This document shows, one piece after another, positions 1-64,000 of a stretch of 64,000 nt of DNA. A model generated the notes under the pieces. It ran no database searches. It saw only the letters and a list, made by a program, of their open reading frames with translations, and had not been told where the DNA came from. Source of the DNA: Pycnococcus provasolii (taxonomy: Eukaryota > Chlorophyta > Pseudoscourfieldiophyceae > Pseudoscourfieldiales > Pycnococcaceae); contig OW568875.1 of the NCBI GenBank assembly GCA_938743325.2, positions 310,001 to 374,000 of the forward strand. Direction: 5' to 3'. Numbering within the stretch: position 1 is the stretch's first letter; each line of letters begins with the position of its first letter. The position numbers were made by a program, and so were the translations under genes.

Positions 1-3000
1 ACAACCACCGCATTGCCGTTCGCGCACGTCTCTTTCAGTGTCGGCGACTCGTCGCTCGTACTGCAGACGCGCTCCGCCAACAACCCGTCTTCATCGCACG
101 CGGTAATTCGAGGATTTTGCCGCGAGCTGAAAACGAGCGCGGTTTTGAAAATGGGCGATGTCATGCGAGCGAACGCATCGATGAAGGTGGGAAGCTATGG
201 CATTGTCGACGCGAAGGATGCACCAGTCTTGAATGCCGAGGCTTCCGAGTCAAGGGACTCTGCTGTGCACCTCGCGATAGCGTACAATCCGGAAGCATCC
301 GCAAACACACCCTCGCCCCCAGACGCACGCGTTGCACTCGAAGTTGCGCCGTGCGCGATCATTCTACAGCGCAAGACGCTCGACGACGCGAAGAAGTGGT
401 TCGAGGAAGGTTGGAATGCTCCCGCACCTGGGTCAGTGCAAGACACCGCGGGGACAGGAGAGGCTGGCATATCGACCGACGCGCTTCAATCCGCAATCGC
501 GTCTCGTGCTGCCGCAACTGCGGCGGCAGCCGCCGCAGTTGCCTCAGATGCTTGGAAGACTCGACCTCGGTATGAGCTCAGCGTTGTTCTTGCAGCCCCT
601 AAGCTCTTCATCCCGACCAACGCGATTTCGCGTCAAACGGGCGCCACAAGCGTTCTGCTCGTTGACTTGGGGCAATTTGAGATTGCCACTCAGCCTGCGT
701 GCATTTCAGAGCTCTTCAATGACAAGCCACGAACAGATGACAAAGCATACGACGGCTTTGCAGTCTGCGGTGGAGGGATGTCTGTGAGTCTTCTGTCTGT
801 GCAGGCAACAGGATCAGATCTCGCTTCGGTGCTTGCGGCGCCTAACGGCGCATCGAAGCATGCACAACGCTCATCTGTACTTCGCAGCGGAACGCTGAAC
901 ATTGTGGCGGCAGTCTGCGCGAGCCCGTCGCCGCCGGGTGACAGGCCGCCGATCGCGGTGGCGGCAGAATTCCCAAGCCTGCACATCACCGCTAGCCCAC
1001 AGCGAATACGCAGCCTGATTGATGTCGGAGATGCACTCCAGGCAGTGGATACAGACGATGCCGATGCAACCTCAGCCGTTTCCAATCCCGCCCCTCCCCC
1101 TGCCCCGGAGGAATCGCCACTGGCTACAGGGGAGGCACATGTGCTCATTCGCAGTTCGTTTGGCACACCCCCAGAATGGCAGCCACATCGGCTGTCGCTT
1201 GTTGGGACGACGCTAGAGCTGGAATGTGCGAAAGGCTCATCTAAATTGGCTCTTGGTAAATTCAGCCGCGCACTTCTCGTCGAATCGAGCTGGGTCGGTG
1301 ATAGTGAATCGTGCGTAGCACTTATTCCCAACTCATCTGCGAGCACCCCGGTGAACCGCGCGAGCCTGTACTACGAGTCAGAAATTACAGTGCTCCGATT
1401 TGAAAATGAAGGCGATGCTGATGCGTGGCTTCGTAATCTAACACTGATAATCAGCGAGATTGAGGCTGCGCGCGCGTCTCTGAAAGATGCCACTGGAGGA
1501 ATCACTGACGAAGAGGCAACGTTGACACAAGCCCCATCGCAGACGATGAGGCTGCTCGCCGGCTTGGGTGAGGTGCGTTTTCAGCTCGTCGCAGATACGA
1601 ACGACGACGTCGAGGCGGGTGTTATGACGCTTGCGATTGCCGGCGCTCACCTCGACACGAAGCTGGGTACGCGCACCGCGGTCAATCTTGCGGTTCTGAG
1701 CGCGACAATCGCCGACGACACTTCAACTTCGCAAGAAGTACGTCGTTTCATCCTCGGGACAGGCGATTCGCAGAGCACTGCTCCCATGCGTCAAAGTGTG
1801 AGCATCGATTCCTTCAAATTCAGAAAAGCGTTGTCAAGAAAATTTACCGTCTCTTCAATAAGCGGTGAAGAGACTTTTCGTACGGCACGAGAGCATCAGG
1901 ATTCCGACGACGACGACGACGAATTCGTCGATGCACCTGAGGAGATGAGCGAAGAGTTACCGTGGCTTTCTGACCTTCGACAACGTGCGGCTTCGTCGAG
2001 CGGGGACAGTGCGCCATGGCTCAGCGTGTGGTACGATGCGGCATCGTACGACAGTTCTGAGGTGCAAACGCCTGACGGTCCCGCGAAGGCATTTGTGGAT
2101 GCACGTATGCGCCTGTGGACGGTAAACGTCAGTCGTCCATTCGTGCGTTCGCTCACTTCAGTAGCACTAGATTGTGCCGACGCAGCGAAGAGTGATAAGA
2201 CGCAACCGCCAACCTCTACGGTGGAAGCGACATTGACTGTACCGGATTTCAAGTCAAGCCTGGGTCCCGCACCACCTCCTCTCCCTCCTCCTCCATCCTC
2301 GGCAGAAACCCACCAAGCACGTGCATCAGCTCGATCGATTGCAAATCTCGCTATCGCTGCGCAATGGGAAGGTATGCTCGTATGCTTGGACATTGAGCCA
2401 GGTGCTTTCGCACCTGCGGTTCGCGGCGGTGCTGCCGTGCGCAACTTCGCACCAGCACGACTCGCGTCTGCTTCGCTCTCACATCTCGGCGTGAGTGCCA
2501 TTACGCGAGAAGGAGGTGCATGGCGTGCCAGCGCGCATATGGGTGGCATACAACTGGAGGACTACACAGTTCCAGAAATGTCAGCGTGCCGTAGAGTCAT
2601 ATCGGGATTCACGGAGCGGGGCAAGGTGCTCCATGCATCCGCAGAGCATCCGACAACACGCGAGCTCTTTGCCGGAGAGGTTGCGCCGCGCGCGTCACTT
2701 GCATGCGGCGAGCTGCAGATAGCATTTGCAGCACGCTTTTTCAAAATGCTGAGACAGTATGCTGAGGGACTCACGCTTCCTCCGAAGGCAAATATCAGCG
2801 ATGAACGAGCAACCACGCCATCTGACGATGCTGTGAATGAACCCGGTGAACTTAAGACAACACATTCTCCGCAAGACGGAGCCTCCGGTGTTGCGGCGAC
2901 ATCGCAGGATGCAACATTTGCACGATGGATTCTGGACGTGAGCCTGGATGCACCGAAGATCGCGCTACCGCGAAGCACGTCATACAGTAAGTCAAGTGGC

Positions 3001-6000
3001 GGCGAATCGCTGGTCGTTGACCTGGGAATGTTGCACTTGGTGGGTACGCCCATTCTATGCGCATACGACGCGAAGGATTCTGCACCGGCGGTGCGCTACG
3101 AGCTTTCCATGGATGGACTACAAGCCTCGCTCGTCGACCTTAAGGTTGACACCGTGAGTGGCGACGCGTCCCTTTTCGGCTTGGACGGCTCGCCAAAGCT
3201 ACTCGTGGTTGCGGATATCCAGACCGCGGGTGGCATGCTTGCCACATCAGTGCGTCTGGATGCACCGGCTCTTGACTTAGGTGTCACGCACCACCTGTTC
3301 CATACAGCCGCGGCGACCATCGCAGACAACCTCAGCGAAGAACCGCCGAGGCGATTTCTCACGTGGGCAGACTTCAATCCGACGGTGACATCTCGCAGCG
3401 TGCGTACATCTTCGCAGACTGTCCCAAGTGCAGAGACGGCTGCAGTCTCGTCATCGGATACAAACGAGCCGTCACGTTTCAGTCTCGACTTGGCACTAAC
3501 ACTTCCGTCGATCGCCCTCACACTGTATCAAGGGAACTCACGCAACGTTTCCTTGGCCGGCCTGGCAATTGTGGGCGCCTCTGTGCGCGCTGGTATGGAT
3601 CCCTACACGGAAACAATGCTCAGTGCTGCAGTATCGAATATCACTCTCGTCGACAGCGTGCGAAACGTCACTGTGATAGGCCAGGCTGAGAAGGCACTGT
3701 CAAGCATGGTTTCTGAGCTTGAGCCGTGGCAATCGCCAGCGAACCTGGATGATTTGCCACCACCACCACTTTTCATGCTTGACGCGCGCGTTCCGAATCC
3801 TTCTGCTGGCATCAGCCAATCGACATCTCAAAGGAGTTCTGGACGCAGCAGCAAATCGCGACGGCTGCCGCAATCGACGGACGCTGCTTATTCCGGCATG
3901 GGTAAGTCCACGCGCGCCATCGTCGTCCTCCACGCACCTCGGGTAGACTTGGAAATTGCCTTCGTTACGGATATCACCACCTACTTCGTACAGAGCGGCA
4001 CGACGAGCACTAAGGGTACATCTTCAAGCGATGGCGGCGGTCTTCGGGACCGCGACGTGGTGCTACGACTTGCCGAACCGTTGACGTTGACTGACGATGT
4101 GAATCTGTCTTCGCAGCGTCGACTCGTTGTCGGGGCTGATGGTCCCGGTGAATATGTCATTGACGGACATTCGCAGTATGCACTGCTAATCCCGGCAATC
4201 GCCGCCGACGACGCAAGAGATGGCGTGATGGTCGATGTGCTCAAAGACTGCGTGCTTCGCCTGAAAGGCACTCACCTTGTCGAGGTGCAAGGGTCGGGTA
4301 GAGAGCTTGCGCTTAAGGCTGAGCATTTCGTCGCCCAAGCGTCGCTTGAAGAGGGTGCCCGCATCGTCGTGGAGAGTGCACCACCATCTTCTAGCATGAT
4401 CACAAATGACGGTGCCATTGGATCTATGGCCGCCATTGCTTCCGATGCAGGTCTCTCGCCATCGGATGCACTCCCGAGGGTGCCGGAGATGTCCGTGGAT
4501 CTTGCACCGTCTCAGCCACCGCCACAAGCTGGACCTTCGCCTGCGACATCCACCATTCTCGCGCTAGCGGAAATTCGAGGCGTCGAGGTTGTGGTGCGCG
4601 CTAGCGAGCCAGACGCGAACGCCAATACCGGTGGCAAGCGTGATGAGGCGCATGCGCTCGTACGCATCATGAATATCAGCGCGACGTATCGTACTGACAC
4701 GGGTAAGGTTGGTGCCAAGACTGCGCTAAATCTAGAGGCACTTAGCTTCGACGTGTGCAAGAGAGCCAATGGCTTGGCATTGGATAGTGCTGCTCCACCA
4801 CTGCTAGCCCCATGCAGTGCTGTGGTACGATGGGATGAGGAGGCGGATCCAACACCGAATCGCCGTTTGACTGCCAAATTCACGGAACTCAGCGTGAGTG
4901 CGAATGCACAGGTCCTGAGTGATGCCGCCTCGCTGGCATCTCGAGCAGCCGAGGGGCTTGCTGCGATTGGAGCCGCAGGCAAAGCGCGCGGAGGATTTGA
5001 GGCGATGTCTGGTTTCGCACAGCCATGCGTGCGATATCGGGCTGTGGAGCCAGGACCGCCCACGTCGCTTGACGCCGTTGGCACCAACGCGGTACTGTCT
5101 AGTGCACCGCCGCTCGTTCGGGCATTTTGGCCCGAAGGTGTTTCGGGGCAGAAGCCTCTGGGCTGCGTCCTATCGCCGGACGGGTCCGCTCGTCCTCCCG
5201 CCATGCAGGCTTACACCGTACCCATGGACGGAAGCAGCTCACGCTTCCCCCTTCGCTTCGAGCTTCTCGGCGAGGTGGATGTTGGCAACGGACACGCATA
5301 TGCTGTGTGGGAGCCAGTTCCAAAAGAAGGTTATGCAGTTTCAGGATACGCATTCACCGCACCTGGCGACCCCCCGCCGCCGGTGAATGCATTGTGTTGT
5401 CTGCGAAGCACCTTGGCCACGCCACTGCACCGAACGCCAGGGCTGGTGAGCGGGCGTATCGGCGTACCTCTGACGTCTGACACAATGCTCACTCTGAGGC
5501 GCATAGTCAATCCAAGCATGGGCATAGCCGTTGAAGGTTCCGATGGTCAGACGCGTGCAGTGTATGGACTCTTGGCGCGCCGTTGCGCTCCAGATGCCGC
5601 TGCAATTGCATCGGCAGCGGCGGTGGCACTTGCCGCGGCACAGCCACCCCCCGCAGTTTTCCCCGTGAGCGAAGAGGGCTTTCCGGCAGGACCCCCCATG
5701 GCGCCAACGGGGGCATTCCGGCGCATGTGGTGGAGTCGTGGCCTCGAAAGGCGAAATGGCAACGTGCCGAGCGCATCTATCTGGCGACCAGAGGCACCGC
5801 CTGGGTTTCGCATCTACGGCGACGTGCTTGTTGAGGATTACCATCCGCCAGTATTTGTGGTTGTGCCTGAATGGAGTCCGCCGCTGACTGCAGAGCCTAC
5901 CGGCTTCGAGCTTGTCTGGAGCGACGGCAGCGGGGGCAACAATACACCAAGCTCAGATCATGTCAGGCCATCGAAAACAGGTCCCGCGGGTGGATTTGCA

Positions 6001-9000
6001 TTATGGCGTCCGGTGGCACCGGAGGGCTACGTTGCCGTGGGCCTGTTTGCGAGCGCTCATGCCATGGTGCAACCAGATGTGAAGTTGGCGGCGTGCGTTC
6101 GGCGAGACTGTTTAGACCCCAGCGCGAGGCCACAAGGTCAGCAACGTATGCTGTGGTCTCGCCCAGCGCGCTCAGGAGCCTACCCATCCATCGTACTTTG
6201 GGGCTCTAGCGACGAGCAAGGCACTTTCTGGGCAACACGTGACGAAAGGCAAGCGCCTCCTTCAGGTGCACCTCGAATTCCCACCTACTGGAAGCTCACT
6301 GAAGAGGCGCGAGAGCGAGCGATCGCGCCCTTGCCACCGCCACCTCCACTAAGCATAAGCATCGATATCGAGCGTTTGCTGACTGTCGTTCGCACTCGTG
6401 CGGTGTCGCCTGATCTCATTCGCCTGGAGTTGAAACGCACGATGATGCGCGGCATGCTCGGGATGGCGGGCGAAAGTGATTCCGACAGCGGGGGAATGCG
6501 TGTCAGCGTCGCGCTGTGCATTTGCATATATGCGCTCAACCCCGAAGCTAACCAAGCACGTGGCACATACGAGCCTCTGCTGGAAGACTTGGATGTTGCA
6601 CTGAACTTCGAGTCACCCTCTGACGCCACAAGCACAATCGAACGTCGCATCACACCGGGAGTGTCATTTGCGAGCCGAGCTACGGTCACATGCGCAGGCG
6701 ACGTGCGCATCAGCGCAAGTAGCCCATGCATCGCGCACGCCCTGAAGAGTCTTGTAGATCTGCAGGCTGCAACGGCGGCGCGCGAACACGAGCTGGCGAA
6801 GCACCAAGCCAGTCAACGTTTAGACAACCTCAAACGGAAGGAGGGTGAAAGGAGGACTGGAGACTCTCCTGCAAATGCTTTGTTCTTGCTGACGGGACGT
6901 GACATGGGCTGTGCCTTGCATGCCCGTGCGACCAAGCCAGAGGCGCTTGCGGGGACGGGCGGGAACGAATTGTCCGCTGGATCATGCGCGGAAGTGCCGT
7001 CAGTAAATGATGGAGGTCTGTACGTGCTAGAATCGTCGTCGGCATCCAGCAATCGCTCCTTGCTGCTACGTGATGATGGCCTTTCGGATATCTCGAGAGA
7101 TACGGCTGTCGCATCTTTGGCTCACATCGACCGTCTTTTCTTTGTGCACATTGCAAGCTGCACTTGGCAACCTGGACCGGACGCAATCGTGCGGCTCGGC
7201 GGTTGCATTCGCGCCACAGCCACCGCAGAACTTTGCATCCACCGCAACTCGGCGGAGCATTTGATTGGCGGCGTGCGCACGATGCGAGGATCGGCAAAGG
7301 CCAAGTCGCTGCAAACGGGAGAGTGGACCATCCTCTTTGACGAAAGCGCCACGTTCGAGGCTCGATGCGATGATGTGATGAGCGTGAAAATTACAGTTGA
7401 CGCTGACTCTACATACGAAAGAACGCATCCGGGTGTCGATGCGGCGATGCTTTCGGGAATTTTGACCCTTCGGGTGGATGACTGCGCCTGTGAGCACGCA
7501 CTGCATTTGGACTGCGCGAGCGAATCCAGCGCACCAGCCGCGGATGCTACCCTGCATGTCACCGGAACGAAGGGCGTGTCGCTGAGAAACATTTCGAAAA
7601 CCGGCCCACCGGTGGACACTCCGCCTACCAACCTAAGCATGAAAATGCACACAGCGACGAGTCTAGGTGTGAGTCTCGCGCTATCTGAGAGTGGACCTTG
7701 GACAGATGTTCCAAGGGGGCCAGAACTTGAGTGTATCCTTGCGGTGGAGCGTCACAACCAACGACCGGCACACGTCCTCATGTCCTACCACGAACCTAGC
7801 GGCGATGGCAAGAAGATGGCGATGGTTGAGATCACAACCCCATATACGATACGCAATGAAACGGGCGTCCCATTAGAGGTGATGCTCATTCAGCGTGCTA
7901 ATACGTCGCGGACGATGGAAGCATGCGAGGGCCACGTGGAATTTGAGATGTACGAGAATCAGCGCTTCCAGCCACTGCAAGGCTGGGGAGGCAAAGGCTA
8001 TCTGCTCTCCACGGAAACTCGCATGTACGGAAGTCGAACGTGCTCGCGGAAAAACAGCTTCGACACGTGGGATGGTGCGCTTGAGCATATCTGTCACCAA
8101 GTACTCGTCGACGGAACACACAAGTGGGCGCCGAATGAATCCTGGCGTGTGGATATGAATGGTGGTGTTGACGCTGACGGATGGTCGTACGCGACGACAT
8201 TTTTGCAGAATGACATAAAAAAGTATCCGCCACCGAGTAGTTGTGGGAAGCGCATGCCTCAGTCGTTCGTGAGGAGGAGGAGGTGGGTGCGTGGGTGCGT
8301 GCCCGCGGAGGCATCGTCGCAGGCATCGTCGCGAGGAGGTTATCAGGAGGGTGGAGGTTTTAGCAGCGGAGGTGCCAACCTCGGTGTGGTGACTCCGGGA
8401 GAGACGATGCACGTACCGCTGTGGGCTGTTGAGGCGCAGGGCGCCGAGGTGTCGCTGAGACCCGCAGGTGAAACTTTCGAATGGTCGGAGGAGGCGCCCA
8501 CGGGTGGTGCGCTCGCACATCGCGGTTCGCTTAGGATTGACCGACCTGCGGCTGGAACTGCTCTGTTATTTTGTGAGCCGGCTGACGGAGCGGTAATGAC
8601 ATCCTCATCGGCGTGGTGGCTCATCGCTGAGGTACGTCGGAGAACCGTGACACAAAGAGGCGCGAAACCGGCAGCTCCTGAACGTTCATCGGAAGATTTC
8701 CTCGACATCACGACACCACGTACTGGCAGCGCACACACGCTCGTTGTTCGTGCTCCTGTGCGTTTGCGTAACCTGCTTCCCATGCGCGTTGACGTTGAGG
8801 CGTCGACGGGCTACGCTGGCGGGGCCACACCGCGATCTGAGGGTATGGAAGCTGATCCTGGCGCGTTGGTGGATCTGCACCGAGTCGATCCTCGACGTGG
8901 CGTTTATCTTCGCGCGTGGCCATCACCTGAGCAGGGAAGCCCATGGCAGTATCAAGGGCGGCCGTTTCTCGTCATGCCGCCTCTCGAGGGGAAGATTCGT

Positions 9001-12000
9001 GGTGACAATGTCGCCATACCCAAATGGGCGGATGGGTGCCACGAGTACGTGTTCCGCACCGTTGAGGTTGGGGGCGGGATCAGCGGAGAGGATCGACCAG
9101 TGCGTATAGGAGCTTGGCTTGACGGCCTGAAGCGTGGTGGGCTTTCGGATGAGCGTGGCGGTGCGTTACGGTACGTTACGTGCGTCGGAATTTGCATTAG
9201 TGCTCCGATGTGCGTTGTGAACGACAGTGGATTGGGGTTAGTGATGACGGCGGGGATGATGGAGAGCAGCGAGAGAGTGGAGAAGAAGAGCAGTGGTGGC
9301 GGCAAAACTGAGAAAAAGGAGGAGGAGGAGGAGGATGACGACGACGACGACGACGAGGAAGACGACGAGGACTTTGACGACTTTGACGAAGACACCTGGG
9401 ACGATTCGAGCAGCTCGGCATCCAGCTCTGCAACGCCTACACCTCGCTCTCTGTTTGGCAGCAGCGATACCGAAGCAGCGGCAGTTGCTCTTGCACGCCC
9501 ACCTTGGCGCGTGTATCGCTCGCGCGATCCGACAACAACGCTTGTTGCATCTACATCTTCTATTTCACATCGATCGAAGCGCTTTGCACCGCTGGGATCA
9601 GATGCGCTTGTCACGCCGAATCAGGTTTGCCTACTCGACGCGGACCCGCGCATGTGCCGCGCCACAGGAAATCAGGCGATTTCAGCTATGGTTGAGCGCT
9701 TGGCTCTACGTGTCAGTGACCCTGGACTGCAGGTAGATGGTGGAATTGCCGTTCCGATTCTGAGGCATGGGCAGCGCGGCGGCTTGGTGAACTTCGATAA
9801 AGTTTGTGAGCTGCGCCTGCTCGCGCCGACGGCGGCACCAATGCCCACCGCTCGCATTCTAGGAATGCAGGTAGGCCGTGACACAGCACTGGACGATTCG
9901 GCAGAACGTGCCGATGCTGAGGCGGGGGATCGCCTGATTGCAGCAACCGCACCTGTGGGAGCTCGGCCGGAGGCTTGCTGGCGTGTTCACGTCACGCCGC
10001 GCATAGCATTTTCCAATTTGACGTCGCGATGTGTACTGCGCCTGGAGCCTGGCACGCTTTCAGATTCCTCGGTGACAGGATTCGCGCCAACGCAATCGAT
10101 GCGCCCAGGAGAGCGCACGTGCATTGATCGCACCGCAAGACTTAGGGAGAGCACACGGTTGAGCCGATTTGGCGCCAGGGTCGCAATTTTGTCAACCGAC
10201 GGCACTGATACCGTCGTTGGTCGCTCCGCACCTTTCGATGCTGGAATGCTGCTTCGCTTACCGGGCAAGCCGACGGTCCTTCCGATTGCGCCCATTAACA
10301 GTGAGGGTGAAAACTTGCCAAAGAGCATTATGGTGAGCACTTTCCACGATGGAGGGACTGGAAGCTTGACCATTGCGGCAGTCACCACATCCCCGAGGTC
10401 TTCCTACGAGATTGCAAATTTGAGTAATTCGCCGCTTCGTTTCCGAGATGTGGAGAGCGACGATGATGTGGTTTTATTACCCTTTTCGTGCAAGGGGACG
10501 AGCGCGTCGGCGATAGAGATTTCTGTCGACGGCGTTGAAATCCCCGCAGGCATGGAGACGACGACGCGAATCGAGCTAGGCATGCTCGCTGCTTGTGCGT
10601 CGGATGAGGAGCACAAACACGACGCACGTTACCCAGGACCGAATGTTGGTTCTGGTGGTGAGTTGTCGACGACAATGCTCGCCTCTGTATCCATGGACAA
10701 CGACGGCGTGCTGATGCCAGCAAGACTTGAAATTCGAGACAGATCGGACACTCCGGCGACGCTTCGGATGTGGTACCAAGACGATCCCACGTCGTCGTCG
10801 TCGGTCCTGTTGGGCCAGTCGGCGGCTGATGCGCTGAAAGGGAAAGGGCGGGTCGGCTCGCTTCTCCTAAGGGTAAAAATGCCTGGAATTTCGCTCAGTC
10901 TGGCGGGTCGCGACCGCGAGAATGAAACTGGGGTTCGTGAAGTGGTTTATCTAGGCTTGCAGCGTATCGAGGCAACGATCGCGTCATCGATGCCCCGAGC
11001 AAATGGAGCGTCTTTAACCAGCATCGGCCTGCGGCTGGACGACTTGCAGCTTGATGACACGCTTTTTACTTCTGCATGCCCAGTCGTGCTTCGCGCTGAT
11101 CCGACACATGAGCGCCTCTTCGGTAGGCACGCACCCTTGATCTCGCTACGGATCGCATCGGAGCCCTCTGAGGTTCACGAACTATGTGCGAGCGTGAGAC
11201 AGAAGCTTCTACTTGAGCTTCATGAGACGGTCCTGTGGCAGATTGTTGCATTTGTGAACGAGCTCCGTCTTGATTCGCTGAGTGGCGACGACAACGTCGA
11301 GCCACCACCCCCGCAATCATTCCGGGTACGCATGCTGGAGACGCCAGGTTTCGGGCTAGGATTAACGTTCAAAGCAGATCCCAATGGGCGACCGGAGGGC
11401 ATGGGTGGTTTGATCTCTTCACTCGGACTTTCCTTCGCAAACATTTCAGGAGCCCGCATTCGACTCACAGGCACATTCAGCGAGACGCCACGCGAGGTGA
11501 CATCCGAGACCATCGTGACTGAGCTGGTGAACAGAGCCGTGGCTGATGTGAAGAAGCATCTTCTCAGGGTGGTCATGGGTGTTGACCTCAAAAACGCTAC
11601 ACAGGGCTTGCTTGGCACAGTCAGTGATCAACTAGCCAACTTAGGTGACGCGAAAATGTCTGATGTTCTGGGAGGAGGAGGTGAGGAAGGCGGCGCATCG
11701 TCATCTCGCGGCTCGTCACATCGCTCGGGTGCTGCAACGAATCGATCTGACACGGCTACCGGTGGAGTCAAAGCGGGTGTGAATGCCTTTGCCGGTGGCT
11801 TATTGAAAGGCGTCACTGGAATTTTTTCCAAACCACTTGAAGGCGCTCGCAAAGGTGGGGCTGTTGGATTTGCGGAAGGCGTCGTGTCAGGTGTCGTAGG
11901 CGCAGGGGGCAACATCGCATCAGGTGTTGTGGATCTGGCGAGTAACACAGCAGGCGGCATCGTTGGCGAGATGGGCAGTGCCATGAACACGATCGCGGTG

Positions 12001-12516
12001 ACTGTCGGAGCGAAGCGCGCAAGCGCCCCTCCTGGAAATCGGCTACGCGAACCTCGGTGCGTTGGGGCTGATGGCGCACTGCATCCATACAGCGCGCACG
12101 ATGCCGAAGGTGTCCGGTTTATGCTGAACGCGGTAACCGCTGGCGCATTGGGAGGGCCACTGCTCCGCGTTAATGCTGGTTTGGGTCTCAACAACGAGCG
12201 TTATGTGATGCACGAAGTTTTGCGTCCCGCCGGAGGTCCGATCGCGCTCTACACGACTATGCGTGCAGTTCGTTTGGATATCAAGGATGACGAATTTGTG
12301 ATCGTTTGGAATGTGCCATGGAACAAAGTGTCGGGTGTTGATGTCGGCATGCAGCAGCAGCGAGAGAGGAGAGTAGGGAGAGGTGCTGGTGGTGGCTCAC
12401 AGCTCCCAATGGTGATTGTTGCAAGTTCGTCGGAACGCCACGAGCTTCTGTGCGAACGAGGTCTAGAGCAAGCGGAACGTCTATGCAAGGCTGCAGAGGA
12501 GTTGATGCATGAATAA
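1..12516 (+). CDS. VPS13: VPS13-family bridge-like lipid transfer protein, 5'-partial
   Basis: The frame is open from base 1, so the gene enters from the left and its N-terminal chorein part lies outside; about 4170 residues are visible. Known role of the family: rod-like proteins at membrane contact sites that move bulk lipid between organelles. Seen in order (residue numbers in this fragment): a PH-like domain (~373-480), a beta-helix-like stretch (~1350-1440), three Vps62-type repeats (~1760-2080; motifs VWEPVPKEGY, IWRPEAPPGF, LWRPVAPEGY), a VAB/SHR-binding region (~2600-2950, with TPYTIRNETGVPLEV), an acidic run (~3103-3130), an ATG2_C-like segment (~3838-3990, with GVTGIFSKPLEGARKGG) and a C-terminal PH-like domain (~4030-4167). 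The PH/beta-helix/Vps62 insertions resemble the plant-type VPS13 layout. There is no intron over 12.5 kb. The next gene ends convergently 39 bp away. Confidence 0.9.
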   Translation, partial: TTTALPFAHVSFSVGDSSLVLQTRSANNPSSSHAVIRGFCRELKTSAVLKMGDVMRANASMKVGSYGIVDAKDAPVLNAEASESRDSAVHLAIAYNPEASANTPSPPDARVALEVAPCAIILQRKTLDDAKKWFEEGWNAPAPGSVQDTAGTGEAGISTDALQSAIASRAAATAAAAAAVASDAWKTRPRYELSVVLAAPKLFIPTNAISRQTGATSVLLVDLGQFEIATQPACISELFNDKPRTDDKAYDGFAVCGGGMSVSLLSVQATGSDLASVLAAPNGASKHAQRSSVLRSGTLNIVAAVCASPSPPGDRPPIAVAAEFPSLHITASPQRIRSLIDVGDALQAVDTDDADATSAVSNPAPPPAPEESPLATGEAHVLIRSSFGTPPEWQPHRLSLVGTTLELECAKGSSKLALGKFSRALLVESSWVGDSESCVALIPNSSASTPVNRASLYYESEITVLRFENEGDADAWLRNLTLIISEIEAARASLKDATGGITDEEATLTQAPSQTMRLLAGLGEVRFQLVADTNDDVEAGVMTLAIAGAHLDTKLGTRTAVNLAVLSATIADDTSTSQEVRRFILGTGDSQSTAPMRQSVSIDSFKFRKALSRKFTVSSISGEETFRTAREHQDSDDDDDEFVDAPEEMSEELPWLSDLRQRAASSSGDSAPWLSVWYDAASYDSSEVQTPDGPAKAFVDARMRLWTVNVSRPFVRSLTSVALDCADAAKSDKTQPPTSTVEATLTVPDFKSSLGPAPPPLPPPPSSAETHQARASARSIANLAIAAQWEGMLVCLDIEPGAFAPAVRGGAAVRNFAPARLASASLSHLGVSAITREGGAWRASAHMGGIQLEDYTVPEMSACRRVISGFTERGKVLHASAEHPTTRELFAGEVAPRASLACGELQIAFAARFFKMLRQYAEGLTLPPKANISDERATTPSDDAVNEPGELKTTHSPQDGASGVAATSQDATFARWILDVSLDAPKIALPRSTSYSKSSGGESLVVDLGMLHLVGTPILCAYDAKDSAPAVRYELSMDGLQASLVDLKVDTVSGDASLFGLDGSPKLLVVADIQTAGGMLATSVRLDAPALDLGVTHHLFHTAAATIADNLSEEPPRRFLTWADFNPTVTSRSVRTSSQTVPSAETAAVSSSDTNEPSRFSLDLALTLPSIALTLYQGNSRNVSLAGLAIVGASVRAGMDPYTETMLSAAVSNITLVDSVRNVTVIGQAEKALSSMVSELEPWQSPANLDDLPPPPLFMLDARVPNPSAGISQSTSQRSSGRSSKSRRLPQSTDAAYSGMGKSTRAIVVLHAPRVDLEIAFVTDITTYFVQSGTTSTKGTSSSDGGGLRDRDVVLRLAEPLTLTDDVNLSSQRRLVVGADGPGEYVIDGHSQYALLIPAIAADDARDGVMVDVLKDCVLRLKGTHLVEVQGSGRELALKAEHFVAQASLEEGARIVVESAPPSSSMITNDGAIGSMAAIASDAGLSPSDALPRVPEMSVDLAPSQPPPQAGPSPATSTILALAEIRGVEVVVRASEPDANANTGGKRDEAHALVRIMNISATYRTDTGKVGAKTALNLEALSFDVCKRANGLALDSAAPPLLAPCSAVVRWDEEADPTPNRRLTAKFTELSVSANAQVLSDAASLASRAAEGLAAIGAAGKARGGFEAMSGFAQPCVRYRAVEPGPPTSLDAVGTNAVLSSAPPLVRAFWPEGVSGQKPLGCVLSPDGSARPPAMQAYTVPMDGSSSRFPLRFELLGEVDVGNGHAYAVWEPVPKEGYAVSGYAFTAPGDPPPPVNALCCLRSTLATPLHRTPGLVSGRIGVPLTSDTMLTLRRIVNPSMGIAVEGSDGQTRAVYGLLARRCAPDAAAIASAAAVALAAAQPPPAVFPVSEEGFPAGPPMAPTGAFRRMWWSRGLERRNGNVPSASIWRPEAPPGFRIYGDVLVEDYHPPVFVVVPEWSPPLTAEPTGFELVWSDGSGGNNTPSSDHVRPSKTGPAGGFALWRPVAPEGYVAVGLFASAHAMVQPDVKLAACVRRDCLDPSARPQGQQRMLWSRPARSGAYPSIVLWGSSDEQGTFWATRDERQAPPSGAPRIPTYWKLTEEARERAIAPLPPPPPLSISIDIERLLTVVRTRAVSPDLIRLELKRTMMRGMLGMAGESDSDSGGMRVSVALCICIYALNPEANQARGTYEPLLEDLDVALNFESPSDATSTIERRITPGVSFASRATVTCAGDVRISASSPCIAHALKSLVDLQAATAAREHELAKHQASQRLDNLKRKEGERRTGDSPANALFLLTGRDMGCALHARATKPEALAGTGGNELSAGSCAEVPSVNDGGLYVLESSSASSNRSLLLRDDGLSDISRDTAVASLAHIDRLFFVHIASCTWQPGPDAIVRLGGCIRATATAELCIHRNSAEHLIGGVRTMRGSAKAKSLQTGEWTILFDESATFEARCDDVMSVKITVDADSTYERTHPGVDAAMLSGILTLRVDDCACEHALHLDCASESSAPAADATLHVTGTKGVSLRNISKTGPPVDTPPTNLSMKMHTATSLGVSLALSESGPWTDVPRGPELECILAVERHNQRPAHVLMSYHEPSGDGKKMAMVEITTPYTIRNETGVPLEVMLIQRANTSRTMEACEGHVEFEMYENQRFQPLQGWGGKGYLLSTETRMYGSRTCSRKNSFDTWDGALEHICHQVLVDGTHKWAPNESWRVDMNGGVDADGWSYATTFLQNDIKKYPPPSSCGKRMPQSFVRRRRWVRGCVPAEASSQASSRGGYQEGGGFSSGGANLGVVTPGETMHVPLWAVEAQGAEVSLRPAGETFEWSEEAPTGGALAHRGSLRIDRPAAGTALLFCEPADGAVMTSSSAWWLIAEVRRRTVTQRGAKPAAPERSSEDFLDITTPRTGSAHTLVVRAPVRLRNLLPMRVDVEASTGYAGGATPRSEGMEADPGALVDLHRVDPRRGVYLRAWPSPEQGSPWQYQGRPFLVMPPLEGKIRGDNVAIPKWADGCHEYVFRTVEVGGGISGEDRPVRIGAWLDGLKRGGLSDERGGALRYVTCVGICISAPMCVVNDSGLGLVMTAGMMESSERVEKKSSGGGKTEKKEEEEEDDDDDDDEEDDEDFDDFDEDTWDDSSSSASSSATPTPRSLFGSSDTEAAAVALARPPWRVYRSRDPTTTLVASTSSISHRSKRFAPLGSDALVTPNQVCLLDADPRMCRATGNQAISAMVERLALRVSDPGLQVDGGIAVPILRHGQRGGLVNFDKVCELRLLAPTAAPMPTARILGMQVGRDTALDDSAERADAEAGDRLIAATAPVGARPEACWRVHVTPRIAFSNLTSRCVLRLEPGTLSDSSVTGFAPTQSMRPGERTCIDRTARLRESTRLSRFGARVAILSTDGTDTVVGRSAPFDAGMLLRLPGKPTVLPIAPINSEGENLPKSIMVSTFHDGGTGSLTIAAVTTSPRSSYEIANLSNSPLRFRDVESDDDVVLLPFSCKGTSASAIEISVDGVEIPAGMETTTRIELGMLAACASDEEHKHDARYPGPNVGSGGELSTTMLASVSMDNDGVLMPARLEIRDRSDTPATLRMWYQDDPTSSSSVLLGQSAADALKGKGRVGSLLLRVKMPGISLSLAGRDRENETGVREVVYLGLQRIEATIASSMPRANGASLTSIGLRLDDLQLDDTLFTSACPVVLRADPTHERLFGRHAPLISLRIASEPSEVHELCASVRQKLLLELHETVLWQIVAFVNELRLDSLSGDDNVEPPPPQSFRVRMLETPGFGLGLTFKADPNGRPEGMGGLISSLGLSFANISGARIRLTGTFSETPREVTSETIVTELVNRAVADVKKHLLRVVMGVDLKNATQGLLGTVSDQLANLGDAKMSDVLGGGGEEGGASSSRGSSHRSGAATNRSDTATGGVKAGVNAFAGGLLKGVTGIFSKPLEGARKGGAVGFAEGVVSGVVGAGGNIASGVVDLASNTAGGIVGEMGSAMNTIAVTVGAKRASAPPGNRLREPRCVGADGALHPYSAHDAEGVRFMLNAVTAGALGGPLLRVNAGLGLNNERYVMHEVLRPAGGPIALYTTMRAVRLDIKDDEFVIVWNVPWNKVSGVDVGMQQQRERRVGRGAGGGSQLPMVIVASSSERHELLCERGLEQAERLCKAAEELMHE

Positions 12517-12555
12517 CTAGTTAAATAATTTTAAAATGAGATATTATTGATTGCT

Positions 12556-13563
12556 TTACAACTTCGAGGAGGAGGACTGTGGCGGCTTGAGGAAGTGTAT
12601 TTGCAAGAGCATGTCAGCTACGACGACTGCATGCTGCATGAGCTTTGTTTCCAACCACACGCTCTCAGCCTTCTTCGTGGATCCGATGTGAACAATTTCT
12701 CGGCTTAATGTGTAATTTTCTTCGGGATGTATGGGTCCGTTGATAGCACGCACTTCGCATGCGCCGAACCAGGCGATGGCACGCTCGTCTGCGAGGTTTG
12801 CGTTCTGCGTGGATGACCACTTTGCCTTGTCAAGTGTCATGGTCATGAGAATGTTGTATGCCTCGAGGGGGATGATGGGACGCTTGAACGGTGACGCTTT
12901 CCCCTCTTCGCGCTTGTAGAACTCGTGAGGTTCCGTCAGGCGCGATAGTTTTTCCTCGTAGGTGTACGGGAAAAGGTTTCCGAGCTTTTTGGTGAAGGGC
13001 AGGGCGACGGTTTCTCGAGGCGACGTGTCCCCGACGTTGACTTTGATGATGGAGGAAGGTGACCGTGCAGAGTTTTTTCGCATGGACTTTGCGAGTAGTT
13101 GTCGTACAGCTGAAGCGTCTCTTTGTATGGGATCGAGTCGGCCGACCGTGGCTGTGCCCGTGAGCACTTTATCTCCCTTTAGGTTTTCCATGTACAGAGT
13201 AACCGCATCGTTGTTGTTGTTATGATCTCGAGACGCCGGTTCGCACAGCGCACATCTCACGGGTTGTTTATGCGTGACAGGTATGTGGAATACGGTCGAC
13301 AGACATCCCGTGCTCATGAAAGCTTCCAAGGTAAAGTAGCGAAATAGCAGAGGTGCGAATTGCGTGTGGTGCGTCGTTCCGTGGATCGGCGGGCCCGTAG
13401 GGAACAAATTGTCCGGACCCTTTAGCAAACCGGATGAAGAAGAAGAGTGTATGGCCGATTTGTTATTGATTTTCTGGTCATGCAAGTCGTTCGGAGGGCT
13501 TATGAAAGGACCGATGAGAGGGAAAAGAGGAGGAGAAGAAGATGAGGTGGTGGTGGGCGCCAT
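12556..13563 (-). CDS. Probable double-hotdog (MaoC-like) protein, function unproven
   Basis: A 334-residue protein, counted from the ATG at 13563; an upstream in-frame ATG at 13650 would add 29 residues of low-complexity sequence. The N-terminus is Ser/Thr/Pro-rich and could be a targeting peptide. Two halves each look like a hotdog fold: the first carries GPPIHGTTHH, the second GPIHPEENYTLSREIVHIGS, which recalls MaoC-type acyl dehydratases. I do not see a clear catalytic Asp/His pair in the usual hydratase signature, so any enzyme activity is inference. It is convergent with the VPS13 gene. Upstream of its start lie a GC-rich block and a telomere-repeat tract, which may form or border its promoter. 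Confidence 0.5.
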   Translation of the reverse strand: MAPTTTSSSSPPLFPLIGPFISPPNDLHDQKINNKSAIHSSSSSGLLKGPDNLFPTGPPIHGTTHHTQFAPLLFRYFTLEAFMSTGCLSTVFHIPVTHKQPVRCALCEPASRDHNNNNDAVTLYMENLKGDKVLTGTATVGRLDPIQRDASAVRQLLAKSMRKNSARSPSSIIKVNVGDTSPRETVALPFTKKLGNLFPYTYEEKLSRLTEPHEFYKREEGKASPFKRPIIPLEAYNILMTMTLDKAKWSSTQNANLADERAIAWFGACEVRAINGPIHPEENYTLSREIVHIGSTKKAESVWLETKLMQHAVVVADMLLQIHFLKPPQSSSSKL

Positions 13564-13698
13564 CACGCTGAAGGAAGGATGTGATGTGATGTGGTGGGGA
13601 AAAATAGTACTACACGGAATCATAAACACGGGGAGGCCAGCGTGGCACACCCTCCCTCCCCAGGGCCCGGGGGCGGGGGCCGAGGAGAACCTTAAAGA

Positions 13699-13725
13699 AC
13701 CCTAACCCTAACCCTAACCCTAACC

Positions 13726-13779
<54 letters not shown>

Positions 13780-13783
13780 CCCT
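13699..13783. repeat. Interstitial telomere-like array (CCCTAA with CCCTAAA variants)
   Basis: About thirteen tandem CCCTAA units, at least two of them the 7-nt CCCTAAA form, lie between the divergent starts of the hotdog-like gene and the aldolase. The tract is flanked by a GC-rich block at 13640-13680 and a 17-G run at 14046-14062. Coding genes continue on both sides, so this is not a chromosome end in this assembly. Confidence 0.9.
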
Positions 13784-14443
13784 TACATCCCCTGGCACCT
13801 GGGGGGATTCATACACAGAGATTCCTACTTGGACGTGATACTGTACTACTTTTTATATCGGGGATTGTAGGATTTCTGGAGTACGTCGTTCGGGGTTGGC
13901 GAGAAAGACACACAAGCCAGGTACACAAGCCTGGGAACCCACAGGATTGTAGGGACCAGGTACAGGAGAACCACCGGGTAGGGGAAACCGGTATCCCCTC
14001 GGAAGAAGTCCTCTGGGAAGAGAGAGAGAGAGAGATTCCTGAACAGGGGGGGGGGGGGGGGGAGATTGGGGGGGGACCTTACTGGTACCCAAATAGTCCT
14101 GGAGTTGGGGATCCACCGTACAACTAAAACGTACAACTAGAAAATTAATACTGCTGGGATTTGGAAGTCCAAATCAGATTTGACGCCCCCGGGTCCCTTG
14201 ATGGGGATGGGGGAGCGAGCTGGTCTTATCTTATCACTACCTCTTAGGGTAGGCGAAGGAAGAGGTCCCTAATAGTTGCACTGTGTGTGTTGGAGGGAGG
14301 GGTACACTCATCATTATTGTCCCATCAGCCGACTCGCCATCATATCTCCTTGTGCTCCTCATCACTTCACTCAGCTTGCACACGCTCGCTTCTCATTCTA
14401 CAGTCATTCTACTACTATCATTGCTCTTGTATCTGCTCTTGTT
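13784..14443. other. Intergenic, aldolase 5' side: GA repeat and poly-G runs
   Basis: No coding frame is supported. It holds a short (GA)n run near 14020-14034, a 17-G run at 14046-14062 followed by a second G run, and AT-rich sequence before the aldolase start. The open frame upstream of the aldolase ATG (14276-14443) has no similarity to aldolases and is treated as 5' UTR. Confidence 0.6.
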
Positions 14444-15511
14444 ATGACAAGCTTGAGAATAATGACACATGATGATCACATACCATTCCTGCAGCGCGTC
14501 GCCTGTGAGCTTGTCGCATCCAATAAGGGGATTCTTGCCGCCGACGAGTCGGTAGGAACCATTGACAAGCGATTTCAAGCTAACGCCATCGAAAACAACG
14601 AGGAGAACCGCAGACAGTACAGAACAGCGCTCCTGTCCAACCCGGCACTGGCGACGTACGTCTCTGGGGTCATCCTCCACGAAGAAACTGTACAGCAACT
14701 TGACAACTCCAACTCAAAACTGGTTGACGTTCTCATTAACAATAAAGTTCACCCCGGATGCAAGGTGGACAAAGGACTCGTGCCGCTCACAAGTGGACTG
14801 CCGGGAGAACAGGTCACGTCGGGACTCGACGGCTTGCCCGAACGGTGCAGAGCGGCAAAGAAAGCTGGGTGCACATTCACGAAGTGGAGGGCAGCCCTGC
14901 AGGTGGAGGGCGGAGACGACGACAGAGGACTCGTCAGGCCGTCCGCGCAGTGCGTCGACGCCATGGCAAACACGCTCGCGAGGTATGCAGCCATCTCGCA
15001 GGCGGAAGGACTCGTTCCGATCGTTGAGCCGGAGGTGCTCATGGACGGCGACCACTCTGCCGAGGCTGCCGCACGCGCGAACGAGGTTGTGCTCTCCGCG
15101 CTGTTCGCAGCCATGCACGTGCACGGCGTCGTCATGGAAGGCGCGCTGCTGAAGTGCTCGATGGTCACCCCTGGCAAGTCGCGAGGTGGTGGCGGCGTCG
15201 AGCACACGGACCTCGTCGCTTCCTTGACGGTGCGAACGCTCATGCGCACCGTTCCACCTGCGATGCCCGGCGTCGTCTTCCTGTCTGGCGGCCAGACGGA
15301 CGACGACGCGGCGCGCAACTTGCAGGCGGTTCGCAAGTGTGCCGTGGACGCGCGATCGCCTTGGAAGTTGACATTTTCGTTCGGGCGCGCTCTGCACAAC
15401 GCGGCGCTAGCGGCTTGGGCGTCGAAGTACCTTTCTGGCGACGTCGCGGGTGCGATTGAGGCGGCGCACGGCGCGCTCTCGCAGCGTGCGGCTGCTTGCG
15501 CGGGCTCATGA
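14444..15511 (+). CDS. Fructose-bisphosphate aldolase, class I
   Basis: A 355-residue protein. Class I aldolases split fructose 1,6-bisphosphate into DHAP and glyceraldehyde 3-phosphate, and run in reverse in the Calvin cycle, through a lysine Schiff base. Visible family blocks are NKGILAADES, the Schiff-base region with GALLKCSMVTPG (Lys about residue 237 from this start), LDGLPERC, PIVEPEVL, RTVPPAMPGVVFLSGGQ and SFGRALHNAALAAW. The usual LLKPNM is LLKCSM here. The C-terminal Tyr that completes the animal active site is absent, as the protein ends in AGS. An insertion near residues 180-190 is rich in Gly/Asp. A second ATG at 14462 gives a length closer to the family norm and is an equally good start. 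Cytosol or plastid location cannot be decided; no clear transit peptide is seen. Confidence 0.92.
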   Translation: MTSLRIMTHDDHIPFLQRVACELVASNKGILAADESVGTIDKRFQANAIENNEENRRQYRTALLSNPALATYVSGVILHEETVQQLDNSNSKLVDVLINNKVHPGCKVDKGLVPLTSGLPGEQVTSGLDGLPERCRAAKKAGCTFTKWRAALQVEGGDDDRGLVRPSAQCVDAMANTLARYAAISQAEGLVPIVEPEVLMDGDHSAEAAARANEVVLSALFAAMHVHGVVMEGALLKCSMVTPGKSRGGGGVEHTDLVASLTVRTLMRTVPPAMPGVVFLSGGQTDDDAARNLQAVRKCAVDARSPWKLTFSFGRALHNAALAAWASKYLSGDVAGAIEAAHGALSQRAAACAGS

Positions 15512-16063
15512 TGGATGAGTCGAGCACCATATCGTAGTGAAATGACAAAACTCGCAGCCCGTTGCCAACTAACTCGATATCTTCTTCTTTACATAAAATC
15601 TAAGTTCGCTCATTCAGTAATTGAACGTATTTTACTTTGTCCAAATAGTGCCAACAACAGGACCTGCTAGTAAGAAAAAAGGTTTGCTTACAAATTAAGG
15701 ATAGTTCGTGTCCCCCACTCATCATGGCATATATTTGTGTCACCATCGCCGTCAATCGTTCTCACCTTGTCTGGTCTGGAGGTTGACCAAAAAAAACTAG
15801 TATTTATCACATATAAACATATAAAATCATACATGTCACATGTCACTCCGTGACGAAACGTTGCCAAGGCTTCATTGCGAGTTGTCCCCTCCTCCTTCTT
15901 TGTACAACAAACAACCAAGGAAGCGTGCGTGCGCGAGTGCGAGCGTTCAGAAGTTTTTTGTTTTTGTTACGACGACTTACGACAAACCTAAAATTCTTCA
16001 TATATGCAACTAACTAAGCACCCACCCACCTGGGGGCTGGGCAGCATCATTTATTATCACTCA
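15512..16063. other. Intergenic 3' region between aldolase and LRR gene
   Basis: AT-richer DNA between two convergent genes. A short minus-strand frame at 15688-15918 contains a possible intron-like stretch (pyrimidine run before CAG) but has no recognisable domain, so I do not call a gene. Confidence 0.4.
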
Positions 16064-17886
16064 TCAGAGGCATGCATTCGACGGGCATCCACTCAAAATT
16101 GTCGACGAGAAGAGACCGAAGCCATTATCTGGTCCGCACACGGTGGGAGCATCGAGCGGTGGGAAACCTTGAAAGCAAACGTCCGTTGGGAGCAATCTTC
16201 CAAACGCCAGCTTGCTGAGGTCCGCGTCGAGGAATGATTGGTCTGTTTGTTTGCCGATGCACACCTGATCTGCAAATTCAAACTTGGATGCGCACAGCTT
16301 CCTGAGATTTGGATTTTGAGCAACCTGTAAGGATGGATCTAGATAGATAGATTGTAAGTGAGAGGGAAAAAGGGCAGTGTACAAAGAGGAAGTTTGATGA
16401 TGTGGTGGTGGTGACGATGAATGTAAAAGCTGTGTATGGGAAAGAAGAAGAAGAGAGAAGAAGGCATAGGAGAAGCAAATAGATGCGTGACGTACATATA
16501 ATATATTGGTTGCCGTCGTAAGGTTGGGTAGGCTTATTATCTTGAGTTTCTCGTTGAGGAAGATCTGTTGTTTCGTTTGCATTGAATTTGTAAGAAGAAG
16601 AGTGAGTTTCACATGCATGCCAGTGAGTGATATGATTTATTATTGTAGATCATCAAACAAAAACCAGGAATAAAAAGACAAAAGAGAGTGACACGTACGT
16701 CGAAGTTTTCTGCCTCCACCAGCGAAGGCAAGTTTATTTTCGTGAGAAGATTGTTCCGTTTGATCTGCTGTGTGTTTTTTAGAGAGTAGTGACCGTGTGT
16801 TGTATATGTGTCGTCGTTAAGTGATGTGAGGAGTACAATAGTACATACATGGTGCAATCAGTTGAACATTCGATGCTCTTGAAAGGGATACGTACAACAA
16901 AAGTCGAGGCACTCTGAAGAAGAGGTGCAGAGATGCTAATCAAAGCGGGCATGAAACCGATCTAATGTTGTTGTTTGTTGTTGTTTGATATGAATGGTTG
17001 TTGTGTTGTTGTGAATGGTTTGTTAGTGAGCGATATCTATTATAAAAAGTAGAGATTGCAATGGGGATTTGTTGTTAACTTTGGTTTCGGAAAAAAGTTG
17101 CCTCTCCCTAATAAAAAAGTTTTCTCGACCTGTGATATTTGCCAGATGCCAATCATGGACCTTACACCATGTACGCCATCTTGGACGTGTGAGCCCCTCG
17201 ATCGTGTGAGTGCGTCACGGGTGGTTCCCAGCTACTACAACACAAGAGATGGATTCAGGATTCCTAGCTGCGTCATCGACGGCACGCACAACCTGTACAC
17301 GTACGCGAGTGAATCGACGCCAAAGCCTGCGTGTCTGGAGGGTGTCGCACGCGCGGAAGAAACCAGCGACGTCGTTTAATTCTCGGTCGAAAAAAGCGTG
17401 TCTGCAAGCAACCATTGTGCGTTTTTGATTAACGCCTCACTGGCAAAGGTCGGCGACGTCAACTGGTTCCATCCGGCGACTCGCAATGCTAAACAACAAC
17501 AACAACAACAACAGACTTTCACTGAATCCATCCTGATTGATCTCCGCTCTTGAAATGAATAAAGTTGTGTTGCCAGGCGTGATACGCATCTTATGTTGAC
17601 GTGATGATGACAAAAGTTGAAAAATAATGATGAGAAAAACAGATTGTTGTAACACCACAGCGAGAATGTCTCTTTGGTGTTTTTTCAAACTGTTGTTGAC
17701 CCTGGGATCGTGATGATAACGCTGCTCCTGTTGTTGTTGCTGCCCTAACCCTTGCTGACGATTTGCCACGCGAAATAGCAAGAGTATCCACGACATGAAT
17801 GCGAGCATTAGGAGAGCGACGACGGAAAGCGGCACGCGTGATGATGAATAGGCAGAAGAATGGCTTCTTCGTCGGTGGTCCACCAT
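16064..17886 (-). CDS. Multi-exon leucine-rich-repeat protein, probably membrane-anchored
   Basis: Four consecutive exons are well supported on the minus strand: 16961-16896 (66 nt), 16767-16699 (69 nt), 16564-16496 (69 nt) and the last, 16324-16064, ending in TGA. Introns are 128, 134 and 171 nt; all three start GTACGT and end AG, and all are phase 0. Each short exon encodes one 22-23-residue repeat of the form xNxxLxxIxLPxLxxAxxxx (for example LLTKINLPSLVEAENF, LKIISLPNLTTATNIL). The last exon begins with the next repeat and ends in a Cys-containing tail (C at several positions), suggesting an extracellular domain. Upstream, a frame starting at 17886 encodes a short basic N-terminus and one hydrophobic segment (VPLSVVALLMLAFMSWILLLF) like a signal anchor. 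A donor at 17304 (GTACGT) may end another exon. How the region 16975-17886 is spliced is unresolved, so the N-terminal limit is inference. Confidence 0.55.
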
Positions 17887-19155
17887 GCAGGATTTGCGGT
17901 CGATCTATGGCGGCGCGTGACCCGATGATGGATCATGCCACGATGCCGCAATTTGGTGGTTGTCACGCAATGTCCGCTGGTTTTGTTCTTAAGGGATCCG
18001 TCGTAGGACAGGATATTGTGTCGAGCTTTTTTTTTGGGGGGGGGGGGAACCAGGGGAGGACTTTTGGGATACCGCTCGGGCACGCCTCTCTGTAAGAACT
18101 ACATCCATGATTTTGACTCTTTTTAGAATAATGGCGGCGTTGCCTTTCGTGCCTATTAGGCTGTTATGTTGCTCCCCGTTTTTCCCGGATCGCAAGATTT
18201 CAATTCGCCGCCGGCCCGCCGCGGCGCCGCCCGTCGCACACGTCCCGTCTACTTAACTTTTAGCGGCCTCATGATGGAATTCCGTGGATGAGTTTTGGTG
18301 TCCGTTGTGTAACGACTAACACCAACACCACATTGACTCTGATTCCGTTGCCCAATGCGACGAACACCACGCCAACCTCCCCGAGAAAACACGCCGCGAT
18401 GGCTTTTACAAGGCTATCAGCGCCGCATCAAAGTTCGCGAAGTGTACTTCGGAACGTGGTGTGCGTGTGAGTGTCGAGGAAAGAATGCATGCGTGCAATT
18501 CTTTGTTGGAAGCGACCGTTGTCAGCGATCGATTATTAGATTAGTAGGGCTCGCTAACTCTCTCTAAACCTTTAACCGATCGCGACGGCCGTGATCACCA
18601 TCAGATGCACGCGAGAACAGCGATAAATGTTCCATCGGACGATTGTTGAAAAAATAAGTCTCTTCAGGATTCTTTAGAAAAAAAATGAACAGTTTCCAAC
18701 TCACTCACTCACTCACTCACTTTCCTGGTGAACTCGCGCGTGAGTGAGTGGCTTCAGTTCTCCGTCATCCGTTTGTGCGCGCTCAGCACACCAGAGAGAG
18801 ATCGTCAACAAGCTCTTGTACATCAATACTACAGTAGGATGGTAGAGTAGTGGCAACCCCGAAATCATCAAAACCTTTTTTTAAAAAAGGTTAGTTGGTA
18901 AGATAGTTTTCAGGAGGTTTTCCCCCCCAATTGCCAAGGGAACTCCCCCCCCCCGGGAAGCCTCCGAACCGAACCGAAAAAGGAAAAAACAAAACACAGG
19001 CAACAGGGCAGGTTCGTCCCCCAGGCAAACTCTCAAAGAAAAACGGGTCAACATTACGCCACGTTCGCATTCCGCATCGCATCACAAATCACAATCCCAA
19101 ATCACAATTCCCAAAGTAGATTGTGCTCCTCCTGAAGTGTATTCTCGTTCATATC
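17887..19155. other. Intergenic 1.3 kb: promoter-side DNA with homopolymer runs and TCAC repeat
   Basis: This lies between the LRR gene and the homogentisate dioxygenase, which diverge. It holds a T9-G12 run ending at 18047, a (TCAC)5 microsatellite at 18701-18720, a perfect AACC(T)7(A)6GGTT-type hairpin at 18872-18892 and a C10 run at 18945-18954. No gene is supported in either strand. Confidence 0.55.
18872..18892. repeat. T/A palindrome with short GC ends
   Basis: A near-perfect inverted repeat, AACC plus seven T then six A plus GGTT, about 260 bp upstream of the homogentisate dioxygenase start. It could fold as a hairpin or be a short nucleosome-free promoter tract; no function is shown. 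Confidence 0.6.
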
Positions 19156-20820
19156 ATGTCCGGCTCTCATGTCGCACCTGCTGCACCTGCTTCAGGGGTG
19201 AAGCGCTCGAAGCTTCATCATCATCATAGTGAGGGTGGTGGTGATGGTGATGATGACGATGTCCATCTTCATTCCCGTCCTTCTTCAAAGTCAGTGTCCC
19301 CCCATGTAGTATGTTTTCCCATGACGTCTGGCGTTGCGCCGGGGGAACACGTCACGTCCGAAGCACTCGCAGGGGCGCTGCCTCGCCAAGGACTCAACCC
19401 GCACCACTGCCCCTACCAACTCTACGCCGAACAGCTCTCGGGAACGGCGTTCACGGCACCTCGCGCGCAAAACAGACGCACGTGGCTGTACCGCGCACGC
19501 CCGTGCGTCGCAACGTCGACGTCCTTCGCGCCAGCAACACGCAAATTTGCACCCACCGAAGTTCTCGCGCACTTCTCGCACGACAGCGCCACGGCCATAC
19601 CCAACGCCATGAGGTGGAAACCTCGCACGCTCGAACAAACACGAACCACGCAAACCTTCTTGACGTCACTCAAGACTGTGTGCGGAAGTGGCTCGGCAGA
19701 AACTAGGTCTGGTTTTGCCATACACACGTACGCCGCAGACACGAACATGGACTCTGTAGCACTGTGCAACGCAGACGGCGAAATGCTCGTCGTGCCACAG
19801 GAAGGGACGCTGTACGTGCGAACGGAAATGGGAAGGCTTGCCGTTCCACCTGGATTCTGCTGCGTTCTCCCACGCGGTGTGCGCTTCTCGGTAGACCTCT
19901 CTGACGAACTCTGGCCCAAAGCCGCGTGTGCGAGTGTCGCCGCCGCGTTCCTCCCGCAAGAACACGAAGGGGGAGGGAGCGACGACGACAACAACAACAA
20001 CAACAACAACAAAGCCACCACAACCACCGCAGCGAAACGTCACAAGCCGGAAGCGAACGGACAGCACAAGACACCTGACAACAACCCGTTCATCCGAGGG
20101 TACATCCTAGAAAGCTTCAGCGGGCACTTCCAGCTGCCGGACCTGGGCGTGCTCGGCGCGAATGCTCTAGCACACCCGCGTGACTTCGAGGTACCCGCCG
20201 CTGCATTCGAAGGTGCAAGGGTGCCAGGCGAGCACTTCCTCATACAGAAGTTCCTCGGAAGCTTTCACGTCGCGAAATTGCCAAGCAGCCCGTTCGACGT
20301 CGCGGCGTACCACGGAAACGTGTACCCGTACAGGTACGACCTGCGCAGCTTTTGTCCCATGGTGAATGCGCGCTACGACCACGCCGATCCGTCCGTTCAC
20401 ACCGCGCTGACGGTGCCGAACTTGCTAGACTTCGTCGTGTTCGCGCCGCGCTGGCTCGTCGCAGAACAGACATTCCGTCCACCGTACTTCCATCGCAACG
20501 TCTCGAGCGAATACATGGGCCTGATCTACGGCATGTACGAGGCAAAGCAGAGCGGCGGGTTTCAGCCCGGTGGCGCATCTCTTCACGTCTGCATGACACC
20601 TCACGGCCCCGACGCAGAAGCGTGCAAAGCCGAGCTGAATCGCGAGACGACAAAGCACGACACTCCCCAGCGTCTCGACGGCGCACTCGCCTTCATGTTC
20701 GAGAGTGCATCAATCCCTCGTGTCACACCTTGGAGCGTGGATGCGGTTGAGCGCGACGTCGACTACGAGTCGTGCTGGCGCGACATTCCTGTAAGTTTTG
20801 ACGGGCCAGAAACATTGTAG
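19156..20820 (+). CDS. HGD: Homogentisate 1,2-dioxygenase
   Basis: A 554-residue protein, against about 445 in animals. The enzyme opens the ring of homogentisate to maleylacetoacetate in tyrosine breakdown, using a mononuclear Fe(II) site. All three iron ligands are present: His446 and Glu452 in PPYFHRNVSSEYMGL and His483 in MTPHGPD; the active-site AYHGNVYPYRYDL block is intact. The LYAEQLSGTAFT and NRRTWLYR blocks mark the N-terminal domain. Extra length comes from a disordered N-terminus (about 55 residues, His- and Asp-rich) and a low-complexity insertion (poly-Asn/Asp and Thr, near residues 270-310) between the two cupin-like halves. The common YLSGFGNE start motif is not recognisable. 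The ATG at 19156 is the first ATG in a frame that opens only slightly earlier. A cytosolic enzyme is expected. Confidence 0.95.
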   Translation: MSGSHVAPAAPASGVKRSKLHHHHSEGGGDGDDDDVHLHSRPSSKSVSPHVVCFPMTSGVAPGEHVTSEALAGALPRQGLNPHHCPYQLYAEQLSGTAFTAPRAQNRRTWLYRARPCVATSTSFAPATRKFAPTEVLAHFSHDSATAIPNAMRWKPRTLEQTRTTQTFLTSLKTVCGSGSAETRSGFAIHTYAADTNMDSVALCNADGEMLVVPQEGTLYVRTEMGRLAVPPGFCCVLPRGVRFSVDLSDELWPKAACASVAAAFLPQEHEGGGSDDDNNNNNNNKATTTTAAKRHKPEANGQHKTPDNNPFIRGYILESFSGHFQLPDLGVLGANALAHPRDFEVPAAAFEGARVPGEHFLIQKFLGSFHVAKLPSSPFDVAAYHGNVYPYRYDLRSFCPMVNARYDHADPSVHTALTVPNLLDFVVFAPRWLVAEQTFRPPYFHRNVSSEYMGLIYGMYEAKQSGGFQPGGASLHVCMTPHGPDAEACKAELNRETTKHDTPQRLDGALAFMFESASIPRVTPWSVDAVERDVDYESCWRDIPVSFDGPETL

Positions 20821-21092
20821 AATTTTGTTTTCTTAGCGTGTTGCGTGCGTGATTTGTTTTTGATGTAGTTTTGTAGTTAAGCATTTCTTTTTCTCTTCCC
20901 CTAAAACCACACTATCCTTGTTGAAGGAAGACTTTTGGGAGTTAATGTTAATCCTTGTATGTTTATGTAACATGCGTTTATCAAAGATGTTGTGTTTTTT
21001 TTGCAACACGCACGTCCCTCGCCTTCCCATGCATGCACGCACGCAAACCTTCATTCGTGACGAGTCCGCCTCGACGAAAAACTGAAGAAAAT

Positions 21093-21650
21093 TCAGCGGA
21101 CAAAGTTGTAATATGACGCTCCATCATATCGCATGCTAGGCACTGTCACAATCTTCAAGCAAGCGAGCGCATCATTCCAGCGCCGGTTGATTTGTTCCTC
21201 ATCACTCTCTGTACGCCCATACTGAACTTTCTTATCGCCGATCTTCCAGCCATACATTTGTGCGACGGACACAACGATTTGCTTGTCGGTGTCTGACACG
21301 CGACTACTACCACGCGATAGGCACGTGTCCTCTACGTGGTACGCCATCCTATTATGAGCTTGAGCTTGTATCGCGAGCCGCGATAGGCGTTGCTCGTTGC
21401 TTTGGTTGGTGGTAAGCTTTTCCGTAGCTTCTAGGATCTTTTTCGAGTGTTCCATGACGTCGGCGTGATTCTTGGCGAGAGTTCCGTGCAGGGTTTTCAC
21501 CTGCGCTGTGAGCAAATCGACACTCGTTTTGATCTCCTGCGCACCTGCGAATTCAGTCATTTGCTTCACGTTTTCCGCAGCCTGCTCGAGTGAAGCGGCG
21601 ACATCCTCCAGGAGAATGGTCTTTTTTTGATGATGCGGAGCAGACGCCAT
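21093..21650 (-). CDS. Small coiled-coil protein, unknown
   Basis: A 185-residue protein from the ATG at 21650 (MASAPHHQKKT). The frame stays open further upstream, but that extension runs into the inserted TIR element at 21792-22194 and is best read as 5' untranslated DNA. Residues about 12-105 are predicted coiled coil (heptad-like Leu/Val/Ala with Glu/Lys, HGTLAKNHADVMEHSKKIL). The C-terminal ~80 residues contain a more globular segment (VSVAQMYGWKIGDKK). I do not recognise a family. It is convergent with the homogentisate dioxygenase. Confidence 0.55.
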   Translation of the reverse strand: MASAPHHQKKTILLEDVAASLEQAAENVKQMTEFAGAQEIKTSVDLLTAQVKTLHGTLAKNHADVMEHSKKILEATEKLTTNQSNEQRLSRLAIQAQAHNRMAYHVEDTCLSRGSSRVSDTDKQIVVSVAQMYGWKIGDKKVQYGRTESDEEQINRRWNDALACLKIVTVPSMRYDGASYYNFVR

Positions 21651-21791
21651 GCTAGCTAGTAGTGTTGTACGTACGAACAACGATTTTGTGAGCGTAACCA
21701 AGACAGGAGCCGGACGACCGGACAAACAATTGAGGGACCTTAACCGAAAAACGACTAGTAACGCCCACCAACGAAAAAGGAGAAAATCATG

Positions 21792-22194
21792 GAGAAAACT
21801 TGGAGAAAACGACAGTTTATCGAGGGCACTTTTGGTGCAAATCCGACAAATTATAGGCACTAACTTACCACTTGAATCAACCTACAAAAACAACGGCCGC
21901 GAGCTGGACGGCCTGGACATCCTGAGTTTAGGTCGGGAATCGGTCCGCCACTGGTTTGGTCGGTAGTTCAGGTCGTAAATGATAATGTCTGTTATAAACC
22001 TAGCTAGCCCTAACCTTTGGGGGCCTATAAAAGGAACACGACTTGGGCAGTCCCACGACCTTGGCATGGAACTCGGCTTTGGTCGACACAACCTCGCCTA
22101 AATTCCCAGTGGGGCACCCCGACCAAATCAGGTTCGGGTTGCCTATAATTTGTCGGATTTGCACCAAAAGTGCCTATAATCTGTCGTTTTCTCG
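21792..22194. mobile_element. Mutator-like MITE with long TIRs and 9-10 bp target-site duplication
   Basis: A 403-bp insertion. The left end (about 21803-21859) and the reverse complement of the right end (22140-22194) share GAGAAAACGACAG and then a 34-nt near-identical block ending ATTATAGGCA. The 10-mer GAAAATCATG occurs directly on both sides (21782-21791 and 22194-22203; the last G/first G may belong to either), a duplication length typical of the Mutator superfamily. No transposase frame fits inside, so it is non-autonomous. The left end carries an extra copy of the terminal GAGAAAAC motif, 11 bp further out. It sits in the promoter-side DNA between the coiled-coil gene (start 21650) and the SET gene, whose 3' end is at 22402. 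Confidence 0.8.
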
Positions 22195-22401
22195 AAAATC
22201 ATGACTTAAAAACACGACAGATGTGATGATGTGATCCACTGATGACGAATCCTGAATCTTGCTACGAGCCTCATCACAAGTACTGTAGCTTAAGACTGGT
22301 AAAGTACATTCTATTATTACTGAATGATGTGCAACACCAATAGACTTATTAAAGCAACTGTCCATATAGGTATAGGAACTTACTTGTGCAGCTTTTGCTA
22401 C

Positions 22402-24103
22402 TTAGGCCCAGGCGTGCTTCTGCCAATTTCCCATGGCATTGTGTCTGCATGCCATAAATTGAATCACGCTGCGCTCCTGCGCACTAGCATCCTCGTCCGC
22501 GCCGGCGTCAGGATCGTCCCAGTCGTCGCACTCGTCGAGGGCGCAGGCCTGCTCGCGCGCAGAGCCAGCTCCCATGCAAGCGTCTTTGGCCCAAGCCGTC
22601 GCGTGCATTTCGCACATCTTCTCCACATCTGTGCTTAGCACGAGCTCATCGCCGTCGTTGGCGACAGCCTCGCCGCTGCTCTCCGACTCGCGTTGCCTTG
22701 CTGCATACCACTGCGTAACGCGCGCTTCATCTTCAGCCGTCCCGAGTCTTGTGCACATACATGTACGAATGAGACGCTTCGACCTCGCGTCCAGGCACCA
22801 CTCGCCATCCTCGCGCGGAATGATGGTCAAAACCAAAGACGCGGAATGTGTCGCATCTTTCATGCCCGTATCCGGCGCCCACTTGTCCTCCTCTGGCCGA
22901 CGATCGATTTCCGTATCATACCAATCGCTCTCCAAAGCATTCTGATCTTCGTCAACGTATGGGTGAACGGTGATGCCCTTGTCTTCGAGCCACTCAGAAT
23001 TCGTGACGTTTAGATTCACCATCACCTCATGTGCATCACAAGGATTCTTGAGTATGCACATCGCATGGCCTAGCATCAGATCACGGTTGGTCATCCGTCC
23101 GTAGCTCAAGAAGAGCTGCTCGCCGCCGGCGACGGCGTCGCGTCGCGCCGGGTCAACTTGCAGCACCATACAATCCGTGCCATCTTCTTGGAGTATGCAA
23201 GAGTAGTTGACGACGTGTGCCTCGGGCGGTGACTTATGATTGAGCCACCAGGCGCACGGCACAAGGGCGTTCTTCGTTTCGTCTTCTCCTGGAAATTTCA
23301 CCGTCATAGCACGCGACATCCATAGCTCGCACGCGTGCACGAAGTGCTCGTAGTGAGCTCCTACCTCCTCGGGAAACAAATTCGGGTATGTTTCCATGAG
23401 TTTTGGGAACGCGAGGTCGTACATCTCCTTCGTTGCATCCCGCTGCTTGATGACAAGGTCATAGAGCGTGGGATCGTCACACTCCTCCAGCATAGTGAGC
23501 GTGTTGCAATTGGCGGTTAGTAGCGTGCCAAATCCTCCGCCGTCATCATCGGTGTATTGGCTTTTTATCTGCGGCAGACTGCGGAACATGGCTTGGTGAA
23601 CTTCGTGAATGAGCGAACCAACATATCTTTCGTTTGGTTCTTCTTCTGGTGCACTTTCGTCAATTTTTCTGCGCTTGCTCTCCCGGGCGTCTTTTGGATC
23701 AGGTGTGTGCGCTCTCCTGAAGTGCAGCATGGTCCAGAGAATGGTCCGCAGCTCTTGATTGTTCGTTTGTTCGATATGTGCGAGGCACTTCGATATGTCC
23801 GGGTCGTTCGCCACGTATGGTGCGGAGTCGATGATCATGAGTTCTGTTGGGATGACCATGCGAGGACTTGCTGTTGTTGGCTTCGAGCCAGCAGCATCGG
23901 CGCTGGTGGTAGGCGGGCAGACGACCGCGGCGATTCCAAATTTGTCGAGTGCGCGCGGCTCGATGTGCATGCACCTGAAGGCTGGGTGACGTTGGCAGAC
24001 TGCGTGCAGACGACGTTCGGCGAGCAGACGACCATCAACACCGCCGGAGACGCCGAGGGTCACGTCACCAAAATCGTAGTCGCCGTCGTCGTCGTCGTCT
24101 TCA

Positions 24104-24135
<32 letters not shown>

Positions 24136-24312
24136 TTCATCGTCGTCGTCGTCGTCGTCGTCAGCATCATCATCCTCCAAAGACTCCAAATCGTCGTCAG
24201 CATCCTCATCCTCAAAATCCCCAAACTCCGCTAACTCCTCCAACTCCTCCAACTCCTCGTCAGCATCAGCATCCTCCTGCTCCTCCAAAGCCGACTCCAC
24301 TTTATAGACCAT
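22402..24312 (-). CDS. SET-domain protein, SETD3/Rubisco-LSMT-like methyltransferase
   Basis: A 636-residue protein. SET enzymes of this class methylate lysine or histidine in non-histone proteins, using S-adenosylmethionine. The split SET core shows SRAMTVKF..., then ALVPCAWWLNHK (the NH of the usual NHS motif) and GEQLFLSYGRMTNRDLML (the GE-x-SYG block), in the right order and spacing for SETD3/LSMT-type proteins. The canonical NHS is NHK, so cofactor binding may be altered. The N-terminus (residues ~8-70) is extremely acidic, with Asp/Glu runs from GAC repeats. The C-terminal region includes Cys-rich CMCTRLG and ends in basic/aromatic sequence. Substrate is unknown. The start ATG at 24312 is the only one before the acidic run. 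The next gene ends about 195 bp upstream on the same strand. Confidence 0.7.
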
Positions 24313-24507
24313 GCTATGCTACCACTATGCGGAGCGAGCGAGCGAGCGCAAGAAAACACGAAAGTGAGAAAAAAGTCCGATCGGGAGGAGAAAAGGAGAG
24401 CGGGAAAAACATGCGGAAACGCAAAAAGGAATTCAATCCAAGGAGGGATCCCGAAGATTTCTGTTTTTTGTTGTACAAAGTATGTTACTAAGAGTGGTAG
24501 TGACGTG

Positions 24508-26427
24508 TCACGTCATACCGCGCCAACGACCGCGCTGGCTGTTTTCGTAGCTCGGACTCGCAAGCTCCGCTAACCGACTCACCGCACGAATAAATGCAAA
24601 GCGCTCCTGCGAACCGCTCACCAACACGGACAGAGACTGCCTATCGGAATCCACCGTGCCCGCAATCTGTGTGACGTCTCGTCGCAGTCTCACGTCCGAA
24701 GAGCCGGCGCTCGTCTCGAACTGCGTGGACTCTGCAAACTCCGAGGCGTCAATTTTTGAAACGTCGCTCGCGAATAAGTCCGAGGGAGGTGCCGCGGCGG
24801 AAATGCTGACGAGGCACCTGAAGTTGTACAGCTCATCTACTAACGTGATGAATCGTCGTGCCTCGCTTGCCTGACTGGCATCCATCTTTGGCACGTGGTC
24901 TATAAAGACATGCTCATACGTCGAAGCAATCGCATGGTAGTCCGCCGGGCCAAGTGGCAAGGCGCAGAGCTCGTTGAAGGTGAAATATGCAGACCTGCTT
25001 GAGGCATGCGCGCACGAGACATGCAACGTGCGATTGAAGAGCACCGAAAGGCTGTGAGGTGCAATCGAGCCACCTCCGTGCATTGAGCAGTGTTCGTCGA
25101 AAGCTTGACGCAAAGCGCCGTTGATGAGATACCTCCTGTTGTTTCCGGAAGTGAAGCTGAGCCCTTTCGCCGCCTCCTGCCTATGGTCCACTCCAGAAAC
25201 GAGTTCGTAAACGGCGCTCGATGCGCGCAGCGTGCGAAGAAGCGCGGCAAACGACTCTGGCGCCACACCTGCACGATTTAGGTACTCTGGCGCCGAATTC
25301 GATGTCAGCACCACGACGGCGCCCGCCCCGCTGTCGACGTCTCTCAGCGTAGCAATCAAGGCTCTCAGCGCGACGCATGCGAAAGCGTCAGGAACTTGCA
25401 TTTCATCGAGGCAGACGACGACAGGGACGTACAAAGGACGCGATCCATCCACGCCTAGCATCTCAAGTGCCACCCGCCTCATTTCATCGGCGACGCCCTG
25501 CTCTTCTCCAAAGTCGTGCTCTTCACCTTCTGCCGACGATGCGTGTCGCCTGTCCGCCAGCATCTTGCGCCGGCGGAGTGCAAGGATCGCCGACTTGGCA
25601 GCCTTGCGAACGTAGTCCGGGTCTTCCTGCACGCCTTCGCAAGAAGCCGCCGCCGCCGCCGCCGCCGTGCGATTCGCGTGAAGACGATGGCTGATTTCCA
25701 GCATAGCTGCATGAAAATGAAGTCGTCTTGTCATCACTGTGGACTTTGGTAAGCTCGCTGCAAACATATCGAGAGCAAGGCTCTTTCCAGCGCCGACATC
25801 GCCATGGAGGTATAGGCCCAGTGGCGGCGTCGGGCGTGCAGGTGATGGTCCTACGATACGATCCGCCTCCGCCGCACGTTCCTTTGCAGCCTTCTTACTT
25901 TGCTCGAGAACCTGTTGCTCCGTGCGCTCTCTTCTTCGCGCAAGTGCGAATGCGAACGGCATGGTGGCGAACCACTTCTGCTGGTTTGAAGAGGATGTGT
26001 CAGGAGAATGTGCTTGCTGTTGCTCCAGCTGTTCTTGCTTGCGTCGTGCTTCCTGCTCAAGCTTTTCGAGAATTTCGAGTCTTTTCTTCGCGTGAGATTC
26101 TTTCTGCTCTTTGTATTGCTTGAGAGAATTTGCGTGTCGAAGTACGTCTTCGCGCAGGCTCGTGAGGCTCGTGAGCGCGCGTCTCTGCGGCTCGCACGCG
26201 CGCAGCGTGCCTGCGCTGACAAGTGCGTCGAACCAAGGCACGAGCTCCTCCTCCTCCCCCTTTGCATGTGCAGAACCTGCTTCTTCTTTGTTGCTTGAGT
26301 CTGCAGAACGACAGCCTCCTAATGTGAACGACGTATCTTGCAGAGAGAGCGACGACAAGCGCCTCAGAGACGACGAAGAGACGACTGAAGCGAAGAGGGA
26401 CGGCGCCATCACCACCCGCATCGCCAT
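24508..26427 (-). CDS. AFG1: AFG1/LACE1-type mitochondrial AAA-related ATPase
   Basis: A 639-residue protein. AFG1/LACE1 proteins are inner-membrane-associated mitochondrial ATPases involved in turnover of respiratory-chain subunits. Seen: a Ser/Arg-rich N-terminus consistent with mitochondrial import (RVVMAPSLFASVVSSSSLRRL), the Walker A GDVGAGKS at residues 209-216 within PPLGLYLHGDVGAGKSLAL, a Walker B with VVCLDEMQVPDAFA, and a sensor-like VVLTSNSAPEYLNRAG. The FID-type C-terminal block (HVFIDHVPKMDASQASEARRFITLVDELYN) is also family-typical. A Lys/Glu/Gln-rich linker (residues ~95-145) is longer than in animals. It starts 60 bp from the divergent RGG-type gene, so they share a promoter region. 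Confidence 0.9.
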   Translation of the reverse strand: MAMRVVMAPSLFASVVSSSSLRRLSSLSLQDTSFTLGGCRSADSSNKEEAGSAHAKGEEEELVPWFDALVSAGTLRACEPQRRALTSLTSLREDVLRHANSLKQYKEQKESHAKKRLEILEKLEQEARRKQEQLEQQQAHSPDTSSSNQQKWFATMPFAFALARRRERTEQQVLEQSKKAAKERAAEADRIVGPSPARPTPPLGLYLHGDVGAGKSLALDMFAASLPKSTVMTRRLHFHAAMLEISHRLHANRTAAAAAAASCEGVQEDPDYVRKAAKSAILALRRRKMLADRRHASSAEGEEHDFGEEQGVADEMRRVALEMLGVDGSRPLYVPVVVCLDEMQVPDAFACVALRALIATLRDVDSGAGAVVVLTSNSAPEYLNRAGVAPESFAALLRTLRASSAVYELVSGVDHRQEAAKGLSFTSGNNRRYLINGALRQAFDEHCSMHGGGSIAPHSLSVLFNRTLHVSCAHASSRSAYFTFNELCALPLGPADYHAIASTYEHVFIDHVPKMDASQASEARRFITLVDELYNFRCLVSISAAAPPSDLFASDVSKIDASEFAESTQFETSAGSSDVRLRRDVTQIAGTVDSDRQSLSVLVSGSQERFAFIRAVSRLAELASPSYENSQRGRWRGMT

Positions 26428-26486
26428 CGCGAATAATCTTCTTCACCAAACCAAACAGTCGGAAGAATCCATCCAAAAAATTAAAA

Positions 26487-27078
26487 ATGGGATTTTGGGG
26501 ATCCCGGTCGGGGGGTCCCACCATAGGGCGTACTCGACGACCCGTCCCTGGCTACGTACGTCGACTTGGCGGTGGTGGCTTGGCATCCTTGAACGCCTTG
26601 ACCACCGGCGACAAGACAAAACAAGAACTGAACCGCCAATTTCGTACCTCGGATCCTCCTACTACTACTCGTGGCGGGGGACGCGGCGGGGGACGTGGCG
26701 GAGGTCGCGGAACATTGGCTACAAGTGTGAGTCTCGCAGAACAGTTCATCCCTCCGCGCGCACACCATGCCGAAGTCCCCCTTCACGCCGGAGTCCAGGG
26801 CAGAAGTAAACAATGTCTTGGCCAGCCATGTGAACAAGGCCGGTCGTCACGAGCGTAGTCGCGCTGCACTGATCACGCGCGTAATGGAGCTGCTTGAGCC
26901 CAAAAAAGTAGACAACTTCCGCCTTAAGGCGACGAACTACGTCGACAACCACCTCAAACTCAAGAGGGAGACGAAAGTAAAAGCTGATGCAAGGCGCAAA
27001 AAAATGTCTGCCTCAAATGCTGATAGGTACCACAACGGCGGGGGCAAGGAGGCACAGCACGAGCACTATTCTAGTTGA
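26487..27078 (+). CDS. Small RGG-repeat basic protein, possibly spliced
   Basis: Two overlapping frames look coding. The first, from ATG 26487, has a GxGxRR-type N-terminus and a Gly-Arg tract (RGGG repeated three times) typical of RNA-binding tails. The second ends at 27078 and is Lys/Arg/Glu-rich. A GTGAGT donor at 26727 with an AG at 26775 would remove 49 nt and join them in frame, giving one protein of about 180 residues. That join is inference; the second ATG at 26767 could alternatively start an independent 103-residue protein. No family is recognised. It is divergent from the AFG1 gene. Confidence 0.35.
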
Positions 27079-27538
27079 ATGTTGATGCGCGTCGCGAACG
27101 CGAAAGAGTTGCAGAAATTACCGGCGGATGACGGTGTCCGTTGGGACGCGCGTGACGTCGCGAAAGCGTACCGCTTTCATTGACGCAAGTTTGCGGCGTC
27201 GCGTATAAAGGTACTTAGGGTAGGGTGGACGTGGAGGCGGAGCGAAGTTAGGGGGAGCCGGGGAGCGCGTCTGCTGTAGCGCGTGGGGACGGTGGGGTTT
27301 TGGCCCGATCCCGACCAGGTCTCCCAACCGGTGAGCCGGTGAGCAACCCCGAACAACCAAAACGCCGTCCAACAGGATATTTTATTTTATATGTTTTTTA
27401 TTCCGTTCGCCTCGCTCGGATAAAAAGTTTTCATTTTTGGCATTTTATCCGCCGCCTCACTCACTCATTCTTCATTCTTCGGAAGAGTTGGTTGCTCGGA
27501 GTGAACATTGTTTTTTGACTTTTTTCAAGTCTTTCGTC

Positions 27539-28519
27539 ATGCCTGTCGTCGTGCTCCGTGGTGCGTTTTCCAAGTGCGCTCGGTTAGGTGTGGTTAGGTG
27601 TGGGACGGTTAGGTGTGGTGTGGTGGTTAGGTGTGGGTCTCCTTCGTCTCCGCCGCCCCGGCCTGGTGGTGGTGGTGGTCGTCGTCGTCAGCGTGGCTCT
27701 TCACCTGGTGACCTGGGAGGCTCTTCCCAGCCTGTGGAACCTTTGCCGTCGCGTCGGGGAAATGCGCAGTCGACGGAGCCGTACCCGTCGTGGTCGCCGT
27801 CCACGTACGACGCGCCGCCGAACAAAAATTCAAAGCAGCGAAGGCCGCCGCGCTCGCCGAAGCGACAAAATCCGCAGGACGGCAACGTGCGCGCAAACCC
27901 GGACGGAACCTACAGCGTGAACCGACCCGTACCTACGCCTTTGATTGGATGGAAACGACGCGAGTGGCTCACGTACGGCGCACTCCTGTTCGGCGCATTC
28001 GGGTACACAAAGGCCAGGGAAGCGGTGATGTACAACGGGTTTCCCGACTTTTTCATCGACCCGAAAACGGGCGAGCTGTTCGTGCGAACGCCGAACGGAA
28101 ACCGTCTGCGCGTGGAGGTGAACCAGCAGGGTGACGTGGAGATGTGGGACGACGCAGGAAACTTTTACTACATTGACAACAAACTCGGAAAAGGATACGG
28201 AGTTGACGTCATGAGCCCGGATGGAACAGTGACGAACTACAAAATACCCAACTCTCCAACAGACCGCGTCGACAAAGACGGTGTTGGCAAGGATGTGGGT
28301 ATGCAAAGCCAGCGTCTTGGCAACGTCAGAGATCTCGTCAGCGTGCAAACAATTCCTGGCGACGGAGGAAGGGACCTGGGACGCGTCACCGCGTTTGTTT
28401 CAGACGAAAAGGGCATGCCGTACGCGCTCGACGCGCGCAAGGACCCGAAGCTTGCCGCGGCTATCAAAGCCAGGAAGGTGCGCACCGCGGAAGATGCCTG
28501 GAAAGGCCTTTTCGAGTGA
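27539..28519 (+). CDS. Single-pass membrane protein of unknown function, probably organelle-targeted
   Basis: A 326-residue protein from the ATG at 27539, the first ATG in a frame that opens at 27437 only through a non-ATG codon. The N-terminus is Arg/Val/Cys-rich with no acidic residue for about 40 residues, like an organelle transit peptide, followed by a Pro/Gly/Ser-rich stretch. One hydrophobic segment (EWLTYGALLFGAFGYT, about residue 140) is followed by a soluble part with short beta-like repeats such as PKTGELFVRTPNGNRLRV and VMSPDGTVTNYKI. Convergent with the next gene. No family is recognised. The leader is encoded by a G-rich tandem (27581-27637). Confidence 0.5.
   Translation: MPVVVLRGAFSKCARLGVVRCGTVRCGVVVRCGSPSSPPPRPGGGGGRRRQRGSSPGDLGGSSQPVEPLPSRRGNAQSTEPYPSWSPSTYDAPPNKNSKQRRPPRSPKRQNPQDGNVRANPDGTYSVNRPVPTPLIGWKRREWLTYGALLFGAFGYTKAREAVMYNGFPDFFIDPKTGELFVRTPNGNRLRVEVNQQGDVEMWDDAGNFYYIDNKLGKGYGVDVMSPDGTVTNYKIPNSPTDRVDKDGVGKDVGMQSQRLGNVRDLVSVQTIPGDGGRDLGRVTAFVSDEKGMPYALDARKDPKLAAAIKARKVRTAEDAWKGLFE
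27581..27637 (+). repeat. G-rich GGTTAGGTGTG tandem inside a gene's leader
   Basis: Four copies of a GGTTAGGTGTG-like unit with variable spacers. It lies in the first 35 codons of the membrane-protein gene at 27539-28519, and encodes RLGVVRCGTVRCGVVVRCG. The unit resembles a degenerate telomeric repeat but is not the CCCTAA type used elsewhere in the window. Confidence 0.7.
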
Positions 28520-28589
28520 CTTAATGAGAAAACTGTTTCAAACATATGCAACATCACAAACACAAACGCAAAACACCTATTTGGTATTG

Positions 28590-29552
28590 TCAGACGTCGT
28601 CGCCGGGACTGTCGACGTCGTTGGATGATCCGCCGACATCGAATCCCAGACGAATGCGCTGCGCGTTGTCGGACACGGTGCGTGCTATGCGCCGTGCTGT
28701 AATCCACGCCTTGACGTGCGAGGGAGGCTCCATGCTTGCCAGAGCCTCCTCCGTGCGATATATACAGTACAGCGCATCCTCCGTCGTTCTCCTCGCACTC
28801 GCTTCCGCTTCTACCCACGACGCTACGTCTGCACGCGCGACGTCGAGCGCGCCGAGGAGCTGTCTGAGCGACTCTTCCGCTCGTGCTTGAGCAGCTTCCA
28901 GTTTTGCGGTGTCCGCCGCAGTCTTCGCCCGCGCCTCGCTCTCCAGGCTGGCTGCCGCGTCCTTCGCGCTCTGCTCGAGCTTCGCGAGCTTCTCAGCCTC
29001 TTCCTTCGTGGCGGCGACGATTGAAATCGCCTGCCTTGCTTCGCTTGCGCGCGCCACCACCTCGTCGATGGCGTCTGAAGGCAGTGCGGATTTATCACGT
29101 CGCTCTTCGTACGAGCGGCACCACTTCCTTCGTGCTCGGTTCGTCGCTGTCGTCGCTGCTCCGTCGCTCGCACCACCCGTTGGCAAGTCTGCGGCGGGTA
29201 CGGGCAGATATCTTATGCCCACCACTGCCGCCGCGACAGTCACAGCACCGACCGCCAAGGAGGCACGCCACCCGTTGTTTCTCGATGTGGAAGCTGGCGC
29301 CGCCGCCGCCGCCCCCGCTGGATTCTCTGTTGTTGACGACGCTGGTGCTGACTGTGGAGCGGTGGATTCGTCGAACGGCGAAGACGACCAGTCGTACGTC
29401 GACTGCGCCCAGCTATCAAACTCGTTCGAAATCGCGCCACCTGAAGAGGATCCCCCTGCACCTGACGACTTTGAGCCACCAGAGGCGTCCCCCGTGGGCG
29501 TGCCCGAGGAGGAGGAGGAGGAGGCGCACACAAACCGCCTTGTTGAATTCAT
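28590..29552 (-). CDS. Single-pass membrane protein with long coiled coil, probably organelle inner membrane
   Basis: A 320-residue protein from the ATG at 29552; an in-frame ATG at 29714 would add 54 residues of basic, Met-poor sequence and cannot be excluded. It opens with MNSTRRFVCASSSSSSG, which could be a transit peptide, then Ser/Gly/Ala-rich linker, one hydrophobic segment (LAVGAVTVAAAVVGIRYL, about residue 98-117), then a long Ala/Glu/Lys/Arg coiled coil (about 150-270). This transit-TM-coiled-coil order recalls mitofilin-like proteins, but the diagnostic mitofilin C-terminal signature is not seen, so no symbol is given. Its 3' end is 70 bp from the 3' end of the neighbouring membrane protein gene. 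Confidence 0.5.
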   Translation of the reverse strand: MNSTRRFVCASSSSSSGTPTGDASGGSKSSGAGGSSSGGAISNEFDSWAQSTYDWSSSPFDESTAPQSAPASSTTENPAGAAAAAPASTSRNNGWRASLAVGAVTVAAAVVGIRYLPVPAADLPTGGASDGAATTATNRARRKWCRSYEERRDKSALPSDAIDEVVARASEARQAISIVAATKEEAEKLAKLEQSAKDAAASLESEARAKTAADTAKLEAAQARAEESLRQLLGALDVARADVASWVEAEASARRTTEDALYCIYRTEEALASMEPPSHVKAWITARRIARTVSDNAQRIRLGFDVGGSSNDVDSPGDDV

Positions 29553-29730
29553 GTGAGCGTTAGGAATAGGAAACGCCTGAGGGTGGCGCACACACCTGCC
29601 GTGGGCAGCTCCTCCTTGTGACAGAGATCGAGACGCGCCATGGGTAGCTTGTGACCTGATTCTGAACATGCCGCGCACGTGGTGGCGCACGGGCATGCGC
29701 ACACCAGCGGGCATGAGGGAGGAGGTGTTT

Positions 29731-29738
29731 TATAAAAG
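29731..29738 (+). promoter_or_regulatory. TATA-like box TATAAAAG
   Basis: A TATAAAAG element about 70 bp before an ATG at 29799 and about 325 bp before the orphan coding frame at 30057. It may drive that gene if a short first exon is spliced in. Confidence 0.3.
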
Positions 29739-30056
29739 AGTGACCTTGGAGTGACGTGGAAAAAGGCAGGGGCGAGTTTCGGGGTTAGGTTCAGAACGAT
29801 GTTCTTCAGCAGCCAGGTGGTGGGAAGGGCCCTTTCGGGGATCCGCAGTAGGACAATTTCCCCTATCACGTCCCCTCGGGATCCCGCTCGGGATCCCGCT
29901 CGGGCCGAATGCAATGGCGGCACACATTTCCTGACGTCTCCCTCGCGTGGGGAGGTCCGGGAAGTCCCTTCGACGCACGTACAAACGCACAAACGCGGAG
30001 CATTCGAAGCGCCCGCGAAGGTCGCGAGCGAATGATGAGCGTGCATTGATCCCCAG

Positions 30057-30656
30057 TGCTCGCTCTACCACAACAACGCCAGGAACAACGCCAGGAACAA
30101 CGCCAGGAACAACGCAAAGACCGCGGCTGCTAGGAAACAGAAGGCGATCGAGTACGAACTGGAGACTGGCGATCACACGATCGACCTCAACGAAGCTACG
30201 CTGGAGGCGGCGGGCCTACAGTGCATAAAACGCATCGAGCAACGCATCGAGGAGTGCAAGGAGGCGCATCGAGGAGGCTTCATGCTAAGCATTTACGGGA
30301 CGAGCACGGGCTCGCTCTCCATCGTGCAAGAGGGCAAGAATCAGCTCTCAGGCCGCGGATACTCGAAACCACCGATCGTCGACGTCAACGGCAATACCAC
30401 CCCCTTCGGCGTGCAGGGCGCACATGGCCATGGCGGCGAGAGCGTCTTCGACTGCGGCTCTTCCAGGGTGACGAGCAAGGCGGTGGAGACGGCGGCGCTG
30501 CGTCACTTCACCCCGCTGTGCGACGCGTCCAATGGCATGATGCCGCGCACCTGGAGGGTGATTGGAGCGGGCGGGCCCAAGGGTACCGGCCCGTACCACG
30601 TCTGCATCCGCGTCATGCCGCTGCCGCTGCCACACGGATGGCGCCGCAGCTTCTAA
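30057..30656 (+). CDS. Orphan coding exon, 5' end unresolved
   Basis: This frame is open from 30039 to the stop at 30656 (about 200 codons) and reads like real protein (KAIEYELETGDHTIDLNEAT, SVFDCGSSRVTSKAVETAAL), but its only early ATG is at 30282, in the middle of good coding sequence. An upstream first exon is therefore likely: an AG acceptor at 30055-30056 is available, and one possible first exon is ATG 29799 to a GT donor at 29817, which would be phase 0. Both points are inference. Near its start the frame contains a 12-bp tandem (AACAACGCCAGG, from ~30069) encoding NNAR repeats. No family is recognised. Its 3' end faces the 3' end of the CAF-1 gene. Confidence 0.4.
   Translation, partial: CSLYHNNARNNARNNARNNAKTAAARKQKAIEYELETGDHTIDLNEATLEAAGLQCIKRIEQRIEECKEAHRGGFMLSIYGTSTGSLSIVQEGKNQLSGRGYSKPPIVDVNGNTTPFGVQGAHGHGGESVFDCGSSRVTSKAVETAALRHFTPLCDASNGMMPRTWRVIGAGGPKGTGPYHVCIRVMPLPLPHGWRRSF
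30069..30117 (+). repeat. 12-bp tandem repeat AACAACGCCAGG
   Basis: About four copies, in frame with the orphan exon, encoding Asn-Asn-Ala-Arg units. Confidence 0.8.
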
Positions 30657-30815
30657 AAACCCTTTCAATGAATCAATTAATCAACTCCGTAAGCAAAACT
30701 AATTTCCAATAACTCATTTTCTACGACATCTTCAAGCCAGATAATCATTCTCGAACGGAGGGGTGGTAGTTACTAAGTATAGTTTGGTAGAGAACTAAGG
30801 ATAGGTAAAGTTTAA

Positions 30816-33800
30816 TTACTCGTCAAGCGCAATCGGGTCGTCAGCAGCACCTGCAGCACTAGCCTCAACGCCAGCGCCACTCGAGTTGTCTCCGTTGTTG
30901 TCGTTGTTGTCGTCGTTGTTGTTGTTGTCGAGACTCTCGCGCTTCACGCCGAGCTTGAAGAATGCCTTCATCGCGTTCGCCTTCTGTCTCTCAACCTTCG
31001 CAGCCTCAGCCTCCTTCTTCTTGCGCTCCTCCTCCTCCTTTGCCGCCTTCACCGTCTCCTTCGCAGCCTTCTCGGCAGCCTTCGCCGCGTCGCGCTCCTG
31101 CTTCTCCTTAGCCTTCGCAGCACGTGCCTCATCCTTCGCTGCCTTCTCGGCAGCCTTCGCCGCGTCGCGCTCCTGCTTCTCGGCAGCTTTGGCGGCACGC
31201 GCAGCCTCCTTCGCCGCTTTGGCTGACGGTGAACCATCACCCTCTTCTTCTGCTGTCGATGGTGGTGGTGGTGGTGGAGGAGGTGGTGATTGTCCTGCAA
31301 CATCGTCAGCCGCCGCCACCGCCGCCGTCGCCGCCTCAGCCGCCGCCGCCGCCTTTGCCGCCTTCCTTGCAGCTATCCTGGCCGCCTTTGCCTCAGCCTT
31401 GGCCGCCCTAGCCTCGAGTTCCGCTTGCCGCCTGACGAGAGGGTCTTCATCCGCGGAAGGGCGGAATGCTTCGCAAGCAGGTATGCCAGGGAATGCCATC
31501 AGCAGCTTGCCGGCACCGCGTTGGGGAGCATTCGCACCTACGGGCGCCTTGAGGCCGCATCCGGGCGCAATCAGCAGCACCGAGCTCTGCTTTCTTGCAG
31601 CTGCGCGCACGGACGCATCAACACGCCGGCGCAGCGCGTGAGCCGCGGCAGAGGGTGGCACCTCCGCGGAAACGCAACGCCCACAGAGAATGAGAGACAA
31701 CTTAGCTTCGTCCATCCCAGCTACGGCGCCGCTCTCCGCCGTTGCCGCCGCCGCCTCGGCGTCGCCACCACCGTCCTCACTTCGCGCCTCTTCCGCGCTC
31801 AGGTAGCCATCAGGCACAACAAACTGTCCATCCGCCTCGTCACCCTCCTCGTCATCCTTGTCGTCCTTGTCGTCCTCGCTCTTCAGGCTCTCGGCATCCT
31901 CATCCGGCTCCTCCCAGTCATCCCAGCTCTCGTAGTCGTAATCAACGTCCGGGTCGCGTGCCTTCGGTCTCCGGCCCTTCACCACCTTGCTGGGGCGGTG
32001 CGACCCGAAGTATGCCGGCCGCACCTGTTCATCTTTGTGGAACTGCAACAACTTGCTGCGATATCGCCGCGCGCGCACTTGCCGCCTCGGAGGGGCATCG
32101 AGAACCATGACGTCGTCCACGTCCATTTGCACCGCCTTCGCGGGAGAGCTGCCGTTGTCGCATCCACCCAGCGAGCGACGCCTTGGCTGATTGGGCACGC
32201 CACGCCGGTCTGCCCAGTAGCGCGTGGCACGCTGCGCAGAACTCTTCATCGCCACGATCGGATTATGCAGCTGCATTTCGGATGCTGCACCCGCAAGCCA
32301 CGCGTCGATTGCCGCCGTTTTAGACTCCCTTGTTAGAGCCTGCTGCACCGCGGCGTGCAGAGGGTGGCCCTCCTGCGGTGGCTCTGAGAAGAACAGTCGA
32401 TCGTCGACCGAAGCGGGTGCCGCGGAGGCAGCCTTGGGTGCGTCAACGCTCTCGCGCGTCACACCAAGCTTGTTGAAGAAACTCATTGCGCTCGCCTTTG
32501 CTTTCTCCTTTGCCTTGGCTTCCGCCTCTTTCTTCTTTCGCTCCTCCTCCTCCTTGGCCGCCTCCCTGGCTGCTTTTTCGGCAGCCTTTTCCGCCGCCTT
32601 GGTTGCCTTTTCCGCCTCCTTTTTCGCAGCATTGGCAGCACGCTCAGCCTCCTTCTCCGCCGCCTTGGCTTTTTTCTCCGCCTCCTTTTCCGCCGCCTTG
32701 GCAGCACGCGTAGCCTCCTTCTCGGCATCACGCTTCGCCTTTTCCGCAGACGTCGGTTTCACCTTCGAAGGGGGCGGCGCGGCTTCTCCATTGCCGTCCG
32801 CATTCTTGGCTGCCGGCGTCGTAGGCTCGGCTGCTGCTGCGGCTGCTGATTCATCAATGGCCGCCTGCTGCTTACGTGATCGTCCTGCAGGACGAGCTGC
32901 CTCCGCCTTCATTAGCTTTGTCTGCGCCGTGCGAATCTCTGCTTGCCTAGACTCGGCCAGCAGCGTGTCGTCGCCCCTTTCGACACCCGCGGGGGGAGCT
33001 GCGGCGATGACAGCGCGGCGTAGGTTCTCCAAGGCACCAAGCCGCTTGTTTGCGCGTGTCCACGTCTCACGCGCCTCCTTCGCCGGCGGACGAACCTTGG
33101 GCGGCAGTGTAGTGAGCGTGTGCAGCTCCCATCGCCACATGAATCGCGGCTCATTGTTTTCGAGACGGTCCACCTGGTCGAGTTCCGGTCCATCCATGGC
33201 GCCCTTGTTTTCGCGCTTGGCCAGGCGAAGGATGACGTTGCGAATGGTCTGATCGCTGGGGCTGTTCTCAGGCGTGGCACCGCTGCCACGCATCGAGGCT
33301 CCGAGCAGCATGGTGACAAGCCGCGAGAGAGGTTGGCGCATACCCTCAATCAGTGCGCCCACCTCGCCATCTTTCAGCGGAAGCGACAGCTTGGGCGGCG
33401 TATCCGCGAGCTGCGCTTCCCTCTCTATACATGCATCCGCGAACTTGTTGGTGACATCCTCGACGTCGGTGCTGAGCAACTCCAGAAGAGCGGTCCTTTC
33501 CTTTTCCGTGCGCACCTTTGCGAGTGCAGCTGCCGAAGCTTGTGGTTGTGCAGGTGGCGTGGATGACGTCGGCTGTGCTGTTTTCTGTGCCTGTGCGGGT
33601 GCGGGTTCCGGCGCCGGCGTCGTCGTCATTGGTATTGCCTCCAGCTGTTCTGTGCTGATGCGAGGTGCTTTGGCACACGGCGTGGTGTGGTCGACGTCGT
33701 CGCGCATGCCGATGTCGTTCACTGGCTCCTGGCTTTCCGCTGGTCTCTTACGCTCCTTGCGCATTTCCACGTCCTGTTGGTTTGTTCCACAAGCACGGGT

Positions 33801-34248
33801 TTTGTGAGTAAGTATTAAGGTTATTGTTTGTTGTTGCTGGGATCGTGCAAAATGATGCCGAAGCAATACGCACGTCTGTCAGCGGCGCGACTCTCGCTTC
33901 GTCGCTTCCTTTCGACTTTTGCTCGAACATCGGCGCAGGTGTCGTCGCTGATGGCGGTGCCGGTTCCTCTTCAGGTTCTTCGCCATCCAGCGTGATGAGC
34001 ATCGGCTCACTCCCCTTGCTGTCCTTCGAGCTTAGCGGAGCTACTGACTGTTTCAAAGAAACACCATCACCACCCCCAAGGCTATTCTTCTTCCCTGACA
34101 ATGACGACGACTTCACTGACGACGACATCAAAGTTAACAGTGACACCTGCTTACCACCACCCCCACCACCTGAAGCACCACCACCAGCTGAAGCACCACC
34201 TGAAGCACCACCTGACCCAGAAGCACGAGCCTGATTGTGCGACGACAT
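30816..34248 (-). CDS. CHAF1A/FAS1: Chromatin assembly factor 1 large subunit (CAF-1 p150/FAS1-like), two exons
   Basis: Exon 1 is 34248-33874, the intron 33873-33774 (100 nt, GTGCGT...CAACAG, phase 0), exon 2 is 33773-30816; about 1110 residues. CAF-1 deposits H3-H4 on newly made DNA. The family signature is clear in exon 2: KLLQFHKDEQVRPAYFGSH, then DYDYESWDDWEEPDEDAESL and QFVVPDGYLSAEE, matching the acidic and C-terminal core of p150. A highly charged Lys/Glu/Arg/Ala (KER) segment precedes it and ends in SAMSFFNKLGVTRES. A second KER segment sits at the C-terminus and ends in NAMKAFFKLGVKRES. These FF motifs look like PCNA-binding boxes (family p150 has KAEITRFF-type sequence), but that is inference. 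Exon 1 is Gly/Ser-rich and disordered. The nucleotide sequence of the KER regions is strongly codon-biased repeat. The p150 N-terminal HP1-binding motif is not seen. Confidence 0.85.
33774..33873 (-). other. 100-nt spliceosomal intron in the CAF-1 gene
   Basis: Minus-strand GTGCGT donor and CAACAG acceptor with a possible branch sequence near TTACTCAC. Removing it joins a Ser/Gly-rich exon to the KER-bearing exon in the same phase. Without it the CAF-1 frame would have to start inside what reads as intron sequence. Confidence 0.75.
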
Positions 34249-34605
34249 GGATGAGCACGAGCACGAGCACGGCAGAATGAAACCCGGCTGGGGGGATTTG
34301 TGAATTTGAAAATAAAAGGTTTCGCGCACAAAGCAGACGTTTGCGCAAAGCAGGCGCCAAAAGTAAAAAAACCACAGGCAGGAAAATTATTCGGGATGAC
34401 TTCTATGAGCGCAGAGACGGATCCCCAAAAGGCGGGGGAAAATAGTCCCGCGTGTATTTTAGCTTTTTAGGATTCTCAGACGGGTTTATTATGAGGACAG
34501 AGGCGGATCCCCAAAACATTTTTTACAACAAGTTTTGTGACTTTTCAATTTTGTCATTTCATCTTTCGCCAGTCGTCATCGGTGTCGAATCCGCTGACTT
34601 TTAAC
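34249..34605. other. Divergent promoter region with paired 19-bp direct repeat
   Basis: This lies between the CAF-1 start (34248) and the RCC1-like start (34606). CAGAGACGGATCCCCAAAA near 34412-34430 is repeated with one change (CAGAGGCGGATCCCCAAAA) near 34499-34517. The pair may be a shared regulatory site; no coding frame is supported. Confidence 0.45.
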
Positions 34606-35643
34606 ATGGCTGCTGCCATGGAAAGTGCCGCACATGGTAGGCTGCGAGACGACGCCATCGCCGTCTGGCGCGAATGGCTCGTCGTCGTGCACAAACCACG
34701 ACGACTCGCAATCGTCAAGGAGCGCGACGAGCACCGCAAACGACTTTCGCGCGCCAACGCGAACATTGCAGCGGATTCAGATTTCTCGCTCGCTCTCCGG
34801 AAGAACGGAAGCATCGCGTGCTGGGGCCGGAACGACGAGGGCCAGGCGCCTCCGGACGGCATACAAGGTGACTTCGTCGCCATCGCCGCGGGTGTGCTTC
34901 ACTCGCTGGTGCTACAACGCGACGGAAGCATCGCGTGCCGGGGCGCCAACTACGACGGCCAGGCGCCTCCGGACGGCATACAAGGTGACTTCGTCGCCAT
35001 CGCCGCGGGTGGCGCTCACTCGTTGGCGATCCGACGCGACGGCAATATTGCGTGCTGGGGCTACAACAATCACGGCCAGGCACCTCCCGACGGAATACAA
35101 GGTGACTTCGTCGCCATCGCCGCGGGTTTCAGGCACTCTCTGGCGATCCGACGCGACGGCAGCATCGCGTGCTCGGGCTGCAACGACGACGGCCAGGCAC
35201 CTCCGGACGGCATACAAGGCGACTTCGTCGCTATCGCCGCGGGTGGCGGTCACTCGCTGGCGATCCGACGCGACGGCAGTATTGCGTGCTGGGGCTTGAA
35301 CAACGCCGGCCAGGCGCCTCCGGACGGCATACAAGGCGACTTCGTCGCCATCGCCGCGGGTGACTATCACTCGTTGGCGATCCGACGCGACGGCAATATT
35401 GCGTGCTCGGGAAGCAACGGCTTCGGCCAGGCGCCTCCGGACGGCATACATGGTGACTTCGTCGCCATCGCCGCGGGTGACTATCACTCGCTGGCGCTGC
35501 AACGCAACGGCACTATTGCGTGCTGGGGACGCAACGGCGATGGCCAGGCGCCGACTCCAGAAGACGACGAGGAGTACGAGGTGGACGACTACGCCACTCT
35601 CAGCGCCAACTTTTCCTTCATGACCGATGTGCACATCCTGTAA
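34606..35643 (+). CDS. RCC1-like seven-repeat beta-propeller protein
   Basis: A 345-residue protein from the ATG at 34606 (an earlier non-ATG frame start is ignored). After a helical N-terminus of about 55 residues, seven RCC1/BLIP-II-type repeats follow at a 39-residue period (first one truncated), each with an AIAAG...HSLAIRRDG..ACWG...GQAPPDGI core. Seven blades match a closed RCC1 propeller. The 117-bp units are nearly identical at DNA level, including third positions, so they arose recently or are homogenised. Some repeats have Ser for the usual Trp (ACSG). RCC1-like proteins act as GEFs or protein-interaction scaffolds; nothing here fixes a partner. Confidence 0.8.
   Translation: MAAAMESAAHGRLRDDAIAVWREWLVVVHKPRRLAIVKERDEHRKRLSRANANIAADSDFSLALRKNGSIACWGRNDEGQAPPDGIQGDFVAIAAGVLHSLVLQRDGSIACRGANYDGQAPPDGIQGDFVAIAAGGAHSLAIRRDGNIACWGYNNHGQAPPDGIQGDFVAIAAGFRHSLAIRRDGSIACSGCNDDGQAPPDGIQGDFVAIAAGGGHSLAIRRDGSIACWGLNNAGQAPPDGIQGDFVAIAAGDYHSLAIRRDGNIACSGSNGFGQAPPDGIHGDFVAIAAGDYHSLALQRNGTIACWGRNGDGQAPTPEDDEEYEVDDYATLSANFSFMTDVHIL
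34788..35555 (+). repeat. 117-bp tandem repeats inside the RCC1-like gene
   Basis: About six full and one partial near-identical 117-bp units, each one 39-residue propeller blade. Differences are concentrated in the variable loop after the ACWG motif. Confidence 0.85.
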
Positions 35644-35899
35644 CTTAACTAGTCGTTGTAATAATTTTGCCACGTACGTTGTTGTGGTTGCTGAACGAAC
35701 TCCAAGCCTAGGGTGACAAATCCAACCAATCATGTCACACATGATTATGATGGGGCGTACGTACAATCGAGTTGCATAACATAACAATTCTACCGGCATT
35801 TTGATTTTATGTAGTTAGCTATTGTACTGAAGTACCTCTCTCTTTTTCTTAATTAGTCTGGTAAAAAGATTTTATTACATCACAGCACAGCTTTCTTAA

Positions 35900-38800
35900 T
35901 TAAGGTTCTTGTAATTTCGATAGCTCATCCACGAGTTCGTGCATGGACTCCTGCATGCGCGCCTTGCGCGTCGCATCCTCGCACGCGTCCACCCACCCAG
36001 CAACCTGCCGGTAAATGCGACCACGCTGAAGCGCAAAGTGCGCGCGAATCGCATCCTCGAAGCCTGGCTTGGGCTTTCGCAGCTGCGCAACCATCGCCCA
36101 ACGAACCGTCTGCAGACGAATCTCCTCGTTGTACTCGCGAGACTTGCGATCGCCGTCGTCCGTGCCGCGCAGGCCATCGGCACCTGGCTCGTTGAACCAA
36201 GGCTCGTCGACGAGGATCATCGCTTGGATGCTCACCAGCACCTGGTAGAGCGAACTCTGCGAAGGGTTCCACTTCTCGAATTCCGCACCTCCGTGCCACG
36301 TTCCCAAGAGCGACAAGCACACCTTACCGTCAGCGTACAAATTCGGGTTGAAGCGAATGCGACCGCCGCCGGTTGTCACGAATTGCACCATAGGAGGCTT
36401 GTGAGGGTAGTCAGAGGGAAAGAAAAGGTCAAAGACGAAGCATCCAAGCGCGTACGGCGTGCCCTCCGGCCCGACGATGAGCGCGCGCATCTTGTCGGGA
36501 CGTGCGCCATCTTGGCGAAGCAGCACGCTGCTTTCCAGAGCCACGGGGAGACCGCCAGATGCGCTCAGACTTTGGACTTCCTTCGCGAGCTTGCGAAGCT
36601 TCTGCTTTTCGTTGCCCGCGGGCTGGTTGGCAAGATCCTCGAACAGGCCGTAGTACTGTGGAAGACCGCCGTCGACGTCGGCGAAGGCGAGTTGCCCCAT
36701 CGTCGATTCGTAGCGGCGCCTCCACACGCCGTCGGCGTCATCGGAAGCCTCATCCGCAAAGGACGGGATTGCATGCGAGGCTGCCGCAGCCTCGGATCCT
36801 TCTCCTCCTCCTGCTGCCGCCGCTACTGCCGCTGACGCTCCGGACGCCCCACCCTTCCTCGCCTGCGCGGCGTTGATCAGATCATCGAGGCACTCGTGAT
36901 GCCTCGGACCACCAAGATTCTCCTGCTTCATCGTCGACCCAGCCTTACGTAGGATCGCCGCGTCGAAATCAGGCTCGGCGGCGACGGCAGCCGCAAACGC
37001 ACCACCCGCGGAGTGCCTCGTCGCGATCCGCAGCGCAAACTCGACGATAGACAGCAGCAGCTCGTTGGGGCGGAAGTGGAAGCGCTCAGGCTTCTTCACC
37101 TGCAGGTTGGATCCCTTCGGACCCACGAGAAGCTCGAGGAAGTGCACGACAGCGTACGCCGCAGGACCGACCGTGGTCTCGTGCAGGAAAGCCTCGCCCA
37201 CGCCCTGCGCATCCGCGAGTAGATTCAGCAGGCGCAACGTCGTCCTCGCGTACGCCATGAAGCCCTTCGCGGCACCCTCCTGGCTTCGCAGGAAACTTTC
37301 CTTGTCCGCACGCTCGGCGGGAGGGAGCGCCTTCCACTTCGCCTCGTCTGCCATCGCCGTTTCCATCTCGTGAATGCTCACGAGCCGCTCCAGGGAATCC
37401 TCGAGCAGATACATGAGAGCGCCCAACGCCGCGGAGGCGAACTGCGCGAAGAGGTCGCGGCCATTCTGCGTCGCAAGCAGCTCGGAGATGGATGCGCAGC
37501 ACTCAGGATACTCCCAGATGGTCTCGATGAGCCGTGCAGCGTCGTTGCGCGACGCGAACTTGTCAAAGTCCTCCGCATCCACGTCTATGCCCTCGACGGC
37601 GTCCATTGCCACGTACGCCGACATCAGCGCGGGCACGATACGGCGCAGTACGTCGGCGTTGCCGAGCACGGCACCCACAAGCGCGTCGTGCGCGCTCGAG
37701 CCTGCTCCCGTGCCAAGGCTTCGAGCGCCGTGACGGGTACTTCGCAGGAAATTTTCAAGCATCTCGGTAAGGCGAGCGTGCACGATGGGAGAGCGCACGA
37801 GGTCGCGGCGCAGCAGCAGCGCCGTGGCGCACTCGACGAGCACCGTCACCGGGAGCGCGGTGGAGCCAGCGCCAGCGAGAAGGTCTGCACGGTTCCACCG
37901 AAGGACGTGCGTCACCCACATCCCGAGATTCTTTGCCACCGATTCAGGAATGCAGGCGTATGCCTCTCGAACAGCCTCTGGATTAGGGTGGTCTAATAAC
38001 GACATAAGCCAAACCGCGGTGATCAGCGAGAGTCTGCACATATCAACAGCCATACTGGGATCCAGTAGCTGCGCGCTGCCGCAGTCGCACTCCGCATTCC
38101 ACTCCGGATCTGCATTGAGGTCCAACCCCTCGCGCTTGCTGTGGCGCTCTTTGGCACGTAGGCGTCGAACAAAGGAAATCGCCGCCGGCATCACGCAGAT
38201 TTGCGTCGCTTGCTGAGCGAGCAGGAATACTTCGACGACGAAGTGCGGAGGCTGCATCGTTTCCGCAAGGCGAGGCGCAAAGAATGGCGTGGATGGCGGC
38301 GAAGGAAGGGCAATGGAAGAGGGAGCTGCCGCACGTCCAGCGAGCGTGCCCTCTCCCGCAGGTGATGAGAGCCGCCTTGGCTGCGTGAGAGGCGCCTCAC
38401 GCAGGCGTGCGAGATGCTGCGGCTTGCCATCTAAAAATGGCCGGCAGAAGCGCAGGCACGTCGCCGCCACTCCAAGCGCGAACGCATCGCTCGATCCCGC
38501 GAGCGCGCCGCGTGCCAAGGACGCCGCAGCGGTCGATGCTCCAATTTTCGTGCGTGCCTGCGACGTGCCTACGGCGGCTGCGAGCCATGCTAGGACCGTT
38601 TCCTTGTAGTCTGGCCCAGCGCCAGCGAGCATGCGAAGCATGGTGTGCGCCGCACCGTGCGTGCGCTCAAACACAGATGCTAAGTTGTTGATGATGCGTT
38701 CGCGTTCTCCTGATTTAGGGTATCCCCGCAAAGACAAGAAAGTTTTCGTCGCAGCAGAGGGCGTCGGGCCGTTCGGAGTCGTCGGCAGCGTGCCAACCTT

Positions 38801-40006
38801 AAGCACAGGCGCGAGCACGCTGCGCTTCTCGAATTCCAGGCCGGTGATGGTGTGTGCCCGCGACACTTCGGCGTGCAGCTCCTTCCCGAGCAGGCGCAGA
38901 ATTGCCGGTGAGCTGATGAGCGTCGACACCGCGTAAAGGCGAGAGTCTACTGAGGCGAGGTCGTCGAGAGGGACGTCGTTGAAATCCTTCAATGAGGAGA
39001 CGAGCAGGTCGCGCCAGAATTTTTCCAGCTCTGCCGAAGAGGACACGGAGGTAACGGCGACCATATCAGCGATGAGAGCTTCGCTAGCTTGGGCTGAGGT
39101 GAGGAGGTCCCGAAAGACGTGCCTGTGCTGTCCACCTTCAAAGAAAAGATCCTCCTCGTCATCGGAAGCGAGCAGTTCCGTGAGGATGGATGCGGCTGTG
39201 TAGGCGGCGAGGCGCACGAGCGGTACGTCTGCGGATCGCATCTGCGCCACAGCTCGTCCGTGCACGAGGGCGAGTATCCGCGTCTCGGGCATGCCCTGCG
39301 CGAGAGTTCGCCGCTTGCTGAGCAGCGCGCGCACGGTCGACTCCATCTGTCGTTTTGTCACAGCGCCCGCTGTGGATGGCAGAAGCAGCGAGTTGGGCGA
39401 CGGCGTCGCTGACGACGACGCCATCTGCACGCCCATGGCTGTGCTGAGGGCTGCCAAGGCTGCGTCGTCGATCGGCGCGGACTCAGGCTGGTCAGAAGCC
39501 GCTTGCATCCACGCCGGTAGCGCGGGTGGTGGTGCGTACTCTTGTGGTGGCGCCCTTGCGCGTTTCGTCGACGACCTAACCCTAGCGTGCTGCTGCTGCT
39601 GCTGCTGCTGATGTTGTTGTTGTGACGCTGGTTGCGGGTTCGCATTTGCATTTGCACTTGCATTTGCGTGAGGTGGTGGTGGTTGTGGTTGTGGTGGTGG
39701 TTGTTGTCCTAATGAGAGTGCAATAGCCGCTTGTAGCTCATAGTCCATGTCAGCTGATGCAAACATGGATGCAGATGCCGAAGCACCAGAAGCACCACCA
39801 GAAGCATCCCCATGAGAAGCATCCTCCTGCAAGCCAGATACAGGACCAGGCACAGCAACAGGCTGCTGCTCCAAGGTACCTTCCCCTTCACCATCACCTT
39901 CACCGACACCGACACCGACATCTTCACCACCGAGTGACATCGCGATCGCCGCCGCAAGATCCGCATCCATATCTTCTTCTTCAAGACCTTGAAAGGAGTC
40001 CGCCAT
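35900..40006 (-). CDS. Fusion of a Ufd2-type E4 core with a BIRC6-type E2 (UBC) domain
   Basis: A 1368-residue protein in a single exon. Seen in order: two clear UIM-like ubiquitin-interacting helices (DMDADLAAAIAMSLG, residues ~12-27; DMDYELQAAIALSLG, ~86-100) and a weaker third (~175-195); a Gln-rich stretch; a long helical region with Ufd2/UBE4 core signatures (LRFCRPFLDG, and ~958-972 LLVGPKGSNLQVKKPERF followed by FRPNELLLSIVEFALRI); then, instead of the U-box that ends all E4 proteins I know, a full E2 fold (~1145-1310). The E2 carries the catalytic Cys1230 in ADGKVCLSLLGTWHG and the BIRC6/UBE2O-type extensions KWNPSQSSLYQVLVSIQAM, EPWFNEPGADG and SREYNEEIRLQTVRWAM. Role inferred: ubiquitin binding, chain elongation and conjugation in one chain. 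It is a non-split ORF, so the fusion is not an assembly of two genes on opposite frames. Upstream neighbour is the JmjC-like gene on the same strand. Confidence 0.88.
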   Translation of the reverse strand: MADSFQGLEEEDMDADLAAAIAMSLGGEDVGVGVGEGDGEGEGTLEQQPVAVPGPVSGLQEDASHGDASGGASGASASASMFASADMDYELQAAIALSLGQQPPPQPQPPPPHANASANANANPQPASQQQHQQQQQQQHARVRSSTKRARAPPQEYAPPPALPAWMQAASDQPESAPIDDAALAALSTAMGVQMASSSATPSPNSLLLPSTAGAVTKRQMESTVRALLSKRRTLAQGMPETRILALVHGRAVAQMRSADVPLVRLAAYTAASILTELLASDDEEDLFFEGGQHRHVFRDLLTSAQASEALIADMVAVTSVSSSAELEKFWRDLLVSSLKDFNDVPLDDLASVDSRLYAVSTLISSPAILRLLGKELHAEVSRAHTITGLEFEKRSVLAPVLKVGTLPTTPNGPTPSAATKTFLSLRGYPKSGERERIINNLASVFERTHGAAHTMLRMLAGAGPDYKETVLAWLAAAVGTSQARTKIGASTAAASLARGALAGSSDAFALGVAATCLRFCRPFLDGKPQHLARLREAPLTQPRRLSSPAGEGTLAGRAAAPSSIALPSPPSTPFFAPRLAETMQPPHFVVEVFLLAQQATQICVMPAAISFVRRLRAKERHSKREGLDLNADPEWNAECDCGSAQLLDPSMAVDMCRLSLITAVWLMSLLDHPNPEAVREAYACIPESVAKNLGMWVTHVLRWNRADLLAGAGSTALPVTVLVECATALLLRRDLVRSPIVHARLTEMLENFLRSTRHGARSLGTGAGSSAHDALVGAVLGNADVLRRIVPALMSAYVAMDAVEGIDVDAEDFDKFASRNDAARLIETIWEYPECCASISELLATQNGRDLFAQFASAALGALMYLLEDSLERLVSIHEMETAMADEAKWKALPPAERADKESFLRSQEGAAKGFMAYARTTLRLLNLLADAQGVGEAFLHETTVGPAAYAVVHFLELLVGPKGSNLQVKKPERFHFRPNELLLSIVEFALRIATRHSAGGAFAAAVAAEPDFDAAILRKAGSTMKQENLGGPRHHECLDDLINAAQARKGGASGASAAVAAAAGGGEGSEAAAASHAIPSFADEASDDADGVWRRRYESTMGQLAFADVDGGLPQYYGLFEDLANQPAGNEKQKLRKLAKEVQSLSASGGLPVALESSVLLRQDGARPDKMRALIVGPEGTPYALGCFVFDLFFPSDYPHKPPMVQFVTTGGGRIRFNPNLYADGKVCLSLLGTWHGGAEFEKWNPSQSSLYQVLVSIQAMILVDEPWFNEPGADGLRGTDDGDRKSREYNEEIRLQTVRWAMVAQLRKPKPGFEDAIRAHFALQRGRIYRQVAGWVDACEDATRKARMQESMHELVDELSKLQEP

Positions 40007-40280
40007 GACGTGTACTTGATCTGATTTTATTTATGGCAGGAGGGAACGCGCGTTGGTTTGTAGTTTGGGGCGGGGGCGACACGGGGGCGAGGAGGTGAGT
40101 TAGGTTTAGTTTAGGGGTTTGGTTGAGAACGCCCTCCTCCCCTTCTAGAATCTAGATCCCCGTCGGCTCATCATAAGTACTACATACATATGTGACAATC
40201 ATGCGCTATGGGCAAGAGCGGCATGTCGCCATTTTTCCTCGTTCCCGCAAAAGGAAAACACTACACTACAAATATTTCGA

Positions 40281-41741
40281 TCACGTCGCCTCGCTCGAAG
40301 CAGTCGTCGCACGCTCGCGCTCCCACCGCCGCTGCATGCGCATCGCCAAGAGGAGCCAGTCCTCGCGGGTGAGTCGCATCTCGTCGATAAGCGCCGCCTG
40401 GTGCTCCTCGAACCGTCGCGAGCGGCGCTCCTCCTCCTCCCTCTCCGCGTCACTCATAGGCAAGAAGGAGCACCACGCGGCGTCGCCCTCGCCCTCGGCC
40501 ATCAGCGCGGCCTCATAGTGCTCGTGTGTCGGCCACGCGAAAATCTCCGCGGCGCGGATCACACTGAAGTCAAACCTCGGGAGCGGCGCGTTCGCCGGTG
40601 GGGTGGTGCGCGGCACGAACACGCCGTGCGCGCCCGACGGGAAGATCAGGAGCATCTGCTTCGGACCGAGCGTGGCGACCTCGCCCACCCCGCGCTCGCG
40701 CAGAGTTCGCAGGAGCACTGCCAGCTCGTCGGCCGAGCGTCTGCCGACGTGGGTCGCAAAGAGGCCGACGAGGAGTGGGAGGAAGTGGAAGGTCGAAACG
40801 CCATCCACCTGATTGTAGAGGGTGAAGTGAGGTGGCACATGGACGTCTTGGTGGTACGGCGTGCAGTAGCCCTGAAGCTTCCAAATGAGGTACAAGCGGT
40901 GGTTGAGCCGCCAGCTCGACGGGTCGGGGTGCATGAGCTGGAGGTCGTCGAGCTGATGCATCAAGCCGTCGAGCAGCGGCACGGCGCTCTCCGCGGCGTC
41001 GGCCTCCTCCGCGTAGTGGAACGTCGTGTTCAACGAGCCGCACCCGCCGCGGCCGCTGTCGAGGCGATCCTTGAGCTCAGCCTCAAGCTCGTCGAGCTGC
41101 GCGCTCGCGTTGCCCTCGGTTTTGAAGTGGTTGGCACGCTGAACGCGGTAAAGAGACGCGCTTTTCTCCTTTGCGGCGAGTGAAGCCACCATCGGCATGA
41201 GAGAGGCCAGCGTCACGTCCTCTTTCGCTGCCCATTCGCGGATGAGGGCGCCTGAGAGGATGACGCCGCACTTGAGCTTCTCATGCCCGAATCGCCGGCA
41301 CGTCTCCAGCACCTCATCAAGGCTTCGCCCGTCAAGCCAAAGTTCGATGACTGCACTGGCAAACTGTGAACCTAGCTCCCATCGCGTGCCGAAGTCATCC
41401 GCCGCCGTTGTCTGCAATGTCCGCTGACGAAGGCGAAGCTGCTCGAGCTGGTCGTCACGGAGATCTGCGATGAGAGCCGCAATCCACTTGGCGCGCGGTG
41501 TACAGGCCCAGGCGTCACGTGTCTGATGCACCTCCTGTGCGGAGGCTTTCAGCAACGAGGAGAGCTCCGCCATCGAATGCACAGCAACGGTCGCGGCGGG
41601 TTTGAAACTCATTTCGAAATTCGTCGAATCTGAGAGCGATACGGTCGGTGCGTGAGCGATCGAGGAGGGCTCCGCGGGGGCAACTGCTGTGAGCGCGACG
41701 CGGCGCGCCGCCTTTGCTGGCCGGGCATTCTCAAGGGCCAT
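40281..41741 (-). CDS. JmjC/cupin-like Fe(II)/2-oxoglutarate oxygenase, tentative
   Basis: A 486-residue protein. JmjC-type enzymes hydroxylate or demethylate proteins using iron, oxygen and 2-oxoglutarate. The metal triad is present in order: His297-x-Asp299 in TPYHQDVHVPP and a distal His372 in LLIFPSGAHGVFV, with a family-like FTLYNQVDG between. The N-terminal ~230 residues are helical and have no recognised domain; the C-terminus is a charged helix. A Leu/Pro-rich stretch links the two His motifs. The 2-oxoglutarate-binding Lys is not obvious, so activity is uncertain. Starts 580 bp from the divergent EF-hand gene. Confidence 0.55.
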   Translation of the reverse strand: MALENARPAKAARRVALTAVAPAEPSSIAHAPTVSLSDSTNFEMSFKPAATVAVHSMAELSSLLKASAQEVHQTRDAWACTPRAKWIAALIADLRDDQLEQLRLRQRTLQTTAADDFGTRWELGSQFASAVIELWLDGRSLDEVLETCRRFGHEKLKCGVILSGALIREWAAKEDVTLASLMPMVASLAAKEKSASLYRVQRANHFKTEGNASAQLDELEAELKDRLDSGRGGCGSLNTTFHYAEEADAAESAVPLLDGLMHQLDDLQLMHPDPSSWRLNHRLYLIWKLQGYCTPYHQDVHVPPHFTLYNQVDGVSTFHFLPLLVGLFATHVGRRSADELAVLLRTLRERGVGEVATLGPKQMLLIFPSGAHGVFVPRTTPPANAPLPRFDFSVIRAAEIFAWPTHEHYEAALMAEGEGDAAWCSFLPMSDAEREEEERRSRRFEEHQAALIDEMRLTREDWLLLAMRMQRRWERERATTASSEAT

Positions 41742-42321
41742 CTCGTCTACCGCAGTCCGCCCATGATGATTGATGGGGATGGCGCCCCCCCCCCCCTTTT
41801 GCCAACCCCCAACTCGCTCGCTCCCTCCTCCTCACCGCATCGCATCGCATCATCTTCTTCCCCCTTGTTGTTTTTTTCCCCCAGGGGAGCCCCTCCCTCC
41901 CCGGCAGCCCGGGGGCCACTCAACGATACACAACCCAAAAGGGAGGTGGCCACCCCGTTAGGCGGGAGTTCAGGTCCAGCGATTCTTCTGAAGTGTGGGG
42001 GGGGGGGGAACACCTGGGGGGAACGTCATCATCAGCTGTGTCTCGCTTAAGCATCCCTCCCTCCGTCATCACTCGCTCGTGCATCGCATCGTGGTTTGGT
42101 TTGGTTTGGCTTGGTCACGGCTCGTTCTCAAGACGTCACCGGTGGCCACAGCATCATCATCATCGTCGAAGATTGGTTGGGTTAGGCAGTCCTTGGTTGG
42201 TTTTGGGTTTGGTCGACATCAGATCGATCGGTGAAGGGTTAGGTTTCGCGTCACCGATTATTTGGAGTAGCAGTCCTATTTTACTGTACTGTAGGTAAGT
42301 GATTAGTTAAGCCATCATATC
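41742..42321. other. Divergent promoter region with C12 and G12 runs
   Basis: This lies between the divergent starts of the JmjC-like and EF-hand genes. A C12 run lies at 41785-41796 and a G12 run at 41997-42008, with a GC-rich block (CCCCTCCCTCCCCGGCAGCC) between. No gene is supported. Short frames here are low-complexity. Confidence 0.6.
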
Positions 42322-45096
42322 ATGGGGTGCGGCGCATCCACCGACATTGATGCAAGGACCGGCGGCACTTGCTACACCGACGCCTCGGCGCCGCTTCCGG
42401 CCGGATCCCCGCGCAAGGAGAAAGGTGGTGATGTTCACACTCCAACTCCAAGCAAGCCCAAGGATGGAGATAAGGCGCCCGCGAAGCGCGACGCCAAGGA
42501 GGAAAAGACGACGACGACGACGACGACGACGACAGCTACGGCTGGTGCTGGTGACCAAGCAAAAACACAAGGAAAAGGTTTGAACAACAAACAAAGTCTG
42601 CGCTCGGCGATGTGCCTCGTGGGAGTGCCTGGAGCGGGACTCACGACGCAGGCAAAACTCGTCGAACAACGTCGGCCAGACCTTGTCGTCGTTGACGTCG
42701 GAGTGCTGCTGCGAACTGAGGTGGCGAAAAAGACGCCAACGGGCGCAGCCATCCACGCTCTCATCAGCGCCGGCGTGCTGGTGCCCGACCTCACTGTCGT
42801 TGACCTCGTCAAGCAAACAATCAACGAGCCTGACAAGAAGGACAAGGGCGTGGTACTGCTCGGATTCCCACGATCCATCGGACAGGCAAAACTCTTCGAG
42901 GAGCACGTCGTCACGCCTCTCAAAGTCATCAGCGTGGAAGTGCCAACCGACGTTGCCAGGGCGCGCCTCGACGCGCTCCCGTTCGAACCTGGCGAGAGCG
43001 CTGACTCGCGGATGGCCAAGGAGAAGAACTACCACGCAGGCACCGCCGCTGCGCTTGGACACTACGCAAGTCTGGGCAAGACAGCGAAAGTGGACGGCTC
43101 CGGTGACCCGCAGCAGGTGCACGAGAGCCTGATGGCGCACATTGCGGAGATGGACGAGCTGATGAAGATGGTGGACGAGTTCCACGTGGCTGACAAGGAT
43201 GGCAGCGGGGAGATTGACATGCAGGAGCTCAAGGACCTCTTCGTGGCGCACGGGCGCCAGCTGACGGATGCGGACATAAAGCGCCTGCTCGCGCAGTACG
43301 ACGAGGACAACAGCGGACTTCTCAGCTTCGAGGAGTTCGTCCCGCTCGTCCAGCGTGAGCTATGGATCCACGCCAAGCTTGAGGAGTCTAAGCGCCTCTT
43401 TGAGAGCGTCGACAAGGACAAGAGTGGCGAGATCGACACCAACGAGCTTGCACAGCTGCTCGCACTGCTCGGTCTGCCGAACGGCAAAGATGAGGTGGAT
43501 GAGGTGCAGCGCAGATACGACGTCGACGGCGGCGGCACGATCAGTTTCGATGAGTTCACCACTTTTATCAAGGAGAGCCTCGTTGACCTCACCGAGATGA
43601 GAGCAGCACTGGAGGCTGCGGACGCCGCTCAGCAGGAAGCCGAGTACGAAATGTCGTCTGGCACAGAGCTGCAGGTTACGAACCCGCCGGGATTCCTTGC
43701 AGAGGCGATGATTGCGCTCGTGGAAGAGAACCGGGGCGATCTGCAGCGCATGGTTGGCCTGGATACGAAGGAATCCGACACTCTCGCGGGCATCCTCGTC
43801 AAGCTCGTGCAGGACATGGTCTCGCTCGATAAGAACCTTGCCGAGGACCCGCTCGCCGCCTATCCTGCGGAGAATAAAGGTCGAGAGCTGCTGAAGGAAA
43901 TCGCGAACAAGAAGGGGTGGGACTGGAAGAACGCCGAGGGCGCCAAGCCAAACTCGCTGGAGGGGATGGATGAGTGGTACCACGCGGTGCGCGAAAGGCT
44001 AGGCATCGCCGACGGCGACATGGCGGACGTGATGGCCGCGGTGTTGAAGGAGAATATTGACAACGTGGACGCCATGTCCGAGAAGTTTGGCGCGGCTTTT
44101 GATGAGTGCATGATCGCCATCCTCGCGGGAATTGTGTGCTGGGATAGCAAGCTGATCGATACGGAGGCAATCATGGCGCTGGATGAGCCCGCCATCTTCG
44201 CGTTCAGCTTTGGCACGGGTGACAAGATCGGACCGGCACTTGAGATGGAGACTAAGGTGGGCCCGGGATGCGAGACGCCTGGCAAGACGAACGAGGGTCT
44301 TGCGGAGGAGATCAAGAAGATCTTGGCAGTGCGACCAATGCCCGTCTACGCACAGTGGGAGATTGCAGACGCCGTTTGCCACGGTGGCGACGGCCACCCC
44401 AGGCCCGAATCGTTCTGGGCATGGGATTTCGGAGATGCCGCGGAAGGTGGTGATCCGTCGAAGGCTGAGGAGTGGTATCAGCGGATCGAGAACTTCGAAG
44501 TTGCTGAGACGGGCGAGAAAGTGAAGGTGTACAAGTCGCTTCCCATCTGGCCCCTGGCTATTAAGAAGAAGCTTGTGGAGCACGACGCTCTTGCCGATGC
44601 TGGCACAATGAAGAAGTACTACCTCTCGACTGTGGGCGTGCTGCAGCAGAACCAAGAGCTCTGGGATACGGGTCTGGCAACGCGCCCGAAGAGCGTGATC
44701 ATCGTGGGGCAAATGGACCACGAGAAGCGTTGCCAGAAGCTCGTGAAGGACTTGGTGTTGCCGACGAAAAGTGGGGAGAAGGCGACGCTGGGGTTGCCCG
44801 CGGCGGAGATGCCTGTCTACCGCTTCTATCCCGATGACTGGTCGATGTATTCTTGCGATAAGTTTGGCTACGACCCAAAGTCAACGCAGAAGTGGACAAG
44901 GGCGAGGGCTCTCTACGTCATGCACGAGGCCACGGCTCGCGGCATGCAGTACGTTCGCGAGGACTTCGGCCCACTGCCCATCCACAAGGACCTTGTCAGG
45001 CGCAAGGCGCACGGGCAGGCGTTCGCCGCCGCCAAGCTCGTCACCAAGGATCAGAAGCTCGCGCAGCTTTTGGGACCGACGGCAGAGTGGGACTAG
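42322..45096 (+). CDS. Myristoylated adenylate-kinase-like/EF-hand protein with unknown C-terminal half
   Basis: A 924-residue protein. It begins MGCGASTD, a consensus N-myristoylation site with a Cys at 3 that could be palmitoylated, so a membrane-attached protein is likely. Residues ~98-270 resemble an adenylate kinase: GVPGAGLTTQAKLVEQ at the P-loop position and LLGFPRSIGQAKLFEE at the family GFPR position. The P-loop Lys is Leu (GAGLTT for GSGKGT), so catalysis is probably lost and the fold may serve as a binding module. Four canonical EF-hands follow (~287-420): DKDGSGEIDMQE, DEDNSGLLSFEE, DKDKSGEIDTNE and DVDGGGTISFDE, all with acidic first and last loop positions. The rest (~470-924) has no family I recognise. 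Calcium sensing at a membrane is the inferred role. Confidence 0.6.
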   Translation: MGCGASTDIDARTGGTCYTDASAPLPAGSPRKEKGGDVHTPTPSKPKDGDKAPAKRDAKEEKTTTTTTTTTATAGAGDQAKTQGKGLNNKQSLRSAMCLVGVPGAGLTTQAKLVEQRRPDLVVVDVGVLLRTEVAKKTPTGAAIHALISAGVLVPDLTVVDLVKQTINEPDKKDKGVVLLGFPRSIGQAKLFEEHVVTPLKVISVEVPTDVARARLDALPFEPGESADSRMAKEKNYHAGTAAALGHYASLGKTAKVDGSGDPQQVHESLMAHIAEMDELMKMVDEFHVADKDGSGEIDMQELKDLFVAHGRQLTDADIKRLLAQYDEDNSGLLSFEEFVPLVQRELWIHAKLEESKRLFESVDKDKSGEIDTNELAQLLALLGLPNGKDEVDEVQRRYDVDGGGTISFDEFTTFIKESLVDLTEMRAALEAADAAQQEAEYEMSSGTELQVTNPPGFLAEAMIALVEENRGDLQRMVGLDTKESDTLAGILVKLVQDMVSLDKNLAEDPLAAYPAENKGRELLKEIANKKGWDWKNAEGAKPNSLEGMDEWYHAVRERLGIADGDMADVMAAVLKENIDNVDAMSEKFGAAFDECMIAILAGIVCWDSKLIDTEAIMALDEPAIFAFSFGTGDKIGPALEMETKVGPGCETPGKTNEGLAEEIKKILAVRPMPVYAQWEIADAVCHGGDGHPRPESFWAWDFGDAAEGGDPSKAEEWYQRIENFEVAETGEKVKVYKSLPIWPLAIKKKLVEHDALADAGTMKKYYLSTVGVLQQNQELWDTGLATRPKSVIIVGQMDHEKRCQKLVKDLVLPTKSGEKATLGLPAAEMPVYRFYPDDWSMYSCDKFGYDPKSTQKWTRARALYVMHEATARGMQYVREDFGPLPIHKDLVRRKAHGQAFAAAKLVTKDQKLAQLLGPTAEWD

Positions 45097-45221
45097 AGGA
45101 AACATTGGACCGCTATGGGCCACGCTGCTATATTACTACCAAATACTACTATGAATTTACATTGATGTGATTATTATTTTATCGAAACCTTGATTTTTCC
45201 TATTCGAAATAATGTGTGCAC

Positions 45222-45250
45222 AGACTAGTCTAGTCTAGTCTAGTCTACTA
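45222..45250. repeat. TCTAG/CTAGT tandem, palindromic
   Basis: About five copies of a 5-bp CTAGT unit in the 3' region between the EF-hand gene and the glycosyltransferase gene. Short palindrome; no function is seen. Confidence 0.7.
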
Positions 45251-45279
45251 GCAGAATGCACGCGCGAGCGTAACGCCTC

Positions 45280-46701
45280 TTACCTGCACGCCGCGGCGAG
45301 GTCGGCAGACGACACGCCCTTGTAGGTGGCAAAGTCCGCGGCGTCACGCGTCGCGATGCCCTTGGGGCAATTGTCGAGCAGCTTTTCGAACGAGTCGACG
45401 CTGAGACCCGAAACGAAGTCCGCAAATTCGTCGCGCCAGGTATCGGCGGGCAGGTAGGCGCGGTAGATGGTCGCGATCGCACGAAGGAGAGCGACGTAGT
45501 TCTCGGTGTCGCCGGACTGCGACTCCGCCTCGCTGTCAATCCACGCGATGCCGCACTGCCCGAGGCTGTTTTCGCGGCGCAGGTGAGTCTTGAGCATGAG
45601 CTCGATGTCGAACGCAAACTTGCGCTCGACGAGAGACTTCGTGATGTCCAGCACCGTCTCGGCTTTGAACCCCTTGAACGCCGTCTGCGTGTCGACGACG
45701 TACCCAATCTCAGGCATCATCTGCTTCCACAGGTAAGCGTGCAGCTTGCCGCGCACGTTGCGCGACCCGCCCTTCACCATGATGGAGTCGTGCATGCGCC
45801 GCGTTCCCACCGCGCAGTCCAGGCCCTGCCTCACCAAGATGTTCATCAGCAGGCCGCACTGCCCGAGGTGCGTGCTTAGGTCCGCGTCTGTGTAGCACAC
45901 GCAGTGCACCGTGCCGTCAGGCAAGTTGTTTCTCTTCGCAGCCTCGTACAGCCCGTATTGGATCGATCCTCCCTTTCTCGAGTCGTTTGTGCTCTCGAGT
46001 CCGACGCACGCGGGAGACTTCTGCTCGATTCCGTCCTTGAGGTAGACGACGTTGACGTTGGTATTACCGTATTGTCGCTCGACGAGCTGCTTGGCGCACT
46101 GTCCGCCGCTGTCGCTCGGGCACCCGTCGTCGACGACTAGTATGCTCCACGTTCCGCGTGAGTTGCAGTCGAAGAGCCACTCGAGCTGTTCGATCTTGGT
46201 GAAGAGGAAGTCTTCGCCGTTGGGGTGCTCAGACTTCTTCTTGAGCCGGTTTTGCTCGCCGTAGACGGCGAACACCATTGTGCAGTGGAACGGCGTCAGC
46301 AGGGACGCGGTGTGCTGCTTGGACACGGCGAGTATGACGGTGAGGTGAACGAAGAAAGGCACGTCGTCTTTTCTTTCGACAAGTTTCGCGCGCAGGTCGC
46401 ATAGGTGTGCGAGCGACGGCTGGAGTTTCCTGAGCGTGTCCGCACACTGCATGGCCGCCTTGTTGTGCGTGGGCACGGTCAGGTCGAGTGACTCCGGCGC
46501 GACTTGCTCGAGTCGCTTCACGAACATCTCGGCGGACGTCGCTCCGCCTTCCCAACGCGCCGCGTCGCGCGCGAGCGCCGCCGCCGCCGAGCCTTCTTTC
46601 TGAAACTGCGAGCGCGCGCTCGGCGTAACATACCGGCGCAACGTTAAGGCGGCCGACGCGACCGACGCGCCGACAAGCCGGAGGGGAGACAAAGGGCGCA
46701 T
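45280..46701 (-). CDS. GT2-family glycosyltransferase, secretory-type
   Basis: A 473-residue protein from the ATG at 46701. GT2 enzymes transfer sugars from nucleotide donors in a GT-A fold. The nucleotide-binding side is seen as WSILVVDDGCPSDSGG, and the DxD-type motif as CYTDADLSTHLGQ, similar to polyprenol-phosphate or dolichyl-phosphate glucosyltransferases. The expected R-G-G-S-K-type substrate loop is KGGSIQYGLY. A hydrophobic N-terminus with Ser/Ala/Arg (LRLVGASVASAALTLRRY) could be a signal or transit anchor. The C-terminal 100 residues look like an additional helical domain (FADFVSGLSVDSFEKLLD). Donor and acceptor unknown. Confidence 0.75.
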   Translation of the reverse strand: MRPLSPLRLVGASVASAALTLRRYVTPSARSQFQKEGSAAAALARDAARWEGGATSAEMFVKRLEQVAPESLDLTVPTHNKAAMQCADTLRKLQPSLAHLCDLRAKLVERKDDVPFFVHLTVILAVSKQHTASLLTPFHCTMVFAVYGEQNRLKKKSEHPNGEDFLFTKIEQLEWLFDCNSRGTWSILVVDDGCPSDSGGQCAKQLVERQYGNTNVNVVYLKDGIEQKSPACVGLESTNDSRKGGSIQYGLYEAAKRNNLPDGTVHCVCYTDADLSTHLGQCGLLMNILVRQGLDCAVGTRRMHDSIMVKGGSRNVRGKLHAYLWKQMMPEIGYVVDTQTAFKGFKAETVLDITKSLVERKFAFDIELMLKTHLRRENSLGQCGIAWIDSEAESQSGDTENYVALLRAIATIYRAYLPADTWRDEFADFVSGLSVDSFEKLLDNCPKGIATRDAADFATYKGVSSADLAAACR

Positions 46702-47596
46702 ACCGCTGCAGATCTGCTCCGTGGGCGGCGTCGCCACACGCCAGTTCGTCGCCTTGAGACAATGATGCCGTGGATGATTGATTAGTCCCAGCCTGAGATC
46801 TCAGGACAGGTTTTCTCAGGAGGGCAAAACCGCGTGTGGGCAAAACCGCTCAAAGCACCGGTAAACGCCTCAGGTGCAATCGGCCGATTGATTCATCGCA
46901 CAGCGCCAATTAAATCGTCGTCCCGGAGCCTTGCAAGTTGCAAGTGGCCCGTAACATCTCGTTCAAGGAACGCTGGTACAGTATTGAGAACTGGGGGGCA
47001 GCGAGAGTAGTCAGTAGCGTATGTACTGTACTGTACTGTAGGGGATAGTCTATCGTAGCGGTAGGATGGCGACTGCTCCACCTGACTGCTCCTCACCTGA
47101 TCGCTCCCGCTAAAATTAAAGGTTTAAAAGCCAGTCTGCGACGAGATGGACTCACTCACTACCGGGTACCTTCACTCACTGCGGAATGTTCGTGTGATTG
47201 GTAGTTTCCGCAAGGTGTTTCCGCAAAGGTGTTTCCGCATCCTGCAACCAGGGGATATCAAATTCCATCAATCAATCAGCTGCACTGCTGAAATCAGGCC
47301 CCTCCTCCATCAATCCATTTATTCAAGCATATCACCCGCACGATTAAGGTTAGGCTCGAAAGCTGTGTTAGCGAAAATCGAAGGGGCCCCAATGAGAAAA
47401 CTTGAGCAATCTATCTGCCCAACATCATCACCGAGAGATTATCCGATTCTTCATCTCTCTTTTTTAAGGCCTACGGCGATTTATTTTACCTTAAGGCCGG
47501 CGGCCGGCGAGTTTACTCCTCTGAATCCAGTAAGCCCAGTAAGCTTTCAAAAGTAAGCTTTCACGAGTAAGCTTACAAGTCCTCCTTTGTACAGCG
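46702..47596. other. Intergenic 0.9 kb between divergent GT2 and CocE-like genes
   Basis: Shared upstream DNA of the two genes. Short (GTACT)n at ~47021-47040 and repeated AAGCTTAC/GTAAGCTT near 47560; no gene supported in either strand. A 136-codon frame at 47146-47556 lacks any recognised domain. Confidence 0.45.
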
Positions 47597-50533
47597 ATGG
47601 ACGGCGTGTTCTTCGACGTGCTTGAGCGCCTTCCCGTCCTCTCGCTCCAGGAGTCCATCAAACAGCACAGAAAGAAAAATGGTTGGCAGAGACACCTGCC
47701 TCCTCCGCTCGTCGGGGCGCAAACACACTCGAACAACGTGGTGGCCACGGATAACAACAACCCGGCCACGGAGGCGTTAGATGCAAGTCAAACTACAACG
47801 CGATGTAGCTCGAGCAACGTGGCAGACGAAGACGGACCACGCCCGACGAATGCCGCAACTGCAACCACCACGACGCTCTCGTCGTCGTCGTCGGCGTCGT
47901 CGCTCGCTTCGTTAGGAGCACCGCCACCTACACCACCACCAACAACAACAACAACAGTTCTCACGCTGGAGGTGCGCGTACCGCTGAATGACTGCGCATC
48001 AGAGTCCACCACCACCACCACCACCACCACCACGTCGATGAGTGGAACGCTCTGGCTTCCCAGTCACGCGTCCAAGGAGAATAAGTGCCACGCCTTCGCT
48101 ATATGCACGCCGTATGGAAGGCGAAACCTCGACACGTACGGCGAGGTGTTTGGCAGCCGAGGATATGCCATGCTTATCATCGAGCCCAGGAACCGAGACC
48201 GCACGAACGACGACCACTTCTTCGACGCCGAGAGCGAGAGGCGCGACATGGGGCGCATTCTCATGTGGATTCGCAGCCAAGAGTGGCACGACAAGCACAT
48301 CTGCTTTCTCGGAGGAAGCATGATGGGCATGCAAGCTCTGGCTGCCGCCGGCGCCGCAAGGCAGCCGCACCGCTACGGAAATGGTTTGCGCGGAGGAAAA
48401 TTCGCCGTCGTTCCCGTCGTCAGCTGCAACCGCCTGCACACGGTGATGATGCCCGCAAGAGGAGGGTACGCCGACGCGCAGATGGTCGCACTCGAGCTTT
48501 TGTGCAAGTGGAGCTACCTGATGTTCAAGCTCATCGCGCCAGGATCCACACATCCCGTTGAATTCATCCTGAAGGGTATGCTCTTCGTCGACCGTATCCT
48601 GCGAAGCACATACCGCTCACTGCCCATCGGCTCCGTCGACAGCCGCGTCATGTCCATGTCCACGCGATCAGCACCCGCGAAGCCGGGCGCGTGCCTGAAG
48701 TACTTCCAAAATGCCATGGCACCGGGCGCAATGGAGGCTACGTCGAAGTACTGGCGTGCGATGGATCACATTGCTGGGCCGTTAGGCACCGCTGCCGTGG
48801 AGGAGGCAGAGGATACCCACGCGAGGATCTCCAGGCAATGGCACGAAGCGGGAGAGGCGGCAGCCACCGCAGCAGCTGAGTCGGACGGCCGCGTGCGCGC
48901 CACCTTCGTTGCTGGCTGGCACGACTTTTTCCTCGAGTCGCAGCTCCTCGACTTCGTATCGTCACGCGAAGCCTTCGAGCATTCGCACACGACACGTGCC
49001 GAAAGTCACCGCGATCGCCGTGGGCCGCGTCTCGTCGTCGGTGCTTTCACACACTTCGCGGTCAGCCAGTGGCGACCTGTCGCTGTCGCGGAGTGTCTTC
49101 GCCGAATGCGCGAGATGGAGCTCGATGACGATGCAACGAGCGAGTGGGCGAAGCGCGTGGACGACGAGAACGAGCTAAAGCCCGTGCGCGTGTACTTCCT
49201 TGGGTCGAATGCAATCAAGGCTGGATTTTTCACCAACCCGCACGAGTCGGGAATGTGGGGATGCTACGACACTTGGCCACCGCAAGAGGCGACTGCTCGG
49301 GGCATGAGGATGGCATGCGAGGACGGGCGAGGTGCCGCTACAAGCAATGGCGGTCGTCTGCTGCTGACGGATGCCATAATTGACATCCTGAACAGCAAGG
49401 ACGATGATGGTGAGGCTGCTGTCCCCACCGTGGTCGAGGCTGCCTCGACTATACCGTTGAAGAAGAAATCAAGCGCCTCGAATCTCCTGAACCTCGCGAG
49501 TAGCCCCGTGGTGTTCGGGGCAAAGGCAATGGCGCTTGCCATCCGAGGCACGGTGAACAGCGCTCGCCATACGTTGCCAATGCCGGTTCGTGGCATCATT
49601 GCTGGCGTGACAAGCATCGCCATGCCATCCGTGCGTATTACGGACAACCTCAAGCATGACGACGGCGATGGGTGCCAATGCACGCGCTACGTGTACAGGC
49701 CACTTTCGGACCCAACTCCGCTGCGTGGTGGGCGCCGGTTTAATGCACTTGACGCTGGAAGCTTGAATCAAGCGACGGTGGAGAGTCGCCCGGACGTCGC
49801 CGTGTTCACTTCAGATGCTCTACCATCTGACTTGTGGATTGCCGGGGCTGTCAAGGTGCGTGTTTTCGTCACGCTTCGCAATGCATGCCACGCTGACGAT
49901 AGTGGTGGCAATGGCGTCGAGCCAACGCCGTCACTTTCGGAGGCAGCAGCCCCCGCCCCGGAAATGACTACCGAGAGTGAAATCACTGGCACAGAAACTG
50001 GCGGCGATGCTAGCCCGTCGCCGCCGGCAACGTCGCCGTCAAGCTCGCATCGTGACGCATGCTCGGTGGACCTCGTCGCGCGCCTATGCGATGTGGACGA
50101 CACCGGAATCTCAAGAAACATTTCCGAGGGATACCTGCGTCTCACCACAGCGCACGACGGCCTGAATGACAAGATCCCGATCCAGGCTGAGGTACCGTGC
50201 GGATCCGTTGCTGCAGTGTTTCTTAAAGGGCACCGCGTTCGTCTTCAGATTTGCTCAGGCGCATTTCCAGCCGTGAGCCGAAACCTTGGTTGCAAGGAAC
50301 CTCTCGCCACCGCCGACGAGCGCCACGCCGTTGATCAGCACGTGTCCCTTCACTATGGACTAGACTGCGTGAGCGAGCTGGTATTGCCGACGGTGCGCCG
50401 TCCTGCTGGAAATCACGGCATGTACTACCCTCCTGTGGGCATTGAGCCGTTCTTCAACGAGACGGCCGCTCGAATCAACAACAACAACGACGACGACGAC
50501 GACAACGACGACGACGACATTGAAACGGAATAG
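47597..50533 (+). CDS. CocE/PepX-type alpha/beta-hydrolase (X-Pro dipeptidyl-peptidase family)
   Basis: A 978-residue protein. S15/CocE proteins are serine hydrolases or peptidases with a C-terminal jelly-roll. The triad is visible: Ser241 in CFLGGSMMGMQAL, Asp443 in GWHDFFLESQLLDF and His486 in LVVGAFTHFAVSQW. The hydrolase strand upstream reads FAICTPYGRRNLDTYGEVF...YAMLIIEPRNRD. A PepX_C-like domain ends the protein (DLWIAGAVKVRVFV, VPCGSVAAVFLKGHRVRLQI). The nucleophile motif is GGSMMG instead of the bacterial GSSYxG. N-terminal ~100 residues and an internal region (around 600-690) are low-complexity insertions, and the tail is an Asn/Asp run. It could be secreted or cytosolic; no clear signal peptide. 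Confidence 0.85.
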   Translation: MDGVFFDVLERLPVLSLQESIKQHRKKNGWQRHLPPPLVGAQTHSNNVVATDNNNPATEALDASQTTTRCSSSNVADEDGPRPTNAATATTTTLSSSSSASSLASLGAPPPTPPPTTTTTVLTLEVRVPLNDCASESTTTTTTTTTSMSGTLWLPSHASKENKCHAFAICTPYGRRNLDTYGEVFGSRGYAMLIIEPRNRDRTNDDHFFDAESERRDMGRILMWIRSQEWHDKHICFLGGSMMGMQALAAAGAARQPHRYGNGLRGGKFAVVPVVSCNRLHTVMMPARGGYADAQMVALELLCKWSYLMFKLIAPGSTHPVEFILKGMLFVDRILRSTYRSLPIGSVDSRVMSMSTRSAPAKPGACLKYFQNAMAPGAMEATSKYWRAMDHIAGPLGTAAVEEAEDTHARISRQWHEAGEAAATAAAESDGRVRATFVAGWHDFFLESQLLDFVSSREAFEHSHTTRAESHRDRRGPRLVVGAFTHFAVSQWRPVAVAECLRRMREMELDDDATSEWAKRVDDENELKPVRVYFLGSNAIKAGFFTNPHESGMWGCYDTWPPQEATARGMRMACEDGRGAATSNGGRLLLTDAIIDILNSKDDDGEAAVPTVVEAASTIPLKKKSSASNLLNLASSPVVFGAKAMALAIRGTVNSARHTLPMPVRGIIAGVTSIAMPSVRITDNLKHDDGDGCQCTRYVYRPLSDPTPLRGGRRFNALDAGSLNQATVESRPDVAVFTSDALPSDLWIAGAVKVRVFVTLRNACHADDSGGNGVEPTPSLSEAAAPAPEMTTESEITGTETGGDASPSPPATSPSSSHRDACSVDLVARLCDVDDTGISRNISEGYLRLTTAHDGLNDKIPIQAEVPCGSVAAVFLKGHRVRLQICSGAFPAVSRNLGCKEPLATADERHAVDQHVSLHYGLDCVSELVLPTVRRPAGNHGMYYPPVGIEPFFNETAARINNNNDDDDDNDDDDIETE

Positions 50534-50661
50534 GTTTGTTCCTGTATGTAATAAAGTTACCTATCATCAAGGTACTGTAGTGACGATTGTTTGGTAGAAA
50601 TACATAAGTTAGCACTACATAGAGAGACTCCTATTTGGTAAAGGTATGAGAACCGGAATTC

Positions 50662-50703
50662 GGGTTAGGGTTTTGATTAGGGTTAGGGTTAGGGTAGGGT
50701 TAC
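50662..50703 (+). repeat. Telomere-like TTAGGG repeats upstream of a small gene
   Basis: Several TTAGGG-type units (including GGGTTTTGATTAGGG) are followed by a GC-rich block (CCCCTCCCCGAGTTTCCC) about 100 bp before the start of the tail-anchored protein gene. Confidence 0.8.
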
Positions 50704-50807
50704 GATAGTGCCCCCCTCCCCGAGTTTCCCGGTCCGGTCCATTCCTTCCCCGCGGGGAGGGGGGGCCATCATTCGTCGCGCTGAAGCTTTCGGCTCAAGC
50801 AGGATAA

Positions 50808-51134
50808 ATGGCGTCCCTTCAACGCCGCGTCGAGTTGTCCTCCCAGGTGTCGCCGCCCGCCTCCGCCTCCGCCGCACGCAGCCTCGCCTCCTCCGCCTCC
50901 TCCGAGCTCGCCGTGCTCGGGCAGCTCAGCCGCATCCGCGCCTTGGAGGAGGAGGTCATGAAGACGTCGGATAAGCTCATGCAAGGCATGGTTCGCGACA
51001 TTCGCAACCACTTCAGCGAATGCCAGAGCACGCTTACAGACGCAGTCGTGCGCACGCAGTGGAGGTGTGCCATGGCAAGTGCGGCGTTTCTGTCGCTGCT
51101 GGCGATGCTCAGCGCATACTTTACGAAGGCATGA
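50808..51134 (+). CDS. Small tail-anchored membrane protein, unknown
   Basis: A 108-residue protein. An Ala/Ser-rich N-terminus is followed by an amphipathic helix/coiled coil (LAVLGQLSRIRALEEEVMKTSD, ~36-60) and a single C-terminal hydrophobic segment (CAMASAAFLSLLAMLSAYF, ~86-104) with only a short KA tail, the layout of tail-anchored proteins in ER, mitochondria or peroxisomes. Family unknown. Upstream of it lie telomere-like repeats. Confidence 0.55.
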   Translation: MASLQRRVELSSQVSPPASASAARSLASSASSELAVLGQLSRIRALEEEVMKTSDKLMQGMVRDIRNHFSECQSTLTDAVVRTQWRCAMASAAFLSLLAMLSAYFTKA

Positions 51135-51663
51135 GAGTGCTTGCTGCCTCCACGCGCGCAGAATGTTTTGTAACGCTATGATAAAACAAATGTAAAGACT
51201 TCATGACGAACACAGCACACTTGTATGTCTTAAAGTCACGACGCATAGCAACACACAAACGCGACGACGCATTAACGGAAATCAGACCTACGTACATTGC
51301 GCTGAACGTGGGTTCTTTTCATCGACGGCATATCATACGGACAGCATTTGAGGGCGTTAACCGCCGGCTGTTGTTCTTCATGGCACCCGGACGACTGGTG
51401 ACGACGGACTCCTCCTGTGCAACAACTCATGCAAGGCACGAAGTCGTGGTGTAAAGTTTACCAACCAAATTCTTGACCACGTTGATGAGTGTCTTGCAAC
51501 ACCGGCAGATGCCATGGCCCATGGCCCATGAGCTCTCAAGACGTGCACGCTTGCCACCTGGTGCGATGGATCGAAGGGTGGTCAAGTTCACACCCCGCAA
51601 CGTTTTCCTGCAGCGCGCCACCGGCCACTCGCGCGTGTGCGTGTCTCGCGCGATCTCGCCGCG
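51135..51663. other. Intergenic 0.5 kb between small protein gene and kinase
   Basis: AT-moderate DNA with no supported gene; it should hold the 3' end of the tail-anchored protein gene and the kinase promoter. I see no TATA box or repeat that stands out. Confidence 0.4.
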
Positions 51664-54291
51664 ATGGCCGGCGACGCCACCGCGGTCGCTGCGGATGCGA
51701 CCACGGCGGTGGCCTGGGATGACGACGTTGGTTCAGGCCGCGACAAATCAAACGCGCACCCGTCCACCTCAGCAACGGGCAGCCCGCCGCAGCTGTCGCT
51801 CGACTGCCAGCTGAAGCCGTCGCAGTACCGCCTGGGCAAGTTCCTAGGACGAGGCACCTCCGCCACCGTGTACGCAGCGAAGCACACCAAGACGCGCAAA
51901 CCGGCAGTAATAAAGAAGCTTGATCGCGTCAACGCGACGGCGGAGATGGCGTTGCTGAGAGAAGTCGACCTCATGAAAACCATCTGCTGCCATCCGAATA
52001 TTGTGCACTTCCACGGGTGGTTCCGAGAGCCCAAAACCAACACGCTGTGCCTCGTGCTCGGAAGGTGCCACGGAGGCGACCTTGACACGTACCTGAAAAG
52101 AACTGCGGAGGCGGGAACGGTACTCGCTGAAAGACAAACGATGCTCTGGATGGTGCAGCTCCTGTTCGCGCTCACCTTTATACACGGCACGCACGTCGTT
52201 CACAGAGACCTCAAACCTGCCAACATCCTGCTCAGCAGAAGTCACCGAATTGTGCGCCTTGCTGACTTGGGCGTTGCCAAGCACCTCGACCAAGACGGGC
52301 TGGCGCATACTGTCGTTGGGACGCCATACTACATGGCGCCAGAGACGGTGTCCGGCCGACCTTACACTTTTGCGGCGGACGTGTGGAGCCTCGGGTGCGT
52401 AGCGTACGAGCTTGCTACCGTCGGCAAGCGCGCCTTTGACGCTCGAAGTTTGCCGCAGCTCGTCGTGCGCGTGGTGAGAAACAACTACGCGCCTCTGCCG
52501 AGTTACGTCAGTAGGCCATACGCAAGACTCGTAGACTCGATGCTTCGAAGTGCGCCGGAAGACAGGCCGTCTGCCGCAGACCTCATGGCGCAGAGATATG
52601 TCATGGCTTTCGCCGAGGAGCTCGCCGGAGACACGCTCGAGAGCACTACGAGCACAGCCAGCACAATGAGCAGCGGAGCGCTGACGTCGCGAAGAGGCCA
52701 GGAGACCGTTACACAGGATCCAAGCAACATTAGTCTGCAGTACGCCACAACCATGTCGTCCACCATAAAGAGCAAGGCGCGACGAAAGAAGAGGCGGTCA
52801 GAGGCTTTGCAGCTTGCGGAGCAGATGCGTCGACGCGAGCTCGAGTCTGCTCTCAAGTGTCGTGACAACCGGACTGAGGCGCGAGCAAAGGCGTGGGAGT
52901 ACGAGATGCGCACAAGTCGACGCGCAGTGCGCGAGCGCCGCGAGCAACAGGAGCTGATGAAAGCGAAGAAGGAGAAGCAGGAGCAGCAAGAAGATCAAGA
53001 GCAGACGGCGGGACAGGAGGAGGGAGATGGGGAAGATGCAAGAGCGCGGCAGCGTGGCGAGCAGGCTGATGGCACCAAGCCTCCTCCTTCCCCTCCTCTT
53101 TCTGAGGAACATGAATCTGATGCTGAGATTGTGGAGGAGGATATCTGCGTGGACGATGACGTCGTCGTCGACGACGACGACGATTATCTCGATGACGACC
53201 ATGGATTGCGCGATCTTTTGGATGCTGCCACGAAGGCTGAGGAGGCGACGGCACGACTTGCTCTGCCGTTGACAAGGCCTCCATGCGATGACACTGCACT
53301 CGATAATGGATCTGGGCCGACCGACGGCATTACCAGCAGCAGTAGGCTCGTACAAACACTCCCCTCGAACCAGAGTTCGTTGCTGGAGATGGAGAGGGCA
53401 TTTGCACAGCTATCTCGCAGCGACCTCTTCCCACGCGAGGCTCTTGGTCGCCCATCCGATGGCGCGACAAAGTCCGTCGCTGCCTGGAGTGGAGACATTG
53501 ACGATGTTGACACCGCGAAGATAAGCGAAGCACGCTTACCAGGACCAGCCTTTGCAGGCGTGCAGGCGAGGGACGCCGTGATTCCGCTACGCCCAGAGGA
53601 CACTGTGGACGAAAAAAATGTGCCACCAGCCATTCGGAATGAGCAGGATATGCAGGCGACACCAATTGATGGCACGATATCGGCTCTCGACGAAACACGC
53701 CTCGAGGCGCTTCTCGCTGACATATGGTCGTCGGATCCGAATGCCAGATGGGCGATGCTCGAGCGCATATGGCTGCAAAGTTTGGAAGAACAGCGCGAGC
53801 GGCAGCCGCTTTCCAGCCTGTCTCCCGAAGAATCGTTTTTGAATCAGGTGACCAGCCCTTCTCCAGATACATCACATCATCCAGGTGCGACTGAGGCTGT
53901 GCCTCAGGAGATGGAGTGCATGAGCCGCGCACTTCGAAAGCACATCTCGCACAGCCCGCAGCCATCTCGAGGTGCTTCGCTGGACCGTGCTGGTGCTCAG
54001 GCGATGAAGGCTGCGGCTGCCGAACTTCGCCTCGGTGGCATTGATTTACCCACATCGACCACCGCTACTGCATCTTCCAACGCCACCGAGCGAGATCGCA
54101 AAGCAGCTGCGAATCGCGACGGCAACCTTGACGACACTGGCACTTGTGCCAACGATAGCGACGACGACATCGACAATGTATTATCTGACGCGTCCAGTGA
54201 CGCACTCGAGGTGGAGAGCGAAGACGTCTTCTTCTCGTCGGACAGCGACTGGGAGGAGGAGGACTTCGTGCCGTACAAGGAGGAGCAGTAG
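51664..54291 (+). CDS. NEK-like serine/threonine kinase with long charged tail
   Basis: An 875-residue protein from the ATG at 51664; an earlier frame start uses GTG. The kinase domain (~55-320) shows GRGTSATVY for the Gly-rich loop, Lys84 in AVIKK, HRDLKPANIL with Asp182, DLG at 201-203 (DLG rather than DFG, as in some NEK kinases), then GTPYYMAPE, DVWSLGCVAYEL and a terminal Arg block RPSAADL. NEK kinases act in centrosome, cilium and mitotic control; here the role is inference. The ~550-residue tail has a Lys/Arg/Glu coiled coil (~385-470), an acidic patch and, near the end, an Asp/Glu-rich C-terminus. The next gene ends 42 bp beyond it. Confidence 0.85.
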   Translation: MAGDATAVAADATTAVAWDDDVGSGRDKSNAHPSTSATGSPPQLSLDCQLKPSQYRLGKFLGRGTSATVYAAKHTKTRKPAVIKKLDRVNATAEMALLREVDLMKTICCHPNIVHFHGWFREPKTNTLCLVLGRCHGGDLDTYLKRTAEAGTVLAERQTMLWMVQLLFALTFIHGTHVVHRDLKPANILLSRSHRIVRLADLGVAKHLDQDGLAHTVVGTPYYMAPETVSGRPYTFAADVWSLGCVAYELATVGKRAFDARSLPQLVVRVVRNNYAPLPSYVSRPYARLVDSMLRSAPEDRPSAADLMAQRYVMAFAEELAGDTLESTTSTASTMSSGALTSRRGQETVTQDPSNISLQYATTMSSTIKSKARRKKRRSEALQLAEQMRRRELESALKCRDNRTEARAKAWEYEMRTSRRAVRERREQQELMKAKKEKQEQQEDQEQTAGQEEGDGEDARARQRGEQADGTKPPPSPPLSEEHESDAEIVEEDICVDDDVVVDDDDDYLDDDHGLRDLLDAATKAEEATARLALPLTRPPCDDTALDNGSGPTDGITSSSRLVQTLPSNQSSLLEMERAFAQLSRSDLFPREALGRPSDGATKSVAAWSGDIDDVDTAKISEARLPGPAFAGVQARDAVIPLRPEDTVDEKNVPPAIRNEQDMQATPIDGTISALDETRLEALLADIWSSDPNARWAMLERIWLQSLEEQRERQPLSSLSPEESFLNQVTSPSPDTSHHPGATEAVPQEMECMSRALRKHISHSPQPSRGASLDRAGAQAMKAAAAELRLGGIDLPTSTTATASSNATERDRKAAANRDGNLDDTGTCANDSDDDIDNVLSDASSDALEVESEDVFFSSDSDWEEEDFVPYKEEQ

Positions 54292-54333
54292 TTATATGTA
54301 AAGTGTATACTGAAAAATCTTTACACATGATCT

Positions 54334-55425
54334 TCAGTCATCCCACTCCCATGTTCGGCAGTCGCCGTCGAATTTGTTCCAGCCGCGCGGCGCCGGAGGC
54401 AGTGCCACGCCCTTTTCGCTCGCCCACTTCGTGAAGAACCGCTCGATTTCGGCGAGAAGCGCATCCTGTTCCTTTTCGTCGTACGCCTCGGGGCTAGCGC
54501 GCGCATTGCGAAAGCCGTAGCCTGTAACACGCTGCAGCATCTCGAACCGGAACTTGTACAGGCCGCGCTTGCCGTGCGGCAGTTCGTCCCAGCACTTGAG
54601 GCCGTCGCACGTCGTGTACGGGTATACAAACGACCCGCCGTCGATGTTCGACATTATCGTCTGCAAGACGAGCTCCGCGGACTCCACCGGCTTCACCGCG
54701 ATACACTTCTGCACGAGCGCAACGAGCCAGCGGTTTTCAGGCGTGTTGATGCCACTCCGTTCGACAAAATTACTCTGCACGAGTCCGGGCGTGTACGCAA
54801 GATGCTCGACTCGCCCGTTACCCCTGAACGGGTGCAGGCGCAAACCGTAGCGTCGGTTGAGCGCAAAGGCCACCTGCACGTGTCCGAGCTTGCACGTTCG
54901 GTAGCTCAACTTTCCGTTCATTTCACCTCGGCAGTGTTCGAGCGTTTTGTTTTTGTCGAGCGTGCTGCTGCACGTCCAGTGGTCGATGCTGCTCGTCCAT
55001 ATGACGCGGCAACGTCCGTTGGCGGCTGTATTGCACAGCACGGGGTGCAGTGCGCGCACGAGCAGAGTGTGCCCGAAGAGGAAGCTCATGACAATATCGA
55101 TTCCTTGTTTGTCAACCGTGGGTCCTTCAAAGCTCTCGCCGATTTTCGCGATTCCCGCGTTCAGCACGACGGCGTTGATGACTTGAGTTCTTTTGGAGAT
55201 CTTGGCGGCGGCGTCAAGGACAGACGACCAGTCCGCGAGGTCGCAAAGGACGAGTTCGGCACCTCCCCCGTTACGCGCCGTGGAGTTGATTGAGGCGACA
55301 GCGGCCGCACCTTTCTCGGGTGATCGGCAGAGTGCGATAACGAAGACACCCCGCGACGCCGCTAGACGAGCCGTGGCTAGGCCGACGCCTGAGTTCGCAC
55401 CTGTGACTAAAAGAATCGGTGGCAT
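54334..55425 (-). CDS. Short-chain dehydrogenase/reductase, possibly sterol-type ketoreductase
   Basis: A 363-residue protein. SDR motifs: TGANSGVG at 8-15, NAG at 89-91, catalytic Ser145/Ser146 and YRTCK at 175-179. The order and sizes fit classical SDRs; the extended C-terminus (residues ~290-363), with CDGLKCWDELPHGKRGLY, and the acidic tail recall Erg27-type 3-ketosteroid reductases, but this is inference. NAD(P)H is the expected cofactor. It is convergent with the kinase gene. The 2.2-kb DNA beyond its start holds no genes. Confidence 0.85.
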   Translation of the reverse strand: MPPILLVTGANSGVGLATARLAASRGVFVIALCRSPEKGAAAVASINSTARNGGGAELVLCDLADWSSVLDAAAKISKRTQVINAVVLNAGIAKIGESFEGPTVDKQGIDIVMSFLFGHTLLVRALHPVLCNTAANGRCRVIWTSSIDHWTCSSTLDKNKTLEHCRGEMNGKLSYRTCKLGHVQVAFALNRRYGLRLHPFRGNGRVEHLAYTPGLVQSNFVERSGINTPENRWLVALVQKCIAVKPVESAELVLQTIMSNIDGGSFVYPYTTCDGLKCWDELPHGKRGLYKFRFEMLQRVTGYGFRNARASPEAYDEKEQDALLAEIERFFTKWASEKGVALPPAPRGWNKFDGDCRTWEWDD

Positions 55426-55593
55426 ATCTTCACCTACGTGATATGTACCTTCTTCTTAATATTAAGACAGGAAACGCCTTCTTGCAGATACAGTACAGTG
55501 GTACTAGTTACAGCAGCAGATGTTAACAGGCAATGGCGGATGTTGGCACAGCGCCTACTCCTGAAGGTAAGCCTTAAGAAGTTAACGCCTCTG

Positions 55594-55667
55594 TAACCCT
55601 AACCCTAATGCCCTAATGCCCTAATGCCCTAATGCTACCTAATGCCCTAATGCCCTCTTGCCCTAAA
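55594..55667 (+). repeat. Degenerate telomere-like array, CCCTAATG variant
   Basis: Starts as CCCTAACCCTAA and then becomes CCCTAATG/CCCTAATGCC units, about seven copies with one interruption, lying upstream of the SDR start. The same variant (CATTAGGG on the other strand) recurs at 62911-62945. Confidence 0.8.
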
Positions 55668-55790
55668 GGTATCTGTAATCGATTCAGGTTGGTGACCAAG
55701 GCATTTCTAAGGTTAATAGTACTACCCAATAGGTGAAATTAGGCCAGGCGGTGACTAACCTTAAGTAGTCTATGAGCTCACTTTACAGTA

Positions 55791-56401
55791 CTGTCTGAAA
55801 TGATAAACGGACCGGTCATTTGTAAGTCGTCCCAATGGTCGTGTCATACCAGGTGGTTTTTTACCGTACAAGTGCTCATTGGGCGAGGCCCTTGGGTGGA
55901 CTATGCGACGCCGTCGCGAGGAACGGGGTACAACGAACACTCGCGTGTACACAACCAGCCAAAGTGGTACACTCCGCCATGGCCGCCAAATGTTAAACGG
56001 ACTACGGGGGTCCCGTTGTCGAAATGTAAAATTTGGGTTTCCCGATGGAATTCCTTTCCCCCATGCTGATCAGGGGGGGGGGACCCATGCATTTGGAAGT
56101 CGGGGGGAAATAGAGGGATTCTGAGTTTCCCAAATAGGTCCCGGATTTCTGTCGGGGCAAATTCCCCCCCGACTTACAAATGGATTTTCGGATTTTAATG
56201 GCGGAACGCTGTTTTGTCGCGAATTTGTGAGCAGCTCGTGCGTTGGTTTTCTACGTGGTATGTGTGTGCAAGTAGGCCTACACCCATAGTGTACCACTGC
56301 CACAAACCACGGGTGAAACGGACTTGGGACGGCCCAGTTGTGGGGTTGACTTACAAATCCGGTCCGTTTAACATGGGCGGTCCGTTTATCATTTCAGACA
56401 G
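55791..56401. mobile_element. Non-autonomous TIR element, 0.6 kb
   Basis: The left end CTGTCTGAAATGATAAACGG and following ACCG match the reverse complement of the right end at 56378-56401. Further in, GACTTACAAAT and AGTGGTACACT recur inverted in the two halves, so the element is a long imperfect palindrome. TATGAGC occurs just outside the right end and 11-20 bp outside the left end, a possible target-site duplication with a mismatch. No transposase coding capacity is seen. A G-run lies in the middle (56073-56082). Confidence 0.65.
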
Positions 56402-56610
56402 TATGAGCCCCGAGAGCTCCCTATTACAACCTTAGGAACTGCCACTGGTAGTATGGAAAGGACCTTGGGAAAGGGTTCGGAAGTAACCTTAGACTATGAG
56501 TAGGAAGTACATATGCGCGAGGACGGCGAGGTGTAACCTTTACGCGCGCAGGGAGGTGGCAGGGACCTCGCAGAAGGCAGGGGTCCTTTTCGCCTCCCCC
56601 CCCCCTTGCC

Positions 56611-57373
56611 AGGAGGGGGGAAACGAAATCTAGGGTTCGTATTAGGGTTTTAATTAGGTCGGGCGAAGTGGTTGATGCTTGCATGCTCACAGATGATCTT
56701 TCCCCATGTTGTCCATGTCTGCCGAGCTAGGAAAACGACCCTTACTGTGTTAGGAACGTTTTGTAAAATTTTGGTGAGTGGACAACTTGGGGAAAACTGT
56801 GAAAACCGTGAAATTGACACATCATGAACTACATGTGTGTTTTGATGTGTGTGCTTGTCGCTCAACCTACGGGAACCTTTTGATTTGCCTCCATGAACAA
56901 CCGAACTGTGACCATACATAAGACTCAGCAACTTTTCATGTTTCAGTCTCGATGGAGGCGGTACATCAACTTGGCGCGCTCCTTTTGTGGGCAAATGCAC
57001 ATGTGCTTGTGTGCCCACCTTGCACCTCACGTGGGTGTCGCGTAGGGGCGCGCGCGGGGCATGGGCGGTGGCATGGTGCGGTACTACTCCTATGCGACCG
57101 AACGAGCGCAAGATGTTGCGCATGCGCGACTGTACGCGCTGCGCATGCCACATGGCACGTGACCGAGCGCGCTGGGCAGCGCCATCTGAGGGAAATGGGG
57201 GCTGGCAGAGCTCTGGAATCCCTCCGGGGACCCATTTGCCAGGCACCCACATCGGCACGTTTGGTCGTGTGTTTGGTCGGGACGGAGATCATATTTTAGG
57301 GTTTCCCTGTAACCCTAGATAACCCTAGATAACCCTAGATAGCCCTAGATTTTGATTTCGTTTCCCCCCTCCT
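56611..57373. repeat. 0.76-kb interval bounded by inverted 19-bp GC/telomere-like motifs
   Basis: AGGAGGGGGGAAACGAAAT at 56611-56629 is followed by CTAGGG motifs; the exact reverse complement lies at 57355-57373, preceded by a 10-bp tandem AACCCTAGAT array (57311-57350). Between them is sequence with no supported gene. It may be a TIR-like pair or two oppositely oriented promoter blocks. Confidence 0.6.
57311..57350 (+). repeat. Tandem AACCCTAGAT array (telomere variant)
   Basis: Four 10-bp units in the promoter region of the TPR-RING gene, followed by a C-rich block of about 60 bp. Confidence 0.85.
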
Positions 57374-57643
57374 CCCCCTGCCCCCCCCCTCCCCCTCCCC
57401 CCCCTAGTCCCCCGCCCCGGCAGCCCGGCCCGGGGCCCCGCAGTGCTCCTTTGCCAGTTCTTCCGGCGATCTTCATTTTCATTTTCACATTCCCAAAGAG
57501 TTGTTAAGAGCGCCTTAACACGCCTTGCAAGACTCCTTTAAGGGCCTTAACACCTCTTGACGACTCGCGGCCGGCGTTATCTTAAGGCAGGCGTTATCTG
57601 AACACGTCGTACCTTTAGGTGATTTTGATTTCTGTCATCTCTT

Positions 57644-59746
57644 ATGGTCAGCAGTCACGACCCTCGGGTGCCGACCTCTTCGAAGTCAGGCTCGAGAGGG
57701 GCGAGTGGTGGTGGTGGTAACGGTGGTGGTGGTAGTGGTCGAAATTCACGCACGTCCAATCCTGCTCGCTCCAACTCTGGGAATTCTCAAGGTGGCAGAA
57801 TCAAACTGTCGTTAAAAGAAGAAGGTCTGGAAGAAGAAGAAGAAGTGTCGCCGACGGGACTCACGCGACTACAGGCGGTGTACAGCGACGACGATGAAGA
57901 TAAGTACGAAAGCGCAGGAAGCGACTACACGTACACGTACTCGTACTCCGACTCAGAACCGGAACCGGACGAAGAGGAGCTCATTCGGGAGACGGAGAGA
58001 GAACTGAGAGAGGCGGCGGAAAGGCGAAGGAACGGTGAGACGGGCGACGATGCACAAGACGAAGACGAAGACGAAGAACCAACAACAAGCACAGAGCCAC
58101 GTGGAATGGCGGACGATGCTACGGAGCTCACGCAAGTGGATGTGAACGTCGTTGACGACGGGGAGAGCCGTTCGCCCGCCGCCGGTACGCGTGACGAAGG
58201 CGAGGCGGCGGCGGCGACGACGGCGACGACGACGACGGAGGCAGCGGCGGCGGCGGTTGTGGACGCGCAATCGCCAGAACCCGAAAACGTCACCGAGGGG
58301 GAGACAACCGCAGCCAGCCCCGTCGCGGACGGCGACGCATCAGCGTCACCGACCCAGGTGCAAGAGGCAAATGCCGCTTGGCCGGATGATCGCGGCGAGC
58401 GAAAAAGTACACGGCCTAAGTCAACGGCGAGCCTATTTTTTTGCTGCCTGACGTCGCCCTCGACGCGAAGCAGCAAGTACACGTCCGCTGACCCGCCGAC
58501 CCGTGGTGAGACGAACGGCGCAAGCGACGGCACGGAGACCACCGAAAACGGCGCCTCCGATACGGCGACCGCGACAGCCACCCCGACCCCGAACGAGCGC
58601 AGCGACGCGGCGGCGACGACTACAAGTCCGACGACGCCGGCTTCTGGGAAGAATTCCAAGGCCGAGCGGGCGACGAGCCCCACGAGCCCCTTCTCGAGTA
58701 TACGCAAGCGCGCCTCGGCGTTTCGCGAACGCAATGCCAGCAGGGCGGAGAAGGCTGCGAGCCCGCCAAGCGTGTACAAGAAGGTGCAGCGACTGCGTGG
58801 CGAGGGCTCAGCAGCGTTCGGCGCTGGTGACTACCGCCGAGCGGTCAACACGAGATTGCAGGCAATCAAGATGGTGGAGGCGCACACATCAGCAACGGAT
58901 GGGGCGGATGACCAGGAGCAGGCAAAGCAGCGCAACTTTTCCGCCTCAAAGGTGCTCGTGGAAGAGTACACGGCGTTGGCAGATGCGTACGTTGGCCTCG
59001 GCGACCTCACCCTTGCGCTCAAACACGCCAATCGCGCGTACGAGCTGGGCGTCGAGTGTGACTACGGGCGCGGGTCCGCGTTTGCCAGCTACGTCCTCGG
59101 CCAAACGCACGGCCGCTTGAACGAGCACAAGCACGCCATCTCCTATCTGAACAAGGCGCTTGAGACGTTCGATCGCATCAATGACCTCGGTGGGTCCACG
59201 AGCTGCTTGATCGAACTTGCCGTCGAGTACTCGTCCATCGACAGCACGTCAAGCCTGCGGCACGCGGACGAGGCGATTGAGAAGGCGATCAAGCTGCAGG
59301 AGCAGACGATCAAAAGCGCGGGCGGTCGCAGCGCGAAGGACAGGCGCATTTACCTAGCTTACAACGCAAAGGCGATCGCCCTTCAGTCAGTCGGGCGTCA
59401 CACGGACGCCGTGGAGTATTACGTCAAGGCGTACGAAGCTTCTAAGCAGTGCGAGGATGCAGGTTCGATGTGCCGTTTCCTCCTCAACATCACGCACACG
59501 TATGCGATGGGTTTGAAGGACCTCGACAGCGCTTGCATTTGGCGCACGCGCTACTTCGAACTCATGGAGGAGAGCTACAGCCGTTCGCTTCCAGGGACGT
59601 GCGCCATCTGCCTTGACGATATGGAGAAGGACCAGAAAGACATTGAGGCACTTCCGTGCGGACATGTCTATCACAACGAGTGTTTGGAGGAGCTTCCGCC
59701 GCAGGAGCTTGGCACATGTCCGCAGTGCCGAATCCGTCCAGCTTAA
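57644..59746 (+). CDS. TPR-repeat RING-finger protein (probable E3 ubiquitin ligase)
   Basis: A 700-residue protein. A long N-terminal half (1-370) is Ser/Gly/Glu-rich and probably disordered; it includes an acidic (Tyr/Ser/Asp-rich) patch at ~85-110. TPR-type helical repeats follow at about 395-620 (LVEEYTALADAYVGLGDL, ALKHANRAYEL, AISYLNKALETF). The C-terminus is a RING-H2: CAICLDDMEKDQKDIEALPCGHVYHNECLEEL...CPQCR, with all eight ligands in C-x2-C...C-x-H-x2-H-x2-C...C-x2-C order, starting at ~652. RING proteins bring an E2 to a substrate. TPRs would bind the substrate. Promoter has telomere-like arrays. Confidence 0.9.
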   Translation: MVSSHDPRVPTSSKSGSRGASGGGGNGGGGSGRNSRTSNPARSNSGNSQGGRIKLSLKEEGLEEEEEVSPTGLTRLQAVYSDDDEDKYESAGSDYTYTYSYSDSEPEPDEEELIRETERELREAAERRRNGETGDDAQDEDEDEEPTTSTEPRGMADDATELTQVDVNVVDDGESRSPAAGTRDEGEAAAATTATTTTEAAAAAVVDAQSPEPENVTEGETTAASPVADGDASASPTQVQEANAAWPDDRGERKSTRPKSTASLFFCCLTSPSTRSSKYTSADPPTRGETNGASDGTETTENGASDTATATATPTPNERSDAAATTTSPTTPASGKNSKAERATSPTSPFSSIRKRASAFRERNASRAEKAASPPSVYKKVQRLRGEGSAAFGAGDYRRAVNTRLQAIKMVEAHTSATDGADDQEQAKQRNFSASKVLVEEYTALADAYVGLGDLTLALKHANRAYELGVECDYGRGSAFASYVLGQTHGRLNEHKHAISYLNKALETFDRINDLGGSTSCLIELAVEYSSIDSTSSLRHADEAIEKAIKLQEQTIKSAGGRSAKDRRIYLAYNAKAIALQSVGRHTDAVEYYVKAYEASKQCEDAGSMCRFLLNITHTYAMGLKDLDSACIWRTRYFELMEESYSRSLPGTCAICLDDMEKDQKDIEALPCGHVYHNECLEELPPQELGTCPQCRIRPA

Positions 59747-59934
59747 GAGATGCATAGGATGGATGCAAACTATTTACTTCTGTTTTTATGATGTAAAAAA
59801 GCAAGATGATTGTTTCCCAGCGCTGCAAATGGCTTCACGCGAATAATCAAAGTGGCTGTTTCATGCCTCATTGAGAAAAGAACTGTAGGGCGATTGGTAT
59901 GGTACGTAGAAAATAAAGATGGAGATTTTGAATT

Positions 59935-61767
59935 TCATGCACCGCCATCCCCGTCGTCGTCGTTATCGCGTTTTGCTGGGTTGAATGCGCGCATCTGTGC
60001 CGCCTGCATGCGATCGAGATCCTCCTTCAGCTTCTGCTTTGTCATCGCTGCCTGGATGTTGGTGAAACGGCGCATGTTGATGACATCCTCGCGCTGCTTC
60101 AAGTGCATCTGGGTCTTTTCATTCGACCTTTTGATTCTCTGCAATCCCGCGTGGCGCGCAAATGCCTGCGCACGCTCATTGGCCTTCGCGCGCAAATCCT
60201 TGTCCATGTGAACCAGAGCACGGTCCATCATGCGAGCACGGGCGGAAAATGCCTTCCTTTTCATGTACACGTCCGTCTTGTCCGCACGCCTGTTCAGGTG
60301 CAAAGCGAGATTGTCCTGCCATGCAAGCTCCGCCTGACGCGCATTCTCAAGCGTTTCCTCTCGCTTCGCATTGAGCTGCTTCACCTGCTCCTGGTGCTGC
60401 TTGATGGCAATCTGCTTCTGCCTTTCAAGTTCCTCGTTGCGCTTTTGGGCAGCGTCCATTCTCGCGAGCAGCTTCACCTTCCGTTCCGCCTCCTCCTTCT
60501 CCGCCTTCGCGAGTCCCTTCGCAAGTCGCGCCTCAGCCTTCTCTCTCTCCTGGCGGTTTATCTCCGCCTTCTCCTTGGCTTCCTCTCCAAGGCGGACAAG
60601 GCGGGCCTTCTCCTTCGCTTCGCGCGCAAGACGTGCCTGTTCCACAAGTGCCTGCTGCTGTCGCAGGATATTCTCCGTGCGCCTCCTCGACTCTCGCGCC
60701 TTCGCCTTGCGATTTTCCTCGCGTTCCTTCGCCAGTCGTTTCGCCTCCTCCTCCCTCGCTTTCTCAATGGCCTTCACGCGCTGGTCCTCCTCAAATTCCT
60801 TCTGCGCGTACTTCTTCTCGAGCTGGCGCTGCTCCTCCTCCTGCACCTTTCGCCGCATGTCGATTTCGAACTGTTTTTGACGAAACGCCTCCTGCTTAGC
60901 CTCTCGCTCCTCCTCCTGCTTGCGTATTCTCTCGCGCACGTTCTCCATTTTCTGCTCCATCTTCTCGAGCTGCTCCTTGCGCTGTATCTCGTGGTTCATC
61001 ATCTTCTCGAGATCTTTTTTCGCCTTAAGCTTGAGCACCTCGTTCCGTTTCTTTTCCTCCTCGAGCAGCGCCTTCGTGCCCTCGTCATCGCCAGCCTTCT
61101 TCTTCTTCTTCGTCCCGGCGTTCGGGTCGAGGCCGAAGTTCTCCAACTTGGCTTTCTGGTTGCGCCTCGCGCGTTCCTGCTCGTCGTAGTACTCCTGCAG
61201 CGCTTCGTTCATGCGCGCCTTGCGTCTCTTCTCGAAGAACTCGAACTGCTGCTTTGCCACTTTTTGCGAGACGTTTTTCTGCTCAAAGTACGCGAGCGGG
61301 TGGTACGCTAGCTCTGTCGGTTCGATGCCAAGCCTGAGCATGATGTTTAGGCTTCGCGGCGACGTGGGCCTCATGACTTTGATTTGCACTTTTTTGGAAC
61401 TTTCGTGCTCTTCGCCAGCGTGTTGCGATTCGTCGCGCGTGTCGAAGTCGTTCGGCTCTTGATATGTGGCGATGTTCTCGAGGTTGATTTGTCTCTTTGG
61501 CTCCTTGACAAGTTTTCGAAACCAGTCCTCCGGCTCCACCTCACGCACGGGAACCTTGACTTCCACCGCCTTTGGTTTTTTCGACGGCGACAGCGGCCCT
61601 CCCTTGAGTATGGGCGCGGACCCTGGCCTCATGGGTCGAAGTCCGTTGCTGTACGCCTTGAACATCTCGAACTTCGACGGCGGCTTAGCACCACCACCAT
61701 CTTGAAGATGAGGATGCGAGTTCATCACAAGATTCGCCATATTTCCAGTGCCACCATCTTTGTCCAT
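59935..61767 (-). CDS. Long coiled-coil protein, possibly cytoskeletal or flagellar
   Basis: A 610-residue protein from the ATG at 61767. After a Pro/Lys-rich N-terminus (KPKAVEVKVPVREVEPEDW) a short conserved-looking block appears (LNIMLRLGIEPTELAYHPLAYF), then about 400 residues of Lys/Glu/Arg/Gln-rich coiled coil (REKQEEE-type heptads), and an RRFTNIQAAMTKQKLKEDLDRMQAAQ block at the end. Such layouts are common in axonemal and microtubule-associated proteins, but the family is not identified. Highly repetitive codon use in the coil. Convergent with the TPR-RING gene. Confidence 0.6.
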   Translation of the reverse strand: MDKDGGTGNMANLVMNSHPHLQDGGGAKPPSKFEMFKAYSNGLRPMRPGSAPILKGGPLSPSKKPKAVEVKVPVREVEPEDWFRKLVKEPKRQINLENIATYQEPNDFDTRDESQHAGEEHESSKKVQIKVMRPTSPRSLNIMLRLGIEPTELAYHPLAYFEQKNVSQKVAKQQFEFFEKRRKARMNEALQEYYDEQERARRNQKAKLENFGLDPNAGTKKKKKAGDDEGTKALLEEEKKRNEVLKLKAKKDLEKMMNHEIQRKEQLEKMEQKMENVRERIRKQEEEREAKQEAFRQKQFEIDMRRKVQEEEQRQLEKKYAQKEFEEDQRVKAIEKAREEEAKRLAKEREENRKAKARESRRRTENILRQQQALVEQARLAREAKEKARLVRLGEEAKEKAEINRQEREKAEARLAKGLAKAEKEEAERKVKLLARMDAAQKRNEELERQKQIAIKQHQEQVKQLNAKREETLENARQAELAWQDNLALHLNRRADKTDVYMKRKAFSARARMMDRALVHMDKDLRAKANERAQAFARHAGLQRIKRSNEKTQMHLKQREDVINMRRFTNIQAAMTKQKLKEDLDRMQAAQMRAFNPAKRDNDDDGDGGA

Positions 61768-63105
61768 CTTTGGCACACACCTCGCGAGATACACCGAGAT
61801 ACACAGTTAGACGCCGTTAAGACCACAAGAGAGGTTGTTAAGACCTTTTAAGCGAGACTGTTAAACCTCTTTTTGTTGTTGACACAGACACAGACACAGA
61901 CACCTGTAGCTCTGTGAAAGAAAGAGCTGAAAAAGGAGTACACGTCGCCTTAACAGAATAACAGCTTACAGCTTACAGTAAAAGCTTAAGGTCACGTCCG
62001 GATAAGTAAGAGTAGTGTGAGAATAATAGCTTTGAGGACGCAACGCAACGCAACGCAACGACGTGATAAAGTAAGCAGTGCTTCTAGAGCTCGGGACAGG
62101 TCACCGGTGGTGTGGTGGAACTTGGTGTCGGAACGTAAAACCAACTACCTTATGCACTCGTGTGTCGGAAGTCGTCGGCGGGTTCGGTTCGTCGTTGTCA
62201 ACTTTCCGACACCTACTGTACATACCCGTGCTCTTATTCTTTCCCATTATCCGCCAGTCCGCGGTCTCTTGCGTCGCGGTCAAAGCCCCAAAGACTCATC
62301 GATCGACTCATCGACTCATCCTATCGTAGCTCTATCGCAGGTCGAGGATCCACCCATCGTTTTCGAGCACACGACAGGATAAAAGACCTGGACAAAAGGC
62401 AAGTCCCTGCGTTGTTCTTGTTCTTGTTCTTGTTCTGTTTCTCGAACGAGGGAGTGGAGTGACCAGTCAATAGTCTACAGTAGGTAGTCAGTCGTTCGGT
62501 CGACTTGGACCTGTACTCGACTTGGGTCGGTCAGTCCCTCGACTTGGTCCAATCGGTCGGTCGACTCGGTCGATGCTTCTACCAACTGCTCCGAGGACTC
62601 GAGGACTCGAGCGAGGAGACCCACCATGGGCCATCCATGGGCCATGGGGCAGCCCCTCGAGGCTCGAGGTGGGGCACTGGGTCCGAATAATGCTCGGATA
62701 ACCGGCTGCATGGCGAGCCTCTTTCTTTTGCGAGAGTCTCGTTTCCCAACTGGTCAGTCAGTCATTAATTGTTCGTGGCCCATAATACTACGATAACCAC
62801 CAAGGCACCAAGCTTTCATCATGGCAGTCCTGCAACGGCAAGGGCAGAGGGCAAGGGCAGAGGGCAAGGGCAGAGGGCAAGGCAAGGGGAGAGGGCAAGG
62901 GGAGAGGGCATTAGGGTTAGGGCATTAGGGTTAGGGTTAGGGTTACGGCATCTCCCTCTCCTCCCCCTCTTTGGGCTTTGGTTTCGAACCGAACCCAACC
63001 CCAAAACCCAAAGGAAAATATCTTATCCTTATCCGTTCGTATCATTTTTTATAAATATAAAAACTGCTGCTCGTGATTGTTAGGGTCGCTTGATTGTTAG
63101 GCGTG
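61768..63105. other. Intergenic 1.3 kb with simple repeats and TTAGGG-type array
   Basis: Separates the coiled-coil gene from the plastid-lumen gene. Contains short repeats (ACAGACACAGACAC near 61885, CGCAACGCAACG near 62040, a 13-bp AGGGCAGAGGGCA tandem at 62839-62910) and the CATTAGGG/TTAGGG array at 62911-62945 followed by a C-rich block. No gene supported. Confidence 0.6.
62911..62945 (+). repeat. TTAGGG/CATTAGGG array upstream of plastid gene
   Basis: About six telomere-like units, two of them the CATTAGGG variant also seen at 55.6 kb, then a C-rich block, about 160 bp before the ATG of the DUF1499-like gene. Confidence 0.85.
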
Positions 63106-64000
63106 ATGTTACTTCGACTTCACGCTCGTCCCTGTCCTTCTTCGTGTTTGACACTTCACGCTCCTCACAGTACCCGTAGGGTATCAGGGTCGTATCAGGG
63201 TGGATCAGGTCATCATCGTGCGTGTATCCGTATCTCTCGTGGTGAATCTCCTCGTCGTCGACGTGGACTTCTTCGTGCTTCTGCTTCTGCTCCTAGCTCG
63301 GGGTTGAAATTATTGAGGACTACACATGTGATTCCTGACTTGGAACGTGGCAATCTTCCTGTGACTCACCACCTGCATGCCATGAGTACGCCTTCCAGTG
63401 CTCACTCGGGGGTGCTCTCTGCTGCAGTCATTCTGACGGTGCAGGCGTTGGGGTTAGGGCAGGCGGCGCTTGCCGTGGAGTCGACCCCGGCGGTACAACA
63501 ACAACCTGCTGCGCCCTCTTTGACGCGTCAAGGACGACTCATAGGACCGACGCCCGCCGAAGTGGAAAACGCAAACGTCGCCACGGGAGTGCTCAATAAC
63601 CGGCTGAGGGGATGCGACGCACGGCCGAATTGCATATCAACCACACTCGTGGGAGCAGGTGTCGCGGGAACCTCGAGCTGTCCGTGGGTCCTTCCCAAGG
63701 CGCAAAACCCGTCAGCCGCACTGCGATCCATCAGAGATACCATCTTAGAACAAACGCCAGAGGCACTGCTCGTCGACGAGCAGGGAACGGGAGATGGGCC
63801 GCTGTACGTTCGATACGAAGTTCCCGGGAAATTTGGTACTGACCTTGTCGAAGTTTCTGTGACAGCGAAGCGTGCTCCGGCCGTCAAAGTCGAGAACGAA
63901 AACGAGAACGAGGGTGACACGCCACCACCTGAACCACCAAGAGTGGACGGCATCATCGGCTTTCGCTCGCTCGCCACCAAAATCACGTACATCTACCCTT
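63106..64000 (+). CDS. Probable plastid-lumen DUF1499-like protein, 3'-partial
   Basis: The reading frame from the ATG at 63106 runs past the window end, so no stop is seen (298 codons visible). The first ~92 residues are Arg/Ser/His-rich with almost no acidic residue, like a plastid transit peptide, then a hydrophobic core (LSAAVILTVQALGLGQAALA, ~104-123) ending in AxA, like a thylakoid-lumen signal. The mature part has CDARPNCIST, resembling the CPSSPNC motif of DUF1499 proteins, and FGTDLVEVSV. A second ATG at 63382 lies just before the lumen signal. The function of the family is unclear; a plastid location is inference. Confidence 0.6.
   Translation, partial: MLLRLHARPCPSSCLTLHAPHSTRRVSGSYQGGSGHHRACIRISRGESPRRRRGLLRASASAPSSGLKLLRTTHVIPDLERGNLPVTHHLHAMSTPSSAHSGVLSAAVILTVQALGLGQAALAVESTPAVQQQPAAPSLTRQGRLIGPTPAEVENANVATGVLNNRLRGCDARPNCISTTLVGAGVAGTSSCPWVLPKAQNPSAALRSIRDTILEQTPEALLVDEQGTGDGPLYVRYEVPGKFGTDLVEVSVTAKRAPAVKVENENENEGDTPPPEPPRVDGIIGFRSLATKITYIYP

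What the first reader, a model, noticed from the sequence alone, without database searches (positions are those of the whole stretch)
35900..40006. One polypeptide carrying ubiquitin-binding motifs, a Ufd2/E4 core and a BIRC6-type E2 in place of the U-box
E4 enzymes extend short ubiquitin chains and in the known family end in a U-box that recruits a separate E2. Here the U-box is replaced by a complete UBC fold with its catalytic Cys1230 and the BIRC6/UBE2O-style motifs around it, and two UIM-like helices precede the core. This would let one protein bind a ubiquitylated client, hold the chain and supply the E2. I know of no described protein with this exact order, but cannot search.
Basis: partly seen in the sequence, partly recalled or inferred. 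Interest (0 to 1): 0.8.

Follow-up and report, generated by a model that had tools for sequence, protein, structure and literature searches.

The report
Ubiquitin chain-extender with built-in E2
An unidentified eukaryote appears to make one protein that joins the body of a ubiquitin chain-extending enzyme to the ubiquitin-carrying enzyme that such extenders normally have to borrow, which would make it a self-contained machine for lengthening ubiquitin tags if it works as it looks.

Summary
Window 35900-40006 (-) is one uninterrupted 1368-codon frame. Pfam finds a complete Ufd2P_core (398-1047, E 3.3e-79, model 1-627/628), UQ_con (1169-1274, E 1.8e-22) and no U-box. Among PDB sequences the C-terminal 250 residues match the BIRC6 UBC module best (242 bits; UBE2O 148; UBE2Z 108), 122 of 247 aligned residues identical, with Cys1230 in the catalytic position. 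Two UIM-like motifs lie near residues 14-26 and 88-101: above Pfam's cut-off when residues 1-110 are scanned alone, below it in the whole protein. The linker keeps coding-type codon usage and no AATAAA lies inside the frame, so a hidden two-gene split is unlikely; no transcript was available. Best reading: an E4 whose U-box and borrowed E2 are replaced in cis by a BIRC6-type, probably U-box-independent E2. The function is inferred. Seven open-access text searches showed no description of such a fusion, but no eukaryotic protein database was searchable, and low-sensitivity searches of viral, prokaryotic, plasmid and phage collections found no relative. New variant of a known kind.

The parts
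35900..40006 (-). whole gene, one 1368-aa frame (ATG at 40006, stop codon 35900-35902)
   Evidence: codon score best in this frame in 43 of 44 windows
39929..39967 (-). UIM-like motif 1, residues 14-26
   Evidence: Pfam UIM 20.9 bits on residues 10-34 alone, cut-off 21; 13.0 bits in the whole protein
39704..39745 (-). UIM-like motif 2, residues 88-101
   Evidence: Pfam UIM 16.1 bits on residues 82-106 alone; two UIM stretches, 23.5 bits, on residues 1-110
38816..39364 (-). residues 215-397, region before the core; may correspond to the N-terminal body of Ufd2
   Evidence: inferred, weak: a low-confidence model of 215-1052 gives only Ufd2 chains at Foldseek E<=0.001, over 832-991 alignment columns, TM about 0.3; no Pfam match for residues 61-390 above cut-off
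36866..38815 (-). Ufd2P_core, residues 398-1047
   Evidence: Pfam E 3.3e-79, model 1-627/628; phmmer to yeast Ufd2 E 3.5e-16, over the late core only
36692..36865 (-). Ala/Gly/Ser-rich linker, residues 1048-1105, where the U-box would be expected
   Evidence: composition; coding score positive in the three windows over it; no U-box
35942..36691 (-). BIRC6-type UBC module, residues 1106-1355, including the C-terminal extension
   Evidence: phmmer 242 bits to BIRC6; 122 of 247 aligned residues identical
36317..36319 (-). codon of Cys1230, expected catalytic cysteine, in NPNLYADGKVCLS
   Evidence: position; aligned with NPNLYNDGKVCLS of BIRC6
35871..35876 (-). AATAAA, 24 nt after the stop codon; possible polyadenylation signal
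   Evidence: of two AATAAA on this strand between 35700 and 40300, none lies inside the frame

Best explanation
The gene encodes a self-contained E4-E2 enzyme. Shown by sequence: two UIM-like motifs (marginal), a full Ufd2P_core, an Ala/Gly/Ser-rich linker, and a complete BIRC6-type UBC module with its catalytic cysteine. Inferred: the UIMs and Ufd2 body hold a client that already carries ubiquitin; the E2 domain is charged on Cys1230 by an E1 and, on its linker, reaches the client's ubiquitin and adds more, so that neither a U-box nor a separate Ubc4-type E2 is needed. The layout resembles that of BIRC6 itself, an armadillo scaffold ending in a mobile UBC, but with the Ufd2 body as scaffold.
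For: Domains. No U-box. One frame with continuous coding signal across the linker. Catalytic Cys, NPN motif and the C-terminal extension shared with BIRC6 are conserved, so the E2 looks active. BIRC6 and UBE2O, the closest E2s, act without a separate RING ligase (recalled; the molecule names include 'Dual E2 ubiquitin-conjugating enzyme/E3 ubiquitin-protein ligase BIRC6' and '(E3-independent) E2'). Passages of PMC5303827: Ufd2p binds the K29-linked chain through two N-terminal loops far from the U-box, its trunk is armadillo-like, and delta-U-box fails to rescue oleic-acid and acid sensitivity of the deletion. PMC10827748 (passages): BIRC6 has armadillo repeats and a highly flexible C-terminal UBC. 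The Phe that RING/U-box domains grip in UbcH5-type E2s (motif YPFKPP, recalled) is His1202 here, which fits independence from a U-box.
Against: No biochemistry, no transcript and no homologue with the same order. The UIMs score below Pfam's cut-off in the whole protein. Only the late core matches yeast Ufd2 by phmmer, and both structure models are of low confidence. Whether the Ufd2 body still binds ubiquitin chains, Cdc48 or Rad23 was not tested. It is unknown whether the organism also has a normal U-box Ufd2.
Confidence: 0.6

Rival explanations
1. It is a BIRC6-like E2/E3 hybrid that puts ubiquitin on unmodified clients; the Ufd2 body is only a protein-binding scaffold (for example for Cdc48 or Rad23-type shuttles) and chain extension is not its job.
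For: The UBC is closest to BIRC6. Yeast Ufd2 has a role that does not need its U-box: Yap8 stabilisation (PMC4582114, passages).
Against: Two UIM-like motifs point to ubiquitin-bearing clients, though they are marginal.
Confidence: 0.25
2. The frame is an accident: two neighbouring genes (a U-box-less E4 and a free E2 starting at Met1103) joined by assembly error or by missed splicing.
For: An in-frame ATG (Met1103) stands just before the BIRC6-like part; no RNA data; 6 GT[AG] and 11 [CT]AG words lie in the stretch around the linker (not compared with chance).
Against: No stop in 1376 codons; frame 0 best in the three linker windows, whose GC is 0.63-0.68, against 0.37-0.56 in six intergenic stretches (0.37 just after the stop); no AATAAA inside the frame; no GT[AG]AGT donor anywhere in the gene (the organism's splice consensus is unknown); several neighbours are long single frames, one of 4171 aa.
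Confidence: 0.08
3. The E2 part is a non-catalytic UBC used to bind ubiquitin or partners, like a UEV.
For: Weak UEV match, 17 bits in the whole protein and 22.1 bits on residues 1106-1368, cut-off 27.
Against: Catalytic Cys and its NPN...DGKVCLS surroundings are conserved; UQ_con is far stronger.
Confidence: 0.05

Closest known systems
Ufd2 / UBE4A / UBE4B (E4 ubiquitin ligases)
   Same: Complete Ufd2P_core; the four PDB sequences matched by residues 215-1052 at E<=0.1 are all Ufd2, and so are the six fold matches at E<=0.001 (low-confidence model).
   Different: No C-terminal U-box found; a UBC module takes its place; N-terminal UIM-like motifs.
BIRC6 (BRUCE/Apollon)
   Same: Closest UBC module with the same C-terminal extension, 122 of 247 aligned residues identical; armadillo-like scaffold followed by a C-terminal UBC.
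   Different: 1368 aa rather than about 4,900; no BIR in Pfam at E<=1; no BIRC6 chain matched residues 215-1052 by phmmer at E<=0.1.
UBE2O (E3-independent E2) and UBE2Z
   Same: UBC modules next in score after BIRC6.
   Different: Clearly lower scores (148 and 108 bits against 242); other accessory domains (recalled).

Membership tests
Ufd2/UBE4 E4 family | Ufd2P_core | tested here: met
   E 3.3e-79, full length of the model
Ufd2/UBE4 E4 family | C-terminal U-box (stated for Ufd2-related proteins in PMC3087547; passages) | tested here: not met
   no U-box match in the protein, in residues 1042-1164, or in 10 nearby minus-strand frames
Ufd2/UBE4 E4 family | binding of ubiquitin chains, Cdc48 and Rad23/Dsk2; chain extension | not testable with these tools
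   needs biochemistry
BIRC6-type E2 | UBC module with BIRC6-like extensions and catalytic Cys | tested here: met
   242 bits, residues 1106-1355, Cys1230
BIRC6 | BIR and WD40 domains | tested here: not met
   no such Pfam match at E<=1
UIM proteins | UIM above the Pfam cut-off | tested here: inconclusive
   13.0 bits in the whole protein, 23.5 bits on residues 1-110 alone, cut-off 21

The most novel reading that the evidence does not exclude
A natural one-polypeptide E4-E2: an E4 that has dispensed with the U-box and with any separate E2, charging itself with ubiquitin from E1 and extending or branching chains on clients held by its own UIMs and Ufd2 body.
Probability: 0.5. Interest if true: 0.72.

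Novelty: new variant of a known kind. Interest (0 to 1): 0.57.

Why it matters
Ufd2-type E4s are described with a U-box that recruits a separate E2; PMC5303827 (passages) raises how ubiquitin travels from the E2 at the U-box to a client bound far away at the other end. (PDB entries of 2025 show Ufd2/Ubc4-Ub with K29-linked chains, by their titles; I did not see a paper on them, so that question may have moved on.) A natural fusion that keeps the body and swaps the U-box for an E2 would show that the body can position a client for a tethered E2, and gives a compact single-chain system to test that. It would also be a second case, besides BIRC6, of an armadillo-type scaffold ending in the same kind of E2, suggesting that this E2 type is a portable catalytic module.

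Tried and rejected
Relatives: the search for related loci on viral contigs with the whole protein, part of the UBC, the late core, and the two-row alignments A1 and A2, and on genome contigs with the whole protein and part of the UBC, gave no true relative. These scans rest on a few short peptide patterns (two to six per call) and the collections hold viruses and prokaryotes, so the absence says little about eukaryotes. The one listed locus, L001 (35% over query residues 37-83), lies in a 297-aa frame that shares the string GAEFEKWN and does not look like an E2 on reading (not scanned with Pfam); I take it as chance. tblastn in plasmids and phages: no match at E<=1e-5. NCBIfam: nothing near a cut-off. 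No Rfam family at gathering score and no tRNA by ARAGORN in the window, and an aldolase search in PDB, did not place the organism.

Structure: two AlphaFold jobs without alignments gave poor models (mean pLDDT 37.1 for 1050-1368; 46.1 for 215-1052). The first was not used further. The second was searched once in PDB: 6 of 936 matches had E<=0.001, all Ufd2, but TM-scores are about 0.3 and rmsd 30-36, so this only corroborates the sequence result.

Considered and rejected: a split gene, a non-catalytic UEV, and a U-box hidden in another frame (see rivals). The UIM shuffle test (258 of 100,000 shuffles of residues 1-220 with one or more matches, 9 with two or more) used a pattern written after seeing the motifs, so it overstates significance.

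Literature: ten searches, the lists capped (20 of 39 papers listed; 15 of 75). Passages were seen in PMC4327156, PMC2408969, PMC3087547, PMC6548493, PMC11354881, PMC5303827, PMC4582114 and PMC10827748; a find in PMC2705460 gave no occurrence of ubiquitin, Ufd2 or U-box in the main text. No paper was read whole. Of the six papers that hold 'Ufd2P_core' I opened two; the four plant U-box papers were seen only in the listing. PMC6548493 reports a snail ufd-2 in which only Ufd2P_core was shown, so Pfam can miss a U-box; this weakens 'no U-box' slightly, but here the position is filled by another domain.
Full report
What is there. Window 35900-40006 on the minus strand is a single ATG-to-stop frame of 1368 codons, inside a stop-free stretch of 1376 codons. 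Pfam finds Ufd2P_core at residues 398-1047 (E 3.3e-79, 267.4 bits against a cut-off of 20.4, model 1-627 of 628) and UQ_con at 1169-1274 (E 1.8e-22). Against PDB sequences (288 matched, 60 shown) the best eight rows are BIRC6, matched at about residues 1106-1355 with up to 242.7 bits; the first UBE2O row has 148.0 bits and the first UBE2Z row 107.9; yeast Ufd2 has 60.6 bits over 788-1049. Over the printed alignment to 3ceg, 122 of 247 residue pairs are identical, and 93 of 153 columns in the central UBC part. Cys1230 stands in NPNLYADGKVCLS, aligned with NPNLYNDGKVCLS of BIRC6. The similarity continues past the UBC to about residue 1355, so the BIRC6 C-terminal module as a whole is present, not just a generic UBC fold.

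The U-box. In yeast Ufd2 the stretch that matches the late core ends at residue 865-887, depending on the chain; the U-box follows it (PMC3087547, passages, places the U-box at the C terminus of Ufd2-related proteins). Here the core ends at 1047 and an Ala/Gly/Ser-rich linker (17 Ala, 9 Gly, 7 Ser in 58 residues) leads into the UBC module. No U-box was found in the protein at E<=1, in residues 1042-1164 at E<=10, or in ten other minus-strand stop-to-stop frames between 34915 and 37502 at E<=1. In its place, then, is an E2.

The N terminus. Two segments, DMDADLAAAIAMSLG (residues 12-26) and DMDYELQAAIALSLG (86-100), resemble ubiquitin-interacting motifs. In the whole protein UIM scores 13.0 bits (cut-off 21). 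Scanned alone, residues 1-60 give 18.4 bits, 10-34 give 20.9, 82-106 give 16.1, and 1-110 give 23.5 bits with two stretches; residues 61-140 scanned alone gave no UIM. I take them as probable UIMs, not proven. Residues 61-390 otherwise match nothing above a cut-off.

Is it one gene? A codon log-odds score trained on 12 other ORFs of the window ranks this frame first of six in 43 of 44 windows; the exception is residues 541-600 (Ser/Pro-rich by eye), and the score is slightly negative at 91-150 and 511-570. The linker windows 1021-1080, 1051-1110 and 1081-1140 score 0.20, 0.21 and 0.38 bits per codon; their GC is 0.63-0.68, while six intergenic stretches have 0.37-0.56, with 0.37 just after the gene. 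AATAAA occurs twice on this strand between 35700 and 40300: before the ATG and 24 nt after the stop. No GT[AG]AGT donor occurs anywhere in the gene; 6 GT[AG] and 11 [CT]AG words occur around the linker, not compared with chance. Neighbours include long single frames with eukaryotic matches: a 4171-aa VPS13-like frame cut at the window start, class I aldolase, homogentisate dioxygenase, AFG1 ATPase and CAF-1 subunit A. I infer a gene-dense, intron-poor eukaryote; splice sites were not studied beyond this gene. Which organism it is I could not determine; no whole genome is held. A two-gene or chimeric origin is unlikely but only RNA or long reads can exclude it.

Structure. Predictions without an alignment were poor. 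The model of residues 215-1052 is all-helical, and in Foldseek against PDB the only six matches with E<=0.001, of 936 at E<=10, are Ufd2 chains, aligned over 832-991 columns; TM-scores are near 0.3 and rmsd 30-36. This suggests that residues 215-397 also belong to the Ufd2-like body, but weakly.

How it most likely works. Ufd2p in yeast binds K29-linked chains with two N-terminal loops, has an armadillo-like trunk and an E2-binding U-box; the distance from client to E2 is raised by the authors as a question, and delta-U-box does not rescue (PMC5303827, passages). BIRC6 has armadillo repeats with a C-terminal UBC too flexible to be seen (PMC10827748, passages). The protein here combines both: a probable ubiquitin-binding N terminus, the Ufd2 trunk, a linker, and a self-sufficient type of E2. 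I infer that it holds an already ubiquitylated client, is charged on Cys1230 by an E1, and adds ubiquitin in cis without a U-box. The position of the RING-gripping Phe of UbcH5-type E2s (recalled) is His1202 here, and Ser in BIRC6, in line with an E2 that does not use a U-box. Shown: domains, order, conservation of the catalytic residue, coding continuity. Inferred: charging, substrate preference, chain extension and linkage. Main rival: a BIRC6-like hybrid acting on unmodified clients with the Ufd2 trunk as a scaffold; yeast Ufd2 has a U-box-independent role (PMC4582114, passages).

Known or new. Searches of open-access full text for Ufd2P_core with UQ_con, for Ufd2 with BIRC6/UBE2O, for domain surveys, for E4 and E2 names with gene fusion and algal groups, and for E2-E3 fusions showed no description of this order in what was listed; the only paper holding both Pfam names gives them for different snail proteins. 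A eukaryote-wide survey of ubiquitin-system architectures (PMC4327156) has no mention of Ufd2 in its main text. Subscription literature, supplementary files and UniProt/InterPro were not searched, so the architecture may already be in databases. By the tests made it is not a member of the Ufd2/UBE4 family as defined (U-box test not met) though it carries that family's core, and not a BIRC6 (no BIR) though it carries that E2 type. I call it a new variant of a known kind: a domain swap between two known ubiquitin enzymes that changes how the E4 gets its E2.

Noticed in passing
34537-35643 (+): RCC1-type repeat protein whose repeats are nearly identical by eye (APPDGIQGDFVAIAAG...HSLAIRRDG), suggesting recent tandem expansion; it lies tail to tail with the E4-E2 gene.
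   Followed up: no
42322-45096 (+): 924-aa frame joining an adenylate-kinase-like domain (104-255 of the 929-aa stretch scanned) to EF-hands (up to 421) and about 500 residues without a Pfam match at E<=0.001; it starts MGCG, possible lipidation by eye.
   Followed up: no
57644-59746 (+): TPR repeats with a C-terminal RING finger (zf-RING_2 E 1.7e-10): another likely ubiquitin ligase in the same window.
   Followed up: no
1-12516 (+): VPS13/Vps62-like protein in one open frame of 4171 aa, cut at the window start; suggests how intron-poor the genome is.
   Followed up: no
40281-41741 (-): 486-aa frame directly upstream on the same strand as the E4-E2 gene, no Pfam match at E<=0.001; a HQDVH motif recalls 2-oxoglutarate/iron oxygenases by eye only.
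   Followed up: no
L001:8001-8153: The only locus listed as a relative in viral contigs looks like a chance match to the string GAEFEKWN, not an E2.
   Followed up: partly
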